From: an uncultured Bacilli bacterium
GTDB taxonomy: Bacteria > Bacillota_I > Bacilli_A > RF39 > UBA660
DNA: 64,000 nucleotides
Assembly (NCBI GenBank): GCA_910586425.1
Contig: CAJUHL010000004.1
Span: 1-64,000 of the forward strand
Direction of reading: 5' to 3'
Shown: piece after piece, positions 1 to 64,000 of the stretch
How positions within the stretch are numbered: position 1 is the stretch's first letter
Layout of the letters: each line of letters opens with the position of its first letter
Translations under genes and position numbers: made by a program
Notes under the pieces: generated by a model
Databases searched by the model: none
Told to the model about the DNA's origin: nothing
The model's input: only the letters and a program-made list of their open reading frames with translations

Positions 1-338
1 AATATAAGAACATCCGGAAGTGATCTTCGATTAACAAGAAGTACCTTGTTACCATTTAGGTCTACCGTTGGATCAAAGTAATCCTTTATCCGCAGTCCTT
101 CTTTGTTATCCATTCCATAATATACGCTAAATGTTTCCTGTTTATTAAAACAAATCTCGAATTCCTGATTTCCTTTTAGACGTATTCCTTGTTTTCTTAG
201 ATAATTCCTTTCAATGAGCTGTGTCAAATCAATTGTTTGGGTATAATATTCGGGTTGAGTTGATAATAGGTATCTCTTATCGAGCCTTAATTGCACAGAA
301 AATCCATCGTTATCTTCGTTTAATATAAATCGTTTCAT
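1..338 (-). CDS. hypothetical protein, cut by window edge
   Basis: An open frame starts at ATG 336-338 and runs off the left edge, giving at least 112 residues. A strong ribosome site (CAGGAGGAAATG) precedes the start, and a CATAATG box lies at 369-375. The protein begins MKRFILNEDNDGF and is rich in charged residues and short beta-like stretches. I recognise no family. The 3' end is outside the window, so length and product are unknown. Confidence 0.7.
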   Translation of the reverse strand, partial: MKRFILNEDNDGFSVQLRLDKRYLLSTQPEYYTQTIDLTQLIERNYLRKQGIRLKGNQEFEICFNKQETFSVYYGMDNKEGLRIKDYFDPTVDLNGNKVLLVNRRSLPDVLI

Positions 339-395
339 CATTTCCTCCTGTTTTCCTCTTATCATCTTCATTATGTGAAAAAAAGGCAGAAGATA

Positions 396-421
396 AAAAG
401 AGGCACGACACCTCTTTTATC
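396..421 (-). terminator. rho-independent terminator
   Basis: An AAGAGG/CCTCTT stem followed by a T run in the minus direction lies directly after the stop of the 430-1194 gene. Confidence 0.7.
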
Positions 422-429
422 TTTCTTTT

Positions 430-1194
430 TTAAAATTGATATTCTGATGCACACTTATCACATACCCTTGAAATTCCCTCTTTGATCTCTGCGCCACACA
501 AGATACATGATTGTCTTACATCTTTTAAATCTCCATCTTCCCTTTTTCTTGTTTTTTTACTAACGCTATTAAAACATTTCAAAAAGATACTTTTAATCTG
601 CTCCGCAGAATATGGCCGTGACATATTGGCATCCCGGAATGGGTATTTATACCAGTCAATCCAAAATTCTTCAGCTGTATCAGGTTTGTAGATGAAATTA
701 TGTTTTAACATCAAGCAATCTTTTTCATGTTCCACATATTGCCTCTGGATCTCTCTCGTTGCCTCTTCCATCCTAAGTTTTAATCTGTTAAAGTCAATCT
801 TTTGCTCATCGGAAAGTTCATTCTCATTAAACAGGTATCCATAGTAATCATTTATTTCTGTTTCCGACAGGTACTTTTTTGTAATACTACATTCTAACTC
901 CGCATTCTTTTCATCCGCTTTGCAACTGCATCCATTCCACCAATATGGAAACAGCTCAAATAAGACATTCCCTTTGTCATCTTTGCACTGATATCCGCCA
1001 TACTTTGTGGCACAAAGACCATCTGATCTTCTTTCTCCTCCATAGAAATCTTCCATGATGCAATAGTAATTCATCTGAAGAGCTTTAAGTAATTGAGTCC
1101 ATTCCTGTGATTCGACAAGTTTTCTATCGGGAAACCCAAACGGACCTCTGCTGTTTCCAAACAGAAGATTCCCTAATTCATACTGATTCTCCAT
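430..1194 (-). CDS. hypothetical protein with C-terminal zinc ribbon
   Basis: This is a 254-residue protein if started at the ATG at 1194, where TAAGGAGAATGTCAAT gives a good ribosome site; an upstream in-frame ATG at 1248 lacks one. The C-terminus holds two CxxC pairs (CILCGAEIKEGISRVCDKC), a likely zinc ribbon. A second cysteine-rich patch lies near residues 65-100. The centre is charged and helical. A CATAATA box sits at 1228-1234. No family recognised. Zinc binding is an inference from the cysteine spacing. Confidence 0.75.
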   Translation of the reverse strand: MENQYELGNLLFGNSRGPFGFPDRKLVESQEWTQLLKALQMNYYCIMEDFYGGERRSDGLCATKYGGYQCKDDKGNVLFELFPYWWNGCSCKADEKNAELECSITKKYLSETEINDYYGYLFNENELSDEQKIDFNRLKLRMEEATREIQRQYVEHEKDCLMLKHNFIYKPDTAEEFWIDWYKYPFRDANMSRPYSAEQIKSIFLKCFNSVSKKTRKREDGDLKDVRQSCILCGAEIKEGISRVCDKCASEYQF

Positions 1195-1252
1195 ATTGAC
1201 ATTCTCCTTATTTCTTTTATTTGCAGTTATTATGTGGTTAATTGACAAAAAA

Positions 1253-1276
1253 CAAAAAGGGCTTTGAAACCCTTTT
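1253..1276 (-). terminator. rho-independent terminator
   Basis: An AAAGGG/CCCTTT hairpin with a T run follows the HAD-like gene on the minus strand. Confidence 0.65.
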
Positions 1277-1278
1277 CT

Positions 1279-1767
1279 CTAGTTTATGAACGCACTAATA
1301 TGAATCGTTGAGTATCCTGAATTTTCCTGCACATGTGTAAGTATCTTTACGGTATCATCTACTACAATAACATATTGCTCCTCTAATTCCGGAAAATAAG
1401 TATTGTGGATCTGTTTTATGATATCCAGTTTTTCTGTTTGGTCTTTTACCATAAAGATAGACTTTTCCTGAATTGGATAATTTCTGATAACGAAAGCTGC
1501 TTTCCTTTTAAATTCTTCCATATTTGAGGCGGTTGTACAGACAAACATACGCTTTGAACTTGCGTGTTCAGCCATCCACCTTTGCAATGTAGCAAGAGGT
1601 CTTGCTGTTTCATAAACATCATGTTCCTTTAAATATTCATCCCATTCGAGGTCTAAGCATGCATTATGGTTCCTTTCACCATACTCATAAGCCGCTAACA
1701 CGCCATCAACATCCCAGATAATTACTTTGTCTTCATTTGTTAAAATTTCCCTTAATTTTTCTCTCAT
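1279..1767 (-). CDS. HAD-superfamily phosphatase-like protein
   Basis: A 162-residue protein starting at ATG 1767 behind AAGGAGGACAAAT; the upstream in-frame ATG at 1803 has no ribosome site. Family motifs are visible: IIWDVDGVL (nucleophile D19, acid D21), CTTAS (motif II Thr/Ser), a lysine in the FMVKD region and VIVVDDT (motif IV acids). This matches small HAD phosphatases that act on phosphorylated metabolites or polynucleotide ends. The substrate is unknown. An RNA ligase and a P-loop kinase-like gene on the same element make an RNA-end-repair role conceivable, but that is inference. Confidence 0.75.
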   Translation of the reverse strand: MREKLREILTNEDKVIIWDVDGVLAAYEYGERNHNACLDLEWDEYLKEHDVYETARPLATLQRWMAEHASSKRMFVCTTASNMEEFKRKAAFVIRNYPIQEKSIFMVKDQTEKLDIIKQIHNTYFPELEEQYVIVVDDTVKILTHVQENSGYSTIHISAFIN

Positions 1768-1814
1768 ATTTGTCCTCCTTAAAATTTCAGTAATATTATG
1801 CAATACCTAAAAAA

Positions 1815-1842
1815 CAAAAAGCACTTGTAAGTGCTTTTTCCT
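1815..1842 (-). terminator. rho-independent terminator
   Basis: An AAGCACTT/AAGTGCTT hairpin followed by T residues after the lipoprotein gene. Confidence 0.75.
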
Positions 1843-1849
1843 TATGGTA

Positions 1850-2143
1850 TTAGTATCTAAAATTTTCATCATACAGTTGCGGCGTCCCATCTGGATTTAA
1901 TACCGCCGTGATTGCATAACGGTGTCCGCTCTCAGCAGTTATGTAAACCACTTTTGTATTGTTTGCATATTTTAAACAGTAATTCACTCCATCCTCTCTC
2001 CATTCGATAATTGATGTGAAGTAGTTGTCTTCATTTACCGATTCTGGATTTTCCGGCGCTGCTTCCGTGTAGTTCGGTCCACAGCCAGATATCATAAACA
2101 GCAACAATATACAAATTGTAAACGACAAAAAATATTTCTTCAT
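1850..2143 (-). CDS. small lipoprotein
   Basis: A 97-residue protein with a lipoprotein signal: a lysine-rich N-terminus, a hydrophobic core and lipobox ISGC with the modifiable cysteine near residue 21. The mature part is about 75 residues. It ends with a GHRYAITAVLNPDGTPQLYD stretch like the small DUF6440-type beta proteins of Firmicutes (tentative). AAGGAAGATAACC precedes the ATG. Expected outside the cell, anchored to the membrane. Function unknown. Confidence 0.75.
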   Translation of the reverse strand: MKKYFLSFTICILLLFMISGCGPNYTEAAPENPESVNEDNYFTSIIEWREDGVNYCLKYANNTKVVYITAESGHRYAITAVLNPDGTPQLYDENFRY

Positions 2144-2219
2144 ATTGGTTATCTTCCTTTCTTTTCATTTCATGGCTGATGGTTCCGGGAAAGCCACTCT
2201 TATTCCTAAGAGCCTGAAA

Positions 2220-2375
2220 CTAAAAACTTATAGGCTGGACGCACTTCAGATCCAGAATGCCCATATTGTCAGCTCTTTTAAAATCCTTATTCCCTGGAAT
2301 CAAACTGATCCTATAACGATTTCAAATTCCCTTTGCCATGGTTTTTGCTGCTTCTTTTTCTCTTTTCATGAGCAT
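2220..2375 (-). pseudogene. decayed paralog of the 4784-5317 gene
   Basis: Behind a clear ribosome site (GGAAGGAGAAAAT) an ATG opens a frame reading KREKEAAKTMAKGI, then TGA, then in the same frame NRYRISLIPGNKDFKRAD and another stop. This lines up with the N-terminus of the 177-residue protein at 4784-5317 (TRKEKDALNDIARSI, then YKFSLIPEDKNFKRPE). The DNA just upstream, including GAGATGGAT, is also similar in both loci. It is therefore a duplicated, truncated and stop-containing copy. Confidence 0.7.
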
Positions 2376-2460
2376 ATTTTCTCCTTCCTATCCATTACTA
2401 AATTTAATCCATCTCAATTTTTCTTCTACAATCAAAGTATGTATGTATAAAAATAAAATA

Positions 2461-2487
2461 AAAAAGTGCCTAAGCACTTTTTTGGTT
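2461..2487 (-). terminator. rho-independent terminator
   Basis: An AAGTGC/GCACTT stem with a T run after the yqeY gene. Confidence 0.75.
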
Positions 2488-2916
2488 TTTTAATATCTCC
2501 ACCACAACTTCCTTAATCAACTTTCCATCCGCTTTTCCTTTTAATACGGCCATCACGGACTTCATTGCGTTTCCCATATTGGGATTCTCCATTGCAGCTA
2601 CAATTGGATCTGCTACGGCCAGTACTTCATCATGATTAAGCATTTTAGGCAGATACCCTTCCAAAACGGAAATCCTATAATTTGCATCTTTTACTGCTTC
2701 CTCTACGCCATCTTTCCCTTCTAAAGCAGCAAGTGTTCCGTTTAAAGCCTTCACTTCTTTTCTAATTGCTGAGATAATGTGTTCATCTTCTACCTCTTTA
2801 TGTGCTTCTTTTGCCATCAGATTTGCTGCACTTTTCACAGCGCGTAAAACATCCCTTCTGGATGCATCCTTTTCTAACATAGCCTTTTTAATTTCGTCAT
2901 TGATTTTCTTAATCAT
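2470..2916 (-). CDS. yqeY: GatB/YqeY-domain protein
   Basis: A 148-residue protein of the YqeY family, at its usual full length. It starts MIKKINDEIKKAMLEKD, has the conserved central ISVLEGYLPKML, and ends in the helical domain (MKSVMAVLKGKADGKLIKEVV) shared with the GatB tail. The GatB tail binds tRNA; free-standing YqeY proteins are thought to act in tRNA or amidotransferase contexts, but their role is not settled. ATGGAGGATGAACA precedes the start and a CATACTA box lies at 2951-2957. An element-borne copy of a normally chromosomal gene is notable. Confidence 0.9.
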   Translation of the reverse strand: MIKKINDEIKKAMLEKDASRRDVLRAVKSAANLMAKEAHKEVEDEHIISAIRKEVKALNGTLAALEGKDGVEEAVKDANYRISVLEGYLPKMLNHDEVLAVADPIVAAMENPNMGNAMKSVMAVLKGKADGKLIKEVVVEILKNQKSA

Positions 2917-2950
2917 TGTTCATCCTCCATAAACTCTTTAAATTTACTCA

Positions 2951-2957
2951 TAGTATG
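2951..2957 (-). promoter_or_regulatory. CATACTA box upstream of yqeY
   Basis: A minus-strand CATACTA lies 34 bases before the yqeY start, one of the recurrent boxes described in the findings. Confidence 0.5.
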
Positions 2958-2963
2958 TCATTT

Positions 2964-3572
2964 TTATTTCTGTTTTCCAATCTCATACGCTCGAAAACAG
3001 AAATCCCAGTAGGAACATAAAGAATACTTGTTTTTGTTTTTGCAGCTGTTACAAAGATATTCTCTTTTGAAACATTCTTTTTGAAACGCAGCCTCATCTA
3101 AATAAAAATCTCGTCTGTATGTTTCATCCTCATCTATAACGGTCCCAAGACATCCTGCCGTTTCCGAATATAGGCTTATATCACACATAGGCTTTATGTA
3201 TTGTGTGATTAGCAAGCCAAGATCCTGTCCATCTTTTCGATATCCGGTCATGCAAAATCTCACAGAAAATTCATAACCTGTAAAAATCCATGAACTATCA
3301 ATTCTTTGATTCAGCTTTTCATCCTCATCTACATCCACAAGGATCTTTTCCTGGTATTTATCCTGTTCCAGAGAATTTTCATAAATCCGTTTTAGCTCAA
3401 AATCTGGACGGCTCCAGTTCTCGTGGCTAAACCATTTGGATTTTTGAATCTTCTCGGAATAGAGAATCCGTTTTTCTATATCAGAAGACAATAAAATGAA
3501 ATCTTTTAAGTCATCCAACGCAAGATTCTTTTTCAACCGAAATTCTAATACACCTTCATAATAATTTCCCAT
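2964..3572 (-). CDS. hypothetical protein, MGNYY family copy 1
   Basis: A 202-residue protein paralogous to the 5462-6055 gene. Both begin MGNYY, share a central CDISLY segment and an acidic DEDxTYxR(D/E)FY stretch, and end with four cysteines (CNSCKNKNKYSLCSYWDFC here) followed by RAYEIG. The cysteines suggest a metal-binding tail. It starts 16 bases after the stop of the 302-residue gene, so the two are probably co-transcribed. Family and function unknown. Confidence 0.75.
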   Translation of the reverse strand: MGNYYEGVLEFRLKKNLALDDLKDFILLSSDIEKRILYSEKIQKSKWFSHENWSRPDFELKRIYENSLEQDKYQEKILVDVDEDEKLNQRIDSSWIFTGYEFSVRFCMTGYRKDGQDLGLLITQYIKPMCDISLYSETAGCLGTVIDEDETYRRDFYLDEAAFQKECFKREYLCNSCKNKNKYSLCSYWDFCFRAYEIGKQK

Positions 3573-3588
3573 ATTATCTCCTTCCCTA

Positions 3589-4497
3589 TCAAAAACCTGT
3601 TTGCTTGGTTATGAAGCTGATGTTTCCAGTTCCAACAATATGCAGAGCATAATCCTTCCATACATCACCCTGCTTATAAAATTCCGTGTCCTCTTCATAA
3701 ACGCCGCTTATTTCTTCCACTATGGTTTGAATTTCACCGTGAAAATCACGAATCACACTGGCTGCATCAGGATACGTTATATATTCATCAAAATTGGGAT
3801 TATACTTAAGCACCTCATCCAGTAAAAATACGCCTGTCATTCCGGAATCTGCACAAAAGCTCCCAATCCTTTCATTTGTCAGGCGGTTAAACACAGAACA
3901 GGACCAATCTCCATAGAGGGTATCCCTGCATAAATAGGTATGAAGGCCAAGCGCTCCCATATTGTATCCTCCATTACACTTTTCCCAGTCAGACGCATAA
4001 AGTTTTTTCCATTCCTCATAATGCTCCTCATATTCTTTCAATTTTTCTGTCCTTATATCCTTATAGAAATATTGCTCAAACTCCTTATCGCTGATTTTAA
4101 AGTCTCTGTAGTCTGGAGCAGATATAGCGCTCTTCCTCTCCTTTTTCACGAAATAACAGGGATCTGTAATCAGGATGTCTCCATCAAAATATATTTTTTC
4201 AGAATCAATCAGATTTTCATTATGGCGAATCTTCATCATACAGGTTCGATACTCTTCAAAGACACAACTGTCAAATGGAACTGGTTTTGTTCTTCTTCGG
4301 CCTTTCAGACCGTTTACCCATATGTCTGCAGCATCAATGGCTCCAAGGTCCATGTTATAAACGATCTTCTCAATCCTATTCTCCAGATCAGGCCTTGTTT
4401 CTCTTAACTGGTTCAATTTTATCATGAGCTCTGCATACAATTTCTTTGCCCTCTTCTTTAAAATACGATTTCTTTCCTGAATTACTTCCTTACGCAT
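3589..4497 (-). CDS. hypothetical protein with DPCYF motif
   Basis: A 302-residue protein. The N-terminal third is helical and basic. The core contains GDILITDPCYFV, later GDWSCSVFN and GSFCADSGMTGVFLLDE. A 'DPCY' followed by 'GD' and a beta-rich part recurs in hypothetical proteins of phages and mobile elements, with no established function. It lies between the 71-residue gene and MGNYY copy 1 with short gaps, consistent with one operon. Confidence 0.7.
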   Translation of the reverse strand: MRKEVIQERNRILKKRAKKLYAELMIKLNQLRETRPDLENRIEKIVYNMDLGAIDAADIWVNGLKGRRRTKPVPFDSCVFEEYRTCMMKIRHNENLIDSEKIYFDGDILITDPCYFVKKERKSAISAPDYRDFKISDKEFEQYFYKDIRTEKLKEYEEHYEEWKKLYASDWEKCNGGYNMGALGLHTYLCRDTLYGDWSCSVFNRLTNERIGSFCADSGMTGVFLLDEVLKYNPNFDEYITYPDAASVIRDFHGEIQTIVEEISGVYEEDTEFYKQGDVWKDYALHIVGTGNISFITKQTGF

Positions 4498-4527
4498 TTT
4501 CTATCCTTTCTTCTATTTATAAATTCC

Positions 4528-4743
4528 TTATCCTTTCATGATTAGTGGATGATAGGATATCACATGCCCATCTTGGATTTGTTTCTCTAAATCGCTTAAT
4601 GCTTCATGAAATGTATGAAAACGACAACTACAGATATGACCTTTGGTTATATTTACAAAAGAATAGGTTCCATCACTTTTATGTTTCATAATTGAAACGA
4701 TAACAGAATCCTTTTTTCGTACTATATAAAAAAGATTATCCAT
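4528..4743 (-). CDS. small hypothetical protein
   Basis: A 71-residue protein preceded by GAAGGAAAAGGA, a reasonable ribosome site. It has two short beta-like stretches and the segment HICSCRFHTFHEAL. No family recognised. Probably the first gene of the 4743-2964 operon. Confidence 0.6.
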   Translation of the reverse strand: MDNLFYIVRKKDSVIVSIMKHKSDGTYSFVNITKGHICSCRFHTFHEALSDLEKQIQDGHVISYHPLIMKG

Positions 4744-4783
4744 TCCTTTTCCTTCTTATTGAGTTATGTTATTATTTATTTTC

Positions 4784-5317
4784 CTACCAACGGCTTATCA
4801 GTCCACAGGAGATCATCCTGGATTCCAGAAAATCTCGTCTTAATCCCATCTTAGCAGACACATCTTTCACACGAAATGTTCCATTTGCATCCTGGCATTT
4901 CATCATGGTTGCCAGAATCTTATTATTCGGACAGGCAAGTTCGTCACTTAAATAGCAAATACACTCCTGCTCTCGGGAATTTGGCACATAAGCTTTCATA
5001 TTTGGGTTTTTCATAAAATCATTTTCAGAAACATTAAACTTCATGCCAAACACAAGTGTAGCAATCCCTTCCGCAAACCAGGAAATTTCTTCTGTCATAT
5101 CCCTCGTATCCGGCATTGTAATTAAAAATCCATTGCCACATCTGCAAACCTTTACAGAAAATGTGGACTTGTCAACAAGCATCCCTCCGCCCATCTGCTC
5201 TGTGATTTCTTCAGGTCTTTTAAAATTTTTGTCTTCTGGGATCAGGCTGAACTTATACACTTCCTGAATGGATCTAGCGATATCATTTAATGCATCTTTT
5301 TCTTTTCTTGTAAACAT
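4784..5317 (-). CDS. hypothetical protein, paralog of the 2.2 kb relic
   Basis: A 177-residue protein starting behind GCATAGGAGGAGAG. The middle (ISWFAEGIATLVFGMKF) looks like a helical packing segment. The last 60 residues hold three cysteines and end in a basic helix-turn-helix-like stretch. A CATACTT box lies about 60 bases upstream. A degenerate relative lies at 2220-2375. Function not recognised. Confidence 0.7.
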   Translation of the reverse strand: MFTRKEKDALNDIARSIQEVYKFSLIPEDKNFKRPEEITEQMGGGMLVDKSTFSVKVCRCGNGFLITMPDTRDMTEEISWFAEGIATLVFGMKFNVSENDFMKNPNMKAYVPNSREQECICYLSDELACPNNKILATMMKCQDANGTFRVKDVSAKMGLRRDFLESRMISCGLISRW

Positions 5318-5461
5318 CTCTCTCCTCCTATGCCCTCTTTATTTTTATCCATCTCTATTTTCCTTTTATAATAAAAGTATGCTAAAGAAAAAAGGAAACA
5401 AAAAAGAACCCGATGGTTATTTTTTGTCTCCTTTTAAATCTTTCATGACTAAAATTACTAT

Positions 5462-6055
5462 TTAGCTATTCTTCTTATTTCCTATCTCATAAGCCCTCAG
5501 ACATTTATCCCAATGATCACAAATATGCTCATCTGACCATGATGAACAGCCTTCACATAAGAATTTCATATTCTCCTGGAGTTTCTTAAACCCTTCCTTA
5601 TCCATATAAAACTCCCTGTCATATGTACAATCTTCATCTCTGATCCTGCCAATAGTTCCAAATGCATCATCATATAAGGAAATGTCGCACATATCCATTA
5701 AGGATTCCACAATGGCTTCACCAAGATCGTTACCGTCATATCGGTACCCTTTTGTATGAATCCTTACATATAGCATATAACCAATAGGGTCTATATTCTC
5801 TGGTACATCCTCCTCATCAACCGATATCAAGTAACTTTCGTCTTTTCCTTCAACCTTATAACTACATAAATAAAAAAGCTCCGCACATACCCAATTCCAC
5901 CGTTTGTGCTGAAACCAGCTTGACTCCTGCAGCTTCTTTGAATATAATTCCTTCTGGGCACACCTATCAGCCATCATTTTTAAGTCGATGAAGTCTTCTT
6001 TTGTTATATCCCTCCGAATAAAGAATTTTAATGTTCCTCCATAATAATTTCCCAT
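5462..6055 (-). CDS. hypothetical protein, MGNYY family copy 2
   Basis: A 197-residue paralog of the 2964-3572 product: same MGNYY start, MCDISLYDDAFGTIG core and four-cysteine tail (CEGCSSWSDEHICDHWDKC) followed by RAYEIG. TAAAGGAGACAAC precedes the ATG. Two diverged intact copies within 2 kb suggest an old tandem duplication. Function unknown; metal binding by the tail is inferred. Confidence 0.75.
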   Translation of the reverse strand: MGNYYGGTLKFFIRRDITKEDFIDLKMMADRCAQKELYSKKLQESSWFQHKRWNWVCAELFYLCSYKVEGKDESYLISVDEEDVPENIDPIGYMLYVRIHTKGYRYDGNDLGEAIVESLMDMCDISLYDDAFGTIGRIRDEDCTYDREFYMDKEGFKKLQENMKFLCEGCSSWSDEHICDHWDKCLRAYEIGNKKNS

Positions 6056-6103
6056 GTTGTCTCCTTTACATTTTCCTTTTTATCTATACTTTACTACTGA
6101 TCC

Positions 6104-6469
6104 TTATTCTTCAGGAACAATACTTTTTAGTACCTCTATTATATTTGGATTCAGCCTATATAACATCCCTTTGTCAATAACTTTTTCTTCTTTGCTCATC
6201 TTCTGGATTAATTTAAACAGTTCATCTACGGAGCCTACTTCTTTCATCTGATTCATGATATGTTCTGTGCATGAATCTGAAAAATAGTACTCTGGAGACA
6301 AAATAAGTCCGTTTTCAACGATTGTCGAAAATTTTACTGTTCCAACAAGTTTTCCGGTCTTTATAACACCCGGCATTGATTTTATATTATTAAGGATGCT
6401 TTGGTTTCCGTCTTTTACTTCCCGAAGCTGTTTTTCAATCAGCTTCTGCGCCCGCAGCAGTTCCCTCAC
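6104..6469 (-). CDS. hypothetical protein with N-terminal coiled coil
   Basis: A 121-residue reading from GTG 6469. The frame stays open upstream (LEKRESDLKEQ) back to a TGA just after the DUF1848 gene, but has no better start there, and the ATG at that junction is in another frame. So either the GTG is used by coupled re-initiation or one base has been lost near 6500. The N-terminus is strongly helical; the rest is unassigned. Confidence 0.55.
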   Translation of the reverse strand: MRELLRAQKLIEKQLREVKDGNQSILNNIKSMPGVIKTGKLVGTVKFSTIVENGLILSPEYYFSDSCTEHIMNQMKEVGSVDELFKLIQKMSKEEKVIDKGMLYRLNPNIIEVLKSIVPEE

Positions 6470-6508
6470 CTGTTCTTTAAGGTCACTTTCTCTTTTTTCT
6501 AGTTTCCA

Positions 6509-7432
6509 TCATCCTCTTTTTCTCCTAAGGCTCTTCATTTTTCGTTCTGTCACAATATCTCCCTTTTCTGGTCTGTCGCACAAAAAAGGAGAATCCTTAT
6601 CATACTTCAATCGGTTATCCGGGATGGATTCCATTCCATTGTCTGCATAACAATATCTGCATCCGTTCATGCAGGTACTGTATTTTCCAATATCAATGCT
6701 CTCCATACATCCACATTCCGTCCGCTGCCCTTTATCTTTTCCTCCAGTCATTCGATACCCAACCAGGTTTTCAATAAATTCCTTATCAATACAATGGCCA
6801 TGTTTGACTCCTTCTTCTGAAAGATCGATTTTTTCTGCACAAGTTTCAATTTCTATACCATTTTCTTTTGCTATCTTGGAAAATTCTCTGGCAATTTTGC
6901 GCATTTCTTCTTCGTTCGGGACTTTTACTCCTAAATCATTCATTTTTGCGGTTATATGTCCATAAAGATCCAAAAAAGATATCACGCACCTATTGGTATG
7001 CCCTCTTAATACAGCACAAAAATGTGTAAAGGTCTGTATGTGAGCTTCCATAGAATAGTCAGAAGTGAAGAAGATCGGATCGTATCTCCATATAACTCTC
7101 TCTTTTCCAATCCTTTGTGACAATTCTATAAATGTTTTTAAAAGTTCCTTTTTTTCTGGCAGACCAGGCTCCACATCTTGTCCATATCCAGTAATCGTGA
7201 ATTGAAAATAATATGAATAATTTTTTAGTTTATCCAGATAGGGAATCATTGGTTTCGGATTCTTAGACCAAAAGACAATACAGTCTATTACATCATCTGT
7301 AATGGCTATTTTTGAAACTTTCTCTGGATACATTGGATTTCGTACTTCTAAATACCCATCCTTCAAACGGTTCATAAACCATTCCGCGTAATTACATGGA
7401 ATATCGGTTCTTCTACTTACACTTAAAATCAT
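6509..7432 (-). CDS. DUF1848 family radical-SAM-like protein
   Basis: A 307-residue protein with the hallmark DUF1848 opening SVSRRTDIPCNYAEWF, then RNPMYP, VFWSKNP and WRYDP. The C-terminus carries a cysteine cluster (CGCMES, then CMNGCRYCYA) that would hold an iron-sulfur centre. DUF1848 proteins are distant radical SAM relatives with a C-terminal cluster; their reaction is unknown. AAAGGAGCAAGAA precedes the ATG. The length fits the family. Confidence 0.88.
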   Translation of the reverse strand: MILSVSRRTDIPCNYAEWFMNRLKDGYLEVRNPMYPEKVSKIAITDDVIDCIVFWSKNPKPMIPYLDKLKNYSYYFQFTITGYGQDVEPGLPEKKELLKTFIELSQRIGKERVIWRYDPIFFTSDYSMEAHIQTFTHFCAVLRGHTNRCVISFLDLYGHITAKMNDLGVKVPNEEEMRKIAREFSKIAKENGIEIETCAEKIDLSEEGVKHGHCIDKEFIENLVGYRMTGGKDKGQRTECGCMESIDIGKYSTCMNGCRYCYADNGMESIPDNRLKYDKDSPFLCDRPEKGDIVTERKMKSLRRKRG

Positions 7433-7560
7433 TTCTTGCTCCTTTTTTTCATGTTATATAGGAAATATGATATTAATTAAGAGCCAATAACAAACAATAT
7501 CACTCTAATCTGTCTATCACAATCAATTTAAGATTGAGGTCATGAAAATTTTCATACTCA

Positions 7561-7713
7561 TTAAAAAAGCCCTCCGAAGAGAGCTTTTTTATCCCATGAG
7601 GGATATTTCTTTTCCAGATATTTTCCGCTATCACACATAATGTCTTCTATTGCAATTCCAATTACCTTGTTCACAAAATACAGGGCAGCATTCTTTATAT
7701 CTTCTATTATCAT
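7561..7713 (-). CDS. possible 50-residue protein ending inside a terminator
   Basis: A short ORF (MIIEDIKNAALYFVNKVIG...) starts at ATG 7713 behind TTTTAGAGGATT and ends with TAA at 7561-7563. Its last codons (ALFGGLF) read through the stem of the hairpin at 7563-7590. The helical amphipathic N-terminus looks protein-like. It is short and without recognised relatives, so it remains tentative. Confidence 0.4.
   Translation of the reverse strand: MIIEDIKNAALYFVNKVIGIAIEDIMCDSGKYLEKKYPSWDKKALFGGLF
7563..7590 (-). terminator. rho-independent terminator
   Basis: An AAAGCTCTC/GAGGGCTTT-type hairpin with a T run, in the gap after the 7746-8483 gene and overlapping the end of a small ORF. Confidence 0.6.
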
Positions 7714-7745
7714 AATCCTCTAAAATTATTTTTTAATTTATTACC

Positions 7746-8483
7746 CTATAGTTCTTCGAAAGAAAGGTCTGGCTTTTTCACAATCTTGTACATCGTCTTC
7801 ATATATTTTTTAAAATCATTTAATTGCTTTTCATTCGTGATTTCGTATGATATGCCACAGTCCATACACTCTAAATAGATACAGCCATAATCATATTGAA
7901 GCCGGTCAAACTCCTTGATCTCATCCTCTGATGGATCTTGGATCTTTTCCAGCACCCATACTCTTTTATGCTTCTCCATATCCTCTTCTGAAACCGTCAT
8001 ACACCGATTTTGGCAATCCGGACAATAAAACCCATAGACTTTCTTTGCCACATTGATTGACCTAAGCAGTTCCAGGTCGTTTAAAGACAACCCAAATTCG
8101 TTCCATTTTAAAGAATCCTCTGACATGTAAAATTTTATATTCTTTCTTGCTGCTTTATCAATCCTAAGTTTTTCCTGATCCGAAAGATTCAGTGTGTCAA
8201 TCTCCGGAAAATAAGTCGGTTTCCTCAATTGAGGATATCTTTCCAATTTCTTTTTTCTCATCACACTAAGAAAACGTTCTCTTGTTGCGCTGTCTAAATG
8301 GAAATGTTCCTTTTTATAAATCGTTTTTAACTCTTCATATAAAATCTCTTCCAATTCTTTTTCTTCCAGTCCATTTAGCATTTTAGCTATTTCGGATTGA
8401 ACACGGTCCAACTCTTTGTTCAACAATTCTCTTTGTTCCAGAAATGTTTTCAGCATTTCTGTTTTTGGTTTATTTTCTTTCAT
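7746..8483 (-). CDS. hypothetical protein, coiled coil plus zinc-binding region
   Basis: About 245 residues from ATG 8483 behind TAAGAGGTGCAT. The first 60 residues are a heptad-rich helix. The C-terminal half has CPDCQNRC and, about 60 residues later, CMDCG, which could bind one zinc. No family recognised. The charged, helical composition is like other orphan genes of this element. Confidence 0.7.
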   Translation of the reverse strand: MKENKPKTEMLKTFLEQRELLNKELDRVQSEIAKMLNGLEEKELEEILYEELKTIYKKEHFHLDSATRERFLSVMRKKKLERYPQLRKPTYFPEIDTLNLSDQEKLRIDKAARKNIKFYMSEDSLKWNEFGLSLNDLELLRSINVAKKVYGFYCPDCQNRCMTVSEEDMEKHKRVWVLEKIQDPSEDEIKEFDRLQYDYGCIYLECMDCGISYEITNEKQLNDFKKYMKTMYKIVKKPDLSFEEL

Positions 8484-8576
8484 ATGCACCTCTTAAATAT
8501 TATCAATCTATTCTTCTAACATAGTAACCCGACGATATCTTCCATCCATAAAAATGCTCTCTATGCATTCATTGTA

Positions 8577-8645
8577 TTATGTTCTTCCTTTGGTGATTTC
8601 GATATCGTTCCAAGTAGCTCGTCGGCTTTGCTTTATATCATCCAT
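8577..8645 (-). CDS. possible 22-residue micro-ORF
   Basis: ATG 8645 lies behind a strong ribosome site (CGAGGAGGTATTGG) and a CATAATA box at about 8703; the product would start MDDIKQSRRATW. Another strong site (GGAGGTATTTTT) just upstream opens only MGF-stop. The stop of the 22-codon frame sits in a second CATAATA box at about 8576 that may serve the 8483 gene. This could be a tiny gene, a leader, or a decayed gene. Confidence 0.3.
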   Translation of the reverse strand: MDDIKQSRRATWNDIEITKGRT

Positions 8646-8763
8646 CCAATACCTCCTCGATTTTAAAAACCCATAAAAATACCTCCATAGATTCATTGAC
8701 ACTTCTATTATGTTTCTTTCTGAAAAAAACAAAAATCTTTTTACTAAAATTATTGTTAGGCAT

Positions 8764-8770
8764 CATACTA
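8764..8770 (+). promoter_or_regulatory. CATACTA box upstream of kinase-like gene
   Basis: A plus-strand CATACTA lies 38 bases before the ATG at 8809, matching the orientation of that plus-strand gene. Confidence 0.5.
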
Positions 8771-8808
8771 TATTGGAAAGCAGCTATACAACATTTGGAG
8801 GTGGAAGA

Positions 8809-9300
8809 ATGATTATCAATGCGTTCTCTGGTGCTGGCAAAACCTATCTAGTAGATAAATATAAGGATATACAGGATTTAGATTCTATGGATTACCATTG
8901 GATTTATGAGGATTATGTATTACATTTACCGAAAGAACAACGAAAACGGAACTTATCCCGCAAGCCAAATCCAGCATGGCCTAATAATTATATCCATGAT
9001 ATTTTATCTTTCCATGAAAAAGGATTCATTACTCTGATTGGTGGCAGTGATTCCATTATCGATTATCTGGAAAGCAATAAAATTCCGCACCTTATCTGCT
9101 TGCCTACGTTAGACCAAAAACAAGATTATTTAGCACGTTTTAAGCAACGAGGAAACTCTAAGGAATATATTAACTTTTGGAATGATAACTTTGAATCCTT
9201 TGTTACAAAAAAGATGCAGCATAAACATGTCATGCGGATGCTGCCTGGTGAATATCTGGAACATACGCTAAAAAGAATCCAAATTCTTCCATATACATAA
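8809..9300 (+). CDS. P-loop nucleotide kinase-like protein
   Basis: A 163-residue protein started at ATG 8809, directly behind TTTGGAGGTGGAAGA; a longer frame from 8710 lacks a ribosome site. The N-terminus MIINAFSGAGKTYL has a Walker A motif (SGAGKT). An Arg/Lys-rich segment follows near residue 60 and a DYLARFKQRG stretch near 110. Size and motif fit small phage-type nucleotide or polynucleotide kinases. The phosphate acceptor cannot be told from sequence. Confidence 0.65.
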   Translation: MIINAFSGAGKTYLVDKYKDIQDLDSMDYHWIYEDYVLHLPKEQRKRNLSRKPNPAWPNNYIHDILSFHEKGFITLIGGSDSIIDYLESNKIPHLICLPTLDQKQDYLARFKQRGNSKEYINFWNDNFESFVTKKMQHKHVMRMLPGEYLEHTLKRIQILPYT

Positions 9301-9325
9301 AAAGAGCCCAGAGCTCTTTTTATAT
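9300..9325. terminator. bidirectional terminator
   Basis: AAAAGAGC and GCTCTTTT arms with A/T runs on both sides lie between convergent genes (9300 plus, 9343 minus), so the hairpin can end both transcripts. Confidence 0.75.
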
Positions 9326-9342
9326 GTATACTCATAAGTATA

Positions 9343-10383
9343 TTAGATATATTCACCATGGGAAACCGCATGGTTAAATCCAATCAGGTTCTTATTACAC
9401 CCATTGAGGCACTTATCTGAAAGATAGATCATTTTCGAAATATCTTTATATCTTTCTTTTCTTTTTTTGAAACAGTTTTCCAGCGTATCCTCTTTTACAT
9501 TGATCACTTCATCTGGCCTCACGCCATCCCGATAGAGATGGCTGCAGTCAAAACAGTTCCCATCCACATCAATGGTCATCTCAGAAAGCTGGATATAGCA
9601 GGGCACTTCTTTATTCGATGGAAATCTACAGCTTACATTGCGAAAATCATCCTGGCTGTATAAGGATAGCTGCTTGTAAGAATACTCATTTCCTGTTTCT
9701 TTAAAAAAGTTTAAGACCTTTGGAATATAGTTTTCAAACATATCATCGATTTCCTCGTCCGTAAAGGCAAATTCCGGATTAGAACCTTTATAATTGCTGT
9801 AATAGAGATTGTAGACTTTGAAGTTTTCCTGGACAAATTCTGCCAGATTTAACATGTGCCGATAAGTCTTCCGGTTTAGTACAGCTGTAATGGAAAGCAT
9901 TTTTTCTTCCATTTCTTTTGAATAGGATTTCATGTTTTCAACAACTTTCCCAAATGCCTTAACTCCCATGACAGAATCAAATTCCGCTGCATAGGGTGTA
10001 TCAAAAGAAGTCTTTAGCTTATCAACATTCTCTGTATTTATTTTTTTATATCCATTTGTATTGGAAGATACCTTTAATCCCTTACGTTTTGCATAATGAA
10101 AAATTTCCTCAATATATGGCACAACTGTCGGTTCTCCTCCAGTAAAGTGAATGGTTTGCCCACCCATTGCTGCATATTCATCAATAATCTTCTTTGCCAG
10201 TTCCTTTTCCATTGTTCTTTTTGAAAAACGCATATTACAATAGTCACACCGGAAATTGCACTGTTCTGTCAGATGCACAGTAAGTCTTTCTAAACCAGGG
10301 AGTTCTCCTTTTTGCAAGCAATCTATTGTTTCATTTACCCTTTCCTTAAAATCATCCCAATAATTAGATAATTCCAGTTCCAT
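9343..10383 (-). CDS. radical SAM protein
   Basis: A 346-residue enzyme from ATG 10383 (AAAAGGAGAAGTAAA). The radical SAM cluster motif CNFRCDYC is near residue 45, and FTGGEP, the SAM-binding GGE motif, follows. The C-terminal part has further cysteines (CFDCSHLY, later CLNGCNKN) as in SPASM or Twitch extensions that hold an extra cluster. The substrate is unknown and no small peptide gene is adjacent. It is preceded by a CATAATA box at 10455-10461 with a stable hairpin between box and gene. Confidence 0.85.
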   Translation of the reverse strand: MELELSNYWDDFKERVNETIDCLQKGELPGLERLTVHLTEQCNFRCDYCNMRFSKRTMEKELAKKIIDEYAAMGGQTIHFTGGEPTVVPYIEEIFHYAKRKGLKVSSNTNGYKKINTENVDKLKTSFDTPYAAEFDSVMGVKAFGKVVENMKSYSKEMEEKMLSITAVLNRKTYRHMLNLAEFVQENFKVYNLYYSNYKGSNPEFAFTDEEIDDMFENYIPKVLNFFKETGNEYSYKQLSLYSQDDFRNVSCRFPSNKEVPCYIQLSEMTIDVDGNCFDCSHLYRDGVRPDEVINVKEDTLENCFKKRKERYKDISKMIYLSDKCLNGCNKNLIGFNHAVSHGEYI

Positions 10384-10416
10384 TTTACTTCTCCTTTTAG
10401 TCATGTTATTCATTCA

Positions 10417-10441
10417 AGAAAAGGCAGTCTCCTGCCTTTTC
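10417..10441 (-). terminator. hairpin between CATAATA box and radical SAM gene
   Basis: An AAAAGGCAG/CTGCCTTTT stem with a T run. It can end the 10682-10479 transcript, but it also lies downstream of the CATAATA box at 10455-10461, so it would be in the 5' leader of the radical SAM mRNA if that box is the promoter. Confidence 0.6.
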
Positions 10442-10478
10442 TCTTCCCTGCCGTTTATTATGTATCTGATGGTTCTTT

Positions 10479-10682
10479 TTAATATTCGCATGACAGATCA
10501 AGCTCGTCTCCAATCGTTTTGATCCTCTTTCCAAGTATTACACATAAACTCTTTAGCCAGGTTTCGTCTTTCCCGGACATTACATCCCACATATCTTCTT
10601 CTGTCAGATCAGAAAAGCATACATTCTCCCATTTATCATTTCTTTTAATGCGGAAATATACTCCATCTAGTTTTCTATCCAT
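10479..10682 (-). CDS. small hypothetical protein
   Basis: A 67-residue acidic protein with a VYFRIKRNDKWENVCFSDL stretch and a helical C-terminus. Similar small proteins are common in mobile elements of gut Clostridia, with no known function. It lies 10 bases after the 128-residue gene, suggesting co-transcription. Confidence 0.6.
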   Translation of the reverse strand: MDRKLDGVYFRIKRNDKWENVCFSDLTEEDMWDVMSGKDETWLKSLCVILGKRIKTIGDELDLSCEY

Positions 10683-10692
10683 AGATTGCCCT

Positions 10693-11079
10693 CTAATAAT
10701 CGGTCCTATACAAGCAAAAACTATCTTCCTGGATAGCGAATTTATCTAACAGTTTGCGAATCAATTTCACACTTCTCGGCGCATCGATCTTCTGATTCAG
10801 GTAAAGCCCAGACTCTGTTAAATACTTTACAAAGTGGATGCTCTGCTCAGTGTTTGAAAGATATGGAATTCGATTTTTTCGTTTCTTTTCTTCTTTCAGG
10901 AATTCCTGCATCTTCCCGGCATCTTTCTTTATTAACATAACGCAGAGTTTATCGATTAATTCCACCCAGGTTTCAGCACTTTTCGTTTTCCCTTCCATAA
11001 CAAATTTTGTTGGCTGGTTAAAAACAAAGTTTTCCAGTTCCTCGTTAAAAAAATTACATTTTACACTATTTTGCATCAT
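10693..11079 (-). CDS. hypothetical protein
   Basis: A 128-residue protein behind TAAGGAGGAAGGAATT; a CATACTG box lies further upstream. It contains the helical stretch AETWVELIDKLCVMLIKKD and a C-terminal SVKLIRKLLDKFAI. The pattern resembles a helical domain found at the ends of various Firmicutes mobile-element proteins. No function assigned. Confidence 0.65.
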   Translation of the reverse strand: MMQNSVKCNFFNEELENFVFNQPTKFVMEGKTKSAETWVELIDKLCVMLIKKDAGKMQEFLKEEKKRKNRIPYLSNTEQSIHFVKYLTESGLYLNQKIDAPRSVKLIRKLLDKFAIQEDSFCLYRTDY

Positions 11080-11150
11080 AATTCCTTCCTCCTTATTTCT
11101 TTTCTGCTCTCAGTATGTAAGAAATTTATAAAATGGAAGAAATTGAAATA

Positions 11151-11176
11151 AAAAAAGCGGAAAATCCGCTTTTTAC
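11151..11176 (-). terminator. rho-independent terminator
   Basis: An AAAGCGGA/TCCGCTTT hairpin with a long T run. Confidence 0.75.
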
Positions 11177-11271
11177 AATGAAAGCTTTATTTGCGTATGT
11201 TTGGAATCCTTAACCACATATGGATCTCTAAAGTATGAACTGCCCATTGTCTGAAGGATTGTGGTGGCCTT
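11173..11271 (-). pseudogene. 3' coding remnant after the 98-residue gene
   Basis: Downstream of the stop at 11291, another frame reads KATTILQTMGSSYFRDPYVV and on to ...KLSL-stop, protein-like and ending at the terminator. It has no own start. It is most simply the original C-terminus of the preceding gene, split off by a frameshift or small deletion. Confidence 0.4.
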
Positions 11272-11290
11272 ATTTTAAGAAAATTAGGAA

Positions 11291-11587
11291 CTATAGCCTG
11301 GAACCCTTGCTTACACGAATTGATAACAAATCATCAAAACTGTCATATACAAAAAGGGTTCTATCTTCCATTCCTTTTGGATTTTCATTGCGGATCGAAA
11401 TACTGGTGTTTGAACAAACCAAACGATTGTATCCTCGATTGAATGAAAATTCGATACAGTGCAGTTGTAAATCCAGACCGATCTGAACGGAACTTACCTC
11501 ACTTGTCATGGCTGTACCATCTGGGACTAATACACACAGCTCTTTTACTTTTTGGATTACCTTTCCCGCATAGTCATATTTTTCCAT
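11291..11587 (-). CDS. hypothetical protein, possibly truncated
   Basis: A 98-residue protein that starts 13 bases after the RNA ligase stop (GAAAGGAGAAGCT), so it is co-transcribed with it. It has alternating beta-like and helical stretches. The protein-like remnant behind its stop suggests a longer ancestral product. No family recognised. Confidence 0.55.
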   Translation of the reverse strand: MEKYDYAGKVIQKVKELCVLVPDGTAMTSEVSSVQIGLDLQLHCIEFSFNRGYNRLVCSNTSISIRNENPKGMEDRTLFVYDSFDDLLSIRVSKGSRL

Positions 11588-11600
11588 AGCTTCTCCTTTC

Positions 11601-12872
11601 TTATATCAGCAACTTCTGTAATTCCGCATAAGTCCTATAATGCCCAGTATCTGCTTTTAAATAGGAATATTCCTGCTCTTTATATTTATGTACTACAAAA
11701 CTTCTTATCTGTTTTGGGACATGCTCAACAATCCAAATCATATCCTCTTTTTTTGTTCCTCCTGGAACCATTTTAAGATAATCATCTGTTTTTTTGTCAA
11801 TCCTCTGAATCATTTCTATAACTTCTTTCCTATAGGTAATTGCCTTTTCCTTGTATACTTGTGGCATCTTTGAAATACAATCATCAAAGGTCTTATCCTC
11901 TATTGCACGGATAACGCCATTCGGCGTCACCAGACCATATATTAATCGATTTATGGAAATATAATCATTATATTTAATCTTTACTTTAAATCCATCAATG
12001 TTGAGAACAAAACCTTCCGCCTCATTTGCTTCTTTTTGATCTAATTCCTCCAAAACAGCATCCAATGTCTTTGGGAATATTGTGGTTGCCGGAATTTGAA
12101 ACTTCTCTGCCATTTTCACAACATCTCTATATGGCCATTCTCTTCCATCCTTCAACTCTCTAATCCCTATAAGATAAAGCCCACAATTCTGGTAATTGAC
12201 CACATGAGTATCTATTTTAGGAAAAACATGTTCAAATATAAAGGTTCTTTCTGGGTTCATGGATAGCATTTCCATATAATTTTCATGTTCATTTATATAT
12301 TGAATACTGTTTTTAACAGGGACTGACTTTTCTGGATGATTACAAGAAGAGCCACATACCGTAAGTTTATTTCCATACATCCCAGCAGAGATCATGGAAC
12401 CATCTAATTTATCTGTAAATTCAATGGTTTTCGCACCTTCAATTCGTTTCTTTATATTTTCAAGCGATGTTTCTTCACACTCTTCAAGGTTCATAAATTT
12501 CCGGAATGGAGCAAGTACTAATTTTTCATGCTTCACATCAATCATAACACCTCGGCATTCCATATAAAGGCCTTGATAGACTTTAAAAAAATCTTTATAG
12601 TGTACTTCTTCTCCATTCTCATTAATTGCTGTATAATAATTCAAATAATGAGCTACTACATAGTCCTTATACTGCCAAAGCAGCAGCCCTGAAAACATAT
12701 TTTTGTATTTATCATCATTTAATTCATCCAACCATCGATTGATACAGGTTTTATTAACTCTTGCATCGATTGGGTAATAATCAAACTCCTTCTTTAATAC
12801 TTCTTGATAAGTTCTTTTCAAATCGATAACCAGGTTTAGAAATGGATTCCATCCTTTATTCATATTATTCAT
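11601..12872 (-). CDS. T4 Rnl1-type RNA ligase
   Basis: A 423-residue protein started at ATG 12872 behind AAAAAAGGAAGATGT; the frame opens further upstream without a ribosome site. Nucleotidyltransferase motif I is TDKLDGSM with the adenylated lysine near residue 155. CRGVMIDVKHEKLVLAPFRK shortly before it is typical of the Rnl1 family, and motif IV/V (EGFVLNIDG, then KVKIK) follows. Such enzymes seal RNA breaks, classically tRNA cut by host nucleases. Kinase- and phosphatase-like genes elsewhere on the element fit an RNA repair set (inference). A CATATTA box lies upstream. Confidence 0.88.
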   Translation of the reverse strand: MNNMNKGWNPFLNLVIDLKRTYQEVLKKEFDYYPIDARVNKTCINRWLDELNDDKYKNMFSGLLLWQYKDYVVAHYLNYYTAINENGEEVHYKDFFKVYQGLYMECRGVMIDVKHEKLVLAPFRKFMNLEECEETSLENIKKRIEGAKTIEFTDKLDGSMISAGMYGNKLTVCGSSCNHPEKSVPVKNSIQYINEHENYMEMLSMNPERTFIFEHVFPKIDTHVVNYQNCGLYLIGIRELKDGREWPYRDVVKMAEKFQIPATTIFPKTLDAVLEELDQKEANEAEGFVLNIDGFKVKIKYNDYISINRLIYGLVTPNGVIRAIEDKTFDDCISKMPQVYKEKAITYRKEVIEMIQRIDKKTDDYLKMVPGGTKKEDMIWIVEHVPKQIRSFVVHKYKEQEYSYLKADTGHYRTYAELQKLLI

Positions 12873-12928
12873 ACATCTTCCTTTTTTCATATATTTCACA
12901 ACTAATATGTCTTTTTTTAGAAAAAGTA

Positions 12929-12965
12929 AATAAAAAAGAACCCGTAAATGCACTCACGGATTCTT
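12929..12965 (-). terminator. rho-independent terminator
   Basis: A hairpin of the GAATCCGT/ACGGGTTC type with a T run after the 76-residue gene. Confidence 0.6.
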
Positions 12966-13002
12966 TTTCTCTATTCATGAAACTTAAGAGAATTTTCACA
13001 GT

Positions 13003-13233
13003 TTATAATAATTTTACCTCATCCCATAATTTCCAGGCGATTACTTTTTCCTTTTGGATTACCATACCTCCAAGTCCCAAATTTACATAAAACAATTCTT
13101 TTTCTTCATGATATCCTCCAACATTCCAAGCATAGCCGTCTTTTTCGCTCCCAAAAATGACAAAGCAAAAATCACCATCTTTTGGCATACCAACATCTTT
13201 TACCTTTTGCCAGTCTTTAATAACTAGCTCCAT
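13003..13233 (-). CDS. small hypothetical protein, DUF551-like
   Basis: A 76-residue protein beginning MELVIKDWQKVKDVGMPKDG. The W-x-K-V...P-x-DG pattern followed by beta strands with G-Y/W residues resembles DUF551-type phage proteins, though the match is weak by eye. It follows the beta-lactamase-fold gene by 21 bases and is likely co-transcribed with it. Confidence 0.6.
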   Translation of the reverse strand: MELVIKDWQKVKDVGMPKDGDFCFVIFGSEKDGYAWNVGGYHEEKELFYVNLGLGGMVIQKEKVIAWKLWDEVKLL

Positions 13234-13254
13234 ACTCCATATTCCTTTCTACAT

Positions 13255-13989
13255 TCATCTGCTTTTAGCGAGCTTAATTTTCCCTAGATCCATTTTCTCA
13301 AATCCCTCTCTATCATCCAAATGCATCAGATACACATCACAAATCGCATTCGCAATATCCTTCAATTCGTCTTTGACCTCATCCCATTTCAAGTGGACTT
13401 TTCCATAATGAAGCGAACAATCAACATAAAATTCGGCCACATCATTTAACTGGCTAAGTGCCTGTCCGTCATAAAAGTCTTTTAATCTGCATGTATCACC
13501 AGAATAAACAATGCTATTTCCATTTATCCAGAACCGATATCCAAAAGATTTTCCGGTTAATCCTGGTGTATGGAAAGTCGGAATTACTGATTGCAGCCAG
13601 CCATGACAAGGGTGATTTTCATTTAATTGTATCTTGCCATCCATTCCATACGGGATTTTAAACACTTTATAAATATGTGGATCAACATCCTTAATTCTCA
13701 TTTCCTGTATTACATCATCATATAATTCTGGAGGGACTAATACCTGGAGTTCCTTTCCTCCCATAGAGTAATACAAATACTGGGCAAATAATCCCATTCC
13801 TCCTGCGTGATCATCATGCATATGCGTAAGCAGTAAATAGACATTTTCCATTTCTTTTGCCAATTGGATTGCTTTACTCATATTTAGGATAGACAAATCC
13901 AAAAACACAATACCATCATATACCCAGAAATAAGCATTATTATGTTCGTTTGAAAAACCAGATCCTGTTCCCATAAAATTTAGTAACAT
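13255..13989 (-). CDS. metallo-beta-lactamase-fold hydrolase
   Basis: A 244-residue protein behind TGGAGGATATTTTAGT. The signature THMHDDHAGG (H56, H58, D60, H61) is the metal-binding motif; MGTGSGFSNEHNN at the N-terminus, YSGDT and a late LMHLDD fit the fold. RNase Z-like, phosphodiesterase-like and other hydrolases all share this core, so the substrate is open. It follows the 48- and 74-residue genes closely. Confidence 0.85.
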   Translation of the reverse strand: MLLNFMGTGSGFSNEHNNAYFWVYDGIVFLDLSILNMSKAIQLAKEMENVYLLLTHMHDDHAGGMGLFAQYLYYSMGGKELQVLVPPELYDDVIQEMRIKDVDPHIYKVFKIPYGMDGKIQLNENHPCHGWLQSVIPTFHTPGLTGKSFGYRFWINGNSIVYSGDTCRLKDFYDGQALSQLNDVAEFYVDCSLHYGKVHLKWDEVKDELKDIANAICDVYLMHLDDREGFEKMDLGKIKLAKSR

Positions 13990-14006
13990 ACTAAAATATC
14001 CTCCAT

Positions 14007-14153
14007 TTATTTTTTCCTTTTTCTTCGAATTTCATGAAGTTCCCGATATTCTTCTATCTTTTTTGCAAGCCGCAGATCCGATTCGTCTAAAAGAAGGCTT
14101 TGTATCTTCCAATCCGGCCACTTTGCAATTTCTATCATTAACCTGTCATCCAT
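14007..14153 (-). CDS. small basic hypothetical protein
   Basis: A 48-residue ORF from ATG 14153 to TAA 14007-14009: MDDRLMIEIAKWPDWKIQ, ending in a run of Arg and Lys. A GGTGA stretch precedes it. It lies between the 74-residue gene and the beta-lactamase-fold gene with short gaps and the same strand, which supports translation as part of that operon. Confidence 0.5.
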   Translation of the reverse strand: MDDRLMIEIAKWPDWKIQSLLLDESDLRLAKKIEEYRELHEIRRKRKK

Positions 14154-14180
14154 TTAACCACTGTCACCTACCTTTTCTTA

Positions 14181-14405
14181 TCATCTGCCTGACTCTCTTT
14201 CCCAGCGAAATGCTGCCTCTTTCCAGAGATCAATCGATAAACGCATAAGCTGCTCAGTTTTCATACAAGTATCATACCAGGTATCCGCAAGGCTTAGGAT
14301 CTCTTTATCCTCTATAGTTCCTATTTCCTCCAGGAATTCTACCTTTTTTATATAGATTCTTAATTTTTCATCAGATAGTTTTTGCGTCCATAATGGTCTT
14401 TTCAT
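14181..14405 (-). CDS. small helical hypothetical protein
   Basis: A 74-residue, mostly helical, charged protein behind AGAAAGGAAAATAAGAT. It is the first gene of the operon reading to 13003. A CATAATA box lies at 14461-14467. No family recognised. Confidence 0.6.
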   Translation of the reverse strand: MKRPLWTQKLSDEKLRIYIKKVEFLEEIGTIEDKEILSLADTWYDTCMKTEQLMRLSIDLWKEAAFRWERESGR

Positions 14406-14518
14406 ATCTTATTTTCCTTTCTATTCGTTCTCCTAATTAGCTCCATTTTCCTGTTTTTATTATTATGAGGAAAAACCTGAAAAGGTAATCTATCACTTTA
14501 TACAGCCGGATAAACTAA

Positions 14519-14556
14519 AAAAGACATTTGCTCGGAAACAAATGCCTTTTTATTAC
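14519..14556 (-). terminator. rho-independent terminator
   Basis: A GCATTTG/CAAATG(T/C) stem with flanking A and T runs after the ligase remnant. Confidence 0.65.
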
Positions 14557-14576
14557 TATATAAATTTTTTTCGCTG

Positions 14577-16260
14577 CTACTCAAGAATCATTCTTTGAAA
14601 ATCCTCTTCCGAAAGAATGGAAATACCCAACTCTCTGGCTTTCTTATTTTTCGAAGAATTGGAGGTTACATCATTATTGATTAAATATAAGGTCTTTTTT
14701 GAAACGGACCCGCTCACCTTGCCACCCAGTTCCTCAATTTTTTCGGTAAGTTTTTTTCTGTTTTCATACAGATGCAGATCTCCAGTAATTACAAAGGTTT
14801 TACCTGTTAGGACGTCTTTCGACACGCTTAAAGCTTTTGGCTGCTCAATTTCTAATTCCGAAAGGAGATTGAAGTACTCGCTACAGCCAGATGCCTTGGC
14901 ATCTTTCTCTTTTCGATACCACTCGTTGATAGATAGGTTACTAATTTCACCAATATCTTCAATATCCAGAAAGTTGCCTGATTCGAGTTTTTCGTTAAAC
15001 TTATGAATATCTCCATTTAAAGCCTTTGAAATCTTCTTTCCTGCATCTCTTCCAACATTGGCGATTCCAAGCGCTGCGATCAGATTTTCTAACTTTACCT
15101 TCCGACTTTTTTCAATCGCTTTTATCAATTTCTGATACGATTTTTCTCCCTGGCCCTCTAAGTCAATAAAGGCTTCTTTATGGTCAGCAAGATGATAAAG
15201 ATCCCGGAATTCTTTGATAAAGCCCTGATTAATAAGTTTTTCAAGTGTTGCCTCACTTAACCCTGAGATATTCATTCTATCTCTTTCCACAAAATGAGCA
15301 AACTTTCCAATATTCTTTGCCGGGCAAGATGAATTCTCACAATATAAGGTTTTTATTGTTTGCCCATCTTTTATACTTTCCTTAATCACAGTTTTGCTTC
15401 CACATACCGGGCATATTTCTGGAATCTTCTCCGTATTGCTTCTTGTTAGATTTTCGGCAATCTGTGGAATAATCATATTGGCCTTATATACCGTAACGAT
15501 ATCACCAATACCCAGCTGCAGAGATTCCATGATGCTTACATTATGGATACTTGCACGGCTTACAGTGGTTCCTTCGAGTTCTACCGGATCAAAAATTGCG
15601 ACTGGGTTGATAAGCCCTGTTCTAGAGGCACTCCACTCAATCTCGCGCAACGTGGTTTCCTGAGTATCATCGGCCCATTTAAAGGCGATCGAATGTTTTG
15701 GGAATTTTCCGGTCGTACCAAGGGATTTCCCATATTCCACATCATTAAAAGACAATACCAATCCATCTGAGGGAAAATGGTTTTTCTTTACATCATGCTC
15801 CATCTCTGCGATTACATCCAGGATGGTATCCTTATCAACAATATAATACTCAACAACATCAAAACCCTGCTCACTAAGCCACTTAAATCGTGTTGCTTCT
15901 TTCCTCTCGGATTTTCTAAGTAGGGATCATCCTTGGCAAATACCAACTCAAATGCCTTGAAACTGATGTGTCGCCTTGCTGCTTCCTTCGCATCCAGCTG
16001 CCGCACGGATCCGCTTGCCAGGTTTCTTGGGTTCTTATATTTTTTATCATCCGGAAGAGTACTATTAATCTTTTCAAACCTGTCATAGGTAATCAATGCT
16101 TCTCCTCTTACTACCAGATGTCCAGAAAATTCAATTTCCTTCGGAACTCCCTCGAAATACTTTGCGTTATGTGTTACATTTTCTCCAATTTCTCCGTTGC
16201 CTCTTGTAACCGCCTTTGTAAGTCTTCCTCCATCATAATCTAATATAGTCTTATTAAAAG
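14577..16260 (-). pseudogene. ligA: NAD-dependent DNA ligase, 5'-truncated and frameshifted
   Basis: The reading frames together encode the LigA core from LDYDGGRLTKAVTRGNG through RGEALITYDRF, the OB fold, the four-cysteine zinc finger (CPVCG...CENSSCP), helix-hairpin-helix repeats and a C-terminal BRCT domain (GKTFVITGDL). The adenylation lysine motif KxDG and all of domain Ia are missing; the 5' end runs into AT-rich repeats. A frameshift near 15915 separates KAFELVFAKDDPYLE from RKEATRFKWLSEQGFD. Without the catalytic lysine it cannot be an active ligase. Confidence 0.9.
16239..16260 (+). repeat. 22-bp direct repeat, copy 1
   Basis: TCTAATATAGTCTTATTAAA plus AG, identical to 16321-16342. 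It sits exactly where recognisable ligase coding begins, so the 60 bases between the copies look like a duplication or insertion at the truncation point. Confidence 0.85.
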
Positions 16261-16320
16261 AAAAAGCTGTAGAATTAGCTAAATATGCTAAATATAATTT
16301 ATATTCTAATATATTTATAT

Positions 16321-16342
16321 TCTAATATAGTCTTATTAAAAG
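16321..16342 (+). repeat. 22-bp direct repeat, copy 2
   Basis: Second copy of the 16239-16260 sequence. Between them lie further short tandem ATATTTATATTCTA-like repeats. Confidence 0.85.
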
Positions 16343-16388
16343 AGGCATCTGTAAAAATCCCGTAAAATCAGTACTTAAAATCATAGTT

Positions 16389-16521
16389 TTTGTCGACCTC
16401 CGATTTTAGTATGTCAGATACCTCGAATTAGAGCAAAATTTTTATCTAAAATACCAAAATCCCTTGAAAACACAAGAATTGTCGACCTCCTGGGTTTTTT
16501 AGGCTTTCTCAGGTCGACAAT
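16389..16521. repeat. TTGTCGACCT repeats with inverted copy
   Basis: TTGTCGACCTCC occurs at 16389-16400 and 16479-16490, and its inverse AGGTCGACAA at 16511-16520. The last two form an 11-bp inverted repeat with a 22-base loop. SalI-site-containing palindromes are rare in AT-rich DNA. The block is non-coding and lies next to the ligase truncation. No CRISPR repeats follow. It may be an end of a lost element or a structured leader. Confidence 0.6.
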
Positions 16522-16577
16522 AGAATTTTTCTTTTCTTTATGGCACGTTATTTTATCTCTTTTCACGTTTCCTTCAT

Positions 16578-16994
16578 TTACATAAGATTAGAAAATGTCA
16601 TGCTTTCTCCACAGGAGCATGTTACTTCTCCAATTACTCCAATACTCGTTGGGATAAAGGTATAGGTAAACCTTCCGCCTATTGCTTCTGCCCAGTTTAA
16701 ATTTCTATCCCTATGTTTCTCTTTGAAATGTGTATCTTTCCATTCCTGTATGATTCTTTGTTCTTCTTCTGTAATAGGGAATCCTCTCTGGCAATCTGAT
16801 TTTACTTTCTCTAATTCTTTCTGTAGTTGGTTGAGTTTTTCATCTCTAAAATGTTCATCATTTAGTTCGCTTACTTTTTTACGAAGATTTTCAATCGTCT
16901 GCTCTTGTTCCTTCACAATCTCTTTAATTCCATCCATGCATTTTTCAAACGAAGGGTATCTCATAAATTGAATATTTGATTTCTTATTTTTCAT
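16578..16994 (-). CDS. hypothetical protein, coiled coil plus C-terminal cysteine motif
   Basis: A 138-residue protein behind AAGGAGAGATAGA with a CATACTA box at 17029-17035. A heptad-rich helix spans residues 25-75; the C-terminus reads GGRFTYTFIPTSIGVIGEVT then CSCG. Proteins with this tail occur in Firmicutes phages and plasmids without known function. Confidence 0.65.
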   Translation of the reverse strand: MKNKKSNIQFMRYPSFEKCMDGIKEIVKEQEQTIENLRKKVSELNDEHFRDEKLNQLQKELEKVKSDCQRGFPITEEEQRIIQEWKDTHFKEKHRDRNLNWAEAIGGRFTYTFIPTSIGVIGEVTCSCGESMTFSNLM

Positions 16995-17028
16995 TCTATC
17001 TCTCCTTGTTTTATCTCATTTATAATGA

Positions 17029-17035
17029 TAGTATG
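17029..17035 (-). promoter_or_regulatory. CATACTA box
   Basis: Minus-strand CATACTA 35 bases before the 16994 start; no TTGACA-like -35 in front. Confidence 0.5.
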
Positions 17036-17069
17036 TATTTTTTAAGGAAAATGTTATAATGCCAACAAC

Positions 17070-17105
17070 AAAAAAGACTTTAAGCCAGGAACGCATAAAG
17101 TCTTC
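17070..17105 (-). terminator. rho-independent terminator
   Basis: AAGACTTTA and TAAAGTCTT arms with a T run, just after the 17122-17454 gene. Confidence 0.75.
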
Positions 17106-17121
17106 TAATTTGTATCTATAT

Positions 17122-17454
17122 TCACACCATTTTCTTTGCTGCAGGTTTTTCCATATAATCTTTGACATAGCCTTCAAAACGCTTTACCACAGCCTCACGA
17201 TGACGAACAATAATACGGTTTAGCTTCCTTAAAGCCGCTGTTCTTCCTGCTGCTGCATCATAGAAATCGCTCTTATGGCATCGCACGGTAGCGATAATCT
17301 TATCATCCTCCAACAACTTTTTCTGTGCAAAAAGCCAATCTTCATTAACCCACGGGTATCTTTTTATAATCAGGGCTATTCCATCATATTTATGCCCTTC
17401 CTCCATTGCCGTTGTGATAATTCCATTCTGATAAAATTTAATATTGCTATTCAT
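17122..17454 (-). CDS. small basic hypothetical protein
   Basis: A 110-residue basic protein behind AAAAGGAGAATAAA, with a CATATTA box upstream. The C-terminal half (RTAALRKLNRIIVRHREAVV) is a long cationic helix that could bind nucleic acid (inference). No family recognised. Confidence 0.65.
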   Translation of the reverse strand: MNSNIKFYQNGIITTAMEEGHKYDGIALIIKRYPWVNEDWLFAQKKLLEDDKIIATVRCHKSDFYDAAAGRTAALRKLNRIIVRHREAVVKRFEGYVKDYMEKPAAKKMV

Positions 17455-17587
17455 TTTATTCTCCTTTTATGTTTTTCCGAACTTAATATGTCTTTTTATT
17501 TCATGCAACAATTTTGTCAGAATTATTTCATTTTTGCCTTTTATCTTTCATTATAGGTTCAAACATATAAACGAAAGGATAATTATT

Positions 17588-18211
17588 ATGATAAAAACAC
17601 AACTTTTATGTACAATTTTGATTGGCTTTTCTATTTTTTCTCCTACTCCAGCAAAGGCTGATACATTCGCCACTATTTCAAACGCTGATGAATCCTACCA
17701 TGACGAACTAGATGATCTTTATTATGTTGATGAAGAGGGCAATATTGTTGCTGATTTTTTTACTGATGAAGAAATAGCAATATTAGATACGGTCGCTTCT
17801 GAAAATGATGAGGTAGCTTCCGAAGACGCTGTTGATTATGCATCCTCTAAAATAGGATTCCCTTATTCTAAAGCCAGAAGAGATTCGGGCACTGCTTTTG
17901 ATTGTTCTTCACTCATCTATTATTCCTACTTAAATTCTGGAATTGATTTGTCCTATTGTGGGATGACTACAGCTGCTGCAATGGCTAACGGTCTTGTTGA
18001 GGATAATAAATCGATTTCTCCTAATGAAATAGAAGCTGGAGACTTAATCTTTTACTCTTACAAAAAGAATGGAAGATATCATAATATTGACCATGTTGCT
18101 ATGTGTATTGGGAATGGGTTACAAATAGAGGCATCTTCCAGCAAAAAGCAGGTAGCCGTAAGAAATCTTTCTTTTGACCATGCAGTTGATATCTGTCGCC
18201 CAAGTGATTAA
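17588..18211 (+). CDS. secreted NlpC/P60-family cysteine peptidase
   Basis: A 207-residue protein from ATG 17588 (GAAAGGATAATTATT); the open frame further upstream overlaps a divergent gene and has no ribosome site. It has a signal peptide (hydrophobic core, then AKA), an acidic linker to about residue 75, then the catalytic domain: FDCSSLIYYSY (Cys), GDLIFY, HNIDHVAMCIG (His) and a polar third residue near QIEASS. Such enzymes cut peptidoglycan peptides. A single domain with no wall-binding repeat is seen. Confidence 0.88.
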   Translation: MIKTQLLCTILIGFSIFSPTPAKADTFATISNADESYHDELDDLYYVDEEGNIVADFFTDEEIAILDTVASENDEVASEDAVDYASSKIGFPYSKARRDSGTAFDCSSLIYYSYLNSGIDLSYCGMTTAAAMANGLVEDNKSISPNEIEAGDLIFYSYKKNGRYHNIDHVAMCIGNGLQIEASSSKKQVAVRNLSFDHAVDICRPSD

Positions 18212-18242
18212 CATCATAAGTAAAATTTTCTCTATTATCAGA

Positions 18243-18271
18243 AAAAAACCGGCTTCATGCCGGTTTGATTT
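18243..18271. terminator. bidirectional terminator
   Basis: AAACCGGC and GCCGGTTT arms between convergent genes, with A and T runs outside. Confidence 0.8.
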
Positions 18272-18320
18272 TCTGTCCATTTAAACTTTTATCCTTTATA
18301 TTTAGAGAAGCATCTTTATG

Positions 18321-18905
18321 CTAATTCATAAGTTTAAGCACATTAACGATATTCTTCTCATCTAATTTTTTATCAACCCAGTCTACTGCTTCTGGAATCA
18401 TTTCTAAGTACAGTCTGTGCAACTCCTGCATTAATTCATCCAAATATTCGTTTTCAACCTCTTTTAACGCTGGGACATAATAAACCATGGATTTAAAAAT
18501 GAAGCCTGAAATAAATTCCTGCGTATTTTTATCCTTATAAGTAGTTTTGGCATTATGCAAGCGATCTGATCCCTTTATAACCCTTCCGTATGGATTTTTC
18601 TTTGCGTTTTCTATGCTTTCTTCCAGTGACATATCATCTGTTTTTGTTAAAGAAAGGACTCCATCTACGATTTCCTGGCTGCCTGTAAGCTCCAGAAGTT
18701 CCTTTGCTGTAACTCCAGCATCCTCAATCGTATCATGCAAAAGGCCAACGATTTGGTAGTCGAGGCCATACCCTTTCTCTTTTAAAAGATTTGCGACACC
18801 GATTGGATGGTTGATAACAGGTTCTCCAGAACGTCTAAATTGCCCAGCATGTTTTTCCTTTACAAATGTAAGAACTTTTTCATATAATTTCATATCTGCT
18901 TTCAT
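18321..18905 (-). CDS. HD-domain hydrolase, RelA/SpoT hydrolase-like
   Basis: A 194-residue protein with the HD order of ppGpp hydrolases: KHAGQFRRSGEPVINHP, then LLHDTIED (HD pair), then GSDRLHN. No synthetase, TGS or ACT domain follows, so it is a small alarmone hydrolase-like or general HD phosphohydrolase. AAAGGATAAAGCAATT precedes the ATG. On a mobile element it might alter stringent signalling (inference). Confidence 0.85.
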   Translation of the reverse strand: MKADMKLYEKVLTFVKEKHAGQFRRSGEPVINHPIGVANLLKEKGYGLDYQIVGLLHDTIEDAGVTAKELLELTGSQEIVDGVLSLTKTDDMSLEESIENAKKNPYGRVIKGSDRLHNAKTTYKDKNTQEFISGFIFKSMVYYVPALKEVENEYLDELMQELHRLYLEMIPEAVDWVDKKLDEKNIVNVLKLMN

Positions 18906-18929
18906 AATTGCTTTATCCTTTCCTTTTTA

Positions 18930-19274
18930 TTAATTGTTTGGGTTAAAATCATCTTCCAAAATGCCATCCTGTATCATTCTCATCAAAACATAGAACATCT
19001 CTTCCGCATCACAATTTCCAATATGGAAAGTCCCATATGGAACAAAATCAATCCATAAAGTCCGATTTTCCTGAATGAGTATGCTCCAGACTGGCATATT
19101 TTCCTCTGTCATCCATATATTTTCTGGATCATCAGGATTCTTGGGAAGAAGCCACAAAAGATCCTTTTCGTTATCATTACAGATAAACCCATCATTTTCT
19201 GGATATTCCCTCCCTGGCTTAAAACCATATTTTTGAAGTTCTTTTTGTTCGATATTTTCTTTTAGTTTATACAT
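18930..19274 (-). CDS. hypothetical protein
   Basis: A 114-residue acidic protein, rich in Trp and Pro, with a CATAATA box at 19308-19314 and AAAAGGAGTATTGATAA before the ATG. It ends 25 bases before the HD gene start, consistent with one operon. No family recognised. Confidence 0.65.
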   Translation of the reverse strand: MYKLKENIEQKELQKYGFKPGREYPENDGFICNDNEKDLLWLLPKNPDDPENIWMTEENMPVWSILIQENRTLWIDFVPYGTFHIGNCDAEEMFYVLMRMIQDGILEDDFNPNN

Positions 19275-19333
19275 TTATCAATACTCCTTTTTACTGAATT
19301 TCAAAGATATTATGTTTTTAAAAGACCTAAAAT

Positions 19334-19372
19334 AAAAAGAATGCTCCTGCTTTCTTCTATCAGGAACATTCT
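19334..19372 (-). terminator. rho-independent terminator
   Basis: GAATGTTCCTG and CAGGAGCATTC arms with a T run after the DUF4262-like gene. Confidence 0.7.
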
Positions 19373-19377
19373 TAGTT

Positions 19378-19812
19378 TCAATGTTTATGTTGAGTTTTTC
19401 TTTCAAGTTGGCTTAAACCATATCTCTGCAGGGAATGCAGTGTATTGCATCCCGGTTCCTCTGGAAAGAGATTATTTCTATCTGGAATAATTACTCTCAA
19501 ATAGGGTTCTATCCCATAGCCATCATCTATGCAGTCAAGACGCAATTCACAATCTTCATATATTCCTTTTATCATATCTCCTTCTTTAAATCTTTCGCCA
19601 TTTTTGATTCTTATTCCAATTGTGTTTAATATCCTCATGATCTCATTTGGTCCATAGTCTATGATCAATTGTAATTCTGGATGCCCAAAAGCTTCCATAA
19701 GGCCTACTGTATGTGCATCACATATGTGATCGATATATGGATATTCCGTTTTTCCACATATTTGACATTGATACCCGTTTGCAATATAAATTATTTTCCA
19801 CTCTAAATCCAA
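19378..19812 (-). CDS. DUF4262-like protein
   Basis: A 144-residue protein from a TTG start at 19812 behind GAAAGGAGAAAAA. CDAHTVGLMEAFGHPELQL, then a DGERF-like NGERFKEGD stretch and a DC ending of the core, follow the DUF4262 pattern. An N-terminal CxxC (CQIC) is additional. A canonical promoter (TTGTCA, 17 bases, TATAAT) reads toward it from about 19875. Function of the family unknown. Confidence 0.7.
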   Translation of the reverse strand: MDLEWKIIYIANGYQCQICGKTEYPYIDHICDAHTVGLMEAFGHPELQLIIDYGPNEIMRILNTIGIRIKNGERFKEGDMIKGIYEDCELRLDCIDDGYGIEPYLRVIIPDRNNLFPEEPGCNTLHSLQRYGLSQLERKTQHKH

Positions 19813-19871
19813 ATTTTTCTCCTTTCAGGAATCTATTTTCTTCCTATAAATTATAATATAAAAAATATTAT

Positions 19872-19903
19872 TTGACAAGAAAATAGGCATTTCTTTCATA
19901 ATA
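19872..19903 (+). promoter_or_regulatory. promoter of the 154-residue lipoprotein
   Basis: TTGACA at 19872-19877 followed 19 bases later by CATAAT(A) at 19897-19903. This is one of the few CATA boxes with a good -35. A promoter on the other strand overlaps it, so the two flanking genes are divergent. Confidence 0.65.
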
Positions 19904-19931
19904 ATATTGAAATAATCTTAAGGAGGATTTT

Positions 19932-20396
19932 ATGAAAAAGAAAGTTTTAACTCTACTGGCTGCTGTTGTTACAACGACTGCTATTTTAGCTGGCTGTTCG
20001 GTTACCAAAACCAAGTCTCTCACTTATGAAGTGGAAACCGGTGATAACATCAAAGTTACTCTTGATACATCCGATGGTTACTCTATACAGTCAGATCTTC
20101 CATTTACAATTACAAAAGATGGATCTGAAATCATGTCTGGAACATTTGTTACTGATGATGGATATGAGTATTATGTAACCGAAGTGACCACGGAAGGAAG
20201 CGGAGCGGAAGTGATTGATACCGGAAGCAAGGATGGAAATGAGTATACTTTTTATAAAGTTGAATCGGATTCCTTCACAGAATACGATTACATCTTAAAA
20301 GTGAAGGATTCCCAGACAGGTGTGATTATGGGAAGTACCGCATCCGAAGAAGAAGCATCAAAGTGCTTTCAGGCAATGACATTTTCAAAGGAGTAA
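19932..20396 (+). CDS. lipoprotein
   Basis: A 154-residue protein behind CTTAAGGAGGATTTT. Lipobox LAGC (Cys near residue 21) follows a Lys-rich start and hydrophobic core. The mature part is acidic and beta-rich. It looks like small cell-surface lipoproteins of Clostridia, with no motif that gives a function. It has its own promoter and terminator. Confidence 0.8.
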   Translation: MKKKVLTLLAAVVTTTAILAGCSVTKTKSLTYEVETGDNIKVTLDTSDGYSIQSDLPFTITKDGSEIMSGTFVTDDGYEYYVTEVTTEGSGAEVIDTGSKDGNEYTFYKVESDSFTEYDYILKVKDSQTGVIMGSTASEEEASKCFQAMTFSKE

Positions 20397-20411
20397 AATC
20401 CTAAAACCATT

Positions 20412-20441
20412 ATAAAAAGGACCTCAAAGGTTCTTTTTTAT
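20412..20441 (+). terminator. rho-independent terminator
   Basis: AAAGGACCT and AGGTTCTTT arms with a T run after the lipoprotein gene. Confidence 0.7.
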
Positions 20442-20562
20442 TTCTTTAATACAAAATTTTTATTTGGAAGGATCCAGGCTCTCACTTTTATTTCTTGGAT
20501 TGGATGTTTTCTGAAAAAAGTTATTTAATACAATAGTGAAAAGTCTTCTCGCTAAAGTTAGA

Positions 20563-20588
20563 TAAAAAAGGGCCAGATGGCCCTTTTA
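20563..20588 (-). terminator. rho-independent terminator of the Wadjet operon
   Basis: AAAGGGCC and GGCCCTTT arms with a T run immediately after jetD. Confidence 0.8.
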
Positions 20589-20589
20589 T

Positions 20590-21837
20590 TCAATGAAAAC
20601 TTTCTTGCTCAAGTTTGCAATTATGCTCAAGCATATATGCTATAAGTTTATGGAACTCTTCCATTTCTTCATTTTTTAAAATAGACTGAAGCCGAACGAT
20701 GTCATTCTTCATCAAAGGCTTCCAACTGTCTTTTTTTTCCTTTATTGACTCCACATCCATCCGAAAAGGACGAAACGGAATTTTCGTATCCTTCTTTAGT
20801 TTCCTGTATATATAGATGCCTCCTGAATCGATATCTCCATAATGCAGATATTCTTTGTCTGGATTTTGATCATAAATAATCTTTAGGAACTCGCTTCTTA
20901 CCTGATTATGATATCCTCCAAGATAAATTTTAAACCCATCCAGTTCTTCTGAGTGAAATGTTGTAAGATTTTCAATTGTATAGATTTTTTTATCTTCAAT
21001 TGTCATAGATGCAATTTCCTTGATGGAACTTGATGGAAATCCTATCGAACTGCCCTTTAAGGTATACTGGTCTCCATGTTGAAGTTTAATATCTGCTTTC
21101 CCGCATAAATAGATATAACTTGGATTTGGAATAACGTTAAAAGTTTTTAAAATTTCCTTTGGTTTTTCCGCTGATTGAAAAAAATCATCGTCCAGGCATT
21201 CTGTCAGGATTTTACATATCGGTTCCAAAAGCCCTTCAAGAACCTTGGAATCACCATACAATTCCATGGAAAGATTTCTTTGGTAGATTTCTTCCGTCTG
21301 GCTCAGGATTGCCGTAGCACCTTTTAAGATATCATCCAACCTTTTGATGTTAGATTTTCCTTTATTTTCCGCATACTTTACTTTTTTATGGGCGTGCAGA
21401 AGGGCTAGCTGCCCTTCCACAAACTGGCTTATTACTGGCATGTCTTTATACTTTAATAGGATGTCTTCTATTTGTCTTTCTGTTTCCGTTCTTGAAATAT
21501 AGCCAACTTCATGGCAGATCTCCGACACCTTATCTTTTTCCAGATAAACTCTTTTATATAATGAGTCTTCCTCTTTTTCTTTTATTAATTTTACAAATCC
21601 TTCTGACTGGAGTTCTTCCAAAATCCCATTGATTTCCTCTACAAAACAAGGGTCGTTAAAATTCGCTCTGCTCCCTCCATAATGTTCCCAGTCATTAGAA
21701 CCATGTACAATTTCATCAATTTCATTCGTTGACAGAGATGGTTTAGCAGATTCCGAATTTTCTTTAAATGATTTTCCGGAAAAATGTCTTTCTAGGAGTT
21801 TCCTGGCAATCTTATCATGCAACTTCTTCTTTTCCAT
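20590..21837 (-). CDS. jetD: Wadjet nuclease subunit JetD
   Basis: About 415 residues from ATG 21837, which overlaps the end of jetC by 23 bases; a longer frame to 21921 lies wholly inside jetC and is unlikely. The C-terminal half carries the TOPRIM-type core: IYTIENLTTF, LGGYHNQ and LHYGDIDSGGIYIY with the acidic pair. JetD is the nuclease of Wadjet (JetABCD), an SMC-like system that extrudes and cleaves circular plasmid DNA. The N-terminal part is a helical arm. Last gene of the operon. Confidence 0.9.
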   Translation of the reverse strand: MEKKKLHDKIARKLLERHFSGKSFKENSESAKPSLSTNEIDEIVHGSNDWEHYGGSRANFNDPCFVEEINGILEELQSEGFVKLIKEKEEDSLYKRVYLEKDKVSEICHEVGYISRTETERQIEDILLKYKDMPVISQFVEGQLALLHAHKKVKYAENKGKSNIKRLDDILKGATAILSQTEEIYQRNLSMELYGDSKVLEGLLEPICKILTECLDDDFFQSAEKPKEILKTFNVIPNPSYIYLCGKADIKLQHGDQYTLKGSSIGFPSSSIKEIASMTIEDKKIYTIENLTTFHSEELDGFKIYLGGYHNQVRSEFLKIIYDQNPDKEYLHYGDIDSGGIYIYRKLKKDTKIPFRPFRMDVESIKEKKDSWKPLMKNDIVRLQSILKNEEMEEFHKLIAYMLEHNCKLEQESFH

Positions 21838-24800
21838 ACCCGACTGTAATCCCTTTCTCCATATCGTATTTTGTTGAAACAATCTGGATCTTTGTGGTCT
21901 TCTTATCCCGGTTAAAGACATGGGTAAGTTCCACTAAGTCGTAAATTGGTCTACAGGTACTTAAAATAACCTGCATGTTAATTTCCTTAAAGAATTTTAA
22001 CACAAGCTGCATCCGGTTTTTATCCATCTTGCTGAAACATTCATCTAACAGCATAATCCTTACACCCTCGTTTGCTTCAAACGATGTCAATAGTGAAATC
22101 GCAAGAATGATGTAATATGGCATCTGCTCTTGGCCTCCGGAATTTGATTGATTATCTTTCTCAAGCAGCCTGACCGGTCCAATTCCTTTTTCAACTACCC
22201 TGCGAAGATATACCTCCGTTTTTATGTAATTCTTATAATTACCATAACGGTCCGATTCTTCCCTTCCAGAATGTATCATCTTCTCAAACAAAGCCTGTAG
22301 AGCCTGCTCATCTGTGTCCGTTGCCTCCCTTGGAAATCCGATCCGATCATAGTCAATTTCATCTCCATAGCGGTTTTCGATTGCTGTCATATATCTCCCA
22401 ATATCCGCATTTTTATCCATCTTAATCTCGATCGTATCTCCACAGAATGGGACCCTTTTCAGCTTCATATTGAGTTCTTTTATGGTATCCATTGCAGTTA
22501 AATAGTCTTTGTATAAAGAATGGAAAAATGAATCTTTTGAATGAAGTAATTGAACCTTTGTTTCCTCCAGTTTTTTTGTCGTATCTGCAATATCAATATT
22601 TTTTACCTGGTCGTAGGATTCTGATATCCTTTTATATGCTGCTTCATCATATCCTTTTGTGAAAGTCCGGTTTTCTACTTGATAATCGTTTTGTTCCCGT
22701 TCCAGTTTTCCTCTCGCAGCATCAATCGTTTTGTTCGTTTTCCTAATCAATTCTTCGATGTGTTCCTTATTTTTGTCCGAAGGATCTATCGATAAATAGA
22801 AATCTTTTATTTCAGCCTCTTTTTCTCCAAAATCTTCCCGAAACCGTTTCATAAGTGCTTCTATTTTCGCAGTACATTTTTCAAAGATCCCATTTTCCAT
22901 TCTTAACCGTTCGCTTTTAGCCGAAACCTTATCGTTTTCTGACTTTTCCTTTTTTTCCAGACTTTCAATCAGCAATTTAACATCATCCAGCTCATCTATA
23001 AGTTTCTGGTACTCGAAACTATCCTTATCTTCTTCAATCTTCTTTATCAAAACCCGTTTCTGCTCTCTCAGATCATCTAAATCATCTTTCACCTGATAGT
23101 TTGTAATGGGATTTCGAATCAGGATATTCTTAAGATTTTCCAAATCATCAGCCCTGCTATCTGCATAAGAAACATCCTTTTTGGCATCTGAAATCTCCCT
23201 TAGTAAAGATTCTCTCTCTTCTTCTTTTCTCAGCTTTTCTTCCCGGATTGCATCCTGCCCGCAGACAAGCCTTACATTTCCCGCTTCCCGGTTTTCATAT
23301 GCCGTAGCACTTGATGTTCGTCCGTCCTTCATTAACCCAGATTTTGCGGATTTTAATTCCTCTTCTGTTTCACAAAGCTTGACACCTTTTAAGAGGGAAT
23401 TTAAATACCTGCACGCCAAAGGATCATCATCTTTAATTTTTACTACAGATGCCGCATTTCCAGCTACTTCCGGATAAGTGTCTCTGATTCTTGCAATCAT
23501 TGTGTTCTTATAGGATTTGTAAAGCCTTAATGCATCTAACACATAATGATCTTCTACAAGCAGTGCATAACGTCGTTTTCCGAGGAACGATTCAATTGCC
23601 CTCTGCCAGTCCGGATCAATAAATTCAATCATCTCATAGACTAAATGCGCAGTGGAATGAGAACCTATTTCCTCCAGCTTCTTATTCATCGCTTCCTTTA
23701 AAGATACCGCTGATGGATTTTCAGGCCTTACAATCCCTTTTTTCAAAGAATCCAGGTCCTTTACGAGTTCTTTCATATGAGCCTCCATAGCGATTAATTC
23801 ATCACGCTTTTTCATGGCTCTTTCTCTTTGATATCTAGACTTCTTATCTAAAACCTCCATATACTCAGCAACATACTCTGCCGACAGATTATTTTTAAAT
23901 CCATAACCATATCTCTCATCTGCGGCTTTTATTGCATGGAGTACACAATCATAGTTTTCATCTTCCTTTTCCAGTAAACTTATAGAACCATCATAACGAG
24001 CAAGTTCATCCTTATAAGGAGAGGTTTTCTTTGCCAGTGCAATGGTTAAAGCATCTTTTCTCTCATTAGCTTCCTTCCTTTGCTTTCCATATCGTTCAGC
24101 CTCAATTCTTGCCTGCCCTATCTCCAATTCCAGTTTTTGGGATTCTGTTTCGCTTCTTAGAATTTCCTTATTTTCCGCATCAATTCCTAAAAGCATCTGG
24201 CTTCCTTCCAGGCAGAATACCTTACTCTCATTTTCGTTAATCGTATCCATAAGGGATAACATCCGGGAAAGGCTCTTTCTTTGGGCGTCTTGCTTAGTCA
24301 AAATTTTCTCAATATCGCTTAAAAGCTGTTTCTGTTGTTTGAAGCTCTCAATATTTTCTTTTGCTTTTTCCGTCCCATCTGGGAGAACGCATTGTTTTAC
24401 AAACTCATTTGGCAGAATTGTTTTCCCATTATGATCCAGTTTTGCCTTCAGAACACGGCTGTTCTTTTTCTCGTATTTCATCCACTGTGTTTCCTTCATT
24501 CTACGGTTTTTGAAAAAATACTTAAATGCTTCGTCTTTTTTCCTCATAATGCGTATCTTTGAAGATTTTTTCTTGAGAATATCCTGCATTTCAGGAACAC
24601 TTGAAAAGATGTCAGCCTTCACGTCTTCCAGCTTCATTCCATCTGCCGCAAAATAAAGCTCATTTACGTTATTTACCGTTCCGCTATATCCAGAAGAAGT
24701 CATTTGGATTCCATTTAAAAAATAATGATCATTTTTCTCATCATAAAATTCAAGAATAACATAGGCCGTTACTGGTCCCGGACGCAGTATCCGGTCGTTC

Positions 24801-25036
24801 TGCCTGTCATAATTGTGAATTGCGGATGCGATATTCCTTTCGCCATTATTTTTATTACTTGCGTCATTAAACCGCTTGCTCCCTGACAGTACTAAATTAA
24901 CCGCGTCAATAACCGTTGATTTTCCTGATCCATTTTCTCCTTGAAGCAATGTCGTCGCATCACTAAAATCCAATATCGTGTTAAAGTTTGTCCAATTCCT
25001 TAACAATACCCTTCTTAAATAAGTCTTGTTCATCAT
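21815..25036 (-). CDS. jetC: Wadjet SMC-like ATPase JetC
   Basis: A 1073-residue SMC/Rad50-like protein. Walker A GENGSGKST at about residues 33-41; two long coiled-coil arms flank a hinge (about 430-600); the C-terminal head has the signature region NSGGQEQMPYYI and Walker B RIMLLDECFSKMD. The start overlaps the jetB stop (ATGA). It is the motor of the JetABC complex that entraps and loops DNA before JetD cuts it. Length fits MukB-like Wadjet ATPases. Confidence 0.93.
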   Translation of the reverse strand: MMNKTYLRRVLLRNWTNFNTILDFSDATTLLQGENGSGKSTVIDAVNLVLSGSKRFNDASNKNNGERNIASAIHNYDRQNDRILRPGPVTAYVILEFYDEKNDHYFLNGIQMTSSGYSGTVNNVNELYFAADGMKLEDVKADIFSSVPEMQDILKKKSSKIRIMRKKDEAFKYFFKNRRMKETQWMKYEKKNSRVLKAKLDHNGKTILPNEFVKQCVLPDGTEKAKENIESFKQQKQLLSDIEKILTKQDAQRKSLSRMLSLMDTINENESKVFCLEGSQMLLGIDAENKEILRSETESQKLELEIGQARIEAERYGKQRKEANERKDALTIALAKKTSPYKDELARYDGSISLLEKEDENYDCVLHAIKAADERYGYGFKNNLSAEYVAEYMEVLDKKSRYQRERAMKKRDELIAMEAHMKELVKDLDSLKKGIVRPENPSAVSLKEAMNKKLEEIGSHSTAHLVYEMIEFIDPDWQRAIESFLGKRRYALLVEDHYVLDALRLYKSYKNTMIARIRDTYPEVAGNAASVVKIKDDDPLACRYLNSLLKGVKLCETEEELKSAKSGLMKDGRTSSATAYENREAGNVRLVCGQDAIREEKLRKEEERESLLREISDAKKDVSYADSRADDLENLKNILIRNPITNYQVKDDLDDLREQKRVLIKKIEEDKDSFEYQKLIDELDDVKLLIESLEKKEKSENDKVSAKSERLRMENGIFEKCTAKIEALMKRFREDFGEKEAEIKDFYLSIDPSDKNKEHIEELIRKTNKTIDAARGKLEREQNDYQVENRTFTKGYDEAAYKRISESYDQVKNIDIADTTKKLEETKVQLLHSKDSFFHSLYKDYLTAMDTIKELNMKLKRVPFCGDTIEIKMDKNADIGRYMTAIENRYGDEIDYDRIGFPREATDTDEQALQALFEKMIHSGREESDRYGNYKNYIKTEVYLRRVVEKGIGPVRLLEKDNQSNSGGQEQMPYYIILAISLLTSFEANEGVRIMLLDECFSKMDKNRMQLVLKFFKEINMQVILSTCRPIYDLVELTHVFNRDKKTTKIQIVSTKYDMEKGITVGYGKEEVA

Positions 25037-25626
25037 TTTTCTCCAATCTTATATTCTTTTTCCAGTTCTTCTGCAACCTTTTGAAATTTTGCAGTTTCCA
25101 TACACAATCCAAGTGAAGGCAGCATCTGTATCCTTGATTTCCTATTTTTCAGATCTGGGTCAAGAACCTTGATCAAATTATGTTTACTGAAAAGGCGAAA
25201 AGCCTCTTCAAGTTCATAAGATGTCAGTTCTTTCTTAGACAAGCTCCAGGTTGAAATAAGTTCTGTTAGCTCATGAAGCTCAAAGAACATCTCATCTGGA
25301 TCCATGCATTCATCTGTCTTTTGGAAGTAAAGCTTCCAAATACACGCCAGCAGGGCCGTATGCGTCTTTTTCAGTTTTTCTCTCATCATGAACTTCAGCT
25401 GCATATCTGGATCATCTTCAGTTAACCCGACAATCTGCTGTTCGGTATCAAAGATGAGCTTATACCCTAAAACAGCTAGATATTCGTTCACAGACTCTGA
25501 ATAATCATTCAGAAACCGATAAGCTTCTTCATCAGTCCTGTAGATAATAAAAGACTGGTTCAGCAATTTCCTCACATACTCCGTAAATTTAGGCCGGTCA
25601 TCATCCGCTAATCTGTCATATTTCAT
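25033..25626 (-). CDS. jetB: Wadjet subunit JetB (DUF4194-like)
   Basis: A 197-residue protein from ATG 25626, which overlaps the jetA stop as ATGA; a longer frame reaches into jetA. It has the KleB/MukE-like order of DUF4194: an LLNQSFIIYR start and an EEAFRLFSKHNLIKVLD winged-helix-like stretch. It bridges JetA and JetC heads in the known complex. Translationally coupled at both ends. Confidence 0.88.
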   Translation of the reverse strand: MKYDRLADDDRPKFTEYVRKLLNQSFIIYRTDEEAYRFLNDYSESVNEYLAVLGYKLIFDTEQQIVGLTEDDPDMQLKFMMREKLKKTHTALLACIWKLYFQKTDECMDPDEMFFELHELTELISTWSLSKKELTSYELEEAFRLFSKHNLIKVLDPDLKNRKSRIQMLPSLGLCMETAKFQKVAEELEKEYKIGEK

Positions 25627-27026
25627 TTCACTTTTTCCTTTCTTATAATAAATGGCGTGCATTCACAATTTCCTATACGAACTCTTCCCTCTCCGTTTAG
25701 TTCTATCTGGTATTCAAAGCCATCATTGAGCGAGTTATGGATAATGTCGTGCAGTCTTAAATAATCATCCATAGAATCTACCCTGATATCATTCGAGTGA
25801 ATCACCCGTTTTCCTGGATAAGTTTCCTTAATATACTTTAATGTGTTTTCCGCATTCTTTTGATTCTCTTTATTCATTCTTTCAATCATCTCTTCAATTG
25901 TCATAAAAGTTTCCGGTTCTTCCTCCTCTGATGGCATAATAACAGGAGTTTTTACCGGTTCCGGATTATGGGTCAAAGAATCTTCCGTCACAAATTTAAC
26001 CTTCCACAAATTAAAGAGTTGATTTATCCGTTCATCACTATAAACTCCTTCTGAAGCATCCCGTCCTGCCAGTTTCATCAGAATATCAGATGGATCCTCT
26101 GAGAACGCTGTCCTTTCGTTAATCATTCTCAATTTATTTTTCACCCTTGTTAAATATGAATTGACGATTCTAATCATCTCATTTCCCAGATCCGTATATT
26201 CAGAATCATAAAAGTCGAAAATCTCAACAAGTTGATCATAAATATATTCTTCTGGGTCATCCACAAGCTCAGATAAAGGAACATTTTTCTTATAAGAGTC
26301 TACAAATAGTTCTAAATCATATCTTTTGATTTTTTGGATTGCCTTAATGATCTCTTGGTTATACCGATAGTACCCAGACTCTCCGTTTAAAACCCTCTTA
26401 TAGTTAATCATTTCCTTTCCACTTAACACATCGAGAAGATATTGATTCAGTTTCTTGATATCCATATCAGATAATAATTCATTTATCATGTCCTTAAACC
26501 CATTCCCGAAATTAGTCATCTGTTGTTTCAATTCCTTTGTGTCATCATAAACTGGCTTTAAAATATGTATATAGTAATCTGCCGGGCTGCATTCTTTATT
26601 TAGATACCCTTTACATGCCCTCCATACCTTCTGAACCGAGTTTATATACTCAAAATCATTTTTAGGCGTATACATTTTCAGCATTGCATTATAAAGAATT
26701 CCAGCTTTTGAATGAAAGTAAAACTTTGCTTCTCCTATCATCTCTTTTTCTTCTACCAGCCATCCATGTTTTTTTAGCGTGCTTATAACCATGGCTGTCT
26801 GGTTTTTCATATCTTCCATTGTCATCAAAATCCCGTCTTTAACCGAATATTCAGGATGATTTTCTAACATTGTAATAACGGCCATAGAAGCCGCATATTT
26901 TCCTATTTTTCTGGTATGATCATCACAGTTATTCCAGATTGCCTGAATTGCGTCAAAATACAGGTTTTTATTTTCACCTGTAAATAAGGTGAATAGTCCC
27001 TCATTTACAATATCAAAATATCCCAT
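25623..27026 (-). CDS. jetA: Wadjet kleisin-like subunit JetA
   Basis: A 467-residue protein, first gene of the operon (AAGAAAGGAAACAAT before ATG). The opening GYFDIVNEGLFTLFTGENKN followed by helical winged-helix-like repeats and a flexible acidic linker (EEEEPETFMTIEEMIERM) is as in type II JetA proteins. A CATACTT box lies about 45 bases upstream. Order jetA-B-C-D with overlaps is the complete type II-like Wadjet set. Confidence 0.88.
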   Translation of the reverse strand: MGYFDIVNEGLFTLFTGENKNLYFDAIQAIWNNCDDHTRKIGKYAASMAVITMLENHPEYSVKDGILMTMEDMKNQTAMVISTLKKHGWLVEEKEMIGEAKFYFHSKAGILYNAMLKMYTPKNDFEYINSVQKVWRACKGYLNKECSPADYYIHILKPVYDDTKELKQQMTNFGNGFKDMINELLSDMDIKKLNQYLLDVLSGKEMINYKRVLNGESGYYRYNQEIIKAIQKIKRYDLELFVDSYKKNVPLSELVDDPEEYIYDQLVEIFDFYDSEYTDLGNEMIRIVNSYLTRVKNKLRMINERTAFSEDPSDILMKLAGRDASEGVYSDERINQLFNLWKVKFVTEDSLTHNPEPVKTPVIMPSEEEEPETFMTIEEMIERMNKENQKNAENTLKYIKETYPGKRVIHSNDIRVDSMDDYLRLHDIIHNSLNDGFEYQIELNGEGRVRIGNCECTPFIIRKEKVK

Positions 27027-27118
27027 ATTGTTTCCTTTCTCTTATTTTCATTATACAAATTAAGTATGTTTCCATTTTATTCATTGTAATGATTTCCTTT
27101 ATTTCTTTTTTTTCCAAA

Positions 27119-27126
27119 CATACTTA
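27119..27126 (+). promoter_or_regulatory. CATACTTA box
   Basis: Plus-strand CATACTTA 31 bases before the start of the plus-strand 61-residue membrane protein gene. Confidence 0.45.
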
Positions 27127-27156
27127 TTATAAACAAGAAAGAAAGAGGGAATTATT

Positions 27157-27342
27157 ATGAAGTTGATTGTATGTCTTTTTATCATTTTATTTATCTTGTT
27201 GGAATTTTTTGGCAGAGTAAGGATTAGCGGTTCGGAATGTACCGGATTTCTAAGAATCATACTTGCTTGTGTTGGTTCTGCCTTGCTCTCACTTGTGCTT
27301 GGTCTTCCAATCCTTGGGATTTTAGCGCTTTTAGGATTATGA
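27157..27342 (+). CDS. small membrane protein
   Basis: A 61-residue protein with two membrane helices (about residues 2-18 and 32-60) joined by a short polar loop. It has a good ribosome site (AAGAGGGAATTATT), an upstream CATACTTA box and its own terminator at 27354-27380, which together argue for a real gene opposite the minus-strand neighbours. It lies next to the Wadjet operon, but no functional link is evident. Confidence 0.65.
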   Translation: MKLIVCLFIILFILLEFFGRVRISGSECTGFLRIILACVGSALLSLVLGLPILGILALLGL

Positions 27343-27353
27343 ATATTCGAAAA

Positions 27354-27380
27354 AACAAAAAACCGCACAATGCGGTTTTT
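27354..27380. terminator. bidirectional terminator
   Basis: AAAACCGCA and TGCGGTTTT arms with T runs on both strands, between convergent genes. Confidence 0.8.
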
Positions 27381-27388
27381 TTGCTTAT

Positions 27389-28336
27389 CTATGCGTGTAA
27401 AATTTTAGCTCCCATATTTTTTAGTTCTTTTACAAAATTTGTTTCTATTTCTATAATTTGATCGGAACTTACTAAGTTCGGAATAATTTCAATCTCGTAT
27501 GGATAGAATACCTCCTTAATGTCTTGATAAAGATCTGTTTTGACAAACTCCTCCACTCCTGAAATTCCATACTTCATGAACCCAGCTTGATCAAACATCA
27601 GCATATTCGGATATCTTTCAAAAAGCCTTTTTTCGTTTCCCTCTATCTCATCAAATTCAAACACAGCCTTCGCAAATTCCCTCTTTAATATGACTGGAAT
27701 AAAATATAATGATAAATTTGCTCCCTTTGCATATTCTTGTGTTTCCATTACACCAAGCCTTACTTTTTGATGCTCATCGAAAAATGCCTTAGCCAAGTTA
27801 AGCAGTTTCTCTGAATTTTTCACTGCAGTATCTGTTTTTAATATATATCCAGGTATAAAAATCTCCTGGGATTTGTAAATGGATTCCAGGTATATCTTTA
27901 GCTTTGCTATTATTTCATCCGATAACATAAAATTCGTGCTATGGTCATTTTCTAACATAACGGCTGCATACAGAAACATAATTTCATAGTTTACATTTAA
28001 CTTTTCTTCCAGCAAAAGTCTAACCGCATCCGCTTCTGTTATTTGACTGGCATATGCTGTTCTACTTTCAACAGTATCTTCCAGTTTATTTTCTTGGATC
28101 CATCGAAAATATTCCTCATTTATTGTTACAACCATAAATTTTGTTTTCTCAATAGCCGCATAATTTTTTCCTATAGAAATTGCAGCATTCTCTAGAAAAT
28201 TTAATAGATTATCTGGATAGGTTTGAGCATACCATTCATTGTAATTGGATTGTGGAAAACATCTTTTCCATGCATCAAAGGTATATCTCGTAATATTAGC
28301 CTGTTTTAGGCATGGTAATTTCCTATGTAGCCTCAA
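27389..28336 (-). CDS. hypothetical protein
   Basis: A 315-residue, helical, weakly acidic protein with no signal peptide. It starts 33 bases after the stop of a small membrane protein gene and is likely co-transcribed with it. I see no catalytic motif. It could belong to the neighbouring defence-type block, but nothing in the sequence shows it. Confidence 0.65.
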   Translation of the reverse strand: MRLHRKLPCLKQANITRYTFDAWKRCFPQSNYNEWYAQTYPDNLLNFLENAAISIGKNYAAIEKTKFMVVTINEEYFRWIQENKLEDTVESRTAYASQITEADAVRLLLEEKLNVNYEIMFLYAAVMLENDHSTNFMLSDEIIAKLKIYLESIYKSQEIFIPGYILKTDTAVKNSEKLLNLAKAFFDEHQKVRLGVMETQEYAKGANLSLYFIPVILKREFAKAVFEFDEIEGNEKRLFERYPNMLMFDQAGFMKYGISGVEEFVKTDLYQDIKEVFYPYEIEIIPNLVSSDQIIEIETNFVKELKNMGAKILHA

Positions 28337-28369
28337 GTCAATCTCCTTTTTTATTATACATTTTTTCGT

Positions 28370-28606
28370 TCAAGTTTCATGATTTTGTCCATTCATCTTT
28401 GTTAATATTTCGTTCATGCGGGCTACAAACTTCATCCAAAGGATGTCAATAATTATAATAAGAAAGATGATAAACCCACAAGTCATACACATCGTTAAAG
28501 TCTCCTGTTCTTCTTTTCCAAATTCTTTCATGCCTTCATCACGTGCTATGATAAAGAAACTGATGATACCCATCACCAACCATAAACCTACTCCTACAAC
28601 AACCAT
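28370..28606 (-). CDS. small two-helix membrane protein
   Basis: A 78-residue protein with membrane helices near residues 2-22 and 38-60 separated by an acidic loop, behind AAAGGAGAAATGAGAGA. A CATACTA box lies at 28640-28646. Probably co-expressed with the 315-residue gene. Confidence 0.65.
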   Translation of the reverse strand: MVVVGVGLWLVMGIISFFIIARDEGMKEFGKEEQETLTMCMTCGFIIFLIIIIDILWMKFVARMNEILTKMNGQNHET

Positions 28607-28639
28607 TCTCTCATTTCTCCTTTTTATCTTTAATAGTGT

Positions 28640-28646
28640 TAGTATG
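28640..28646 (-). promoter_or_regulatory. CATACTA box
   Basis: Minus-strand CATACTA 34 bases before the 28606 start. Confidence 0.5.
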
Positions 28647-28669
28647 TTATGATTTGCAGAAATATAAAA

Positions 28670-28696
28670 AGCCCTCTCCCAAGGGCTTTTAAAATA
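28670..28696 (-). terminator. rho-independent terminator
   Basis: AAAAGCCCTT and AGGGCTTTTT arms with a T run, about 80 bases after the 28776-29285 gene. Confidence 0.75.
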
Positions 28697-28775
28697 AATA
28701 TCGCTTGCTTAACAAATGTTTTCTAAGCACTTTAAAACTTCATCGCAGCACAACAAAGGGCACAATCCTCATCAA

Positions 28776-29285
28776 CTACGTATATTTTTTAATAACTTCA
28801 ATCATTTCTTTATAATGCTGTTTATTTTTTCCTTCTTTAATATATGATTCGAATATAATCATTTCCTGCTGAAGAATTGAAATCAATTCTGCTTTCTCTA
28901 TTTTCTGGACAAATTTGAATTTATTTGTAACTATCTCATCTCCATCCCTTTGTTTAAGGCACTCTCCTGTTGCAGTTATCCTATAATAATCAAAATCTAT
29001 CATATGTCCAGTTTCTTTATTACGTTTTCCCTCAATTTTTCTATGTGACAGCACCTCTGATAAATATTCACAATAATGATATCCCTTAAGAGAAGGTGCT
29101 ATCAAAACTTCATCTGGCAACACATTTTCATTATGCATATCGAACTTTATTTCTGTTTTTCTATGAGTAGAACAGCCACAAGTTGAACTCCCGTCTGATG
29201 AAATTGCTTTATATCCATTTGTAATATCAGTTTTTAAAGACAATTTGCGTGTTATTTTTATTTCAATTTCTTTCAACCTATTCAT
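28776..29285 (-). CDS. hypothetical protein
   Basis: A 169-residue protein with an N-terminal charged helix, a CGCSTHRKTE segment, and a C-terminal helix. AAAAGGACAGAAAAT precedes the ATG. No family recognised and no clear promoter box. Confidence 0.6.
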   Translation of the reverse strand: MNRLKEIEIKITRKLSLKTDITNGYKAISSDGSSTCGCSTHRKTEIKFDMHNENVLPDEVLIAPSLKGYHYCEYLSEVLSHRKIEGKRNKETGHMIDFDYYRITATGECLKQRDGDEIVTNKFKFVQKIEKAELISILQQEMIIFESYIKEGKNKQHYKEMIEVIKKYT

Positions 29286-29422
29286 ATTTTCTGTCCTTTT
29301 ATTTGTATATGCACATGATAATCAGTAACTGAGGCTTTGTATATGGAACTGAGTTTCTATCTCATCCATCAAAAACTTATCTTCCATAACGTTCCATTTC
29401 ATAAACTAATAGTTTCTCAATG

Positions 29423-29956
29423 TCAAAACTCCATCATTATTGAAAATTCGTTATAAATCCCTACTGGAATCTCCTCTTTAAAAGCATACTCTTCCATAGT
29501 GTCATGCTCAAAATTATATACTATAGTCTGTTGTTTTTTCTGATCCACTATCCAGTATTCTTTTACTCCAGCCGAACGATATTTAAACAATTTAATCATA
29601 TAATCCATTCTGCGGCTGCTCTCTGACACAATCTCAATAATCCAATCCGGCGCTCCATGGCATCCTTTTTCATCTAGTTTAGAAGGATCGCAAATGACAC
29701 TAATATCCGGCTCTACATAATTAACATCATCTTCATTTAAAAATACAGCAAATGGAGCGGCATAGACCTCGCAATCGCCATTCTTGCTGTCAATATAATT
29801 AGCTATCGCCTGATGTAATTTCCAGCTAATTTTTTGATGGGTTCTCCCTGGCGGTGCCATATCATAAATCTGCCCATCAATCAGTTCCGCTCTTTCTCCA
29901 TCTGGCAAGGCATATATGTCATCAATTGTATAAGTGCTTTTCCTTAATGATTCCAT
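29423..29956 (-). CDS. Uma2-family (DUF820) nuclease-like protein
   Basis: A 177-residue protein from ATG 29956, directly behind AAGGAGGTGGAGGGAA. The family pattern is clear: AELIDGQIYDMAPPG, YVEPDISVICD, GAPDWIIEIVSESS and GVKEYWIVD. These acidic and lysine positions form a PD-(D/E)xK-type core. Uma2 proteins are abundant in cyanobacteria and Clostridia and are thought to be nucleases, but their biological role is not established. Confidence 0.88.
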   Translation of the reverse strand: MESLRKSTYTIDDIYALPDGERAELIDGQIYDMAPPGRTHQKISWKLHQAIANYIDSKNGDCEVYAAPFAVFLNEDDVNYVEPDISVICDPSKLDEKGCHGAPDWIIEIVSESSRRMDYMIKLFKYRSAGVKEYWIVDQKKQQTIVYNFEHDTMEEYAFKEEIPVGIYNEFSIMMEF

Positions 29957-30009
29957 TTCCCTCCACCTCCTTCTGACCATAGTATAAACCATTTCTTTTA
30001 TAAATACAA

Positions 30010-30036
30010 TAAAAAAGAGGGATTTGACCCTCTTTT
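30010..30036 (-). terminator. rho-independent terminator
   Basis: AAGAGGG and CCCTCTT arms with a T run, after the 890-residue peptidase gene. Confidence 0.7.
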
Positions 30037-30064
30037 CTATTGTATCTGCATCTAAGCTATAAGA

Positions 30065-32737
30065 TTAATTTTTATATTTCATCTCAATGCAATCTCTGTA
30101 GCTTTCTATAACCTGATTAATATGATTTATTTTTTGGGAAACGCAACTATTTAATTTTGTTATTTCCCTAAAATCGTTTCTTATTTCTCCCAGGCTATCA
30201 TTCATATCTTGATTTTCATAAAAAAATCTTCTACAATCATTTATATAAGTGACAAGGCAATTTAACAATTCCTTTTCCCAAAATGCATTAATTACTGAAC
30301 CATTTTTTGATACTAAACGTCTCAGCCTTAAAAATGCATAATAATATTTATTATCAGACATATACTTATGATATCGCTCAATTTCTTTGTAAATAAATTC
30401 TATATCTTTATTTTCTGGTTTTAAAAATTGTGCTTTTATATCGTTCATTGTCCAAAAGAATCCATTATTTAAAGGGTTAATCATTGTTTCTGTGACTAAA
30501 GCTATTCTTATGATTGCAATTGTCTTCACAATATCTTTAACTTCAATTCTCTTTAGACTCTTAATAAGAGAATTGAAATATTCCATGAAGTCTAATTCCA
30601 ATATCAATATACTTACCAAATCAGCAAAACTTTCCTTAATAATCGAATCCAATGCTTCAATCATTATATAAATGTTAATTGCATCTGTTTTGCCTTCATC
30701 ACTGCCAACAGTATTCAAATATATCTTAAATAAATATTGATTAAGGGCATCGTAAAAATTTTCTCTATCTTTTTGAAGATTAGCATAGTCATAATTATGA
30801 GAATCTTTGTAGTTCACATTAAAATAATCTTCAAAAATTGTACCAAAAATTCTATTCTTTCCATTTATACAATCTTCCAGGAAATATCCCAACCCATTAG
30901 ATATAATTGCCTTTAAATTTTCTGTATGAAGAATCGTATCATATTTAAGAAATTCCGAATTTTCACATTCACTAATTTTCCTCTCTAATTCAATATAGTC
31001 CGATACCTCCTCTATCAGTGCATTAATAAAATCATCTAGTCCATCTATTGTAAAAAATTTTGACATCCCATAATCAAGATATGTATGCAATCCAACCAAC
31101 CTTATCAGGGATTCTTTTAATACTTCGTATCGCCTTTCCCTCATTCTTAGTTTACTGCCAACAAAATGCCCAATTTCATGACTCAAAACAATCATTAAAT
31201 ACTTAGGATCAAACGTCTGCCTTTCTGGTATTTCTACTAACAATAAGCGGTTTCTATCCATTGATGAATGAAAAACTTGAGTCACCACAACCCTTTCATT
31301 CATCCCTGGATACAGCATGAACTCGTAATCATGCCTTAATTGAAATTTTTCATCCCTAAGCCCAAATTTTTCATTCAAATATGTTTTTACTTTATACACA
31401 AAAGCTGCATAAAAAGCATTTAACTTAACAGGAACATGATAATACCAAGGATTTAATTCTGGTACCTGCATAAATTGTTTTTCAGCTCTAAGTAAATTTT
31501 GCGACATTTGGTTTATCGCTGTTAAAAACCGGTAAATTTCTGTACTATCCTGCAGTTCTTCATTTTCTTCCCATAATAAAATTTTTGAAATCAGCATATC
31601 TAAAGGCGCATACATTGAAACATAAATATAATCTGGGAAAGTTTTGTCCTCAAATTTTTCAATCGAATTTAATATTTGCCACAGAGCTTTATTATATGCA
31701 ACTCTTTTATAAACCCTTCCATCATTCGTCCCAGAATTTATTTTTAAAAGTAACTCTTTATATTGAGGTTTTATTTTTTCTTTTAAATTTCCACATATCC
31801 TTATTTTCTTTTTGTCATCTTTTTTGCTATTATCATTTGAATCACCTGGTTTTTGGAGGCCAGCTCCTTGTCCATTAAAAGGAATTACTTCCTCCTTATT
31901 ATATATAAACTGCAGAGATACACTTAATATATTTTCCCGATAATCTTTATCATTATATAATGGCCCATTTGGAGCATATAATTCTATTATTTCTTTCCAC
32001 GATCTCGGACACAACATTATTAAGTTATCATATTGTCCCAATACTGAATATTTCTTCTTCACTGAACCAGCTGGCAGCCTATCTATCAAATATTGTATGG
32101 AACCAGGTTTTTTCTCCACAACATCTATTAAGCATCTATCAGGAACACCCTCCATGTCATCCGTATTGCTTCCCTTCATGACTGAACTTATAGTAAAACT
32201 ATATTTTATGGTTATGGCATTGTTCCCAACAAGAAGCTCATTCTGTTTCGTATGAAAGCTTTCTGTTATTTCTTTTCCTATTTTATAATTTTTGCATTTT
32301 ACTGCTAAAACTATATCATTTTCATCAAGTGTTAAATAACTAATCATCTTAATGTCTATTTTTTCAGAAACGCAGTAATCCTTTATCCTCTGTTCCAGTT
32401 CCTGACAAACATTTCCCAGTTCAATGGTTCTAATATTTAATTGGAGCGTCATTATAAAGAGGAACGGAAACTCTTTATAATTCCAAAACTCACAATCCAC
32501 TTTTTCATCATTATCACTAAATAAGTATATCGTCTGTGAAGAATACCCACCATCCATTTTAATAATCTCATTAGCAGAATGGGTCCAAATTTTTGAAAGC
32601 TCATTTTGTCCATTCAAAAAGATATTGTCACTTATTTTAATTCCATCATAATATCGAAAGCCAATATACTCAGAATTAATATTTGAAACCATTGGAGGTA
32701 TATGATTACTCTCTAAATATAGTATTCTACAGACCAT
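30065..32737 (-). CDS. large HEIGH zinc metallopeptidase, unknown system
   Basis: An 890-residue protein. The zinc motif SHEIGH has H520, E521 and H524; KESFADL near 702 offers a gluzincin-like third ligand (E702). The N-terminal 320 residues hold two stretches with a ferredoxin-like pattern (TLDENDIVLAVKC near 140; YSVLGQYDNLIML near 230), then an acidic low-complexity linker. No signal peptide is seen, so it should be cytosolic. It overlaps the upstream membrane protein gene by 11 bases (AAGGGAGAATTGGG ribosome site), a strong sign of a two-component unit. I do not recognise the pair. Confidence 0.75.
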   Translation of the reverse strand: MVCRILYLESNHIPPMVSNINSEYIGFRYYDGIKISDNIFLNGQNELSKIWTHSANEIIKMDGGYSSQTIYLFSDNDEKVDCEFWNYKEFPFLFIMTLQLNIRTIELGNVCQELEQRIKDYCVSEKIDIKMISYLTLDENDIVLAVKCKNYKIGKEITESFHTKQNELLVGNNAITIKYSFTISSVMKGSNTDDMEGVPDRCLIDVVEKKPGSIQYLIDRLPAGSVKKKYSVLGQYDNLIMLCPRSWKEIIELYAPNGPLYNDKDYRENILSVSLQFIYNKEEVIPFNGQGAGLQKPGDSNDNSKKDDKKKIRICGNLKEKIKPQYKELLLKINSGTNDGRVYKRVAYNKALWQILNSIEKFEDKTFPDYIYVSMYAPLDMLISKILLWEENEELQDSTEIYRFLTAINQMSQNLLRAEKQFMQVPELNPWYYHVPVKLNAFYAAFVYKVKTYLNEKFGLRDEKFQLRHDYEFMLYPGMNERVVVTQVFHSSMDRNRLLLVEIPERQTFDPKYLMIVLSHEIGHFVGSKLRMRERRYEVLKESLIRLVGLHTYLDYGMSKFFTIDGLDDFINALIEEVSDYIELERKISECENSEFLKYDTILHTENLKAIISNGLGYFLEDCINGKNRIFGTIFEDYFNVNYKDSHNYDYANLQKDRENFYDALNQYLFKIYLNTVGSDEGKTDAINIYIMIEALDSIIKESFADLVSILILELDFMEYFNSLIKSLKRIEVKDIVKTIAIIRIALVTETMINPLNNGFFWTMNDIKAQFLKPENKDIEFIYKEIERYHKYMSDNKYYYAFLRLRRLVSKNGSVINAFWEKELLNCLVTYINDCRRFFYENQDMNDSLGEIRNDFREITKLNSCVSQKINHINQVIESYRDCIEMKYKN

Positions 32738-34157
32738 CCCAATTCTCCCTTCTATTTAAAAATGATAGAAATACTGTATTAGGAATATATCCTTTCTCAC
32801 AGACGTGATTTAGATCTTGTTCCACAGATTCTAAAACAGCAACCGCTTCTGACTGCGAACATATACCTATATGTGATATAATAAATCCATATTTACTTAA
32901 ATTCAACATGTTTTTATAATCAATAAAAGCACGCCTAAAACTATCCGTATCATTCTTAACTAATTCAAAAAACAGATCAAAATTCTTATAGTTTTTGACT
33001 AATAACACTTGTATGTACAACACAGTCGCAATAAACATCTTCTTTGTCAATTCGCTATCCCTATGCTTTGAATTTGCATAGAAATCTTCCCACAAAAACT
33101 TTTCTGCTGCTTTGTTTCTTTTTATAAGGAGTGCATAGATCAAAGCGATATAAATATCTAGGTAATAATTCTCATATTCTAATACTGTTTCATATTCTTT
33201 TATACTATTTAGTTTTGAAATATGCTGTTGTTCTTCACCCTTCTCATATTTAAACTTATTTTTTCTTTCCTTCAGCTGATATAGTGCTTGATCTAAAGTA
33301 TATACAAGTCTTTCCAAAAGTTTTAAATTCCAGTAATAATACGATTCTTCTTCCATATCCCTATTCAGTATCCCTAACGCTAAATCATATGTGAAGACAA
33401 ATCCAATCACAGGACATTTATTCTTATCACTTATAATTGTACTAAATATTTCTTCTACAATTTCACTTAATTCCTGTTCACTACATTGTGTTTGAAAAAT
33501 CATTTCAATTAACTTACCTCTTAATTTTTCATGAAAACACACGTCTCTTTCTATAGACTTTTCCTTCCTATACCCATCCACTGTTGGCGTAAGAATTTTA
33601 CTGTTTTGAAATATTCTAACCCGTTCCGCCATCTCATCTGATAACTGGTTCTTTATAATGAATTTAACTACATCTCTCCTCATTATGCCAGTTGTTACAT
33701 AAGAAAAAATTCCCACTATAAGATACATGCTGAAAACACATGCTAAACCCATATATTGAAGGCCTATAATTTCACAAGCAAGAGAAATACAAGGAATAAT
33801 AAAAATCATTATTTTGTAAATGGTAATATAAAATTCTCCAATCATATACTTCACTATATACTCAATTGGGACTCCAAATACATTCTCCTTATAGCGGCTA
33901 TACAAAAATACTATTATTGCTACAATAATAGCATCCATTGTCAGCGTAAAAGCAAAAAAATCTATGCCAAGACAACTTGCTTCTAAAGGCAAATAATTTC
34001 GACGCAAGTTTCTAACATCAACGCATATTGTTCCAGCAAATATTATTAGAATTATAAAACTTAAAACCAGTAATATCTTTTCGAATTTTTTTATAATACA
34101 ATATGTACATTTATGATTCATTGTAATCTTTTGCCTCATTCTTTTTATTAATAACAT
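32727..34157 (-). CDS. membrane protein partner of the HEIGH peptidase
   Basis: Up to 476 residues; the start is uncertain, since the frame's first ATG (34157) falls at the end of a terminator-like hairpin and the ATG at 34121 is more plausible. Four membrane helices lie between about residues 28 and 165, followed by about 310 residues of helical, probably cytosolic sequence. No enzyme motif is seen. The gene overlaps the peptidase gene, suggesting a membrane sensor or effector working with it (inference). Confidence 0.7.
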   Translation of the reverse strand: MLLIKRMRQKITMNHKCTYCIIKKFEKILLVLSFIILIIFAGTICVDVRNLRRNYLPLEASCLGIDFFAFTLTMDAIIVAIIVFLYSRYKENVFGVPIEYIVKYMIGEFYITIYKIMIFIIPCISLACEIIGLQYMGLACVFSMYLIVGIFSYVTTGIMRRDVVKFIIKNQLSDEMAERVRIFQNSKILTPTVDGYRKEKSIERDVCFHEKLRGKLIEMIFQTQCSEQELSEIVEEIFSTIISDKNKCPVIGFVFTYDLALGILNRDMEEESYYYWNLKLLERLVYTLDQALYQLKERKNKFKYEKGEEQQHISKLNSIKEYETVLEYENYYLDIYIALIYALLIKRNKAAEKFLWEDFYANSKHRDSELTKKMFIATVLYIQVLLVKNYKNFDLFFELVKNDTDSFRRAFIDYKNMLNLSKYGFIISHIGICSQSEAVAVLESVEQDLNHVCEKGYIPNTVFLSFLNRRENWDGL

Positions 34158-34192
34158 AAAAACAGCACAAGATAACCCTCTATCTTGTACTG
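34155..34192 (-). terminator. terminator-like hairpin
   Basis: AACAG-ACAAGATA and TATCTTGT-CTGTT arms followed by T residues. It follows the 67-residue gene and abuts the frame of the membrane protein gene, so it may attenuate read-through into the pair. Confidence 0.6.
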
Positions 34193-34283
34193 TTCTTTAA
34201 TAGCAATAAAACTTCTACATTTAATGTCTACAAGCTAAACGGGAACTTATAAAACACAAAAAGTGAAATTTTGATTGATTTAA

Positions 34284-34487
34284 TCATATATAAGCATGCT
34301 GCTTTTGTTGCATACTTATATAATTCTTATACGCATCTTCATCAGACTCATATTCCATATCTATCTGTCCCATAAAACATACCTTCTCTGGCATGTGCTC
34401 ACTTTCCTTGTCTGGACAAAAAACATTACACTTATTTCGATTTCTGTTTGAAAACTTAATCAACTGATTTTTTAATAAATATAGCAC
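34284..34487 (-). CDS. small hypothetical protein with operator-like leader
   Basis: A 67-residue protein from GTG 34487, the only in-frame start with a strong ribosome site (GGAGGAGGAGATTACAA). It has a basic N-terminus, two cysteines near residues 18-23 and an acidic C-terminus. A CATACTA box lies at 34580-34586 and an inverted repeat between box and gene. Confidence 0.55.
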   Translation of the reverse strand: MLYLLKNQLIKFSNRNRNKCNVFCPDKESEHMPEKVCFMGQIDMEYESDEDAYKNYISMQQKQHAYI

Positions 34488-34529
34488 TTGTAATCTCCTC
34501 CTCCATTCCCGCATTTGGGTGCAGAAACA

Positions 34530-34561
34530 TCCCAAATATGACAAAAAAACACATTTTGGGA
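34530..34561. promoter_or_regulatory. TCCCAAA/TTTGGGA operator-like inverted repeat
   Basis: TCCCAAA at 34530-34536 and TTTGGGA at 34555-34561, with a third half-site (ATTTGGG) at about 34513. They lie between the CATACTA box and the 34487 start, where a repressor or hairpin would act. Confidence 0.45.
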
Positions 34562-34579
34562 CATTAATTTATTTTAATA

Positions 34580-34586
34580 TAGTATG
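34580..34586 (-). promoter_or_regulatory. CATACTA box
   Basis: Minus-strand CATACTA upstream of the 67-residue gene. Confidence 0.5.
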
Positions 34587-35466
34587 GTCCATTTACAACC
34601 ATAATATAATAAAATCACATAAGTGTGAAAAAGTTTCTGCAATGAAAAACTCTGGAAGATTACTTTCAAATCGGTTAACATTTATTACAAATCTTGTCTC
34701 ATATCAAATAGTACGAATAAATTATATTTTTTATCTAGTGGCTAACATTCATGGTCCATTCCATAAATTAATGAGTTAATCTCCACATAGAACTAGTATA
34801 AGGTAAATTATCGATTCGAATAATGGTAAAATATATGTACGCTTTTCACAGAATATGCTTTTTATCAAAAAATGCACTATCTATATTTATGTATATTATA
34901 ATCATTTTCATCATTCAGAGTTAGGTTAGCGTATAAAACAAAAACACATCCCAGTCATTGGCTAATTAAAATTGTTTCTATTACCTAATCCCTTTCTTTA
35001 GATTTTAAAAATTATAAGCAAGGTACAATTTATTAGAAAATTAATCATCTTAATCTATCAAATAGTCTTTCTTATTTGCCAAAATCGAAATATCGACATA
35101 TACACTTGCATTTGTATTTAAAATCTATTATTTCTTATATTTATATAAAATAATGTTAATTTTATAAATTATTATTAAATTTTTATAAACACTTAAACTA
35201 AAAAAAGAAAAATACAATATTCAATTAAAGCTCTTTTCATATCCCAAAATGTAAATATTATGCAAAACAAAGTACTATCCACATCTTATCCACAAAATTT
35301 ACACATCTAATTATAGCACGAAGTTTAATAGTTGTCAAACTGGATTTTTCAATATTTTCCTGGATTTTCCTGGATAATTCTATGCAGCTATTATAAAACT
35401 TCTTTGTGAAATTCCTGTGAATAAAATTATTACTATTTAAGAAAGTCTAAATTTGAATTATCAGAC
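34587..35466. other. 880-base AT-rich non-coding gap
   Basis: No ORF with a ribosome site on either strand. It contains very AT-rich stretches (35100-35220) next to a cluster of DnaA-box-like 9-mers and a doubled TTTTCCTGGA near 35356. It is the largest gene-free gap in the window, compatible with a replication origin or another cis-acting site. Confidence 0.6.
35275..35306 (+). promoter_or_regulatory. three phased DnaA-box-like 9-mers
   Basis: CTATCCACA (35275-35283), TTATCCACA (35286-35294, a perfect consensus DnaA box) and TTTACACAT (35298-35306) lie in the same orientation 11 and 12 bases apart, beside AT-rich DNA. This arrangement is typical of DnaA-dependent origins. No replication initiator gene is in the window, so the assignment is tentative. 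Confidence 0.45.
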
Positions 35467-35494
35467 AAAAAGAGGGCATGAAGCCCTCTTTTCT
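35467..35494 (-). terminator. rho-independent terminator
   Basis: AAAGAGGGC and GCCCTCTTT arms with a T run directly after the giant surface protein gene. Confidence 0.8.
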
Positions 35495-38400
35495 TATTGT
35501 TCTATCAGATTTCCCTGATAAATTGTTGATTCTACTTTTGAATCCATCAGTCCATTCATATAATAGGAAACACTGTCAGAATAGATTTCTACTGCGATCG
35601 GCCTTGTCTTTGCATATCCATTAGGTGCTTTTGTTTCGGCAATCACATATACGCCTGCTCCCAGCGGCTGTGGTGTTACAAGATATCCTGTGTTCTGGTC
35701 CGCATAAGCCTTATCCTCTGGACCCTTCGCATTCTCCTCCACTACCGTCTCAACATCGTTCAGTGTTGTGTAAACCTTGAACTGCCCTGTCTTATTGCCT
35801 AACATATCCTCCATGATGATCTGTTCTTCCTCTAAACATACCGGTGTTCCGGCTGCCACGATTCCTGTATACAGTTCATCCATTCCAACTGCTGCACGCC
35901 CTCTCATGACTGGCTCAATATTCCAGGCTCCCATTGACATTAAGAACTCTTTGGATCCAGTTATCATTGTATCTTCCATGTAGAATTTAACATCACCAAT
36001 TTCCGTGCCTGCTGGAGCTCCAGCCTTTTCTATCTCAGCCCGGCTTGTGTATCGGCTTGCTGCATAGATACTAAAGATTGCGTCATCGTGTAACAGCTGC
36101 TCTCCAGTTTCGGAGTCGACCTTTTCAATTCGTAGTTTTGTCTGATAGAATGTGTTCCTGAATTTTCGATCTGCATAACCGGTCATATCATCCGCCGAAT
36201 ACACAGCGCTCTTTGCTGGCTCTGTCACACTCCAAGGAACTAACATAGAAGCATATTTTCCCTCATAAGCAGTCTGGTTGCCAGTCATTGTTTTCACGTT
36301 ATCCTTGAAATAGAAACCAGATGGGTTGTTATCATCTGTGCTGCTTCCTAGCTGATAAAGCACATCATTTGCCATTCCCGCATTTTCAGAGATGGAACCA
36401 AAATGGTAACGCTTTTCGATTGCATCTTCTGGATAAGGAATTCCACTTGCGGTTTTGAATGTCTTGTTATCCTCATCTGCAAAGTAATGTGAATCCGCAT
36501 TTCCTCCATCATAGGCGGTATCTACCAAAGGATCATTATAGTAATCTTTTAACGGGTCATAAATATCCTGCGTGATACTGTATCCGTCATAGGAATAATT
36601 TCCAGATCCATATGTGATGGTATCAATCAGCTTATCAACATCCAGGCCATACTTATAGACCTCATAATCTCCATCATATCCATGTGCCCTAATCACGTAG
36701 TTTCTTAGGTCATCGGTATGATTTTCAGCCCATTCCTCATTGAAGCGAATCATGTATTTCTTCGCCAAATCGACTGGTGTGTCTTTTGTATTGTAATTGT
36801 AGAATGCATGGAACACCTCTGGAGATCCAACATTTCCTCCATCTTCATAAACAGCTGGCAGGATCAATTCTTTTGGCATATCCGTCTTATAATGTTTATT
36901 GTCAAAGTCATCAAGATCTTCTCTAAATGGCTGCTGTTCTACCAAGACATAGGTTCCATATGGCAGATATGCAGAAACTCCGTAATAGTAACCGGATTTT
37001 GACTCTCCCTGGGAAGTACCATTCATCTCATAGAGAATATCCGCACTCAAAGTTGTTACATCTCCATCAGAGCCACCATTTTCTGCGGAATCCCATTCTA
37101 CAGAGTAAATCGTATCCAAATCATATTTATAGAACGGCTTTAAGTAATTATAGGCCTTAATTAACGCCTGTTCTAATGCCTGGTCATATACTTCTTCCTG
37201 ATAACTCTCATAGCCTTTCTTTGCCACATCCTCATCATATCCATTGTTTGTGACAAGTTTTCCTACTTCGTCATCTAAGTACCATTTTATCGCAAACTGC
37301 CTTACTTCGTTAGATGCCTCTGCATTCCTATGTGCAATGTCTGATGTATTGATCTTATTTTCCAGGTTGTCGTTGTCATGAGTGGCTGGGTAATCATCTT
37401 TTGCGTCCTGCGTAGTCCCAAACATATGCTCTCTAATCCACTGGAAAGGTTTGAAGGAATTATCCCTGTCTCCTCCTGCTGTGCCATCTTCGTCTACTCC
37501 GTCCACATTCGCAAGCGTACGGTCCGGATCCGCGTCATCCATCTGGTAACGTTCCTCAAAGGTATCAAACCAGTGCTGTCCTGGATAGTTCTTTGTTGAT
37601 GAATACATGTCGTTATCCCATTTGTCATTGTTTGCCGCTGCCATGGCATCAAAGAACTTCTCGTAATTGTACTCTTCTACTTCACGAGTTTTTCCTGCTC
37701 CATCTTCCATGGTTCTTAATCTTGTTTCCAGAAGCCTTGTGTATCCCTGGTTCTGATTCTGGTTAATCTTGTCGGTCTGCTTTACATTCGTGTTCTTATC
37801 ATCATAGCTGTACAAGGCAGCATTCACATTTACAGCCTCTCCATTTTCACCATCCTGGGATGTGCTGAATCCTTCAACTTCTCCAACATTCGTTGTATTC
37901 CCAGTCTGTGGGTCCGCATATTTAGCCCAAACATTGTTAGAGATATCGCCTGCTGTTGTGGAGCTGGCTTTATGCTCTACTTTTGTATAAATTTTCTGGA
38001 CATTTGCCGATTCAAGAGACGTTCCGTTCTCAATGCTCTTTTCTGGGAAGTCAAAGGTGCTGGTTCCACTCTGCCATACAAATGTATCATAATTTCCGTC
38101 ATAGTTTGTATCTTGATAGGATGGAACATAAGCGTTTCCATTTCTATCCTGCCATGTGATGTTTCCATCATTATCCCGATACAGTCTTTCCAGGTTCGAT
38201 TTCAGATATGCCTTAAACCGAAACTCTGGGATCTTTGAGGCTGTCTGACCTTCTATATCATTTCCAAGCAATGACGCAAGCCAGTCTTTTGTCCTCTCAT
38301 ACCAACTGCCTCGATTATTCTTTGACAGATTCTCCTTGTGTACTTCCGAATACGTGTCATTTAAATACTCCTCAGAATCCGGGATTGTCTGGATGTCTTT

Positions 38401-41400
38401 TGTGATCTTAACTTTCTGCCTGATCGGACGTTCCATTACTCTAATCGGATTACGGATTGTTCCGCTTCCTGGGTTTCCATCGCCATCTTGGAAGACATAC
38501 TCATCTCCAGGATAACTCAATATTGCTTCTTTAATGTAGGTATCCTCGTTTGATTCCTGCTCATTTGTATAATCCAGGTAAGCGTATGCCCTTGCCTTTT
38601 TCACTTCTACTTCATAAGCTCCAGAAGGGAATACATCTCCAGCATTCATGCCATAGTATGATGGCAGATTATTAATATCTTCTTGTGTGAGGATAATATC
38701 TTTTTCTGGGACTACCGCTTTGAACTCAAGGGTTTTCTTTCCATTAGCATCGGTTATTTCCTTTCCAAATATGTCGCTGCCTGGCATATCTACATGAATA
38801 ATGTATTTGCCATTTTCGTATCTCGCTGGCACTTCTGTCCATTCCATACGAATCTCATCAATCTCTTTTTCTACATATACTGGTTTTGCCTCTAATTCTT
38901 GTTCTGGATTTCCGTTTTTATCATGAATGACATCTCCAATTTCATAGGTTTCCGGAACTTGGACAATCCGCTCACTTAAATTTCCATCCCGATCAATTAT
39001 TACATCCGGACTTAATGTAGCGCTTATTTTTGTTGTACCATACTTATTCGAAATGTTAAGATTGGAATATATGCCAAAACTTTCATCCGATTCCTGATTT
39101 TCATATGGGACATAAACGATATATGGCTCAAAACTTGTATCATTGGGATCAAATTCAAGCCTTCTATAGATAACCGTGTCCTCTTTATTGGTCCCAAGCA
39201 CGCCAAAACTCGTTGAAATCAAGCTATTGTGCGCATAGATATAAACATTGTAATGATCTCCATCATCTTCAATTCGGTCAATACCACCAAAGTTCCAATA
39301 TGGATGATCCATGTAATATTGCAATAGATTATAAAGCATGTCACCATTACTGATTGGATTACCCAGATCATTTGTCTTACTTACTTCAATATTGATAATT
39401 TGCGGTCCATAAACCGTCTTAGTTGCTACTTCACCCTCCGGTACACCTGATACGCCATAGACGTCAATTTCACCTTTTCTTATACCTCTGGAGTAATACG
39501 GCATCTCCTGCTCTGAATACGCTTTACTTGTTGATCCATTTACCGTATATCTGACATTTGGAGTTGTAATTCCTGCGGTTCTTAAAGCTGCCTCTAATTT
39601 CCATTTTACAAAACGAATATAATACGTGGAGTCTGGTCCCATTGTAAATTCGGTCTGCATTGTATCAAAATCCGGATAAGAGATTGTTCCATCCTCATTG
39701 ACCTTCTGTTTTCCCTTTAATGATTCTTCTATTTTGATTTCATCAAATTCCTTAATATTAGCGACATTAATTCCGCTAACATAATATTTGCCTGGTTCTT
39801 CCCGCATAAGAATATCATTCGTTCCATCACCTTTTAAGATTGGGATTCCTGTTGTCTTTGCAATCTTGTATACCGGATTTCCGTTTTCATCAACTTTTCC
39901 TACATATTCATAACGGTCAATCGCCTGATAGGTTCCTTTTTCCGTTATAGAATCATGTCTGTAGATTTTTGTTCCCTCTGGCAACTTTGTGAGGACGATA
40001 TCATATCCACCATTTTCATTCGTACCTTCTGATGTTACCTCAAAGAATGGTTCATTAGCTTCTCCAATAGAATCCTGTCCCTGGATATAGAGGTTTCGGC
40101 TAACAGTTACAGAACCACTGTTAGTTTCTTCACTGACGCTTAGATCTCCTCCACGGTTTGTAATAGCATCCAATCTACCGCTTACAGAAAGTTCATATCC
40201 TTCTGAACGGGATAGTTCCTTAATGTAATACTCTCCCATAAATAAAGGTCTTCCTATCCAGCAATTCATATTGTTTGACTCGTTATTATCATACAGTCTT
40301 TGCGTAAGGCCACCTTTATAAGTTCCATCTTCTGTATAATCATCACAGAACCATTCCGTGGTTTCTCCATCATTGAAAACGACATGTGGCTGAATTGTGC
40401 TTGTCTTCGCTCCTTCTCTATACAGATTTTTCGGTGCGTTTGAATTCCAGCTTGTAGTTTCAGTTGTTCCTTTTTCATAATTATAAATGGTTCCAGGAGC
40501 TTCTGTAATCGTTAGGAAAGAACCATCTCCATTTCTGTCTGTTGTACCTATTGCAACCAGATCATTCTTTTTAAATACGATTCCCGTTTTCCCATCTGGA
40601 TGTTCGATATCATTCTTTGCAAATAACCCATATACAGCACCTTCCATTTTTCCGTCTGCATTAGCATCCGCATATGCGTTATAATCTGTATTTTCCTTAT
40701 TCACAAGATCCATATCCCTCTTATTAAAGTGAATCTCTCCAGAAGTCCTATGGTCATATACTCTCCATTCATTTCCCTCACCGTCTGTGTCGTTACAATG
40801 GCTCCAATTATCTGAAGGTCCTATTTCAACTTCATCTCCACCTGTAAAGGCATCAGTGAATGCTTGTTTGTAAATCGTCATATAGTCTTCGGAAGAACCA
40901 GATTCACCTTCATCATCATCAGATATTGCCATGACATCAGAATTCCATTTTGAGGAGGTTCGCAAAGACATAAGGACACTTATGTTAAAATCTTCCTCGT
41001 CATAAGCAGGAGCTTTTATTTTTTCTTCATCTGCATTGGAATCTGTCGCAGTTCCAAATTCAATTTCATAATCATAAAAGCTGGTATCATCTTCATTTTC
41101 TTCCTCAAAATCGTTCTCATGCTCGGTTGAAATTTCTTCTTTTACATTTTCAAATACGGCCTCAACTTCAATCGGCTTGCCTTTCCATACATTCCATTCA
41201 TTCTCTGGATCGGTTTCAGCCGCATAAGCGGTTATGCCAAATAGATTCATAGACGACAAGACAGAACTAAGGGATACCGTTTCATCGTCCTCTTCATTTT
41301 CCTCAAAATCTCCATCCTCTTCATTGCCACCACTTGAATTAACATTTTCGTTAATTATAATATCTTTACTGTATTCATCCGCGAAGTACGAATTCGCTCC

Positions 41401-43626
41401 AGCCTCCGAAGAATCTGTCGTAATCACTTCGATTGGGACGTCATCTGTATGCCGATCATGGCGAATATATCCATTTCTTGCTTTTGTTTCAATCCATGTG
41501 TAGCTGTATTCCAGTTCAATGAATTTATTGTAGGTATCTTCACAATCCTGTTGGCAGCCTGATTCCTTGTATGATTTATCAAGTCCAGGGCAGCCTGCCG
41601 TTCCAGCATCCGGAGTTTCTCCAGGTTCTCCACCACTTTCCGAAATTTCATCAATTACGCTTTGATCCACTTCCTCACTGAGCCAGTGGAAATGTACGCC
41701 TGGTCTATCTTCTTCTGCCATCTTAGAGCATTCATCAAAATATTCCTGCCACAAAGCAGCTACTTCTTTATTTGCCTTTTGAGCAGCTTCTATCTCTTCT
41801 TCATTATCTTCCTCTTCCTCTGGCACCTCACAAAACTCTGGTGCCGGATGTCCATCACAAAATGTCTTTTCATAATGATAACCCTTTTTGACATCATCTT
41901 CGATATGGCCTTCTCCATCGGTTGTGTAGGAATTTACAAGTCGGAAATCATCCCAAATAACAGGGCTTGTTGTATATTTGCTTTGCCATTCCTGATCGGA
42001 ATCATTGTCAATACCCTCGTATAATTCCACCGCTCCATCATGACCACGGTTAATCTGGTCTTTATCATCAAATCTCTCATATAACTCAAAGATGGAATTT
42101 TCTAATTTCTTTCCTGTTTCATAATCATGTTTTGTTAATTGTACATTATAGTTACTCTCCCAATCCTCTGTGTGTCTAAATATGCAAAAGTGCATGCCTG
42201 TTTCTGGCTCTATTGGAATCCCAGTTGGGTCTCCTAAACGAAAACATGGGTAGCAAGTAGATCCATCCTCTGGAAAATAAAATGAAATATGTCTCTGATG
42301 GTTTGCGATGTTTTTGCTTCCTGGGTGGGTTCCTCCGCAAGAATCACACGTAAATACATTTGTATGTCTTGCCACAAACTCAATTGGTGAATCAAATCCT
42401 TTTTGATTTGTAGATACAACTGAGTTTTGAGGAAGTTCAAAATACATGACTAAACCTTGTGGTTTTCCCTCTCCTTTCCATTCAAAAATAAAACACCAGG
42501 ATCCTTCTGTTGCTGTTGGGAAGATATCCCAGCCATTTATGTTTGTATGCTGGTTGAAATGTGTCAATGACCCAATTGAAACCCAGCTTTCACCATTCCA
42601 TACTTTTAGCCAACCACAGTTATTGAAAAAATCTTCGGTACAGTTAATTACATAATATCCATTCTTTTTAGTAGCACTTGTTCCAGGACCGTCATCCTCC
42701 TCTTCGCCATCATCTTCGCCCTCAATATCTTCATCTTCCCAATCCTCATTATTACTATAAGTAGAAGGACCTTCTGTATTTCCAGAACCAACTGTTACAG
42801 AATGGATTGTATAATAGTCAGAATTACTATCCATATCAAGAGCAACTTGTGATACCTGCTCATAACTGGGAACAAAACCGATTGGACCAGAAACCTCATG
42901 TCCTGCTGAATCCTTTGGCCATAAAGCCTTTCCACCATTCTCAGCTTGCTGTGCTTCATAAGAATTTAACCAGGCATTCCCAAGCCTTGGTAATGCTAGA
43001 GGATCGGTTTCATAATTTCTGTTTGGGTCGTACTGTCCCACCGGAAATAATGTGTGGGCGTTGGTAAGCATTTTAAGCAGTGGGTCTCGATCAATGATCG
43101 CCTGCCCTGCCGCGCCATGTACCACAGTTCCAAGCTCTGATTCTGTCATTGGATGAAATCCATAAGCAGCAAGTGCCGGAGCATATCCATGAAAAACCGA
43201 ATCCTGGTAGTTTTGGATTGCATAGTTAAACCATCGTTTCGCTCCTAAAAGATCATTTTCATTGGCAAAACTTTTACCTTCTGATACGAAAGTTACGATT
43301 CCTGACCAGAACATTTTAAGAAGAACATCATCATCTGTACTGATTGTTCGATGAAGGGTATCAATATTAGCTTGCAAAGCCTGGTTGTATTCTGGTGATT
43401 TATAACCATATTGAGCTTCTATGTCGTTCATATTGATCATCTTATTAGAATAACGGTCATTCTTTGACCATGATCCAGCAGAACTAAAGTTATGGTTATC
43501 TATACATACACCATAAGATGATGAAAATGCCTCTACCTTCTTCTGCCCAATATATGGCAGTATTGCTGTTGAGAATAAGGTTAATGCCAAAGCACCCGCA
43601 CATACCTTCTTCCATTTATGTTTCAT
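35494..43626 (-). CDS. giant SpaA-domain surface protein
   Basis: A 2710-residue protein with an N-terminal signal peptide (basic start, hydrophobic ALALTLFSTAILP). An acidic low-complexity linker lies near residue 300 and a cysteine pair region at CDSCGG. SpaA/Cna-B-like prealbumin folds are visible near 995-1070 (GEIHFNKRD...GAVYGLF...TITEAPG) and at the C-terminus (KLRIEKVDSETGEQLL...FSIY...VIAETKAPNGYA). Such folds form isopeptide-stabilised adhesin stalks. The protein ends at YQGNLIEQ with no LPxTG motif or membrane helix, so anchoring is unexplained. A CATAATA box lies at 43668-43674. Confidence 0.88.
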   Translation of the reverse strand: MKHKWKKVCAGALALTLFSTAILPYIGQKKVEAFSSSYGVCIDNHNFSSAGSWSKNDRYSNKMINMNDIEAQYGYKSPEYNQALQANIDTLHRTISTDDDVLLKMFWSGIVTFVSEGKSFANENDLLGAKRWFNYAIQNYQDSVFHGYAPALAAYGFHPMTESELGTVVHGAAGQAIIDRDPLLKMLTNAHTLFPVGQYDPNRNYETDPLALPRLGNAWLNSYEAQQAENGGKALWPKDSAGHEVSGPIGFVPSYEQVSQVALDMDSNSDYYTIHSVTVGSGNTEGPSTYSNNEDWEDEDIEGEDDGEEEDDGPGTSATKKNGYYVINCTEDFFNNCGWLKVWNGESWVSIGSLTHFNQHTNINGWDIFPTATEGSWCFIFEWKGEGKPQGLVMYFELPQNSVVSTNQKGFDSPIEFVARHTNVFTCDSCGGTHPGSKNIANHQRHISFYFPEDGSTCYPCFRLGDPTGIPIEPETGMHFCIFRHTEDWESNYNVQLTKHDYETGKKLENSIFELYERFDDKDQINRGHDGAVELYEGIDNDSDQEWQSKYTTSPVIWDDFRLVNSYTTDGEGHIEDDVKKGYHYEKTFCDGHPAPEFCEVPEEEEDNEEEIEAAQKANKEVAALWQEYFDECSKMAEEDRPGVHFHWLSEEVDQSVIDEISESGGEPGETPDAGTAGCPGLDKSYKESGCQQDCEDTYNKFIELEYSYTWIETKARNGYIRHDRHTDDVPIEVITTDSSEAGANSYFADEYSKDIIINENVNSSGGNEEDGDFEENEEDDETVSLSSVLSSMNLFGITAYAAETDPENEWNVWKGKPIEVEAVFENVKEEISTEHENDFEEENEDDTSFYDYEIEFGTATDSNADEEKIKAPAYDEEDFNISVLMSLRTSSKWNSDVMAISDDDEGESGSSEDYMTIYKQAFTDAFTGGDEVEIGPSDNWSHCNDTDGEGNEWRVYDHRTSGEIHFNKRDMDLVNKENTDYNAYADANADGKMEGAVYGLFAKNDIEHPDGKTGIVFKKNDLVAIGTTDRNGDGSFLTITEAPGTIYNYEKGTTETTSWNSNAPKNLYREGAKTSTIQPHVVFNDGETTEWFCDDYTEDGTYKGGLTQRLYDNNESNNMNCWIGRPLFMGEYYIKELSRSEGYELSVSGRLDAITNRGGDLSVSEETNSGSVTVSRNLYIQGQDSIGEANEPFFEVTSEGTNENGGYDIVLTKLPEGTKIYRHDSITEKGTYQAIDRYEYVGKVDENGNPVYKIAKTTGIPILKGDGTNDILMREEPGKYYVSGINVANIKEFDEIKIEESLKGKQKVNEDGTISYPDFDTMQTEFTMGPDSTYYIRFVKWKLEAALRTAGITTPNVRYTVNGSTSKAYSEQEMPYYSRGIRKGEIDVYGVSGVPEGEVATKTVYGPQIINIEVSKTNDLGNPISNGDMLYNLLQYYMDHPYWNFGGIDRIEDDGDHYNVYIYAHNSLISTSFGVLGTNKEDTVIYRRLEFDPNDTSFEPYIVYVPYENQESDESFGIYSNLNISNKYGTTKISATLSPDVIIDRDGNLSERIVQVPETYEIGDVIHDKNGNPEQELEAKPVYVEKEIDEIRMEWTEVPARYENGKYIIHVDMPGSDIFGKEITDANGKKTLEFKAVVPEKDIILTQEDINNLPSYYGMNAGDVFPSGAYEVEVKKARAYAYLDYTNEQESNEDTYIKEAILSYPGDEYVFQDGDGNPGSGTIRNPIRVMERPIRQKVKITKDIQTIPDSEEYLNDTYSEVHKENLSKNNRGSWYERTKDWLASLLGNDIEGQTASKIPEFRFKAYLKSNLERLYRDNDGNITWQDRNGNAYVPSYQDTNYDGNYDTFVWQSGTSTFDFPEKSIENGTSLESANVQKIYTKVEHKASSTTAGDISNNVWAKYADPQTGNTTNVGEVEGFSTSQDGENGEAVNVNAALYSYDDKNTNVKQTDKINQNQNQGYTRLLETRLRTMEDGAGKTREVEEYNYEKFFDAMAAANNDKWDNDMYSSTKNYPGQHWFDTFEERYQMDDADPDRTLANVDGVDEDGTAGGDRDNSFKPFQWIREHMFGTTQDAKDDYPATHDNDNLENKINTSDIAHRNAEASNEVRQFAIKWYLDDEVGKLVTNNGYDEDVAKKGYESYQEEVYDQALEQALIKAYNYLKPFYKYDLDTIYSVEWDSAENGGSDGDVTTLSADILYEMNGTSQGESKSGYYYGVSAYLPYGTYVLVEQQPFREDLDDFDNKHYKTDMPKELILPAVYEDGGNVGSPEVFHAFYNYNTKDTPVDLAKKYMIRFNEEWAENHTDDLRNYVIRAHGYDGDYEVYKYGLDVDKLIDTITYGSGNYSYDGYSITQDIYDPLKDYYNDPLVDTAYDGGNADSHYFADEDNKTFKTASGIPYPEDAIEKRYHFGSISENAGMANDVLYQLGSSTDDNNPSGFYFKDNVKTMTGNQTAYEGKYASMLVPWSVTEPAKSAVYSADDMTGYADRKFRNTFYQTKLRIEKVDSETGEQLLHDDAIFSIYAASRYTSRAEIEKAGAPAGTEIGDVKFYMEDTMITGSKEFLMSMGAWNIEPVMRGRAAVGMDELYTGIVAAGTPVCLEEEQIIMEDMLGNKTGQFKVYTTLNDVETVVEENAKGPEDKAYADQNTGYLVTPQPLGAGVYVIAETKAPNGYAKTRPIAVEIYSDSVSYYMNGLMDSKVESTIYQGNLIEQ

Positions 43627-43667
43627 ATATTTACCTCCTATTAGATTTCTCTTATAATAATGTCAGA

Positions 43668-43674
43668 TATTATG
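43668..43674 (-). promoter_or_regulatory. CATAATA box
   Basis: Minus-strand CATAATA 42 bases before the surface protein start. Confidence 0.5.
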
Positions 43675-43726
43675 AAAAATTAAATGAAAACGTAGACATT
43701 ACACTTGTTTTTTAGAAAATTAGGAA

Positions 43727-43770
43727 ATAAAAAAGAACCACGAATATATCCGTAGTTCTATTATAATTTT
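43727..43770 (-). terminator. terminator-like hairpin
   Basis: GAACTACG and CGTGGTTC arms with a T run, downstream of the small toxin-like gene on the minus strand. Confidence 0.55.
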
Positions 43771-43854
43771 TTTATAACATATACAAATTTTTATGTTTAA
43801 GTACTAAAAATCTTACATAATATATATGGATTTAAAGAACAAATGAGATAAGCA

Positions 43855-43883
43855 TTGACTTCTACTATCTATAATGTTAAAAT
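43855..43883 (+). promoter_or_regulatory. convergent antisense promoter, locus 1
   Basis: TTGACT (43855-43860) and TAAAAT (43878-43883) with exactly 17 bases between them, reading into the 3' end of the opposite-strand 54-residue gene. The same promoter with the same spacing is present in locus 2. Confidence 0.7.
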
Positions 43884-43889
43884 AATCAT

Positions 43890-44003
43890 AGAGAAAGACG
43901 GCGATGTAGCTGCCGTCTTAAGTAGGTACTGATTGCTTAACTAATTTTAGCAATCGTTGTCCGACCCATCAGGTGCTGGTAGGCTAGATGATGGGTCTTT
44001 TTT
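43890..44003 (+). ncRNA. putative antisense antitoxin RNA, locus 1
   Basis: From the promoter above a transcript of about 110 bases is expected. It would end at GACCCATCA/TGATGGGTC (43963-43971, 43989-43997) plus seven T residues. It overlaps the last third of the 54-residue gene in antisense. An extra GACGGC/GCCGTC hairpin lies near its 5' end. Ends are predicted, not measured. Confidence 0.6.
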
Positions 44004-44111
44004 TGAGCTTTTCTTGCCATTTATGTACTTCTTATATTCTTTGGCAATATTTATAATCCCACTCGTAATACTAACAAGTTTCCAAAATACATCCAGGATC
44101 ACTATACTCAT
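43947..44111 (-). CDS. 54-residue hydrophobic toxin-like peptide, copy 1
   Basis: ATG 44111 to TAA 43947 behind GAAAGGAGAAAAAGGTCAAT. Residues 2-24 (SIVILDVFWKLVSITSGII...) form a hydrophobic helix; a Lys-rich stretch follows, then SLPAPDGSDNDC with a C-terminal cysteine. The size, single helix plus basic tail, long leader and convergent antisense promoter match type I toxins such as TxpA or the clostridial hydrophobic toxins, though the sequence is not one I recognise. It is about 85% identical to copy 2. Confidence 0.7.
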   Translation of the reverse strand: MSIVILDVFWKLVSITSGIINIAKEYKKYINGKKSSKKDPSSSLPAPDGSDNDC

Positions 44112-44318
44112 ATTGACCTTTTTCTCCTTTCATCAATATTGACACTTACGCGCCTATGAAAAATCCATATATCCTATGGAGCTCTCAAAGACGCATAAGC
44201 ATCTCCATCTCCGTCCGGAGTGCCCGCAGTCCTTAATGTCTCATTGTCCGCACTTAGCTAAAACTCATATTAATCCCTCCTAACGAAGTGATTCTAAATG
44301 TAGACAAATGTAGTATAT
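44112..44318 (-). promoter_or_regulatory. long conserved leader of toxin-like gene, copy 1
   Basis: About 200 bases between a TATACTA-type -10 (near 44318) and the peptide start, closely conserved with 56440-56632. It begins with a strong ribosome site (AGGAGGGATTAAT) in front of a four-codon frame (MSFS-stop), then hairpin-forming sequence up to the real ribosome site. Such leaders commonly block toxin translation until processed (inference). Confidence 0.6.
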
Positions 44319-44335
44319 CACAAAATCTCCAAAAA

Positions 44336-44362
44336 GGAAAGAGGCGTCGTGCCTCTTTCTTT
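44336..44362 (-). terminator. rho-independent terminator
   Basis: AAAGAGGCAC and GCCTCTTT arms with a T run after the Ntn-hydrolase gene. Confidence 0.75.
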
Positions 44363-44388
44363 AGTAAACTTCTTATATATTCTTAGAC

Positions 44389-45027
44389 CTATGTATGAAT
44401 TTCATGGTTATTTGTAATCCATTTCGATTTTTCATTATTATTTTTAGGAATCAGAAAAATATCCGTATTTCCACCCACACTTTGGTTCATTCTATATTTA
44501 TAGGCCTGTATAGTTGTATCTACGGTTAATTTTGCCAAATCAATCACTTCTCTAATTGATAAATCACCATAGTATATATTTTTCATTATAACATCAGCAA
44601 TATCATTCCCTCCATGAAACGTTGCTCCATAATTATTACCACTAAAAGCCAATTTTATAGTCTTTTCTTTAAGATTCATGATATATATCATAGGAATATT
44701 TGCTTTTTTATCATACCCTGCAACAACTATAGTTATATCTGACATAGCTTCTTTTTGTTGATATTCCCAAAGCAATTGAGATGGAAAATCAAATATATCA
44801 GTGTCATATTTATATTTTTCTTTTACTTGTTCTAGAAATTGTATGATAGTATCTCCATTCAAATAATGGTTTCCACAAAAAGATACTGCAAGCCTTTCTG
44901 TACTTGGAAATATTTTTGTTGTTTCATCTGAAAAACGCATACTTCCACCGTTCCCTCTTATTGTTGTACGTCTATCTGCAGCTATTACAATTCCTTCCTT
45001 TGAATTTATTGATATAATAAGTGACAT
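44389..45027 (-). CDS. proteasome-like Ntn hydrolase
   Basis: A 212-residue protein. The N-terminus SLIISINSKEGIVIAADRRT is the conserved first strand and turn of proteasome beta/HslV-type folds; FSDETTKIFP, LAVSFCGN and DIFLIPK continue the pattern. In active members the residue exposed after Met removal is the nucleophile; here it would be Ser rather than Thr. No ATPase partner is nearby. AAAGGAGTAAGT and a CATACTA box (45059-45065) precede it. Confidence 0.75.
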   Translation of the reverse strand: MSLIISINSKEGIVIAADRRTTIRGNGGSMRFSDETTKIFPSTERLAVSFCGNHYLNGDTIIQFLEQVKEKYKYDTDIFDFPSQLLWEYQQKEAMSDITIVVAGYDKKANIPMIYIMNLKEKTIKLAFSGNNYGATFHGGNDIADVIMKNIYYGDLSIREVIDLAKLTVDTTIQAYKYRMNQSVGGNTDIFLIPKNNNEKSKWITNNHEIHT

Positions 45028-45058
45028 ACTTACTCCTTTGTTTTGAATGTATTTATTT

Positions 45059-45065
45059 TAGTATG
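45059..45065 (-). promoter_or_regulatory. CATACTA box
   Basis: Minus-strand CATACTA 32 bases before the Ntn-hydrolase start. Confidence 0.5.
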
Positions 45066-45145
45066 TTGCAATCTATCATTTCATTTATATAAAAAAATCA
45101 TATTGTTTACATTCCTTGTTTCTGATTAGTGTATTAGAAAATAAA

Positions 45146-45174
45146 AAGTCCTCATGAGAGGACTTTTCTTTTTA
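45146..45174 (-). terminator. rho-independent terminator
   Basis: AAAGTCCTC and GAGGACTTT arms with a T run, ending module A. Confidence 0.8.
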
Positions 45175-45180
45175 TCTTTA

Positions 45181-45302
45181 TTCCCATGCAACATCAGATG
45201 CTGAAAATCCGTAGGATTTCACTTTGTTACAATAGGATTTCTTGCATTCGTCTTATACATCATCAGCCACGCCAGTTCCGCTATAAGGGCCATAACATTA
45301 TC
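45181..45302 (-). pseudogene. 3' coding remnant
   Basis: After the stop of partner A, two adjacent frames read VMALIAELAWLMMYKTNAR and then CNKVKSYGFSASDVAWE-stop. The protein-like ending right before a terminator suggests the tail of a lost gene, broken by a frameshift. It shows that the 3' end of this module was replaced or decayed. Confidence 0.4.
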
Positions 45303-45767
45303 TTAGTCTGCCACAAACTTAATGAATTTCTTGTGTCCAAAAATTATGTTTAACTTTTCCCATGGATTTAACTTTCTGGTTCCATCAAAATCAAGATAAA
45401 AGTTCTCATACTGATAATATTTCAAATCAATGTCAAAAATTTTTTTGCATTTATCAAATTGTTCGTTTAAATCATCTGGGAAATCATCTTTTTTTACAAT
45501 ATTTTCTTTCTCATACTTAATATATTCTTGCATGAATCCTGGGACTTCGCTATATGCAATTCCGTTCATGCGTTCTTTTAACGTTGTTTCTTTTCCTGTG
45601 TAGACAGGATGGGCCGCAGCATATGAGCTGAATACGGAATATCGCTCTTGAGCCTTTTGGGCTTTTTTTTGCAGCCTTTTTGGTAAAGACTTTTTAAAAA
45701 TCACGTTCCCGCAATGCAATGCTTCAACATAATTACTTAATTCTACCGGAATAAGTTTCTCATACAT
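45303..45767 (-). CDS. partner protein of HEFGH module A
   Basis: A 154-residue protein behind TAGGAGGTTACGTCT. Its last 70 residues (DDLNEQFDKCKKIFDIDLKY...) align by eye with partners B (KEKFLICKRVMDVDFLY) and C (IQKFTNCKRYIEVDFNY), followed by a similar IIF-K/R-K tail. It always follows an HEFGH peptidase gene. An immunity or substrate-adaptor role is possible; nothing in the sequence decides. Confidence 0.65.
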   Translation of the reverse strand: MYEKLIPVELSNYVEALHCGNVIFKKSLPKRLQKKAQKAQERYSVFSSYAAAHPVYTGKETTLKERMNGIAYSEVPGFMQEYIKYEKENIVKKDDFPDDLNEQFDKCKKIFDIDLKYYQYENFYLDFDGTRKLNPWEKLNIIFGHKKFIKFVAD

Positions 45768-45865
45768 AGACGTAACCTCCTAACATTTTACACCACTATT
45801 TATCGATTTATATTGTTCTATTGCGATTAGAGATAAAAAATACTGTAACTATATATATAATGTAA

Positions 45866-45896
45866 TAAAAAGGCAGATTCCAAATCTGCCTTTTAT
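45866..45896 (-). terminator. hairpin after peptidase A
   Basis: AAAGGCAGATT and AATCTGCCTTTT arms with T residues between the peptidase and its partner gene, so read-through would be needed for co-transcription. Confidence 0.65.
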
Positions 45897-46654
45897 AATT
45901 TGTTGATGAATTTCTTATATTTATTTATGATTTTTTCGGACAATATCGTTGGATGGTTGCTGGTATAGTATTGGGAGAAGGCTTCAGCGAAGCATTCTAT
46001 GTAAGTATATCCTGCATAAGTTCCCAAATAATTGCAAGCATTATCCAATATGCGAAACTTTTCTGTGTATCCCAGTTCCTTCAAGGATTCAACACAAAAT
46101 TCAGTGATTTCGACAAAATCTGAAGTAATATTGCAATTCCTATCCTCAAATGTTGCCATGTAACCATTCACTATAGATAATTCTGGACAAACTTCATCCC
46201 ATTTATGAAGCCGACATAACAAATAATATTCCAGGATATGTCCAAATTCATGGCTCACCGTACTTTCAATGTATTCACCAGGGCCACATTTAATCGATAA
46301 TTCTCTGCGCTTTTGTATTTCAACTGATCTGAATTTTTCAGTATTGATAAACATAGTTATTGAGATTTTCCCATTTTCCACATATGGGACAACCGTTCCA
46401 CATACTCCACATGAGTTTGTACCCAAAATATCTCTTTCAATTAAATCATCAAATTCTCCAAATCTTATGCAATTCAAAAATCCTTTAGGCAGCTCCTCAT
46501 GTTCCGTCATAAGTAACTGTATCTGATTATAAGTCTTTTGGATTTCTTTGATACTTGCCTCTTCTATTCCAATAACATCTATCCCTAACTGTCCAAATTT
46601 ACATCTTAATTCATCATATTTGCTGCGTCTTAGCAGCTTATTTAATTTTAACAT
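45893..46654 (-). CDS. HEFGH zinc metallopeptidase, module A
   Basis: A 253-residue protein. SHEFGHILEYYLL provides two histidines and the catalytic Glu; ECFAEAFSQYY 90 residues later is the conserved third-ligand region seen in phage and toxin-associated zincins. The N-terminal 100 residues are helical with a GIDVIGIEE motif shared with modules B (GIRIYGIKS) and C (GIDVKELYL). No signal peptide. Its start codon lies at the foot of a leader hairpin. Confidence 0.8.
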   Translation of the reverse strand: MLKLNKLLRRSKYDELRCKFGQLGIDVIGIEEASIKEIQKTYNQIQLLMTEHEELPKGFLNCIRFGEFDDLIERDILGTNSCGVCGTVVPYVENGKISITMFINTEKFRSVEIQKRRELSIKCGPGEYIESTVSHEFGHILEYYLLCRLHKWDEVCPELSIVNGYMATFEDRNCNITSDFVEITEFCVESLKELGYTEKFRILDNACNYLGTYAGYTYIECFAEAFSQYYTSNHPTILSEKIINKYKKFINKL

Positions 46655-46754
46655 ATGTGATACCTCCTCCTTTCTACAGAAGGTATCACATGGCCCATCT
46701 GTAGTAGATTATTTTTTACTACAGAAGAGCTTGAAAGCTCCAATATTCTGTGTT
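46655..46754 (-). promoter_or_regulatory. structured leader RNA, copy A
   Basis: In mRNA order: GAGCTT/AAGCTC hairpin; TCTGTAGTA/TACTACAGA hairpin (46717-46725 with 46698-46706); ATGTGATACCT/AGGTATCACAT hairpin (46681-46691 with 46655-46665) whose loop holds the AAAGGAGG ribosome site and TCTGTAG (46674-46680), able to pair with CTACAGA of the second hairpin. A CATATTA box lies at 46760-46766. Confidence 0.7.
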
Positions 46755-46936
46755 GCGAATAATATGTTCTGAAATATTTCAAAATAATGTTGTGGATTCT
46801 GTTTATCTCACACTGTTTTGTTGCTCATATGGATCATTCATTGAAGAACTAGTGTTATAAAATACACGTTAATTCTTCAGTTCCTGATAATATGAGGTTC
46901 CATTATACTTGGAGTATATATGGACATTACAAAATC

Positions 46937-46970
46937 TCAAAAAGGAAAGAGGCACAGAGCCTCTTTTTCC
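46937..46970 (-). terminator. rho-independent terminator
   Basis: AAAGAGGC and GCCTCTTT arms with a T run after the SieB-like gene; the flanking sequence resembles the terminator at 44336-44362. Confidence 0.7.
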
Positions 46971-47033
46971 TGGTAGATAAGGGTTATCTTGTAAACGCCT
47001 TACATCTATCCGATTCAATTCATATAAATATTT

Positions 47034-47645
47034 CTAGTAAAAGCCTAAGTAATAGGGATCCCGATATACATATTCTTCGATCTTTTCACGTTCAGCTTTA
47101 AGTGCTTTCTTAAAAATTTCTTCCAAGTCTTTCTCTTCTTTTAGTTTAGTAATAACCCATGGCTGCAACATATATGGACGTTTTGGATTTTGTATATCTG
47201 TTACTGCTACTTGGTTAGTTGTTGGAGCAATTATCATACTTTGTAATAAAAATCTAACAGCTCCATCATTCATAGGAAGTTTCTGTGTATGTGTAGTGCT
47301 TGTGAATAAAAAATACACAATAGCCTTTTGGAATTTTTCCAAGTTTCTAAGGTTTTCACTTCCCTGTTTCAAAAATTTCTTCTCTTTATATTTAGCAATG
47401 TATCCTTTCGCTCCCTTTTTTAATAAATCATATATTCTTATTATCCCTTCTACAATTAAAATAGACCAAGTAATGATAAATAGAATACTTATGTAAACAC
47501 CATATTTTAACCTGAATTCCTGAAGATACAGCACCTGGCATATACTCTCTGGCAAAATCAGCATCACGCTTGTTGCAATTGCTATGGATCCAAAAATACG
47601 ATTTGACGATTTTAAAATTTCAGCAATATCAAAATTAAATTTCAA
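47034..47645 (-). CDS. SieB-like superinfection exclusion membrane protein
   Basis: A 203-residue protein with two membrane helices (about 18-36 and 48-68) followed by a basic, helical cytosolic part, an arrangement and pattern like the SieB family of phage exclusion proteins. AAAGGAGGATGGAA precedes the ATG and a CATACTA box lies at 47674-47680. Family assignment is from pattern by eye; a generic two-helix membrane protein is the alternative. Confidence 0.55.
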   Translation of the reverse strand: MKFNFDIAEILKSSNRIFGSIAIATSVMLILPESICQVLYLQEFRLKYGVYISILFIITWSILIVEGIIRIYDLLKKGAKGYIAKYKEKKFLKQGSENLRNLEKFQKAIVYFLFTSTTHTQKLPMNDGAVRFLLQSMIIAPTTNQVAVTDIQNPKRPYMLQPWVITKLKEEKDLEEIFKKALKAEREKIEEYVYRDPYYLGFY

Positions 47646-47673
47646 GTTCCATCCTCCTTTACAATTATAAAAT

Positions 47674-47680
47674 TAGTATG
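47674..47680 (-). promoter_or_regulatory. CATACTA box
   Basis: Minus-strand CATACTA 29 bases before the SieB-like start. Confidence 0.5.
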
Positions 47681-47791
47681 TATCTCTTCTATACTTTTTC
47701 ACATTTCAACACATCCTTGTTTTATAATATTTTCCAATCCTTAACCACACTGATTGCTTCTTTATCAAAAATCTATATTTATTATTTCTCT

Positions 47792-47798
47792 CATACTA
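47792..47798 (+). promoter_or_regulatory. CATACTA box
   Basis: Plus-strand CATACTA just ahead of the AAAAGGAG ribosome site of the 47822 gene. Confidence 0.5.
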
Positions 47799-47821
47799 AA
47801 AGAAAAGGAGAATCTATTTCT

Positions 47822-48187
47822 ATGACAACTAATATATTAAATGATATTAAAATGTACTATATTAAAAAATACGATTTATTAGGTAAGAAACGAATTGATC
47901 CTCGCTATGATTTATTGGGTGTCTTTCGACATGATTTTTTTCTTAAGCCAGGGTATACAGAAGCTGATTATAAAAGTTTACCTTATCCTGATAGAAACGC
48001 TCTCATCGACTTTTCAGACAGACGATGGATTGAATACTGTATGTTGGATGACAAACGTATCTCTCAGATGTTAGTTATGAATAATCCTATTTCCTCGCAA
48101 AAAGCAAAAAAGTCTTTAATAAAACGGTATAACCGTCGCTGGTCTTCATTTATTAAAAACGGAACTAACATATCACTATTAAGATAA
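47822..48187 (+). CDS. hypothetical protein, convergent overlap with next gene
   Basis: A 121-residue basic protein from ATG 47822 behind AAAAGGAGAATCTATTTCT; the longer frame upstream lacks signals. It is rich in Tyr, Arg and Lys with repeats of YDLLG. Its last 41 codons overlap, on the opposite strand, the end of the 48064-48663 gene. No family recognised. Confidence 0.6.
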   Translation: MTTNILNDIKMYYIKKYDLLGKKRIDPRYDLLGVFRHDFFLKPGYTEADYKSLPYPDRNALIDFSDRRWIEYCMLDDKRISQMLVMNNPISSQKAKKSLIKRYNRRWSSFIKNGTNISLLR

Positions 48188-48663
48188 TAACATTTTATAT
48201 CTCTTCTTTTAAGATGTGCCTCATAAAAACGATGCTTTCCATCAAGAATATAATACTGTCTAGTAGGCATCAATAGCATAATATATATTGGTTCTTGCTT
48301 AATTATAGGGAATGTATTTAATTTCACTTTTTCTTCCTCCATCGCCTCTATCTGTCTTTTATAAGCAGTTTCTCCTAAATCTTCACGAATTTGGGACAAT
48401 GAAACCACAGCATAATCGTCTGGATGGTTATGGAGGATGTAATTCCTCAAATTAGATATATTCCATGTTAAAGAAAGGCTTTCATTTGTCTGCATAAATT
48501 CGATATATTCAGTATCTAGTTCTCCTTCTATATCTTTATCTATAGAAAGATTTAAAGAATAATATAGCCTTTTCATTTCATTGAGTCTTTCTGTATAAAC
48601 TACTCTTGAAAAAGTTTTCATTCCATTTATATAATCTTGAATTTTTAGAAATGTTTTCTCCAT
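48064..48663 (-). CDS. hypothetical protein with ParB-like segment
   Basis: A 199-residue protein from ATG 48663 behind GGAGGTAGGATGG. The segment TRQYYILDGKHRFYEAHLKR, after a predicted strand, resembles the ParB/Srx fold core (dG-HR). The C-terminal 40 residues overlap the opposite gene. A sigma-A-type promoter (48693-48721) reads toward it. Confidence 0.55.
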   Translation of the reverse strand: MEKTFLKIQDYINGMKTFSRVVYTERLNEMKRLYYSLNLSIDKDIEGELDTEYIEFMQTNESLSLTWNISNLRNYILHNHPDDYAVVSLSQIREDLGETAYKRQIEAMEEEKVKLNTFPIIKQEPIYIMLLMPTRQYYILDGKHRFYEAHLKRRDIKCYYLNSDMLVPFLINEDQRRLYRFIKDFFAFCEEIGLFITNI

Positions 48664-48692
48664 CCATCCTACCTCCAGCTTTCTATATCCAG

Positions 48693-48721
48693 AGTTTACC
48701 ATAAATCCATAAGCTTTTCAA
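48693..48721 (-). promoter_or_regulatory. sigma-A-type promoter, copy 1 of 3
   Basis: TTGAAA, 17 bases, TAAACT on the minus strand, then CTGGATATA. The same promoter with flanking similarity recurs at 56039-56067 and 57343-57371. Confidence 0.7.
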
Positions 48722-48774
48722 TTCAATTCCACAAAGACTTCTCTCCACATAACAAAAAACTCACTGAAATTTCT

Positions 48775-48968
48775 TCCCATGAGTATAAAGTTAATTGCCG
48801 AAAATGTACATTGCCGGGTGTTAAGCTATTCCGACAACTTTGAATAATTACTGCTACAATAGTATTGAGCAATAGCTTCTGCAAAACATTCCTGATAATT
48901 TATATTAGATGCTAGTACAAGAATATATCCTACCGAATCTAGTATCCTTACATACCAGATTGAAAATA
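48775..48968 (-). pseudogene. relic of an HEFGH peptidase fused to a secreted-protein tail
   Basis: One frame reads ILDSVGYILVLASNINYQ then ECFAEAIAQYYCSSNY and a stop, matching the module A ending ECFAEAFSQYYTSNHP. Just after it another frame reads TPGNVHFRQLTL, matching TPDSVHFQQLTL of the relic at 51116-51325, then a terminator-like stem. This is a fourth, dead copy of the module joined to a different 3' tail. Confidence 0.6.
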
Positions 48969-49080
48969 TGTAAAATATTTACACGTATATAACTTTACAT
49001 ATGTATATAGTTCTACCACATTCCTTCCGACAATTTCCTGTATAATAGATATATGCTCCTCTCTGTAAAACCAATTCTTT

Positions 49081-49632
49081 TTAGAATTCTCTTCCACATC
49101 CTTTTAACATTGCTGGATATATTGCAGGTGTACCATTTAACACAGTCAGTTCTAATATATTATCGTGTTTCAAATATTCTTCATGATATTCTGAATTATC
49201 TTTTTCTACTATTTTGTTTAAAGTAACACTCAAAAAATCCGGCTTTAAGTATGGACTACTTTTTCCAACTATATACGGATACTTTTGAATGATTTCATTT
49301 TTTTCTTGAAGAGATACATATCTATATACAATTGTATCTTCTTTCAATTTTGGTGCAGATTGAATCAACACAGAAATAATTCCTGAATAAATAGCAAATT
49401 CTATATTTCGATTAAATCCTCCCTTTTGATATACACCATTTCTTAAATATTCATTTATCTTTACTCCAATATCTCCACAGTAATATGCTAATGGATTATT
49501 TATTGTTATATAATCTAGACATCCATCTAATAATATGGGAAATTTCCAATTTAATTTTGTATAATTTATATTGTACCAGTTACTCCATCCACGGAATATT
49601 TGTTTCAGTATATCTTTGTTCACTTTTTTCAC
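49081..49632 (-). CDS. ADP-ribosyltransferase-like protein, possibly 3'-truncated
   Basis: A 183-residue protein. TIVYRYVSL (the NAD-binding Arg), LKPDFLSVTL (Ser-x-Thr strand) and GTPAIYPAML fit the R-S-E class of toxin ADP-ribosyltransferases. The expected ExE turn would follow GCGREF, but the frame stops there, so the last catalytic Glu may be missing. The start overlaps the stop of partner B (ATGA), making it the third gene of module B. Confidence 0.6.
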   Translation of the reverse strand: MKKVNKDILKQIFRGWSNWYNINYTKLNWKFPILLDGCLDYITINNPLAYYCGDIGVKINEYLRNGVYQKGGFNRNIEFAIYSGIISVLIQSAPKLKEDTIVYRYVSLQEKNEIIQKYPYIVGKSSPYLKPDFLSVTLNKIVEKDNSEYHEEYLKHDNILELTVLNGTPAIYPAMLKGCGREF

Positions 49633-50186
49633 TCCCTATATCCATGTTGAAGAAAATATTCCTTTTCTGCCTTATATTTACTGAAATTTTTAATGTAATC
49701 AATATCTAATACACTTTTACAATCTAAGTCCCAAGATATTCTGTTTAGTCTTGATTTTTTAATAAAGATAATACTGTTTCCTATTTTCCAGGATGATTGT
49801 AATCCTATTTTTTTTCCATTTATAAAAATGCTCTCTCTAAAATACAAAAAGTCAACATCCATCACTCTTTTACATATCAAAAATTTCTCTTTTACTTCAT
49901 CTGGAACTTCTTTTTTTTCTATAATTTCTCCATCTTTATAAAAAACATATTCAAAGATATCTTCTGGAATATAATATTTATAAAAACCTCCTTTTGGTGT
50001 TAATGATGACATATACCAACCATGTAAACTTGTATATTTTAAATATGGATCCCACTCGTTTTTTCTTTTTTTAAATTCTTCATATTCAATCTCAGACACA
50101 TCATCCTTGATAAAAGCATCTCCACACCAAAAATATTTAATTTTATCTTTTTGTGAAAATTTTTCATATGGATCGATTCTACTCAT
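49629..50186 (-). CDS. partner protein of HEFGH module B
   Basis: A 185-residue protein behind AGGAGAGAAATC, 53 bases after peptidase B. Shared features with partner C: IYYIPQD/KYYIPED, a charged turn, then PxE(V/L)xxKFxxCKRxxxVDFxY and a IIFIKKSR-like end. Partner A shares the last part only. Rich in aromatic residues, no catalytic motif. It overlaps the ADP-ribosyltransferase-like gene. Confidence 0.7.
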   Translation of the reverse strand: MSRIDPYEKFSQKDKIKYFWCGDAFIKDDVSEIEYEEFKKRKNEWDPYLKYTSLHGWYMSSLTPKGGFYKYYIPEDIFEYVFYKDGEIIEKKEVPDEVKEKFLICKRVMDVDFLYFRESIFINGKKIGLQSSWKIGNSIIFIKKSRLNRISWDLDCKSVLDIDYIKNFSKYKAEKEYFLQHGYRE

Positions 50187-50226
50187 GATTTCTCTCCTAT
50201 AAGTTATGATTTTTAAATATTATGAA

Positions 50227-50256
50227 AGAAAAAGACGGTTCACCCGTCTTTCAATG
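50227..50256 (-). terminator. hairpin at the end of peptidase B
   Basis: GAAAGACGG and CCGTCTTTTTC arms overlapping the stop of peptidase B. As in module A, a hairpin separates peptidase and partner genes. Confidence 0.6.
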
Positions 50257-50965
50257 CTTTACGTATCTCTTCAACAATTATTAAGGATAATCTGCTATCC
50301 AAACCACAATAATGCATTGCAATAGCTTCTGCAAATATTTCATCTTTACTTCTAGAGGCATATTCACCAATTTGTTCAACAATAATTTGAATCTTAGGTT
50401 CATTCCCTTCAAAATATCGATTAAATGCATTTTCTACGATACTATCCGATTTCTTTTTCTTATACCTTTTATCAATTTTCTCATATGATTCCCAATTTTT
50501 GCAACTCATAGGATTATACCCAGACATTATCAAATCTAATAAATGTCCAAATTCATGAGCTATAATTATCTTGATAAAAGTTTCTTTATCCACCTTTTTG
50601 CTTCCAACTTCTTCATCATTACCTATAGATTTAAATGCTGATTTGTTGAAAACTATGCCTAATCTCTTTTTCATATCCACATATGGTCTTATATATCTTG
50701 AAACAAAAAAACCGCTACTTGCTAATGTATCACAACTTAATCGAATATAATTAAAATACTTCCTATCTTCAACTCTGATCCATGCTAGGCTTCCATTGTT
50801 CACAATTGGGTATAAATCAATCAATTCTGATAAATATACATATATAAGTTTCCATATCTCTAATTCCAGACTCTTTATTCCATATATTCTTATCCCAATT
50901 TTCTGGAACTTTTCCCTGATTTTCTTATATTCATTGCTTCCTTGCAATATTTTTTTAATTTTCAT
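50240..50965 (-). CDS. HEFGH zinc metallopeptidase, module B
   Basis: A 241-residue protein with AHEFGHLLDLIM and, 80 residues later, EIFAEAIAMHYCG as third-ligand region. The N-terminus shares the IREKFQKIGIRIYGI pattern with the other two copies. Cytosolic by lack of a signal. The ATG forms part of the stem ATAATACCT/AGGTATTAT, so its translation should depend on leader folding. Confidence 0.82.
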   Translation of the reverse strand: MKIKKILQGSNEYKKIREKFQKIGIRIYGIKSLELEIWKLIYVYLSELIDLYPIVNNGSLAWIRVEDRKYFNYIRLSCDTLASSGFFVSRYIRPYVDMKKRLGIVFNKSAFKSIGNDEEVGSKKVDKETFIKIIIAHEFGHLLDLIMSGYNPMSCKNWESYEKIDKRYKKKKSDSIVENAFNRYFEGNEPKIQIIVEQIGEYASRSKDEIFAEAIAMHYCGLDSRLSLIIVEEIRKALKDG

Positions 50966-51056
50966 AATACCTCCTTCCTACAGAAGGTATTATACAACCC
51001 ATCTGTAGATAAAACAATATTTACAGATGAGCTTTAAGGCTCCAAGTTTCTGTGCC
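50966..51056 (-). promoter_or_regulatory. structured leader RNA, copy B
   Basis: In mRNA order: GAGC/GCTC hairpin; CATCTGTA/TACAGATG hairpin (51022-51029 with 51000-51007); ATAATACCT/AGGTATTAT hairpin (50985-50993 with 50964-50972) that includes the AT of the start codon and places the AAGGAGG ribosome site at the loop. TCTGTAG (50978-50984) can instead pair with CTACAGA (51002-51008). CATACTA promoter box at 51062-51068. Confidence 0.7.
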
Positions 51057-51061
51057 TGAAA

Positions 51062-51068
51062 TAGTATG
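51062..51068 (-). promoter_or_regulatory. CATACTA box of leader B
   Basis: Minus-strand CATACTA at the expected position for a transcript starting just before the leader hairpins. Confidence 0.5.
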
Positions 51069-51085
51069 ACAAAATAAAGAAATAA

Positions 51086-51113
51086 AAAACTCATCGGAAT
51101 TTCTTCCGACGAG
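51086..51113 (-). terminator. terminator of the relic upstream of module B
   Basis: AACTCGTCGGAA and TTCCGATGAGTT arms with a T run. Near-copies lie at 48760-48785, 56098-56126 and 61863-61893. Confidence 0.75.
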
Positions 51114-51115
51114 TT

Positions 51116-51325
51116 TAAAGTTAATTGCTGAAAATGTACGCTATCCGGTGTTGGAAAATCAAGATTCAGCACCTGATTAGAACCTATATAAGCAGTTCCA
51201 TTCACTCTGATGCAATATACAATATGATCTCCAGTTCCAGAAATGGCAGCTTTCAAACTTAATGCTTTTGCAAGAGAACAAGCCGTCACAGCATATTCTG
51301 TACACAATCCTTTCTTGTCAATCAA
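51116..51325 (-). pseudogene. transglutaminase-like domain fragment
   Basis: A frame reads IDKKGLCTEYAVTACSLAKA, then GDHIVYCIRVNGTAYIGSN and TPDSVHF. GLCTEYA with the nucleophile-type Cys, then the His and a 'vnGTAYIGS' strand, is the ending of a transglutaminase-like domain as found in secreted Lachnospiraceae proteins. The 5' part is absent and the frame runs into leader B without a proper stop, so it is a relic. Confidence 0.6.
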
Positions 51326-51470
51326 GAGTAATAACGATATAAATTTCTTACATCTGTCTTTGTTTAACCCAGCCTATACAAGTAACTTGAACATAGCAAG
51401 GCTATTATCTTTTATTATAAAAGATGAAATTATTAAAAAAGCCCTTGAAAAGGACTTTTTAACAATAATC

Positions 51471-53828
51471 CTAATCCAGAACACCCATGTTGTCTGCACC
51501 TTTCATTATTAAGAATTGTGTAATATCATGATTGTTTGCTTTTGATAGAATACTCTTATTCCTAGCCTGAACGTCAGCTCCATAAGCTATCAACAGGTTC
51601 GTAATCTCATAATTCCTATATTGTACTGCTTGAAATAATGGATAGTCATGATCTACATGAACATTCGCTCCTCCCTTAAGTAAACATTCCGTTAATTTAT
51701 ATTTCTCCTTCCTTACCGCATACCGCAGCAACCAGTCATTATCAACATGAATATCTGCTCCAAAAGATAAAAGGAAATTTACGGTTTCTATGCTTCCATT
51801 TTCAACCGCAGTCTTCAATACCTCATCATTACATGCATGGATATCTGCTTTGTTTTCTAACAAATATGATAATACCTTGATTTCATCATTTTCGGCAGCC
51901 AGCCTCAATAATCCTTCATTATCGTCATGAAGATTCACTCCGTTACCAACTAACGAATCAATCAAATCATATTTTTCATCTTTTATAGCAGGATACAGAA
52001 TATAAGGGTCAATATCATTAGGATCGGCTCCAGCATCTAATAAAACATTGACAATCTCGTTATACCCATTCTCTATCGCATAGTACAAGGCACACTCGTT
52101 ACGAACATGAACATCTGCTCCAATTGATAAAAGATACTTGGCAAGCTCTACTTGATTATTCTTCACTGCTAAACGAAATGCAAGATAATCATTCGCATGA
52201 ACATCCACTCCCATTTCAACCAGGTATTTTATAAGTTCCATATCGCCCTTTTTTATGATAGTCATAAGAGGACATCTAAGTGATACATTTCCTTTAGATG
52301 ACCCATCCATATGTTTTCCATCTGTTTCTTCACCAAAATCATATGCTTTTACTTCTTCATAAATATTCGCTCCGCAATCTAACAGATATTTCACGGTTTC
52401 AACATGCTTTTTTTCAAGTGCATATTTCAGAAGTATATTAACATCAAATCCAGCCTCCACCATAAACTTTACAATATCAAGATAGTCCTTTACTCCATTT
52501 TGTCTTACAATATATCCGTCCCTGCTTTCTATCCAAGTTCCTTTATCTAATAGAGTTTTTGCTAATTCCATATTCTTATACCGAACAGCAATAAACAATA
52601 AGTAATTGTTTTTTATGTTTATATCGGCTCCTGCATCTACTAAGAAATTCAACATCTCAAAATCAAATTTGCGGTTATATTTTTCTGGACAGTACAAATA
52701 TTCTTCATAACGGTACTCTTTCTCAAGTATGCCCTCTTTTAATCCTAAAGCTGCATACAAAGCCTTATCTTTCGTATCTTTCTTGCTTGCTCCTTTCTTA
52801 TATAAGAATTTAACAATCTCGATGTCTCCCGTTTCAACCGCACAAGCAAGGAAATCATCCTGTTTACGGATGTTTATTCCTGCTTTCAATAAATACTTAA
52901 TTATATCTAAGTTTTTTGTCCTTATTGCCGTATAGAATATGTAATCATTACCAGCATGGATGTCAGCTCCTGCCTCTACAACGCACTTTAAGATACTGAT
53001 ATCCTTTGAATAAATTGCTGATTCAAGCGCATATTCATACACGCGAATATTTGCTCCATCTTCCAATAGTTGTTTTATGAGTTCTGTGTTTTTCCTTAAT
53101 ATAGCTTTCTTAAGAAGTTTTTTTTCAACAGCTTTGAGCCTCGCTCCTTTTTTCAACAAATGTTTAGACATATTGAAATCTCCAGTTAGATAGGCTATAT
53201 ATAAAGCCGCATCATCACCTGCATGAATATCCGCTCCTGCATTTAATAATTGGTCAACGATGTTTGTTTTTTCACTTCCTACAGCATAATATAAAACATG
53301 ATTCTTATTACCATAAACATTTGCACCCTCACTGATTAAGTAATCAATAATTTCAGGATCTCCTCTTAAGGCTGCGATCGATAATGGCGCTGCGTTTCTT
53401 AAACTGACTGCCATTTCGGATCCAGTATTAACATAAGCCAATTTCTCTATCAAATACTGAATAATATCCAGTTTGCCATTTAATACTGCGCATTGAAGCA
53501 ATCCATCTATATCTTTATAAACGTCAATGCCCTGCTCTTCCAGCCAATTAAATGTATCAACTGTATAAATGTCACGGATTTCTTCTATTACAATCTCGCT
53601 TGCATAATAATTCCCTTGTGAAAATGAAACCACCACTTCATCTGATGGGATTGTGACTCTTGCAATTTTACTGTTTCTCCAAAACTGATCGATGATTCCT
53701 CTTTCATCAGTGAACAAAAATTTATTATAATCCTTGCCTGACTCGGATGCTTTTGGATATATATTATGGCCCTCCTTATATGAATATCCATTTTCCTCCA
53801 AATTTTCATTAAAAACTTTAAAAAACAT
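51471..53828 (-). CDS. ankyrin-repeat protein, long
   Basis: A 785-residue protein. Residues 1-95 form a domain also present in the 54054-54896 product (FKVF-E-L--NGYSYKEGHNI... DERGII... IARVTIPSDEVVV), followed by roughly 20 ankyrin repeats of about 33 residues (e.g. VKYLLDCGANIYEE). The N-terminal domain has the pattern seen in front of ankyrin repeats of mimivirus-like giant viruses. No signal peptide; a protein-binding scaffold is likely. AAAGGAGGAAGATAT and a CATACTA box (53859-53865) precede it. Confidence 0.85.
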   Translation of the reverse strand: MFFKVFNENLEENGYSYKEGHNIYPKASESGKDYNKFLFTDERGIIDQFWRNSKIARVTIPSDEVVVSFSQGNYYASEIVIEEIRDIYTVDTFNWLEEQGIDVYKDIDGLLQCAVLNGKLDIIQYLIEKLAYVNTGSEMAVSLRNAAPLSIAALRGDPEIIDYLISEGANVYGNKNHVLYYAVGSEKTNIVDQLLNAGADIHAGDDAALYIAYLTGDFNMSKHLLKKGARLKAVEKKLLKKAILRKNTELIKQLLEDGANIRVYEYALESAIYSKDISILKCVVEAGADIHAGNDYIFYTAIRTKNLDIIKYLLKAGINIRKQDDFLACAVETGDIEIVKFLYKKGASKKDTKDKALYAALGLKEGILEKEYRYEEYLYCPEKYNRKFDFEMLNFLVDAGADINIKNNYLLFIAVRYKNMELAKTLLDKGTWIESRDGYIVRQNGVKDYLDIVKFMVEAGFDVNILLKYALEKKHVETVKYLLDCGANIYEEVKAYDFGEETDGKHMDGSSKGNVSLRCPLMTIIKKGDMELIKYLVEMGVDVHANDYLAFRLAVKNNQVELAKYLLSIGADVHVRNECALYYAIENGYNEIVNVLLDAGADPNDIDPYILYPAIKDEKYDLIDSLVGNGVNLHDDNEGLLRLAAENDEIKVLSYLLENKADIHACNDEVLKTAVENGSIETVNFLLSFGADIHVDNDWLLRYAVRKEKYKLTECLLKGGANVHVDHDYPLFQAVQYRNYEITNLLIAYGADVQARNKSILSKANNHDITQFLIMKGADNMGVLD

Positions 53829-53858
53829 ATATCTTCCTCCTTTTATCCTTAATGTATT

Positions 53859-53865
53859 TAGTATG
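53859..53865 (-). promoter_or_regulatory. CATACTA box
   Basis: Minus-strand CATACTA 31 bases before the long ankyrin gene. Confidence 0.5.
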
Positions 53866-54023
53866 AAGGAAATTTTAGGTAAAAGGCCTTTTTTAATAAT
53901 TAATAGACTTGATTGGTGTCATTGAGAAAACTCCCGAAAATGTGGAAATAATGCATGCCCAATTTACTTTTCTAAAGTGCAAGAGCAGAAACAATCATAC
54001 TAAAATAATTTTTAAACTCTACA

Positions 54024-54052
54024 AAAAAGTCCTCCGAAGAGGACTTTTAACC
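54024..54052 (-). terminator. rho-independent terminator
   Basis: AAAGTCCTC and GAGGACTTT arms with a T run after the short ankyrin gene. Confidence 0.8.
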
Positions 54053-54053
54053 A

Positions 54054-54896
54054 CTAATACAAACTCTTTAAATATTCTACTACTTCTAAATGACCATTTT
54101 CAGAGGCCCAACGCAATGCGCAATCATTATCTGCATGAATATTTGCTCCGGATTCTACTAAAAATCTTACCACATCCATATGGCCATTTCTAGATGCCCA
54201 ATGTAAGGCAAAATTATTACGGGCATGAACATTTGCTCCGGATTCTATCAAAAGTCTTACCACATCCATATGACCCTTTGCAGAGGCCCAACACAAAGCA
54301 AAATCATCACGGATATGAACATCAGCTCCTGATTCTACTAAAAGTCTTACCACATCTAAATGGCCATTTTCTGCTGCCCAACGCAAAGCAAAATCATCAT
54401 CTGCATGAATGTGAGCGCCTTTCGCCACTAAATATTTAACGATTTCCAAATTACCATTTTCTGCGGCTAAACATAAGGGAAGGTCGTTCAAGGCATGAAT
54501 ATTTGCTCCTGACGCTAATAAAAGTCTTACTGCCTCATCATCACCCTTTTCAGAGGCACAAATTAAAGCGTAATCATCATCTGCATGAACATCTGCTCCA
54601 CAACTTATTATCCATTCAAAAGTTTCTTTTGTCCATAGTTCCCGGACCGGTCCCAAGATAATTCGATGTGCCTTATATTCTTCTCCTACCGGAACAACGG
54701 CCTCTCCATCCGGGATTGCCACCTCGGCAATTTTTGTTCCATAATCACAAAACCTTAAAATCTCTTTTTCATCTGCAAAAAATAATCCGTTTCCGTAATC
54801 TGGTGTTGGATCAAATGGATTCGGATCTATATTCAGTCCCTCATGATAAGTATACCCGTTATATGTTAAGTCTTCGCCCAGAATTTTAAAATACAT
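54054..54896 (-). CDS. ankyrin-repeat protein, short
   Basis: A 280-residue protein with the same N-terminal domain as its neighbour (MYFKILGEDLTYNGYTYHEG ... LFFADEKEILRF ... IAEVAIPDGEAVV) and five to six near-identical ankyrin repeats (WAxxxGHxDVVRxLxESGAxxHxxxDxAL). The high identity between repeats points to recent internal expansion. A CATATTA box lies at 54928-54934. Confidence 0.87.
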   Translation of the reverse strand: MYFKILGEDLTYNGYTYHEGLNIDPNPFDPTPDYGNGLFFADEKEILRFCDYGTKIAEVAIPDGEAVVPVGEEYKAHRIILGPVRELWTKETFEWIISCGADVHADDDYALICASEKGDDEAVRLLLASGANIHALNDLPLCLAAENGNLEIVKYLVAKGAHIHADDDFALRWAAENGHLDVVRLLVESGADVHIRDDFALCWASAKGHMDVVRLLIESGANVHARNNFALHWASRNGHMDVVRFLVESGANIHADNDCALRWASENGHLEVVEYLKSLY

Positions 54897-54988
54897 ACTA
54901 ATCTCTCCTTTTGGTCTTTGATAGGATTAATATGTAGAAAATAAATGCCTCAAAAGAATTCAATCGCTGAAAAAAGAACTTCATTAAA

Positions 54989-55243
54989 ATGGTTATCCCT
55001 ATAAAACCTAGAGGCCTCATAATTATCTGTATTTTGCTTGTATATTTTTTCTTATGCTTTGGCTGCCATTATTTTGATTACAGCTATGTAAATCCTTTAA
55101 TATTTATTTATTTTCTCCTTGCCCATTTTTTCATTTTTCTTTCAATGAGACTATGTGCAAAAGAGAATTATCTGCATGATATTTTTATTGTTGATATATC
55201 TAAAGGATCTAACATACTAAAAATAAAAAGGAATTTGCCATGA
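54989..55243 (+). CDS. small membrane protein
   Basis: An 84-residue protein with two membrane helices (about 9-27 and 34-54) and a basic tail. The ribosome site is poor. It overlaps the next gene by four bases (ATGA), which supports both being real. Confidence 0.5.
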   Translation: MVIPIKPRGLIIICILLVYFFLCFGCHYFDYSYVNPLIFIYFLLAHFFIFLSMRLCAKENYLHDIFIVDISKGSNILKIKRNLP

Positions 55244-55467
55244 AAAAGGCTGTTATGGAAATTTTATTTCAAAACACGTATGCTAATTTTGTTCAAAAGC
55301 ATCCCATTTTTACCGTAATTAATATAATATTGGGCAGCCTCACGCCTATACTCTTTTTATTTTTAATGATAACTATTAAAAACTTCGAAACACTATTAAA
55401 GATATCAAATATTTTCATACTTGTAACTATACATTGTATATATTTACTTTTTTGCAGTGCCGATTAA
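55240..55467 (+). CDS. small membrane protein
   Basis: A 75-residue protein with two hydrophobic helices (about 24-45 and 54-72), behind AAAAAGGAATTTGCC and translationally coupled to the 84-residue gene. The pair is convergent with a 178-residue membrane protein gene. Function unknown. Confidence 0.5.
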   Translation: MKKAVMEILFQNTYANFVQKHPIFTVINIILGSLTPILFLFLMITIKNFETLLKISNIFILVTIHCIYLLFCSAD

Positions 55468-55473
55468 AGAAAA

Positions 55474-56010
55474 CTATCTTTTGATATTTTTATCTACAAA
55501 AAATATTAATATTGATAGCCACGTGAATATATCTCCAAAAATCCCTATTTCAAAGATATACGTATATATTTTTTCAGTTGATGTTAGAAAGTTCCATATT
55601 AGGAAGGTAAATATAACTACAAAAAAGAATTGACATAATCCTGCTATTTTCAGAAGATTTTTTATTGGTATCTTAGACAGGATCTTTTCTATGTATTTTT
55701 CACTGAATCCAGAAAATATTATAGATATAAACAATGAAAGTAATGACATGAATAATGACATCCTAAATCTTATTCTTGTATCTTTACTAACAAAGCTTGT
55801 CATTAAAAGCAATGAATATATGATACAGATTACTGGGAAGGCCCATTTCTGCAAAAATTCGGATACAGCAAATAAAATCCTTTTGTTTCTGCTTTGTAAA
55901 AATTGCTCTTTATCGATGGTTTCCGTCTTATTTTCTTTGTTTTCTATAACAATATTCTGCTGTCGTAATTTCCTTTTACGTTTTTTCTTCTTATTACTAC
56001 GCTTACCCAT
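55474..56010 (-). CDS. membrane protein with basic N-terminus
   Basis: A 178-residue protein with a strongly basic first 15 residues (KRSNKKKKRKRKLR) and four hydrophobic helices from about residue 55 on. TGGAGGAGAAGC precedes the ATG, and a sigma-A-type promoter of the three-copy family lies at 56039-56067. No family recognised. Confidence 0.65.
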   Translation of the reverse strand: MGKRSNKKKKRKRKLRQQNIVIENKENKTETIDKEQFLQSRNKRILFAVSEFLQKWAFPVICIIYSLLLMTSFVSKDTRIRFRMSLFMSLLSLFISIIFSGFSEKYIEKILSKIPIKNLLKIAGLCQFFFVVIFTFLIWNFLTSTEKIYTYIFEIGIFGDIFTWLSILIFFVDKNIKR

Positions 56011-56038
56011 GCTTCTCCTCCAGATATCTTATATCCAG

Positions 56039-56067
56039 AGTTTACCACAGATTTATATAATTTTCAA
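56039..56067 (-). promoter_or_regulatory. sigma-A-type promoter, copy 2 of 3
   Basis: TTGAAA, 17 bases, TAAACT followed by CTGGATATA, as at 48693-48721. Confidence 0.7.
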
Positions 56068-56097
56068 TTTGTCTTCAAATCATTCTCCAAGAAACAA

Positions 56098-56126
56098 AAA
56101 ACCCACCGGAATCTCTTCCGATGAGT
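56098..56126 (-). terminator. rho-independent terminator
   Basis: AACTCATCGGAA and TTCCGGTGGGTT arms with a T run; same family as 51086-51113. No intact gene ends here, so it may be a leftover of a lost secreted-protein gene. Confidence 0.65.
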
Positions 56127-56216
56127 TTAAGTTAGTTATTTTATCAAAAATCTGACATAATATTAATGTATTTAATATTATTGATAGAATGAGGTAGGTA
56201 TTTTTGTGTATTTGTA

Positions 56217-56245
56217 TTGACTTCTACTATTTATAATGTTAAAAT
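56217..56245 (+). promoter_or_regulatory. convergent antisense promoter, locus 2
   Basis: TTGACT (56217-56222), 17 bases, TAAAAT (56240-56245), identical hexamers and spacing to locus 1. Confidence 0.7.
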
Positions 56246-56251
56246 AACCAA

Positions 56252-56331
56252 AGAGAAAGGCGACATCTGATTGTTTAGCAATCTTCATCCGACCCATCAG
56301 GTGCTGGCAGGCTAGATGATGGGTCTTTTTT
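56252..56331 (+). ncRNA. putative antisense antitoxin RNA, locus 2
   Basis: Expected transcript of about 80 bases ending at GACCCATCA/TGATGGGTC (56291-56299, 56317-56325) and a seven-T run; antisense to the 3' part of the 54-residue gene. Ends predicted from the promoter and hairpin only. Confidence 0.6.
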
Positions 56332-56439
56332 TGAGTCTTTTTTGCCATTTATGTAACTTTTTAATTCTTTGGCAATAGTTATAATCCCGCTTGCAATATT
56401 AACAAGCTTCCAAAATGTGTCTAGGATCACTATACTCAT
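56275..56439 (-). CDS. 54-residue hydrophobic toxin-like peptide, copy 2
   Basis: ATG 56439 behind GAAGGGAGAAAAGGTCAAT; the longer frame to 56460 begins before this ribosome site. Eight of 54 residues differ from copy 1, mostly conservative; the hydrophobic helix, NGKK-SKKDPSSSLPAPDGS and final DC are kept. Selection on the protein is implied because the differences avoid stops and preserve chemistry. Confidence 0.7.
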   Translation of the reverse strand: MSIVILDTFWKLVNIASGIITIAKELKSYINGKKDSKKDPSSSLPAPDGSDEDC

Positions 56440-56632
56440 ATTGACCTTTTCTCCCTTCATTAATATTGGCGCTTGATATATGCCCTATGGACCTTTCAAA
56501 GACGTACAAACAGCCTCCATCTCTGTCAGGAGCACCTGCAGTCCTTAATGTCTCATTGTCTGCACTTAGCTAAAACTCATATTAATCCCTCCTAACGAAG
56601 TGATTCTAAATGTAGACATGTATAGTATACTA
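56440..56632 (-). promoter_or_regulatory. long conserved leader of toxin-like gene, copy 2
   Basis: Matches the copy 1 leader: TATACTA -10, AGAATCACTTCGTTAGGAGG ribosome site before MSFS-stop, ACATTAAGGACTGC, a CTCC/GGAG stem region and the real ribosome site. Conservation across non-coding sequence suggests function in RNA. Confidence 0.6.
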
Positions 56633-56669
56633 CGTATAAAATAAAATGAAAAATCCTATTTTCATACAA

Positions 56670-56695
56670 AAAAGCCCTCTCAGGAGGGCTCATTA
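56670..56695 (-). terminator. rho-independent terminator
   Basis: AGCCCTCCT and AGGAGGGCT-like arms with a T run, about 75 bases after the broken gene at 56772. Confidence 0.6.
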
Positions 56696-56771
56696 CAATA
56701 ACTCATCACATGGTTCTTGTTCTAAATTATAAACAAGCGAACGCTTCTTTCTATTTTCTCAAATAATTTAT

Positions 56772-57305
56772 TCATTCTATTTTTTGAAAGACACTATTTA
56801 ATTCATTTATTTTATTTATTACTTCTAATCTCGTTTCTTCTAATGATACTTCCGATATTTTTATTTGATTTTGAAACATTTTATTAGTCTCTCTTTCCTT
56901 AGAAAGGGCTATTTGATACTTATACATCAAACCCAATAATTCACCATACAAATGAACAAATAAGCTAATATCATTTTTTTCACTTCTACTAAAAGCAAAC
57001 TTAATTTCTTTACTTAGCCCTTCAATCTCCTCCAATTTCAAAAGAAATCTTTCATGGTATTTATTACTGGTCCAACTTTATATAGAAAACCATTATTAGT
57101 TAGCCACATAAAAAACAGATCATTTGCACCAAATATTTTATTTTTATCATGGTCCAATAAATGAGACTTATTTTTCTCCCATAATAGATATAATCCTTTT
57201 GACTTTTTATACAAGTCTACTCGTCTGTCGAATAACAATTGTTTATTGCTTAGATAAATTTGATACCATGTAAACCCAATTGCTGCTATTGGAACATGAG
57301 GACTC
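56772..57305 (-). pseudogene. frameshifted small membrane protein gene
   Basis: Three consecutive frames form one protein-like series: VPIAAIGFTWYQIYLSNKQL (a membrane helix) running on into LLFDRRVDLYKKSKGLYLLW up to MKDFF-stop, then HERFLLKLEEIEGLSKEI to a helical end. The second and third overlap at about 57040; the first lacks an in-frame start, while an ATG with AAAAGG in front lies in another frame near 57317. Two single-base changes would restore one gene of about 180 residues. Confidence 0.5.
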
Positions 57306-57342
57306 TACCATCGGATGCCTTTTTGGAAATCTGCACATCCAG

Positions 57343-57371
57343 AGTCAACCACAAACCCATACCATTTTCAA
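57343..57371 (-). promoter_or_regulatory. sigma-A-type promoter, copy 3 of 3
   Basis: TTGAAA, 17 bases, TTGACT (weakened -10), then CTGGATGTG. Upstream of the frameshifted gene, so promoter and gene decayed together. Confidence 0.55.
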
Positions 57372-57417
57372 TTCATATGAAAATTCTGTTCCAAAAAAAG
57401 ACTTATCTTACACAACA

Positions 57418-57446
57418 AAAAAAACCACCGATTTTTTCGATGGGTC
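57418..57446 (-). terminator. rho-independent terminator of the radical SAM pair
   Basis: CCATCG and CGGTGG arms around an A-rich loop, then a T run, close to the stop of the second enzyme. Confidence 0.7.
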
Positions 57447-58537
57447 TATAATGTTGTTGAATGTATGCTAGAATAACCACCAAATTTAGAATTCATTTTT
57501 CTTGTAACATATCTTAGGAACAAACAATTTCGACTCCAAATTTTATCTTTTTTATTTTGAAAAATACATTGACCATAGCATAAATAAAAAAGCTCACAAT
57601 CCCTACATTCTTTTCTATCTGTCGTATAGTGTCTTAAATAATCCAAATATTTATCATTAGTTAACAAATCGTTAAAATCACTAATTTGGCAAAAAGTTTT
57701 TGTGTCGTATCCACAAACCTTAACGAATCCATCCGCCGCTATACAAATAGCATTTCCTATACTATTACTACAATAATGAGTTATTCCAGACTCTTTTTGG
57801 TTTAAATATGGAATAAGCCAATAACCGAATACTTCTAGCTTATGATCTACTGCCTCCTGGTAACAGGTAATTAATTCATCGGCTACTATTTCTATATCAC
57901 AGTTTTCCAATGCATTTATATCAAAATCTAAATCAAATTCCTTTATTTCATATTCACAGCATAAATCTATTACAAATTTTGCATCTTCTATGAAATTTTC
58001 TGTATCAAATGTTGAACTTAAACTAAAAACGTTATAATTACTTTTTTTTGCCATCTCCAAGGCATTTATCACCGAATTATAACTATCAATTTTATCATCT
58101 ATTGGAATACGCCTTTCCTTTTGTCTTTCTTTTAATCCATCAATTGAAAAACCAACACCTATATTATGTACTTTTATATATTCCAACTTGCTCGTAGTTA
58201 CTAGACTTGCATTCGTCATGAATCTAAGCTCTATTTTACTCTGTCTCTGTTCAAGTTCCTCACAGACTCTCACAATCGCATCCCAATTAAGCAAGGGTTC
58301 ACCTGCACCAAAATAGATTAATCCATTTTTTCCATTCAAATACTTATCATAAGCTATAGCCATCTGAACTGCAAATTCAGGCTTCATTAAGTTAACTTTC
58401 ATATTGTTTCTATGAAAAATACAATAAGTACATCGATAATTACAAGCTTCACTAATATTTAATTCTAGACATTTTATATCATAATTGGCCACTATGCGTT
58501 CCCAGCGATTTTCACATATTTCTCTTATCTTTTCCAT
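57446..58537 (-). CDS. radical SAM/SPASM enzyme 2
   Basis: A 363-residue enzyme. CNYRCTYC near residue 35 binds the SAM cluster; FGAGEPLL is the SAM-binding motif in slightly altered form. The SPASM-like tail has CSNSIGNAICIAADGFVKVC and CRDCELFYLCYGQC for extra clusters. It is homologous to the upstream enzyme (GYWLIPYLN versus GTWMTPFLN at the same place). SPASM enzymes mostly modify peptides. No precursor peptide gene is visible next to it. Confidence 0.87.
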   Translation of the reverse strand: MEKIREICENRWERIVANYDIKCLELNISEACNYRCTYCIFHRNNMKVNLMKPEFAVQMAIAYDKYLNGKNGLIYFGAGEPLLNWDAIVRVCEELEQRQSKIELRFMTNASLVTTSKLEYIKVHNIGVGFSIDGLKERQKERRIPIDDKIDSYNSVINALEMAKKSNYNVFSLSSTFDTENFIEDAKFVIDLCCEYEIKEFDLDFDINALENCDIEIVADELITCYQEAVDHKLEVFGYWLIPYLNQKESGITHYCSNSIGNAICIAADGFVKVCGYDTKTFCQISDFNDLLTNDKYLDYLRHYTTDRKECRDCELFYLCYGQCIFQNKKDKIWSRNCLFLRYVTRKMNSKFGGYSSIHSTTL

Positions 58538-58596
58538 ATTACGGAATTTACGGACAACAATTAGTTCTTTTAGACATCATGCTTTTGATAACTTGT

Positions 58597-60042
58597 TTAG
58601 GCATTTTTATTGCTTTCATCCCTTTCCACCTCCTCCTTAAGCATTTTTGCTTGTTCTATTAACATAGTGTCAGTCACTATTTTATAATAGTCACATTGCT
58701 TTTGAATTGTTTGATTATCTGCACACATTCTGGTTTGGTTACATTGTCCATTACATGCACCTTCATATATACAGTCTTGACATTCTGGATATATAATTGA
58801 TCCAACTAAATGATTTTTTACAAGATTGTAATATTCTCCACCCGGCTTAATTGCTTTATTAAGGTTATTGAATGTACAAATTGCTTTATTAGAATAAGAA
58901 CATGCAAAAATATTGCCTAACATATCAACAGATATATTTTTACCAAACATAGCTTTACAGAATGAATAAGGTTCTACAGCAACTGAGTAATTTGATATAT
59001 TGAGGAAAGGTGTCATCCAAGTTCCATAAAATTCAATTCCTCTTTCATAAAAACACTTCCATGTATTACACAGAAATTCCGCTTTTTCTTTTGTCGGAAT
59101 ATTAGACGAATTTATTAAGTCGAAATCGTAAGCCACACTCTCAAAATTCTTTTTTACACACCATTCTATAAACTCTTCATTTAAAAATTCAAAATTTTCA
59201 TCTGTTATTGTTACACTGATTCCTCTGATAGGATTTCCAATTTCTTCTAGCAGATTCATTTTAGCTATTATATCGTAATATGTTCCATCTCCATTTTTAT
59301 ATGTACGAATACTGTCATTCGCTTTTTCTGGGCCATCTAGAGAAGTATATATTTCTACATGATTTTGCATAAAAAATTCTGCTGTTTTTTTATCCAACAA
59401 TGTTAAATTTGTATTAATTGAATATTCTTTTCTGTATTCTGGATAACAATCATTTACATAAGCTACTATCCTACAAATTGTTTTCGCATTCAATAATGGT
59501 TCACAATTTCCAAAATGTATCTTTAATGTGTTAAAATCTTTTTCAGAATCCTTTTTAAACTTAACATAATATTCAATAAGCTCTATAGCCTTTTCAAAAG
59601 ACATAAGTCTATTGTTATGGGCCTCTCGCGCTATACAATGATTGCATCCGAAGTTACATGTTTCTGATATTCTTAAATCCAACCACTCAAAAGTCTTACC
59701 AATTTCAAATTCATGCATATAATTTTTATTTTGTATATCACAAATTAATTGTTCGTTGATATTAGGCGGAAAATACAAATAAGATTCTATTAAACACATA
59801 ATCACTTCTTTTCCATCTTTATCTAATCTTTCAAATATCTCTTCTGTTATGTATTCGTATGATAAAAACAATTTCCATGCCTCTTCTTGCAAAAAAACCG
59901 GACAATTTAATTTTGTATTATATACAATATAGGATTGAACATCAAATTTCAATGAACGATAACCAGAAGTACGCACCAGAAAATCTGCTTTATGACTATA
60001 ATTATTAAATGTCTTATTTACAATTTGCTTAAAATTATTCAT
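58597..60042 (-). CDS. radical SAM/SPASM enzyme 1
   Basis: A 481-residue enzyme, first of the pair (GAAAGGAAAAG before ATG). About 120 N-terminal residues resemble a PqqD-like/RRE peptide-binding extension (inference); then CNFGCNHC, an unusual SAM motif FGNCEP where GGEP is normal, and a SPASM tail with CKAMFGKNISVDMLGNIFAC and CQDCIYEGACNGQC. A CATACTA box at 60132-60138 starts the operon. Confidence 0.87.
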   Translation of the reverse strand: MNNFKQIVNKTFNNYSHKADFLVRTSGYRSLKFDVQSYIVYNTKLNCPVFLQEEAWKLFLSYEYITEEIFERLDKDGKEVIMCLIESYLYFPPNINEQLICDIQNKNYMHEFEIGKTFEWLDLRISETCNFGCNHCIAREAHNNRLMSFEKAIELIEYYVKFKKDSEKDFNTLKIHFGNCEPLLNAKTICRIVAYVNDCYPEYRKEYSINTNLTLLDKKTAEFFMQNHVEIYTSLDGPEKANDSIRTYKNGDGTYYDIIAKMNLLEEIGNPIRGISVTITDENFEFLNEEFIEWCVKKNFESVAYDFDLINSSNIPTKEKAEFLCNTWKCFYERGIEFYGTWMTPFLNISNYSVAVEPYSFCKAMFGKNISVDMLGNIFACSYSNKAICTFNNLNKAIKPGGEYYNLVKNHLVGSIIYPECQDCIYEGACNGQCNQTRMCADNQTIQKQCDYYKIVTDTMLIEQAKMLKEEVERDESNKNA

Positions 60043-60131
60043 CTTTTCCTTTCAGTATGTATACGCTCTTCGTTCGCATTTTTAGTCACTCCATCTTTTT
60101 TACATTTTTCACTGTTTTCGAGTCCAAAGTC

Positions 60132-60138
60132 TAGTATG
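60132..60138 (-). promoter_or_regulatory. CATACTA box of the radical SAM operon
   Basis: Minus-strand CATACTA about 90 bases before the first enzyme; the leader in between has only a 16-codon GTG frame. Confidence 0.5.
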
Positions 60139-60374
60139 ATAAAAAAATGCTATTGAGATTCCCTTTATGATTAGACTTATTAACATAATCCGTATAATAT
60201 CAAATGGTTTAAGGCTTAGAACAAATCAATTCTTCCTTTCTTCGGCATTTTACACATGCTTGAAAGTTCCTAATAAATTGAATTCTTCCAAAAAAGTACT
60301 ATCCCATTAGAAAGAAATGTTTCTATATCATGATTAACTTCTGTGCAATCTATTTAAATAAGCATATCACACAA
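60139..60374. other. gap with decayed sequence
   Basis: Frames on the minus strand give short protein-like pieces (NHDIETFLSNGIVLFWKNS) broken by stops. It is probably further decay of the secreted-protein relic next to it; nothing else is recognised. Confidence 0.4.
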
Positions 60375-60884
60375 AAGTTATAAAGTAAACCCTTCTCGAA
60401 CGTCTTAAACATTATCCATTTTTGGTATATTGATAAAATTATACCATTCAACTAAACAGCACCAAATATACACTTCCTGCTCGTCTACACTATAACCAGT
60501 TAGCTCCTCATACATATCCATCTGTCCAGTCAATACTGCATGTATATTTCAAGTATCAATCTTAGTCACATTTCCCATAGCAGTAGAAGGTATCTCTTTA
60601 AGTCTCAAACTTTAAGCATCAATCTTACCAGCCAACGGATGCGCTGGATCACAACTTGCGCCGTGGTTCACACCACCAGTAGCAGCACTGCTATTATTCA
60701 CAGCAGCACCCTGCGTCTGCACCACACCGTTTACAGTCCAAGCTCCGTCTGCTTTTACCGTATAGCCGTCTGAAGTTGTAGTATTAGCCAGCATATACCC
60801 ATTACCATCAAAGTAATAGGATTCGGCTATTCCATCATTGTTTCCATCCAGCCACTGCCAGGAATTCATAGTTTTTATTATCAT
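60375..60884 (-). pseudogene. relic of a secreted wall-binding transglutaminase-like protein
   Basis: The 5' part (60612-60884) reads WQWLDGNNDGIAESYYFDG, then GYMLANTTTSDGYTV, VNGVVQTQG and DPAHPLAG: the choline/wall-binding-like repeat and linker of Lachnospiraceae secreted proteins. After a stop, another frame (60375-60545) continues AVLTGQMDMYEELTGYSVDE, matching AMLTGQMEYYHVRTGYGAEQ at 61912-62517. The secretion signal and catalytic end are gone. Confidence 0.65.
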
Positions 60885-60908
60885 ATCAATTTAGCAGAGT
60901 TCACCAAT

Positions 60909-60915
60909 CATACTA
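60909..60915 (+). promoter_or_regulatory. CATACTA box
   Basis: Plus-strand CATACTA shortly before the plus-strand 57-residue membrane protein gene. Confidence 0.5.
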
Positions 60916-60932
60916 TTTATGAGGTGATGAAA

Positions 60933-61106
60933 ATGATAATTCTAAAAATATTTGTGTTTGTCTTATTTATTTTTATGTTTCTTTGGACTATATGGGCAAT
61001 ATTGATACATTTTAATTTATTGGAGGGTGAACAAGCATATTCTACACCATTTCCCTTTATTAGATTGCTTATTTTACTTGCATTAATTTACATTTTTATG
61101 TTATAA
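60933..61106 (+). CDS. small two-helix membrane protein
   Basis: A 57-residue protein from ATG 60933 behind TGAGGTGATGAAA (earlier GTG and ATG at 60924 and 60927 are possible). Two hydrophobic helices (about 3-22 and 38-56) are joined by a polar loop. It precedes the M48-like peptidase gene by 45 bases and may supply its membrane anchor, since M48 enzymes usually carry such helices in the same chain (inference). Confidence 0.6.
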   Translation: MIILKIFVFVLFIFMFLWTIWAILIHFNLLEGEQAYSTPFPFIRLLILLALIYIFML

Positions 61107-61151
61107 TGAGGCTAAATTCAAAAATAATATAATTAACGGAAAGCTTCTAAC

Positions 61152-61775
61152 ATGTTGAGTTATCTTGTAAGAAAAAGAATTCAAAATAGGTCAAAAGATT
61201 GGAATATTCCAATTCCCAGTAATTATAGAACAAATCTTAACCAATATACACATTTAAACATTTTAAATGAAAATCGTCTTGTCTATTCTTGGGCATATGA
61301 TTCTGGAAGCAAAGTCATTAACGCAACTGCTCTTTTACATAAAATTATTCTAGTAAATGCTGAATGGGCTGCAAGGCTTGCATTAATTGAAGATCAAGAT
61401 ACTAAAGATGCTTTTATGATAACCATTGGACATGAGTTGACACATAAAGAAAAGGATTTCTTTTCGTTCAGATATATCTTATCATATAAATTCATAAGTT
61501 GGGTAAATGAAGTTCATGCTGATTTTGGTGCTGCAGAGAAAATGGCAGACTCATCCAGAAACAAGCTTATTCTTTCTATGAAATACAAATTATCCTTAAA
61601 ACAAACTGATAACGATTCTCCCACTCACCCTTCTTGGGAAAAACGGCTTGATTATGTCTCTAACTATGACTTTGATGAAACATTGATCCGTAAAATCGCT
61701 GAAGATACTGGATGTCAAAATGAAATACTAATAAACAAAATTATTTCTTACTATAAACCGATCATGTTGAAATAA
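61152..61775 (+). CDS. M48-like zinc metallopeptidase domain
   Basis: A 207-residue protein: GHELTHKEKD (HExxH) and NEVHADFGAAEKM 30-40 residues later (third-ligand Glu and the conserved AD) are as in M48/HtpX-type peptidases, and HPSWEKRLDYV near the end resembles the family's 'tHPp...Ri' motif. No membrane helix in this chain. ACGGAAAGCTTCTAAC precedes the ATG; co-transcribed with the 57-residue gene. Confidence 0.8.
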   Translation: MLSYLVRKRIQNRSKDWNIPIPSNYRTNLNQYTHLNILNENRLVYSWAYDSGSKVINATALLHKIILVNAEWAARLALIEDQDTKDAFMITIGHELTHKEKDFFSFRYILSYKFISWVNEVHADFGAAEKMADSSRNKLILSMKYKLSLKQTDNDSPTHPSWEKRLDYVSNYDFDETLIRKIAEDTGCQNEILINKIISYYKPIMLK

Positions 61776-61788
61776 TCTATTACATACA

Positions 61789-61815
61789 AAAAAGTCCTCC
61801 GAAGAGAGCTTTTTC
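61789..61815 (+). terminator. terminator after the M48-like gene
   Basis: AAAGTCCTCC/GAGAGCTTTT-type hairpin with a T run. Confidence 0.6.
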
Positions 61816-61862
61816 TTATTATATGAACATCATCCACTTTGCTTTAAATCTTCTTCCGCCAA

Positions 61863-61893
61863 TCAAAAAACCCACCGGAATTTCTTCCGATGA
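61863..61893 (-). terminator. rho-independent terminator
   Basis: AACTCATCGGAA and TTCCGGTGGGTT arms with a T run after the transglutaminase-like relic; same family as 51086 and 56098. Confidence 0.75.
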
Positions 61894-61911
61894 GTTTAAG
61901 TTTGTTACTTA

Positions 61912-62517
61912 CTAATTAAACCAGTTAAATGCAGTATATCCGCTGTATTCTGCTTTAGTAATTAGATTAAAGATATTATTACTTCCCAGATATGCTGTTC
62001 CATCGACTTGTATAATATAGTTTGCAATACAAATTCCTTTACCTTCAACTAGTACAGAATACTGAGAATTTCGTTTTGAATGACTACTATCAGCATATTG
62101 AGTATCATAAGATCTAGCTTGCAATACCTTTTGAATTTCTTTTGCCCTATCCATCTCGGACATATGCTCAAAGTCCATACCATTTAGCCAATCACAGAAC
62201 CACTGATACAGAGCCTGCTCAGTAGCATTTTCCTGTTCTGCACCATATCCAGTTCTTACATGATAGTACTCCATTTGTCCAGTCAACATCGCATGAATGT
62301 TGTCATTATTACAAATATAATGATAATTTAGCATATTCTTATCAGAAGTCAGTTTCAGGTTCCAGGATGCAGGTGCGTTTGCCAACGGATGCGCAGGATC
62401 ATATCCTGCATTGTGGTTCACACCACCAGTAGCAGCATTCCCGTTATTAACCGCTACACCCTGAGTCTGAACAACTCTAACATTAGTAATCTTCTTTATT
62501 CTAAACATTTCCCACAT
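61912..62517 (-). pseudogene. transglutaminase-like secreted protein, 5' end lost
   Basis: A 201-codon frame overlapping the end of partner C. Its first 14 codons are unrelated; then VVQTQGVAVNNGNAATGGVN, DPAHPLANAP and a helical and beta domain ending YSVLVEGKGICIANYIIQV and DGTAYLGSNNIF. In intact relatives these residues follow wall-binding repeats and a signal peptide. Here the join to partner C replaced them. The Cys-His region is degenerate (IANY where YA is expected). Confidence 0.6.
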
Positions 62518-63071
62518 TTTATGTAGTATTCTTTTATTTTCTGATTTTTATCGTATTCATTTATATATGGACATTTCAGAATTTCATCATATGTATTATT
62601 AAATGATATTTTATCTCCTTTGGATTTTCTTATAATTACTATTGGTTTCCCAAAATGAAACGCCTTTCTTGTTTGGAAAAATGTTTTCGTACCAAAAATG
62701 TTGAACTGATACATATCAAACATATAATTAAAATCCACTTCAATATATCTTTTGCAGTTTGTGAATTTTTGAATTAGTTCTTTTGGTATCGGGATTCTCT
62801 CTGTGATTTTTTTGTCCTGGTATTTTATATATGGTAAGATATCTTGTGGTATATAATAAATATATATTTTTTTACTTTCAGAAAAAGGATCACAAAAATA
62901 GTGTAATCCATAATGAAATTTTATAAACGTTTCTTCTTGAAATTTTAACATTCTGAATAGATTATAATCATCACCTGTTGCTGTCGCTTTTAATAATATA
63001 TCATGTCCTGGCATATGACATAATTGTTTTGTCAACTTTGGATAATCCATCATTGGAGTAATTAATTGCAT
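62496..63071 (-). CDS. partner protein of HEFGH module C
   Basis: A 191-residue protein behind AAAGGAGGCAGTAAATT. IYIYYIPQDILPYIKYQ, then PKELIQKFTNCKRYIEVDFN and IVIIRKSKGDKISF line up with partner B. It ends at KCGKCLE, overlapping the transglutaminase-like frame by 22 bases. No enzymatic motif. Confidence 0.68.
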   Translation of the reverse strand: MQLITPMMDYPKLTKQLCHMPGHDILLKATATGDDYNLFRMLKFQEETFIKFHYGLHYFCDPFSESKKIYIYYIPQDILPYIKYQDKKITERIPIPKELIQKFTNCKRYIEVDFNYMFDMYQFNIFGTKTFFQTRKAFHFGKPIVIIRKSKGDKISFNNTYDEILKCPYINEYDKNQKIKEYYIKCGKCLE

Positions 63072-63206
63072 AATTTACTGCCTCCTTTACTTTATAAATT
63101 GTTTTAAATATGAACAACCATAAATATTAATATATTCTGGTAAACATCTGTAAATATCAGTATATTTCCCTTTATATTAGTATGCATAATCACCCTAAAA
63201 ATAAAA

Positions 63207-63235
63207 AACGAACGAGATTCAGCCTCGTTCATTTT
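63207..63235 (-). terminator. hairpin at the end of peptidase C
   Basis: GAACGAG and CTCGTTC arms with T residues, overlapping the peptidase stop as in module B. Confidence 0.65.
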
Positions 63236-63918
63236 TATAATGTTCTAATATTAATCTCGTTGTTGTATTCTCAATTCCACAGTATTTATATGCAAACGCC
63301 TCTGCAAACGCTTCAGATGTATGCATGAATTCACTTAACTTATCATTGATACTTATCTGATTTCTGTTCTTTTTGGGAAATAATGACCAAATAATGTTTT
63401 CAATAATATGTTGTGAAGATAATGCATTATATAAAAAATTTGCAACCTCTTTTCTAGTAACCGCTTCTGGATGTTTAAACTTATAAGATTTCATTGACCA
63501 TACAATATCCACAACATGACCAAACTCATGTGCGGTTGCATATACATAGCCGGAATCAATAGGGAGATTCTCTAACTTCATTTTAGTTGCAAAGGTATTG
63601 CTGTCCAAAAAATAGTGCTTGTGTTATATCAAAATATTGTGCTTTTTCATAATGGAGTTTCTTGTCTAACTGAAAAAAATGGACTTCTGCGATACCATTC
63701 TTTGTCTTTTCAAAATTAATCTCTTTTACAATTCCTTTAACCTCTGGAAATTCCTCTAACATTTTCTTTAAACATGTAAGCATTTGTTTCCATAAAGTTT
63801 CCTTTAATAAGTACAATTCTTTTACATCAATACCTAACTCTTTAAAATCTTCTTTTATTTTCAGATACTGATCATCTAAGATCTTCTTGTTTATAAAAAA
63901 CTTTTTTATATTTAACAA
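63219..63918 (-). pseudogene. HEFGH zinc metallopeptidase, module C, frame split
   Basis: A first frame starts at TTG 63918 (AAAGGAGGTAAATATA) and ends after ALFFGQQYLCN; a second continues LDSNTFATKM, AHEFGHVVDIVW and EAFAEAFAYKYCG to 63219. The switch lies in a run of six T (63607-63612 on the plus strand); five T would give one 230-residue chain like modules A and B. It is therefore either a recent inactivation, a phase-variable tract or a base-calling error. Confidence 0.7.
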
Positions 63919-64000
63919 TATATTTACCTCCTTTCACAGAGATAAACATAATGTCATGTTTTCATCTGTGAGTCGATTCTAACAGATGAAAACCCATTTG
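63919..64000 (-). promoter_or_regulatory. structured leader RNA, copy C (cut by edge)
   Basis: TTTTCATCTGT/ACAGATGAAAA hairpin (63982-63992 with 63959-63969); TATGTTTATC/GGTAAATATA stem beside the ribosome site; TCTGTGA (63934-63940) able to pair with TCACAGA (63965-63971). In copies A and B this last pair is TCTGTAG with CTACAGA, so both strands changed together. Confidence 0.65.

Follow-up and report, generated by a model that had tools for sequence, protein, structure and literature searches.

In the ermC leader the strands pair in the order 1:2, 2:3 and 3:4, and the SD of the regulated gene is located in strand 4. In the part of the literature on erm-type attenuators drawn on here, ribosome stalling is thought to expose the SD (PMC5118997). 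For the type I toxin mRNA aapA3, the section used of a further study, which also mentions hok, describes that folding during transcription decides about the access to the SD (PMC6733600). An RNA leader in front of a peptidase gene has been described as well: according to the excerpt considered, a c-di-GMP class I riboswitch precedes the gene of the metallopeptidase PPEP-1 in Clostridioides difficile (PMC11477304).

To these systems we compare three leaders, named A, B and C, from a window of 64,000 nucleotides of an uncultured Bacilli bacterium (contig CAJUHL010000004.1; all positions refer to this whole stretch). In computed folds they resemble the erm/cat attenuators such as ermC, with the SD lying in a 3:4 hairpin and an alternative 2:3 pairing that would free strand 4. 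They differ from them in that no leader peptide with an SD was found in A or B, in an additional 5' strand (strand 0) and in the peptidase genes located downstream. With the PPEP-1 riboswitch, as far as the excerpt describes it, they may share the position in front of a peptidase of possibly related fold, but they match no Rfam c-di-GMP riboswitch model. Co-transcriptional folding that governs the access to the SD, as proposed below for the leaders, would be common to them and to aapA3; in the section of the aapA3 study used, transient hairpins hide the SD, whereas here a transient 2:3 pairing (P4) would free it and the final fold hides it. At the gathering score none of the Rfam 15 families matched anywhere in the window, and permissive searches gave six matches for leader A and seven for leader B, all unrelated and far below the cut-off. 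This agrees with the preliminary description of the locus, which had recognised no known RNA class. General literature searches, with subscription journals mostly outside their scope, met no paper on these leaders or cassettes.

The three peptidase genes and their leaders are all encoded on the minus strand. Each leader runs up to and includes the start codon of its HEFGH-type peptidase gene and contains two strong hairpins, P2 and P3. Leader A (46652..46756, spanning strand 0 to the peptidase A start codon) comprises strand 0 (46746..46752, CACAGAA, 5' arm of P1), strand 1 (46717..46730, GCUC-U-UCUGUAGUA, 5' arm of P2), strand 2 (46693..46706, containing CUACAGAUGGG, 3' arm of P2 and 5' arm of P4), strand 3 (46678..46691, AUGUGAUACCUUCU, 5' arm of P3 and, together with the next bases GUAG, 3' arm of P4) and strand 4 (46655..46668, 3' arm of P3 with the SD AGGAGGU). 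Leader B (50963..51058, likewise spanning strand 0 to the peptidase B start codon) has the corresponding strands 1 to 4 at 51022..51033, 50996..51008, 50982..50994 and 50963..50975, the last one carrying both SD and AUG, so that the start codon lies within P3. In leader C (63916..64000, with a TTG start) they are found at 63982..63993, 63958..63971 (UCACAGA), 63938..63950 and 63919..63931 with the SD; its 5' part extends past the window edge, where strand 0 would also fall. All strands were assigned from the folds, with the permutations described below also being used for strand 2 of each leader and strand 3 of A, and the SD pairing for strand 4 of B. The common layout of three leaders at these positions had already been claimed and could be confirmed, with z-scores of −6.17 (A), −6.37 (B) and −7.01 (C) and 0 of 200 shuffles being as stable for each leader.

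In the minimum-energy folds P2 is formed by strands 1 and 2, with UCUGU pairing to ACAGA plus a lower stem that varies between the copies, and P3 by strands 3 and 4, with the SD (AGGAGGU; GGAGGU in C) paired to the 5' arm of P3. The SD is hidden by P3 in all three leaders, and its unpaired probability at 37 °C is 0.001 in A and 0.008 in C. From the sequence the ribosome site had been placed in the loop of this start-proximal stem, which is not the case as the SD is paired within the stem itself. The downstream strand had been placed in the same loop and lies there with its last four bases, its UCU being part of the P3 stem. Among 47 gene starts, hand-picked from 70 listed frames with 23 left out and analyzed with 60 shuffles each, leader A ranks first, C third and B fourth by z-score. 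Over the final 16 bases the unpaired probability averages 0.20 in A, 0.22 in B and 0.09 in C. The start ranked second (29423-29992, z −8.06) has an open start region (0.64), the one ranked fifth (32727-34157, z −5.12) a closed one (0.20), and starts with weak folds are equally closed (61152-61775, 0.14; 54054-54896, 0.20; 13255-13989, 0.22). Thus, a closed start is not special by itself; what is special is the strong fold added to it. An RNA thermometer was considered and rejected, the modelled unpaired probability of the SD being just 0.015–0.029 at 65 °C. Judged from these models, the peptidase genes are probably silent until something tips the leader fold.

In order to follow the pairing between the copies, paired positions were counted from folds anchored on GGAGGU and ACAGAUG; leader alignments made with MAFFT misplaced the P3 arms. 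In P3, 14 positions are paired in at least two copies, six of them being changed on both sides, three on one side and five unchanged, and at the helix ends B and C each have one unpaired position. The start-proximal stems therefore differ in sequence and keep pairing, just as the preliminary description had stated. In the lower P2 three positions show double changes and one a one-sided change. Three further double changes are located in the upper P2, where the homology between the copies is unclear, and several positions of P2 lack a partner in one copy. In the 2:3 core two of the seven pairs changed on both sides in C, which had been read as directly visible covariation. The change is indeed present, but it can equally be explained by two indels, an insertion of one base in strand 2 and a deletion of one base in strand 3, so that on its own it is weak covariation. 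P2 and P3 are kept by compensatory change, and the stronger covariation is that of P3 and the lower P2, not of the 2:3 duplex.

This kept pairing also bears on the idea that the inverted repeats act at the DNA level, as operator or recombination sites, which would fit to the ACAGA/TCTGT blocks being repeated at four places in A and B. Such sites are difficult to reconcile with pairing that is kept while the sequence changes and with helices that end on the SD and the start codon. Furthermore, the folds contain three, five and three G-U pairs and, with the ViennaRNA parameters on which all energies given here hinge, the coding strand is more stable than its complement in the three leaders (−39.2 versus −36.5, −37.6 versus −28.3 and −30.9 versus −19.7 kcal/mol), as is expected of an RNA with G-U pairs. 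We regard a DNA-level element as highly improbable.

Instead of closing P2, strand 2 can pair with strand 3 to form P4, which competes with both P2 and P3 and is made by CTACAGA and TCTGTAG in A and B and by TCACAGA and TCTGTGA in C. The 2:3 pairing goes beyond this core by two pairs past a mismatch in A and by four past a bulge in B, and it comprises 16 pairs in all in C. Taken by itself, the stretch that begins with the 3' arm of P2 and closes with the P3 loop folds to the P4 hairpin, at −11.7 kcal/mol in A, −13.5 in B and −14.7 in C. We then permuted the pairs of P2 and the pairs of P3 not involving the SD, with both helices being kept (for leader A, P3 was taken to include an isolated inner U-G pair, which was permuted as well, giving 15 pairs). 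A P4 of the same strength resulted in 24 (A), 8 (B) and 2 (C) of 5000 permutations each, which are not three independent tests since A and B are homologous. Leader C, in which the arms are quite different in sequence, gives the strongest result. P4 complementarity exceeds chance with P2 and P3 fixed, and the claimed ability of the middle strand to pair either upstream or downstream is borne out by computation.

When the transcription of A is modelled, the best fold includes P4 once strand 3 is complete and up to the middle of the SD. In C this holds for five bases, with P4 being 0.8 kcal/mol short one base earlier, and in B the P4 fold is 2.8–3.6 kcal/mol short before the SD. Over several bases, while the SD is still incomplete, the best fold is equalled by P1 and P4 together in A and by P4 and a 5' hairpin in C. 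In the full-length leader the SD-hidden fold with P2 and P3 is the more stable one, by 15.3 kcal/mol in A, 14.0 in B and 12.9 in C. With the SD-hidden fold winning by 13–15 kcal/mol at equilibrium, a two-state ligand switch that acts on the finished RNA is unlikely, and either a co-transcriptional decision or a trans-acting opener would be needed. For the same reason P4 may never form in the cell.

This large advantage of P2 and P3 at full length is also what would be seen if the leaders were static, with P3 lowering translation or blocking read-through transcripts, P2 insulating or stabilizing the RNA, and the 2:3 complementarity being a by-product of similar 5' arms. Indeed, UCUGU is common to the 5' arms 1 and 3 of every copy, and the modelled SD is still paired up to 65 °C. 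It is less easily explained in this way that P4 is beyond what P2 and P3 lead to expect in every copy, according to the permutation counts given above, and that it reaches its 16 pairs in C, where the arms differ. The chief rival explanation is still that P3 alone silences the genes statically; we consider it possible and somewhat doubtful.

A further pairing is found at the 5' side, where strand 0 can pair with strand 1 (P1), clearly in A and weakly in B. P1 of A has an energy of −10.8 kcal/mol and 14 of 1000 shuffles were as stable, compared to 94 of 1000 in B, which is not significant. The region is alike in A and B (CACAGAAnnTTGGAGCYTTMAAGCTCWTCTGTA). The best early fold of A consists of P1 and P4; the P4-containing intermediates shown for B use other 5' pairings, and P1 is back only in the full-length P4 fold. 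Upstream of leader B a terminator-like hairpin (51087..51116, minus strand) ends about 30 bases before strand 0. If it is active, transcription of B begins between the hairpin and the leader or within the leader. The sole sigma-70-like promoter on the minus strand near leader A, from 46940 to 46913, is located upstream of the leader. Since the scan found no such promoter directly ahead of leader B, and since the scans gave fewer sigma-70-like sites than shuffled sequences, they do not fix the transcription start. Nevertheless, the hairpin in B and the promoter-like site in A are consistent with transcripts spanning the whole leader.

Taken together, we favour, with confidence that is evenly balanced, a family of cis-acting leader RNAs that would by default prevent translation of the peptidase gene behind them, with a co-transcriptional factor favouring P4. 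This explanation rests on three copies, with leader C being clipped by the window edge. By default P2 (1:2) and P3 (3:4) would be closed, and the SD, in B also the start codon, would be buried in P3. If strand 2 pairs with strand 3 instead, the SD would become free, and strand 0 could support this by taking up strand 1 in P1, which would release strand 2 for P4. The cue may be a factor or an RNA bound at P1 or strand 1, a ribosome, or polymerase pausing, and the choice between P2 and P4 during transcription would then set the number of ribosomes loaded before P3 closes. The sensor of A and B, if there is one, would most naturally be sought in P1, for which the evidence is weak. A more specific version, in which the leaders are a new class of default-off translational switches whose P1 senses a metabolite, an RNA or a protein and which gate the first gene of repeated peptidase cassettes co-transcriptionally, appears rather unlikely to us.

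Two ways to open P3 by translation were also considered. In classical translational attenuation of the erm/cat type, a ribosome stalled on a leader peptide over strand 1 would free strand 2, and the leaders do have the same topology of 1:2, 2:3 and 3:4 pairing with the SD in strand 4. However, no ATG, GTG, TTG or CTG frame of more than one codon with an SD of at least four matching bases precedes strand 2 in A (searched from 46945) or B (from 51086), and we give this mechanism very little credence. Coupled reinitiation would require that a short frame with its start at the strand 2 ATG crosses P3 and ends beside the peptidase start, so that its translation opens P3. Such frames exist in A (46698 to 46650, 16 codons) and B (51002 to 50957, 15 codons), but they have no SD and start inside P2, and the same ATG in C reaches a stop after three codons, making this route scarcely plausible. 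Returning to the default-off leader, the initial proposal of an RNA switch or attenuator of peptidase translation is partly supported by computation, with respect to the shared leader, the alternative pairing, the compensatory changes and the SD sequestration, and is narrowed by the missing SD-bearing leader peptide in A and B and by the unlikeliness of a simple two-state ligand switch.

A search for related copies with covariance models had been suggested as a check and gave no convincing further leader among 196 class genomes (model R1), 398 phylum genomes (model R2), the viral pattern matches, plasmids (A and B) and phages (B). When a model is built on the single sequence of leader B, it recovers leader A at 58.5 bits (E 4.4e-13 over the 64 kb), even though the two peptidases are just 27% identical. 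Copy C is matched by model R1 with 7.6 bits in its P3 part only and not as a whole leader, and it is absent among the matches of model R2 up to E 2. Four of the 196 class genomes matched model R1 at E 0.1 with short or badly paired alignments, which we judged to be chance. The same holds for the three of 398 phylum genomes matched by model R2 at E 0.02, two of them being hairpins without the P3 part (L132, L133) and one being inside a coding frame (L134). Groups of nine and six genomes gave no match with model R2. In viral contigs a pattern scan gave 112 stretches, all without a match to model R2 up to E 0.5, a second pattern gave two stretches, chance by eye and without model match, and a third none. 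Leader B hit four plasmid and two phage records in a distant blastn search (25–35% covered, best E 0.3), which were taken as chance, and leader A matched no plasmid record. The window stretches 1-25000 and 44000-64000 have no near match among phages or plasmids. As no outside genome is known to carry the leader, the empty genome searches weigh little. Counting against the favoured explanation, there are only three copies, with C being clipped and its gene broken, and the likeness of leaders A and B could also be explained by recent exchange between them.

The gene products downstream are peptidase A (45893..46654), for which the structure model predicts an M34-like fold, peptidase B (50240..50965), which shows 27% identity to A over 147 residues, and peptidase C (63219..63918), all on the minus strand. 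The gene of peptidase C is broken into the overlapping frames 63583-63918 and 63219-63608, although leader C retains P2, P3 and P4. The predicted fold is possibly akin to the catalytic domain of lethal factor and to Pro-Pro endopeptidases with HExxH. Against the sequences of solved structures the peptidase profile produced chance matches only. The protein cluster of peptidase A is listed on 120 contigs. Searches for relatives at E 0.001 resulted in four and three proteins, including a 173-aa variant of B in the first list and the window's own protein in the second. The relative P0003 has the predicted N-terminus MLSSVEESN before MFKILKRLL, which would fit a frame running through strand 3 and the SD.

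Profile A2 identified one genome contig, where the 5' end is missing at the contig edge, and one viral contig, where the domain ends a 1154-aa protein, and model R2 found no leader on these two contigs. This profile matched none of nine genomes and five of 391 class genomes including G001 itself, and model R2 reached at best just 14.8 bits (E 0.046) at six profile A2 loci. Peptidase B alone had no match in viral contigs and peptidase A none in plasmids or phages. The mid protein of cassette B had no match in plasmids and a weak one in one of 391 genomes.

Each peptidase gene is followed by a gene for a homologous mid protein (45303-45767, 49629-50186 and 62496-63071, minus strand), resulting in a repeated cassette of three genes with a variable third one that is proteasome-like, ADP-ribosyltransferase-like or unassigned. 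The tested cassette proteins gave no PADLOC match. The frames 50990-51325, which runs through leader B, and 61912-62517 (both minus strand) have a similar C-terminal stretch (VNGTAYIGSNQVLNL and VDGTAYLGSNNIFNL, by eye) and no Pfam match at 0.01. Elsewhere on the minus strand we observed a JetC-like protein (21815-25036), which we take to be a component of a Wadjet defence system, two adjoining radical SAM proteins that resemble peptide maturases below the curated NCBIfam cut-offs (57446-60042), and a protein with NAD-dependent DNA ligase domains that has the adenylation domain end only (14577-15803), its neighbouring frame 15812-16096 looking by eye like the missing ligase part. No tRNA genes were found in the window. 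The protein encoded at 6509-7432, used in an attempt to place the window, matched 48 of 245 genomes with 53% identity at best, which did not point to the host. Downstream of cassette A there is a gene for a protein of 2710 aa that carries a SpaA domain close to its end (35494-43626, minus strand). For C. difficile, the excerpt cited above describes the cleavage of surface adhesins by a peptidase whose fold is possibly related (PMC11477304).

If the switching is true, three divergent cassettes would be under one translational gate. Peptidase-led cassettes, with B including an ADP-ribosyltransferase-like gene, would then be kept silent until a cue arrives, following the logic of an attenuator without an evident leader peptide.
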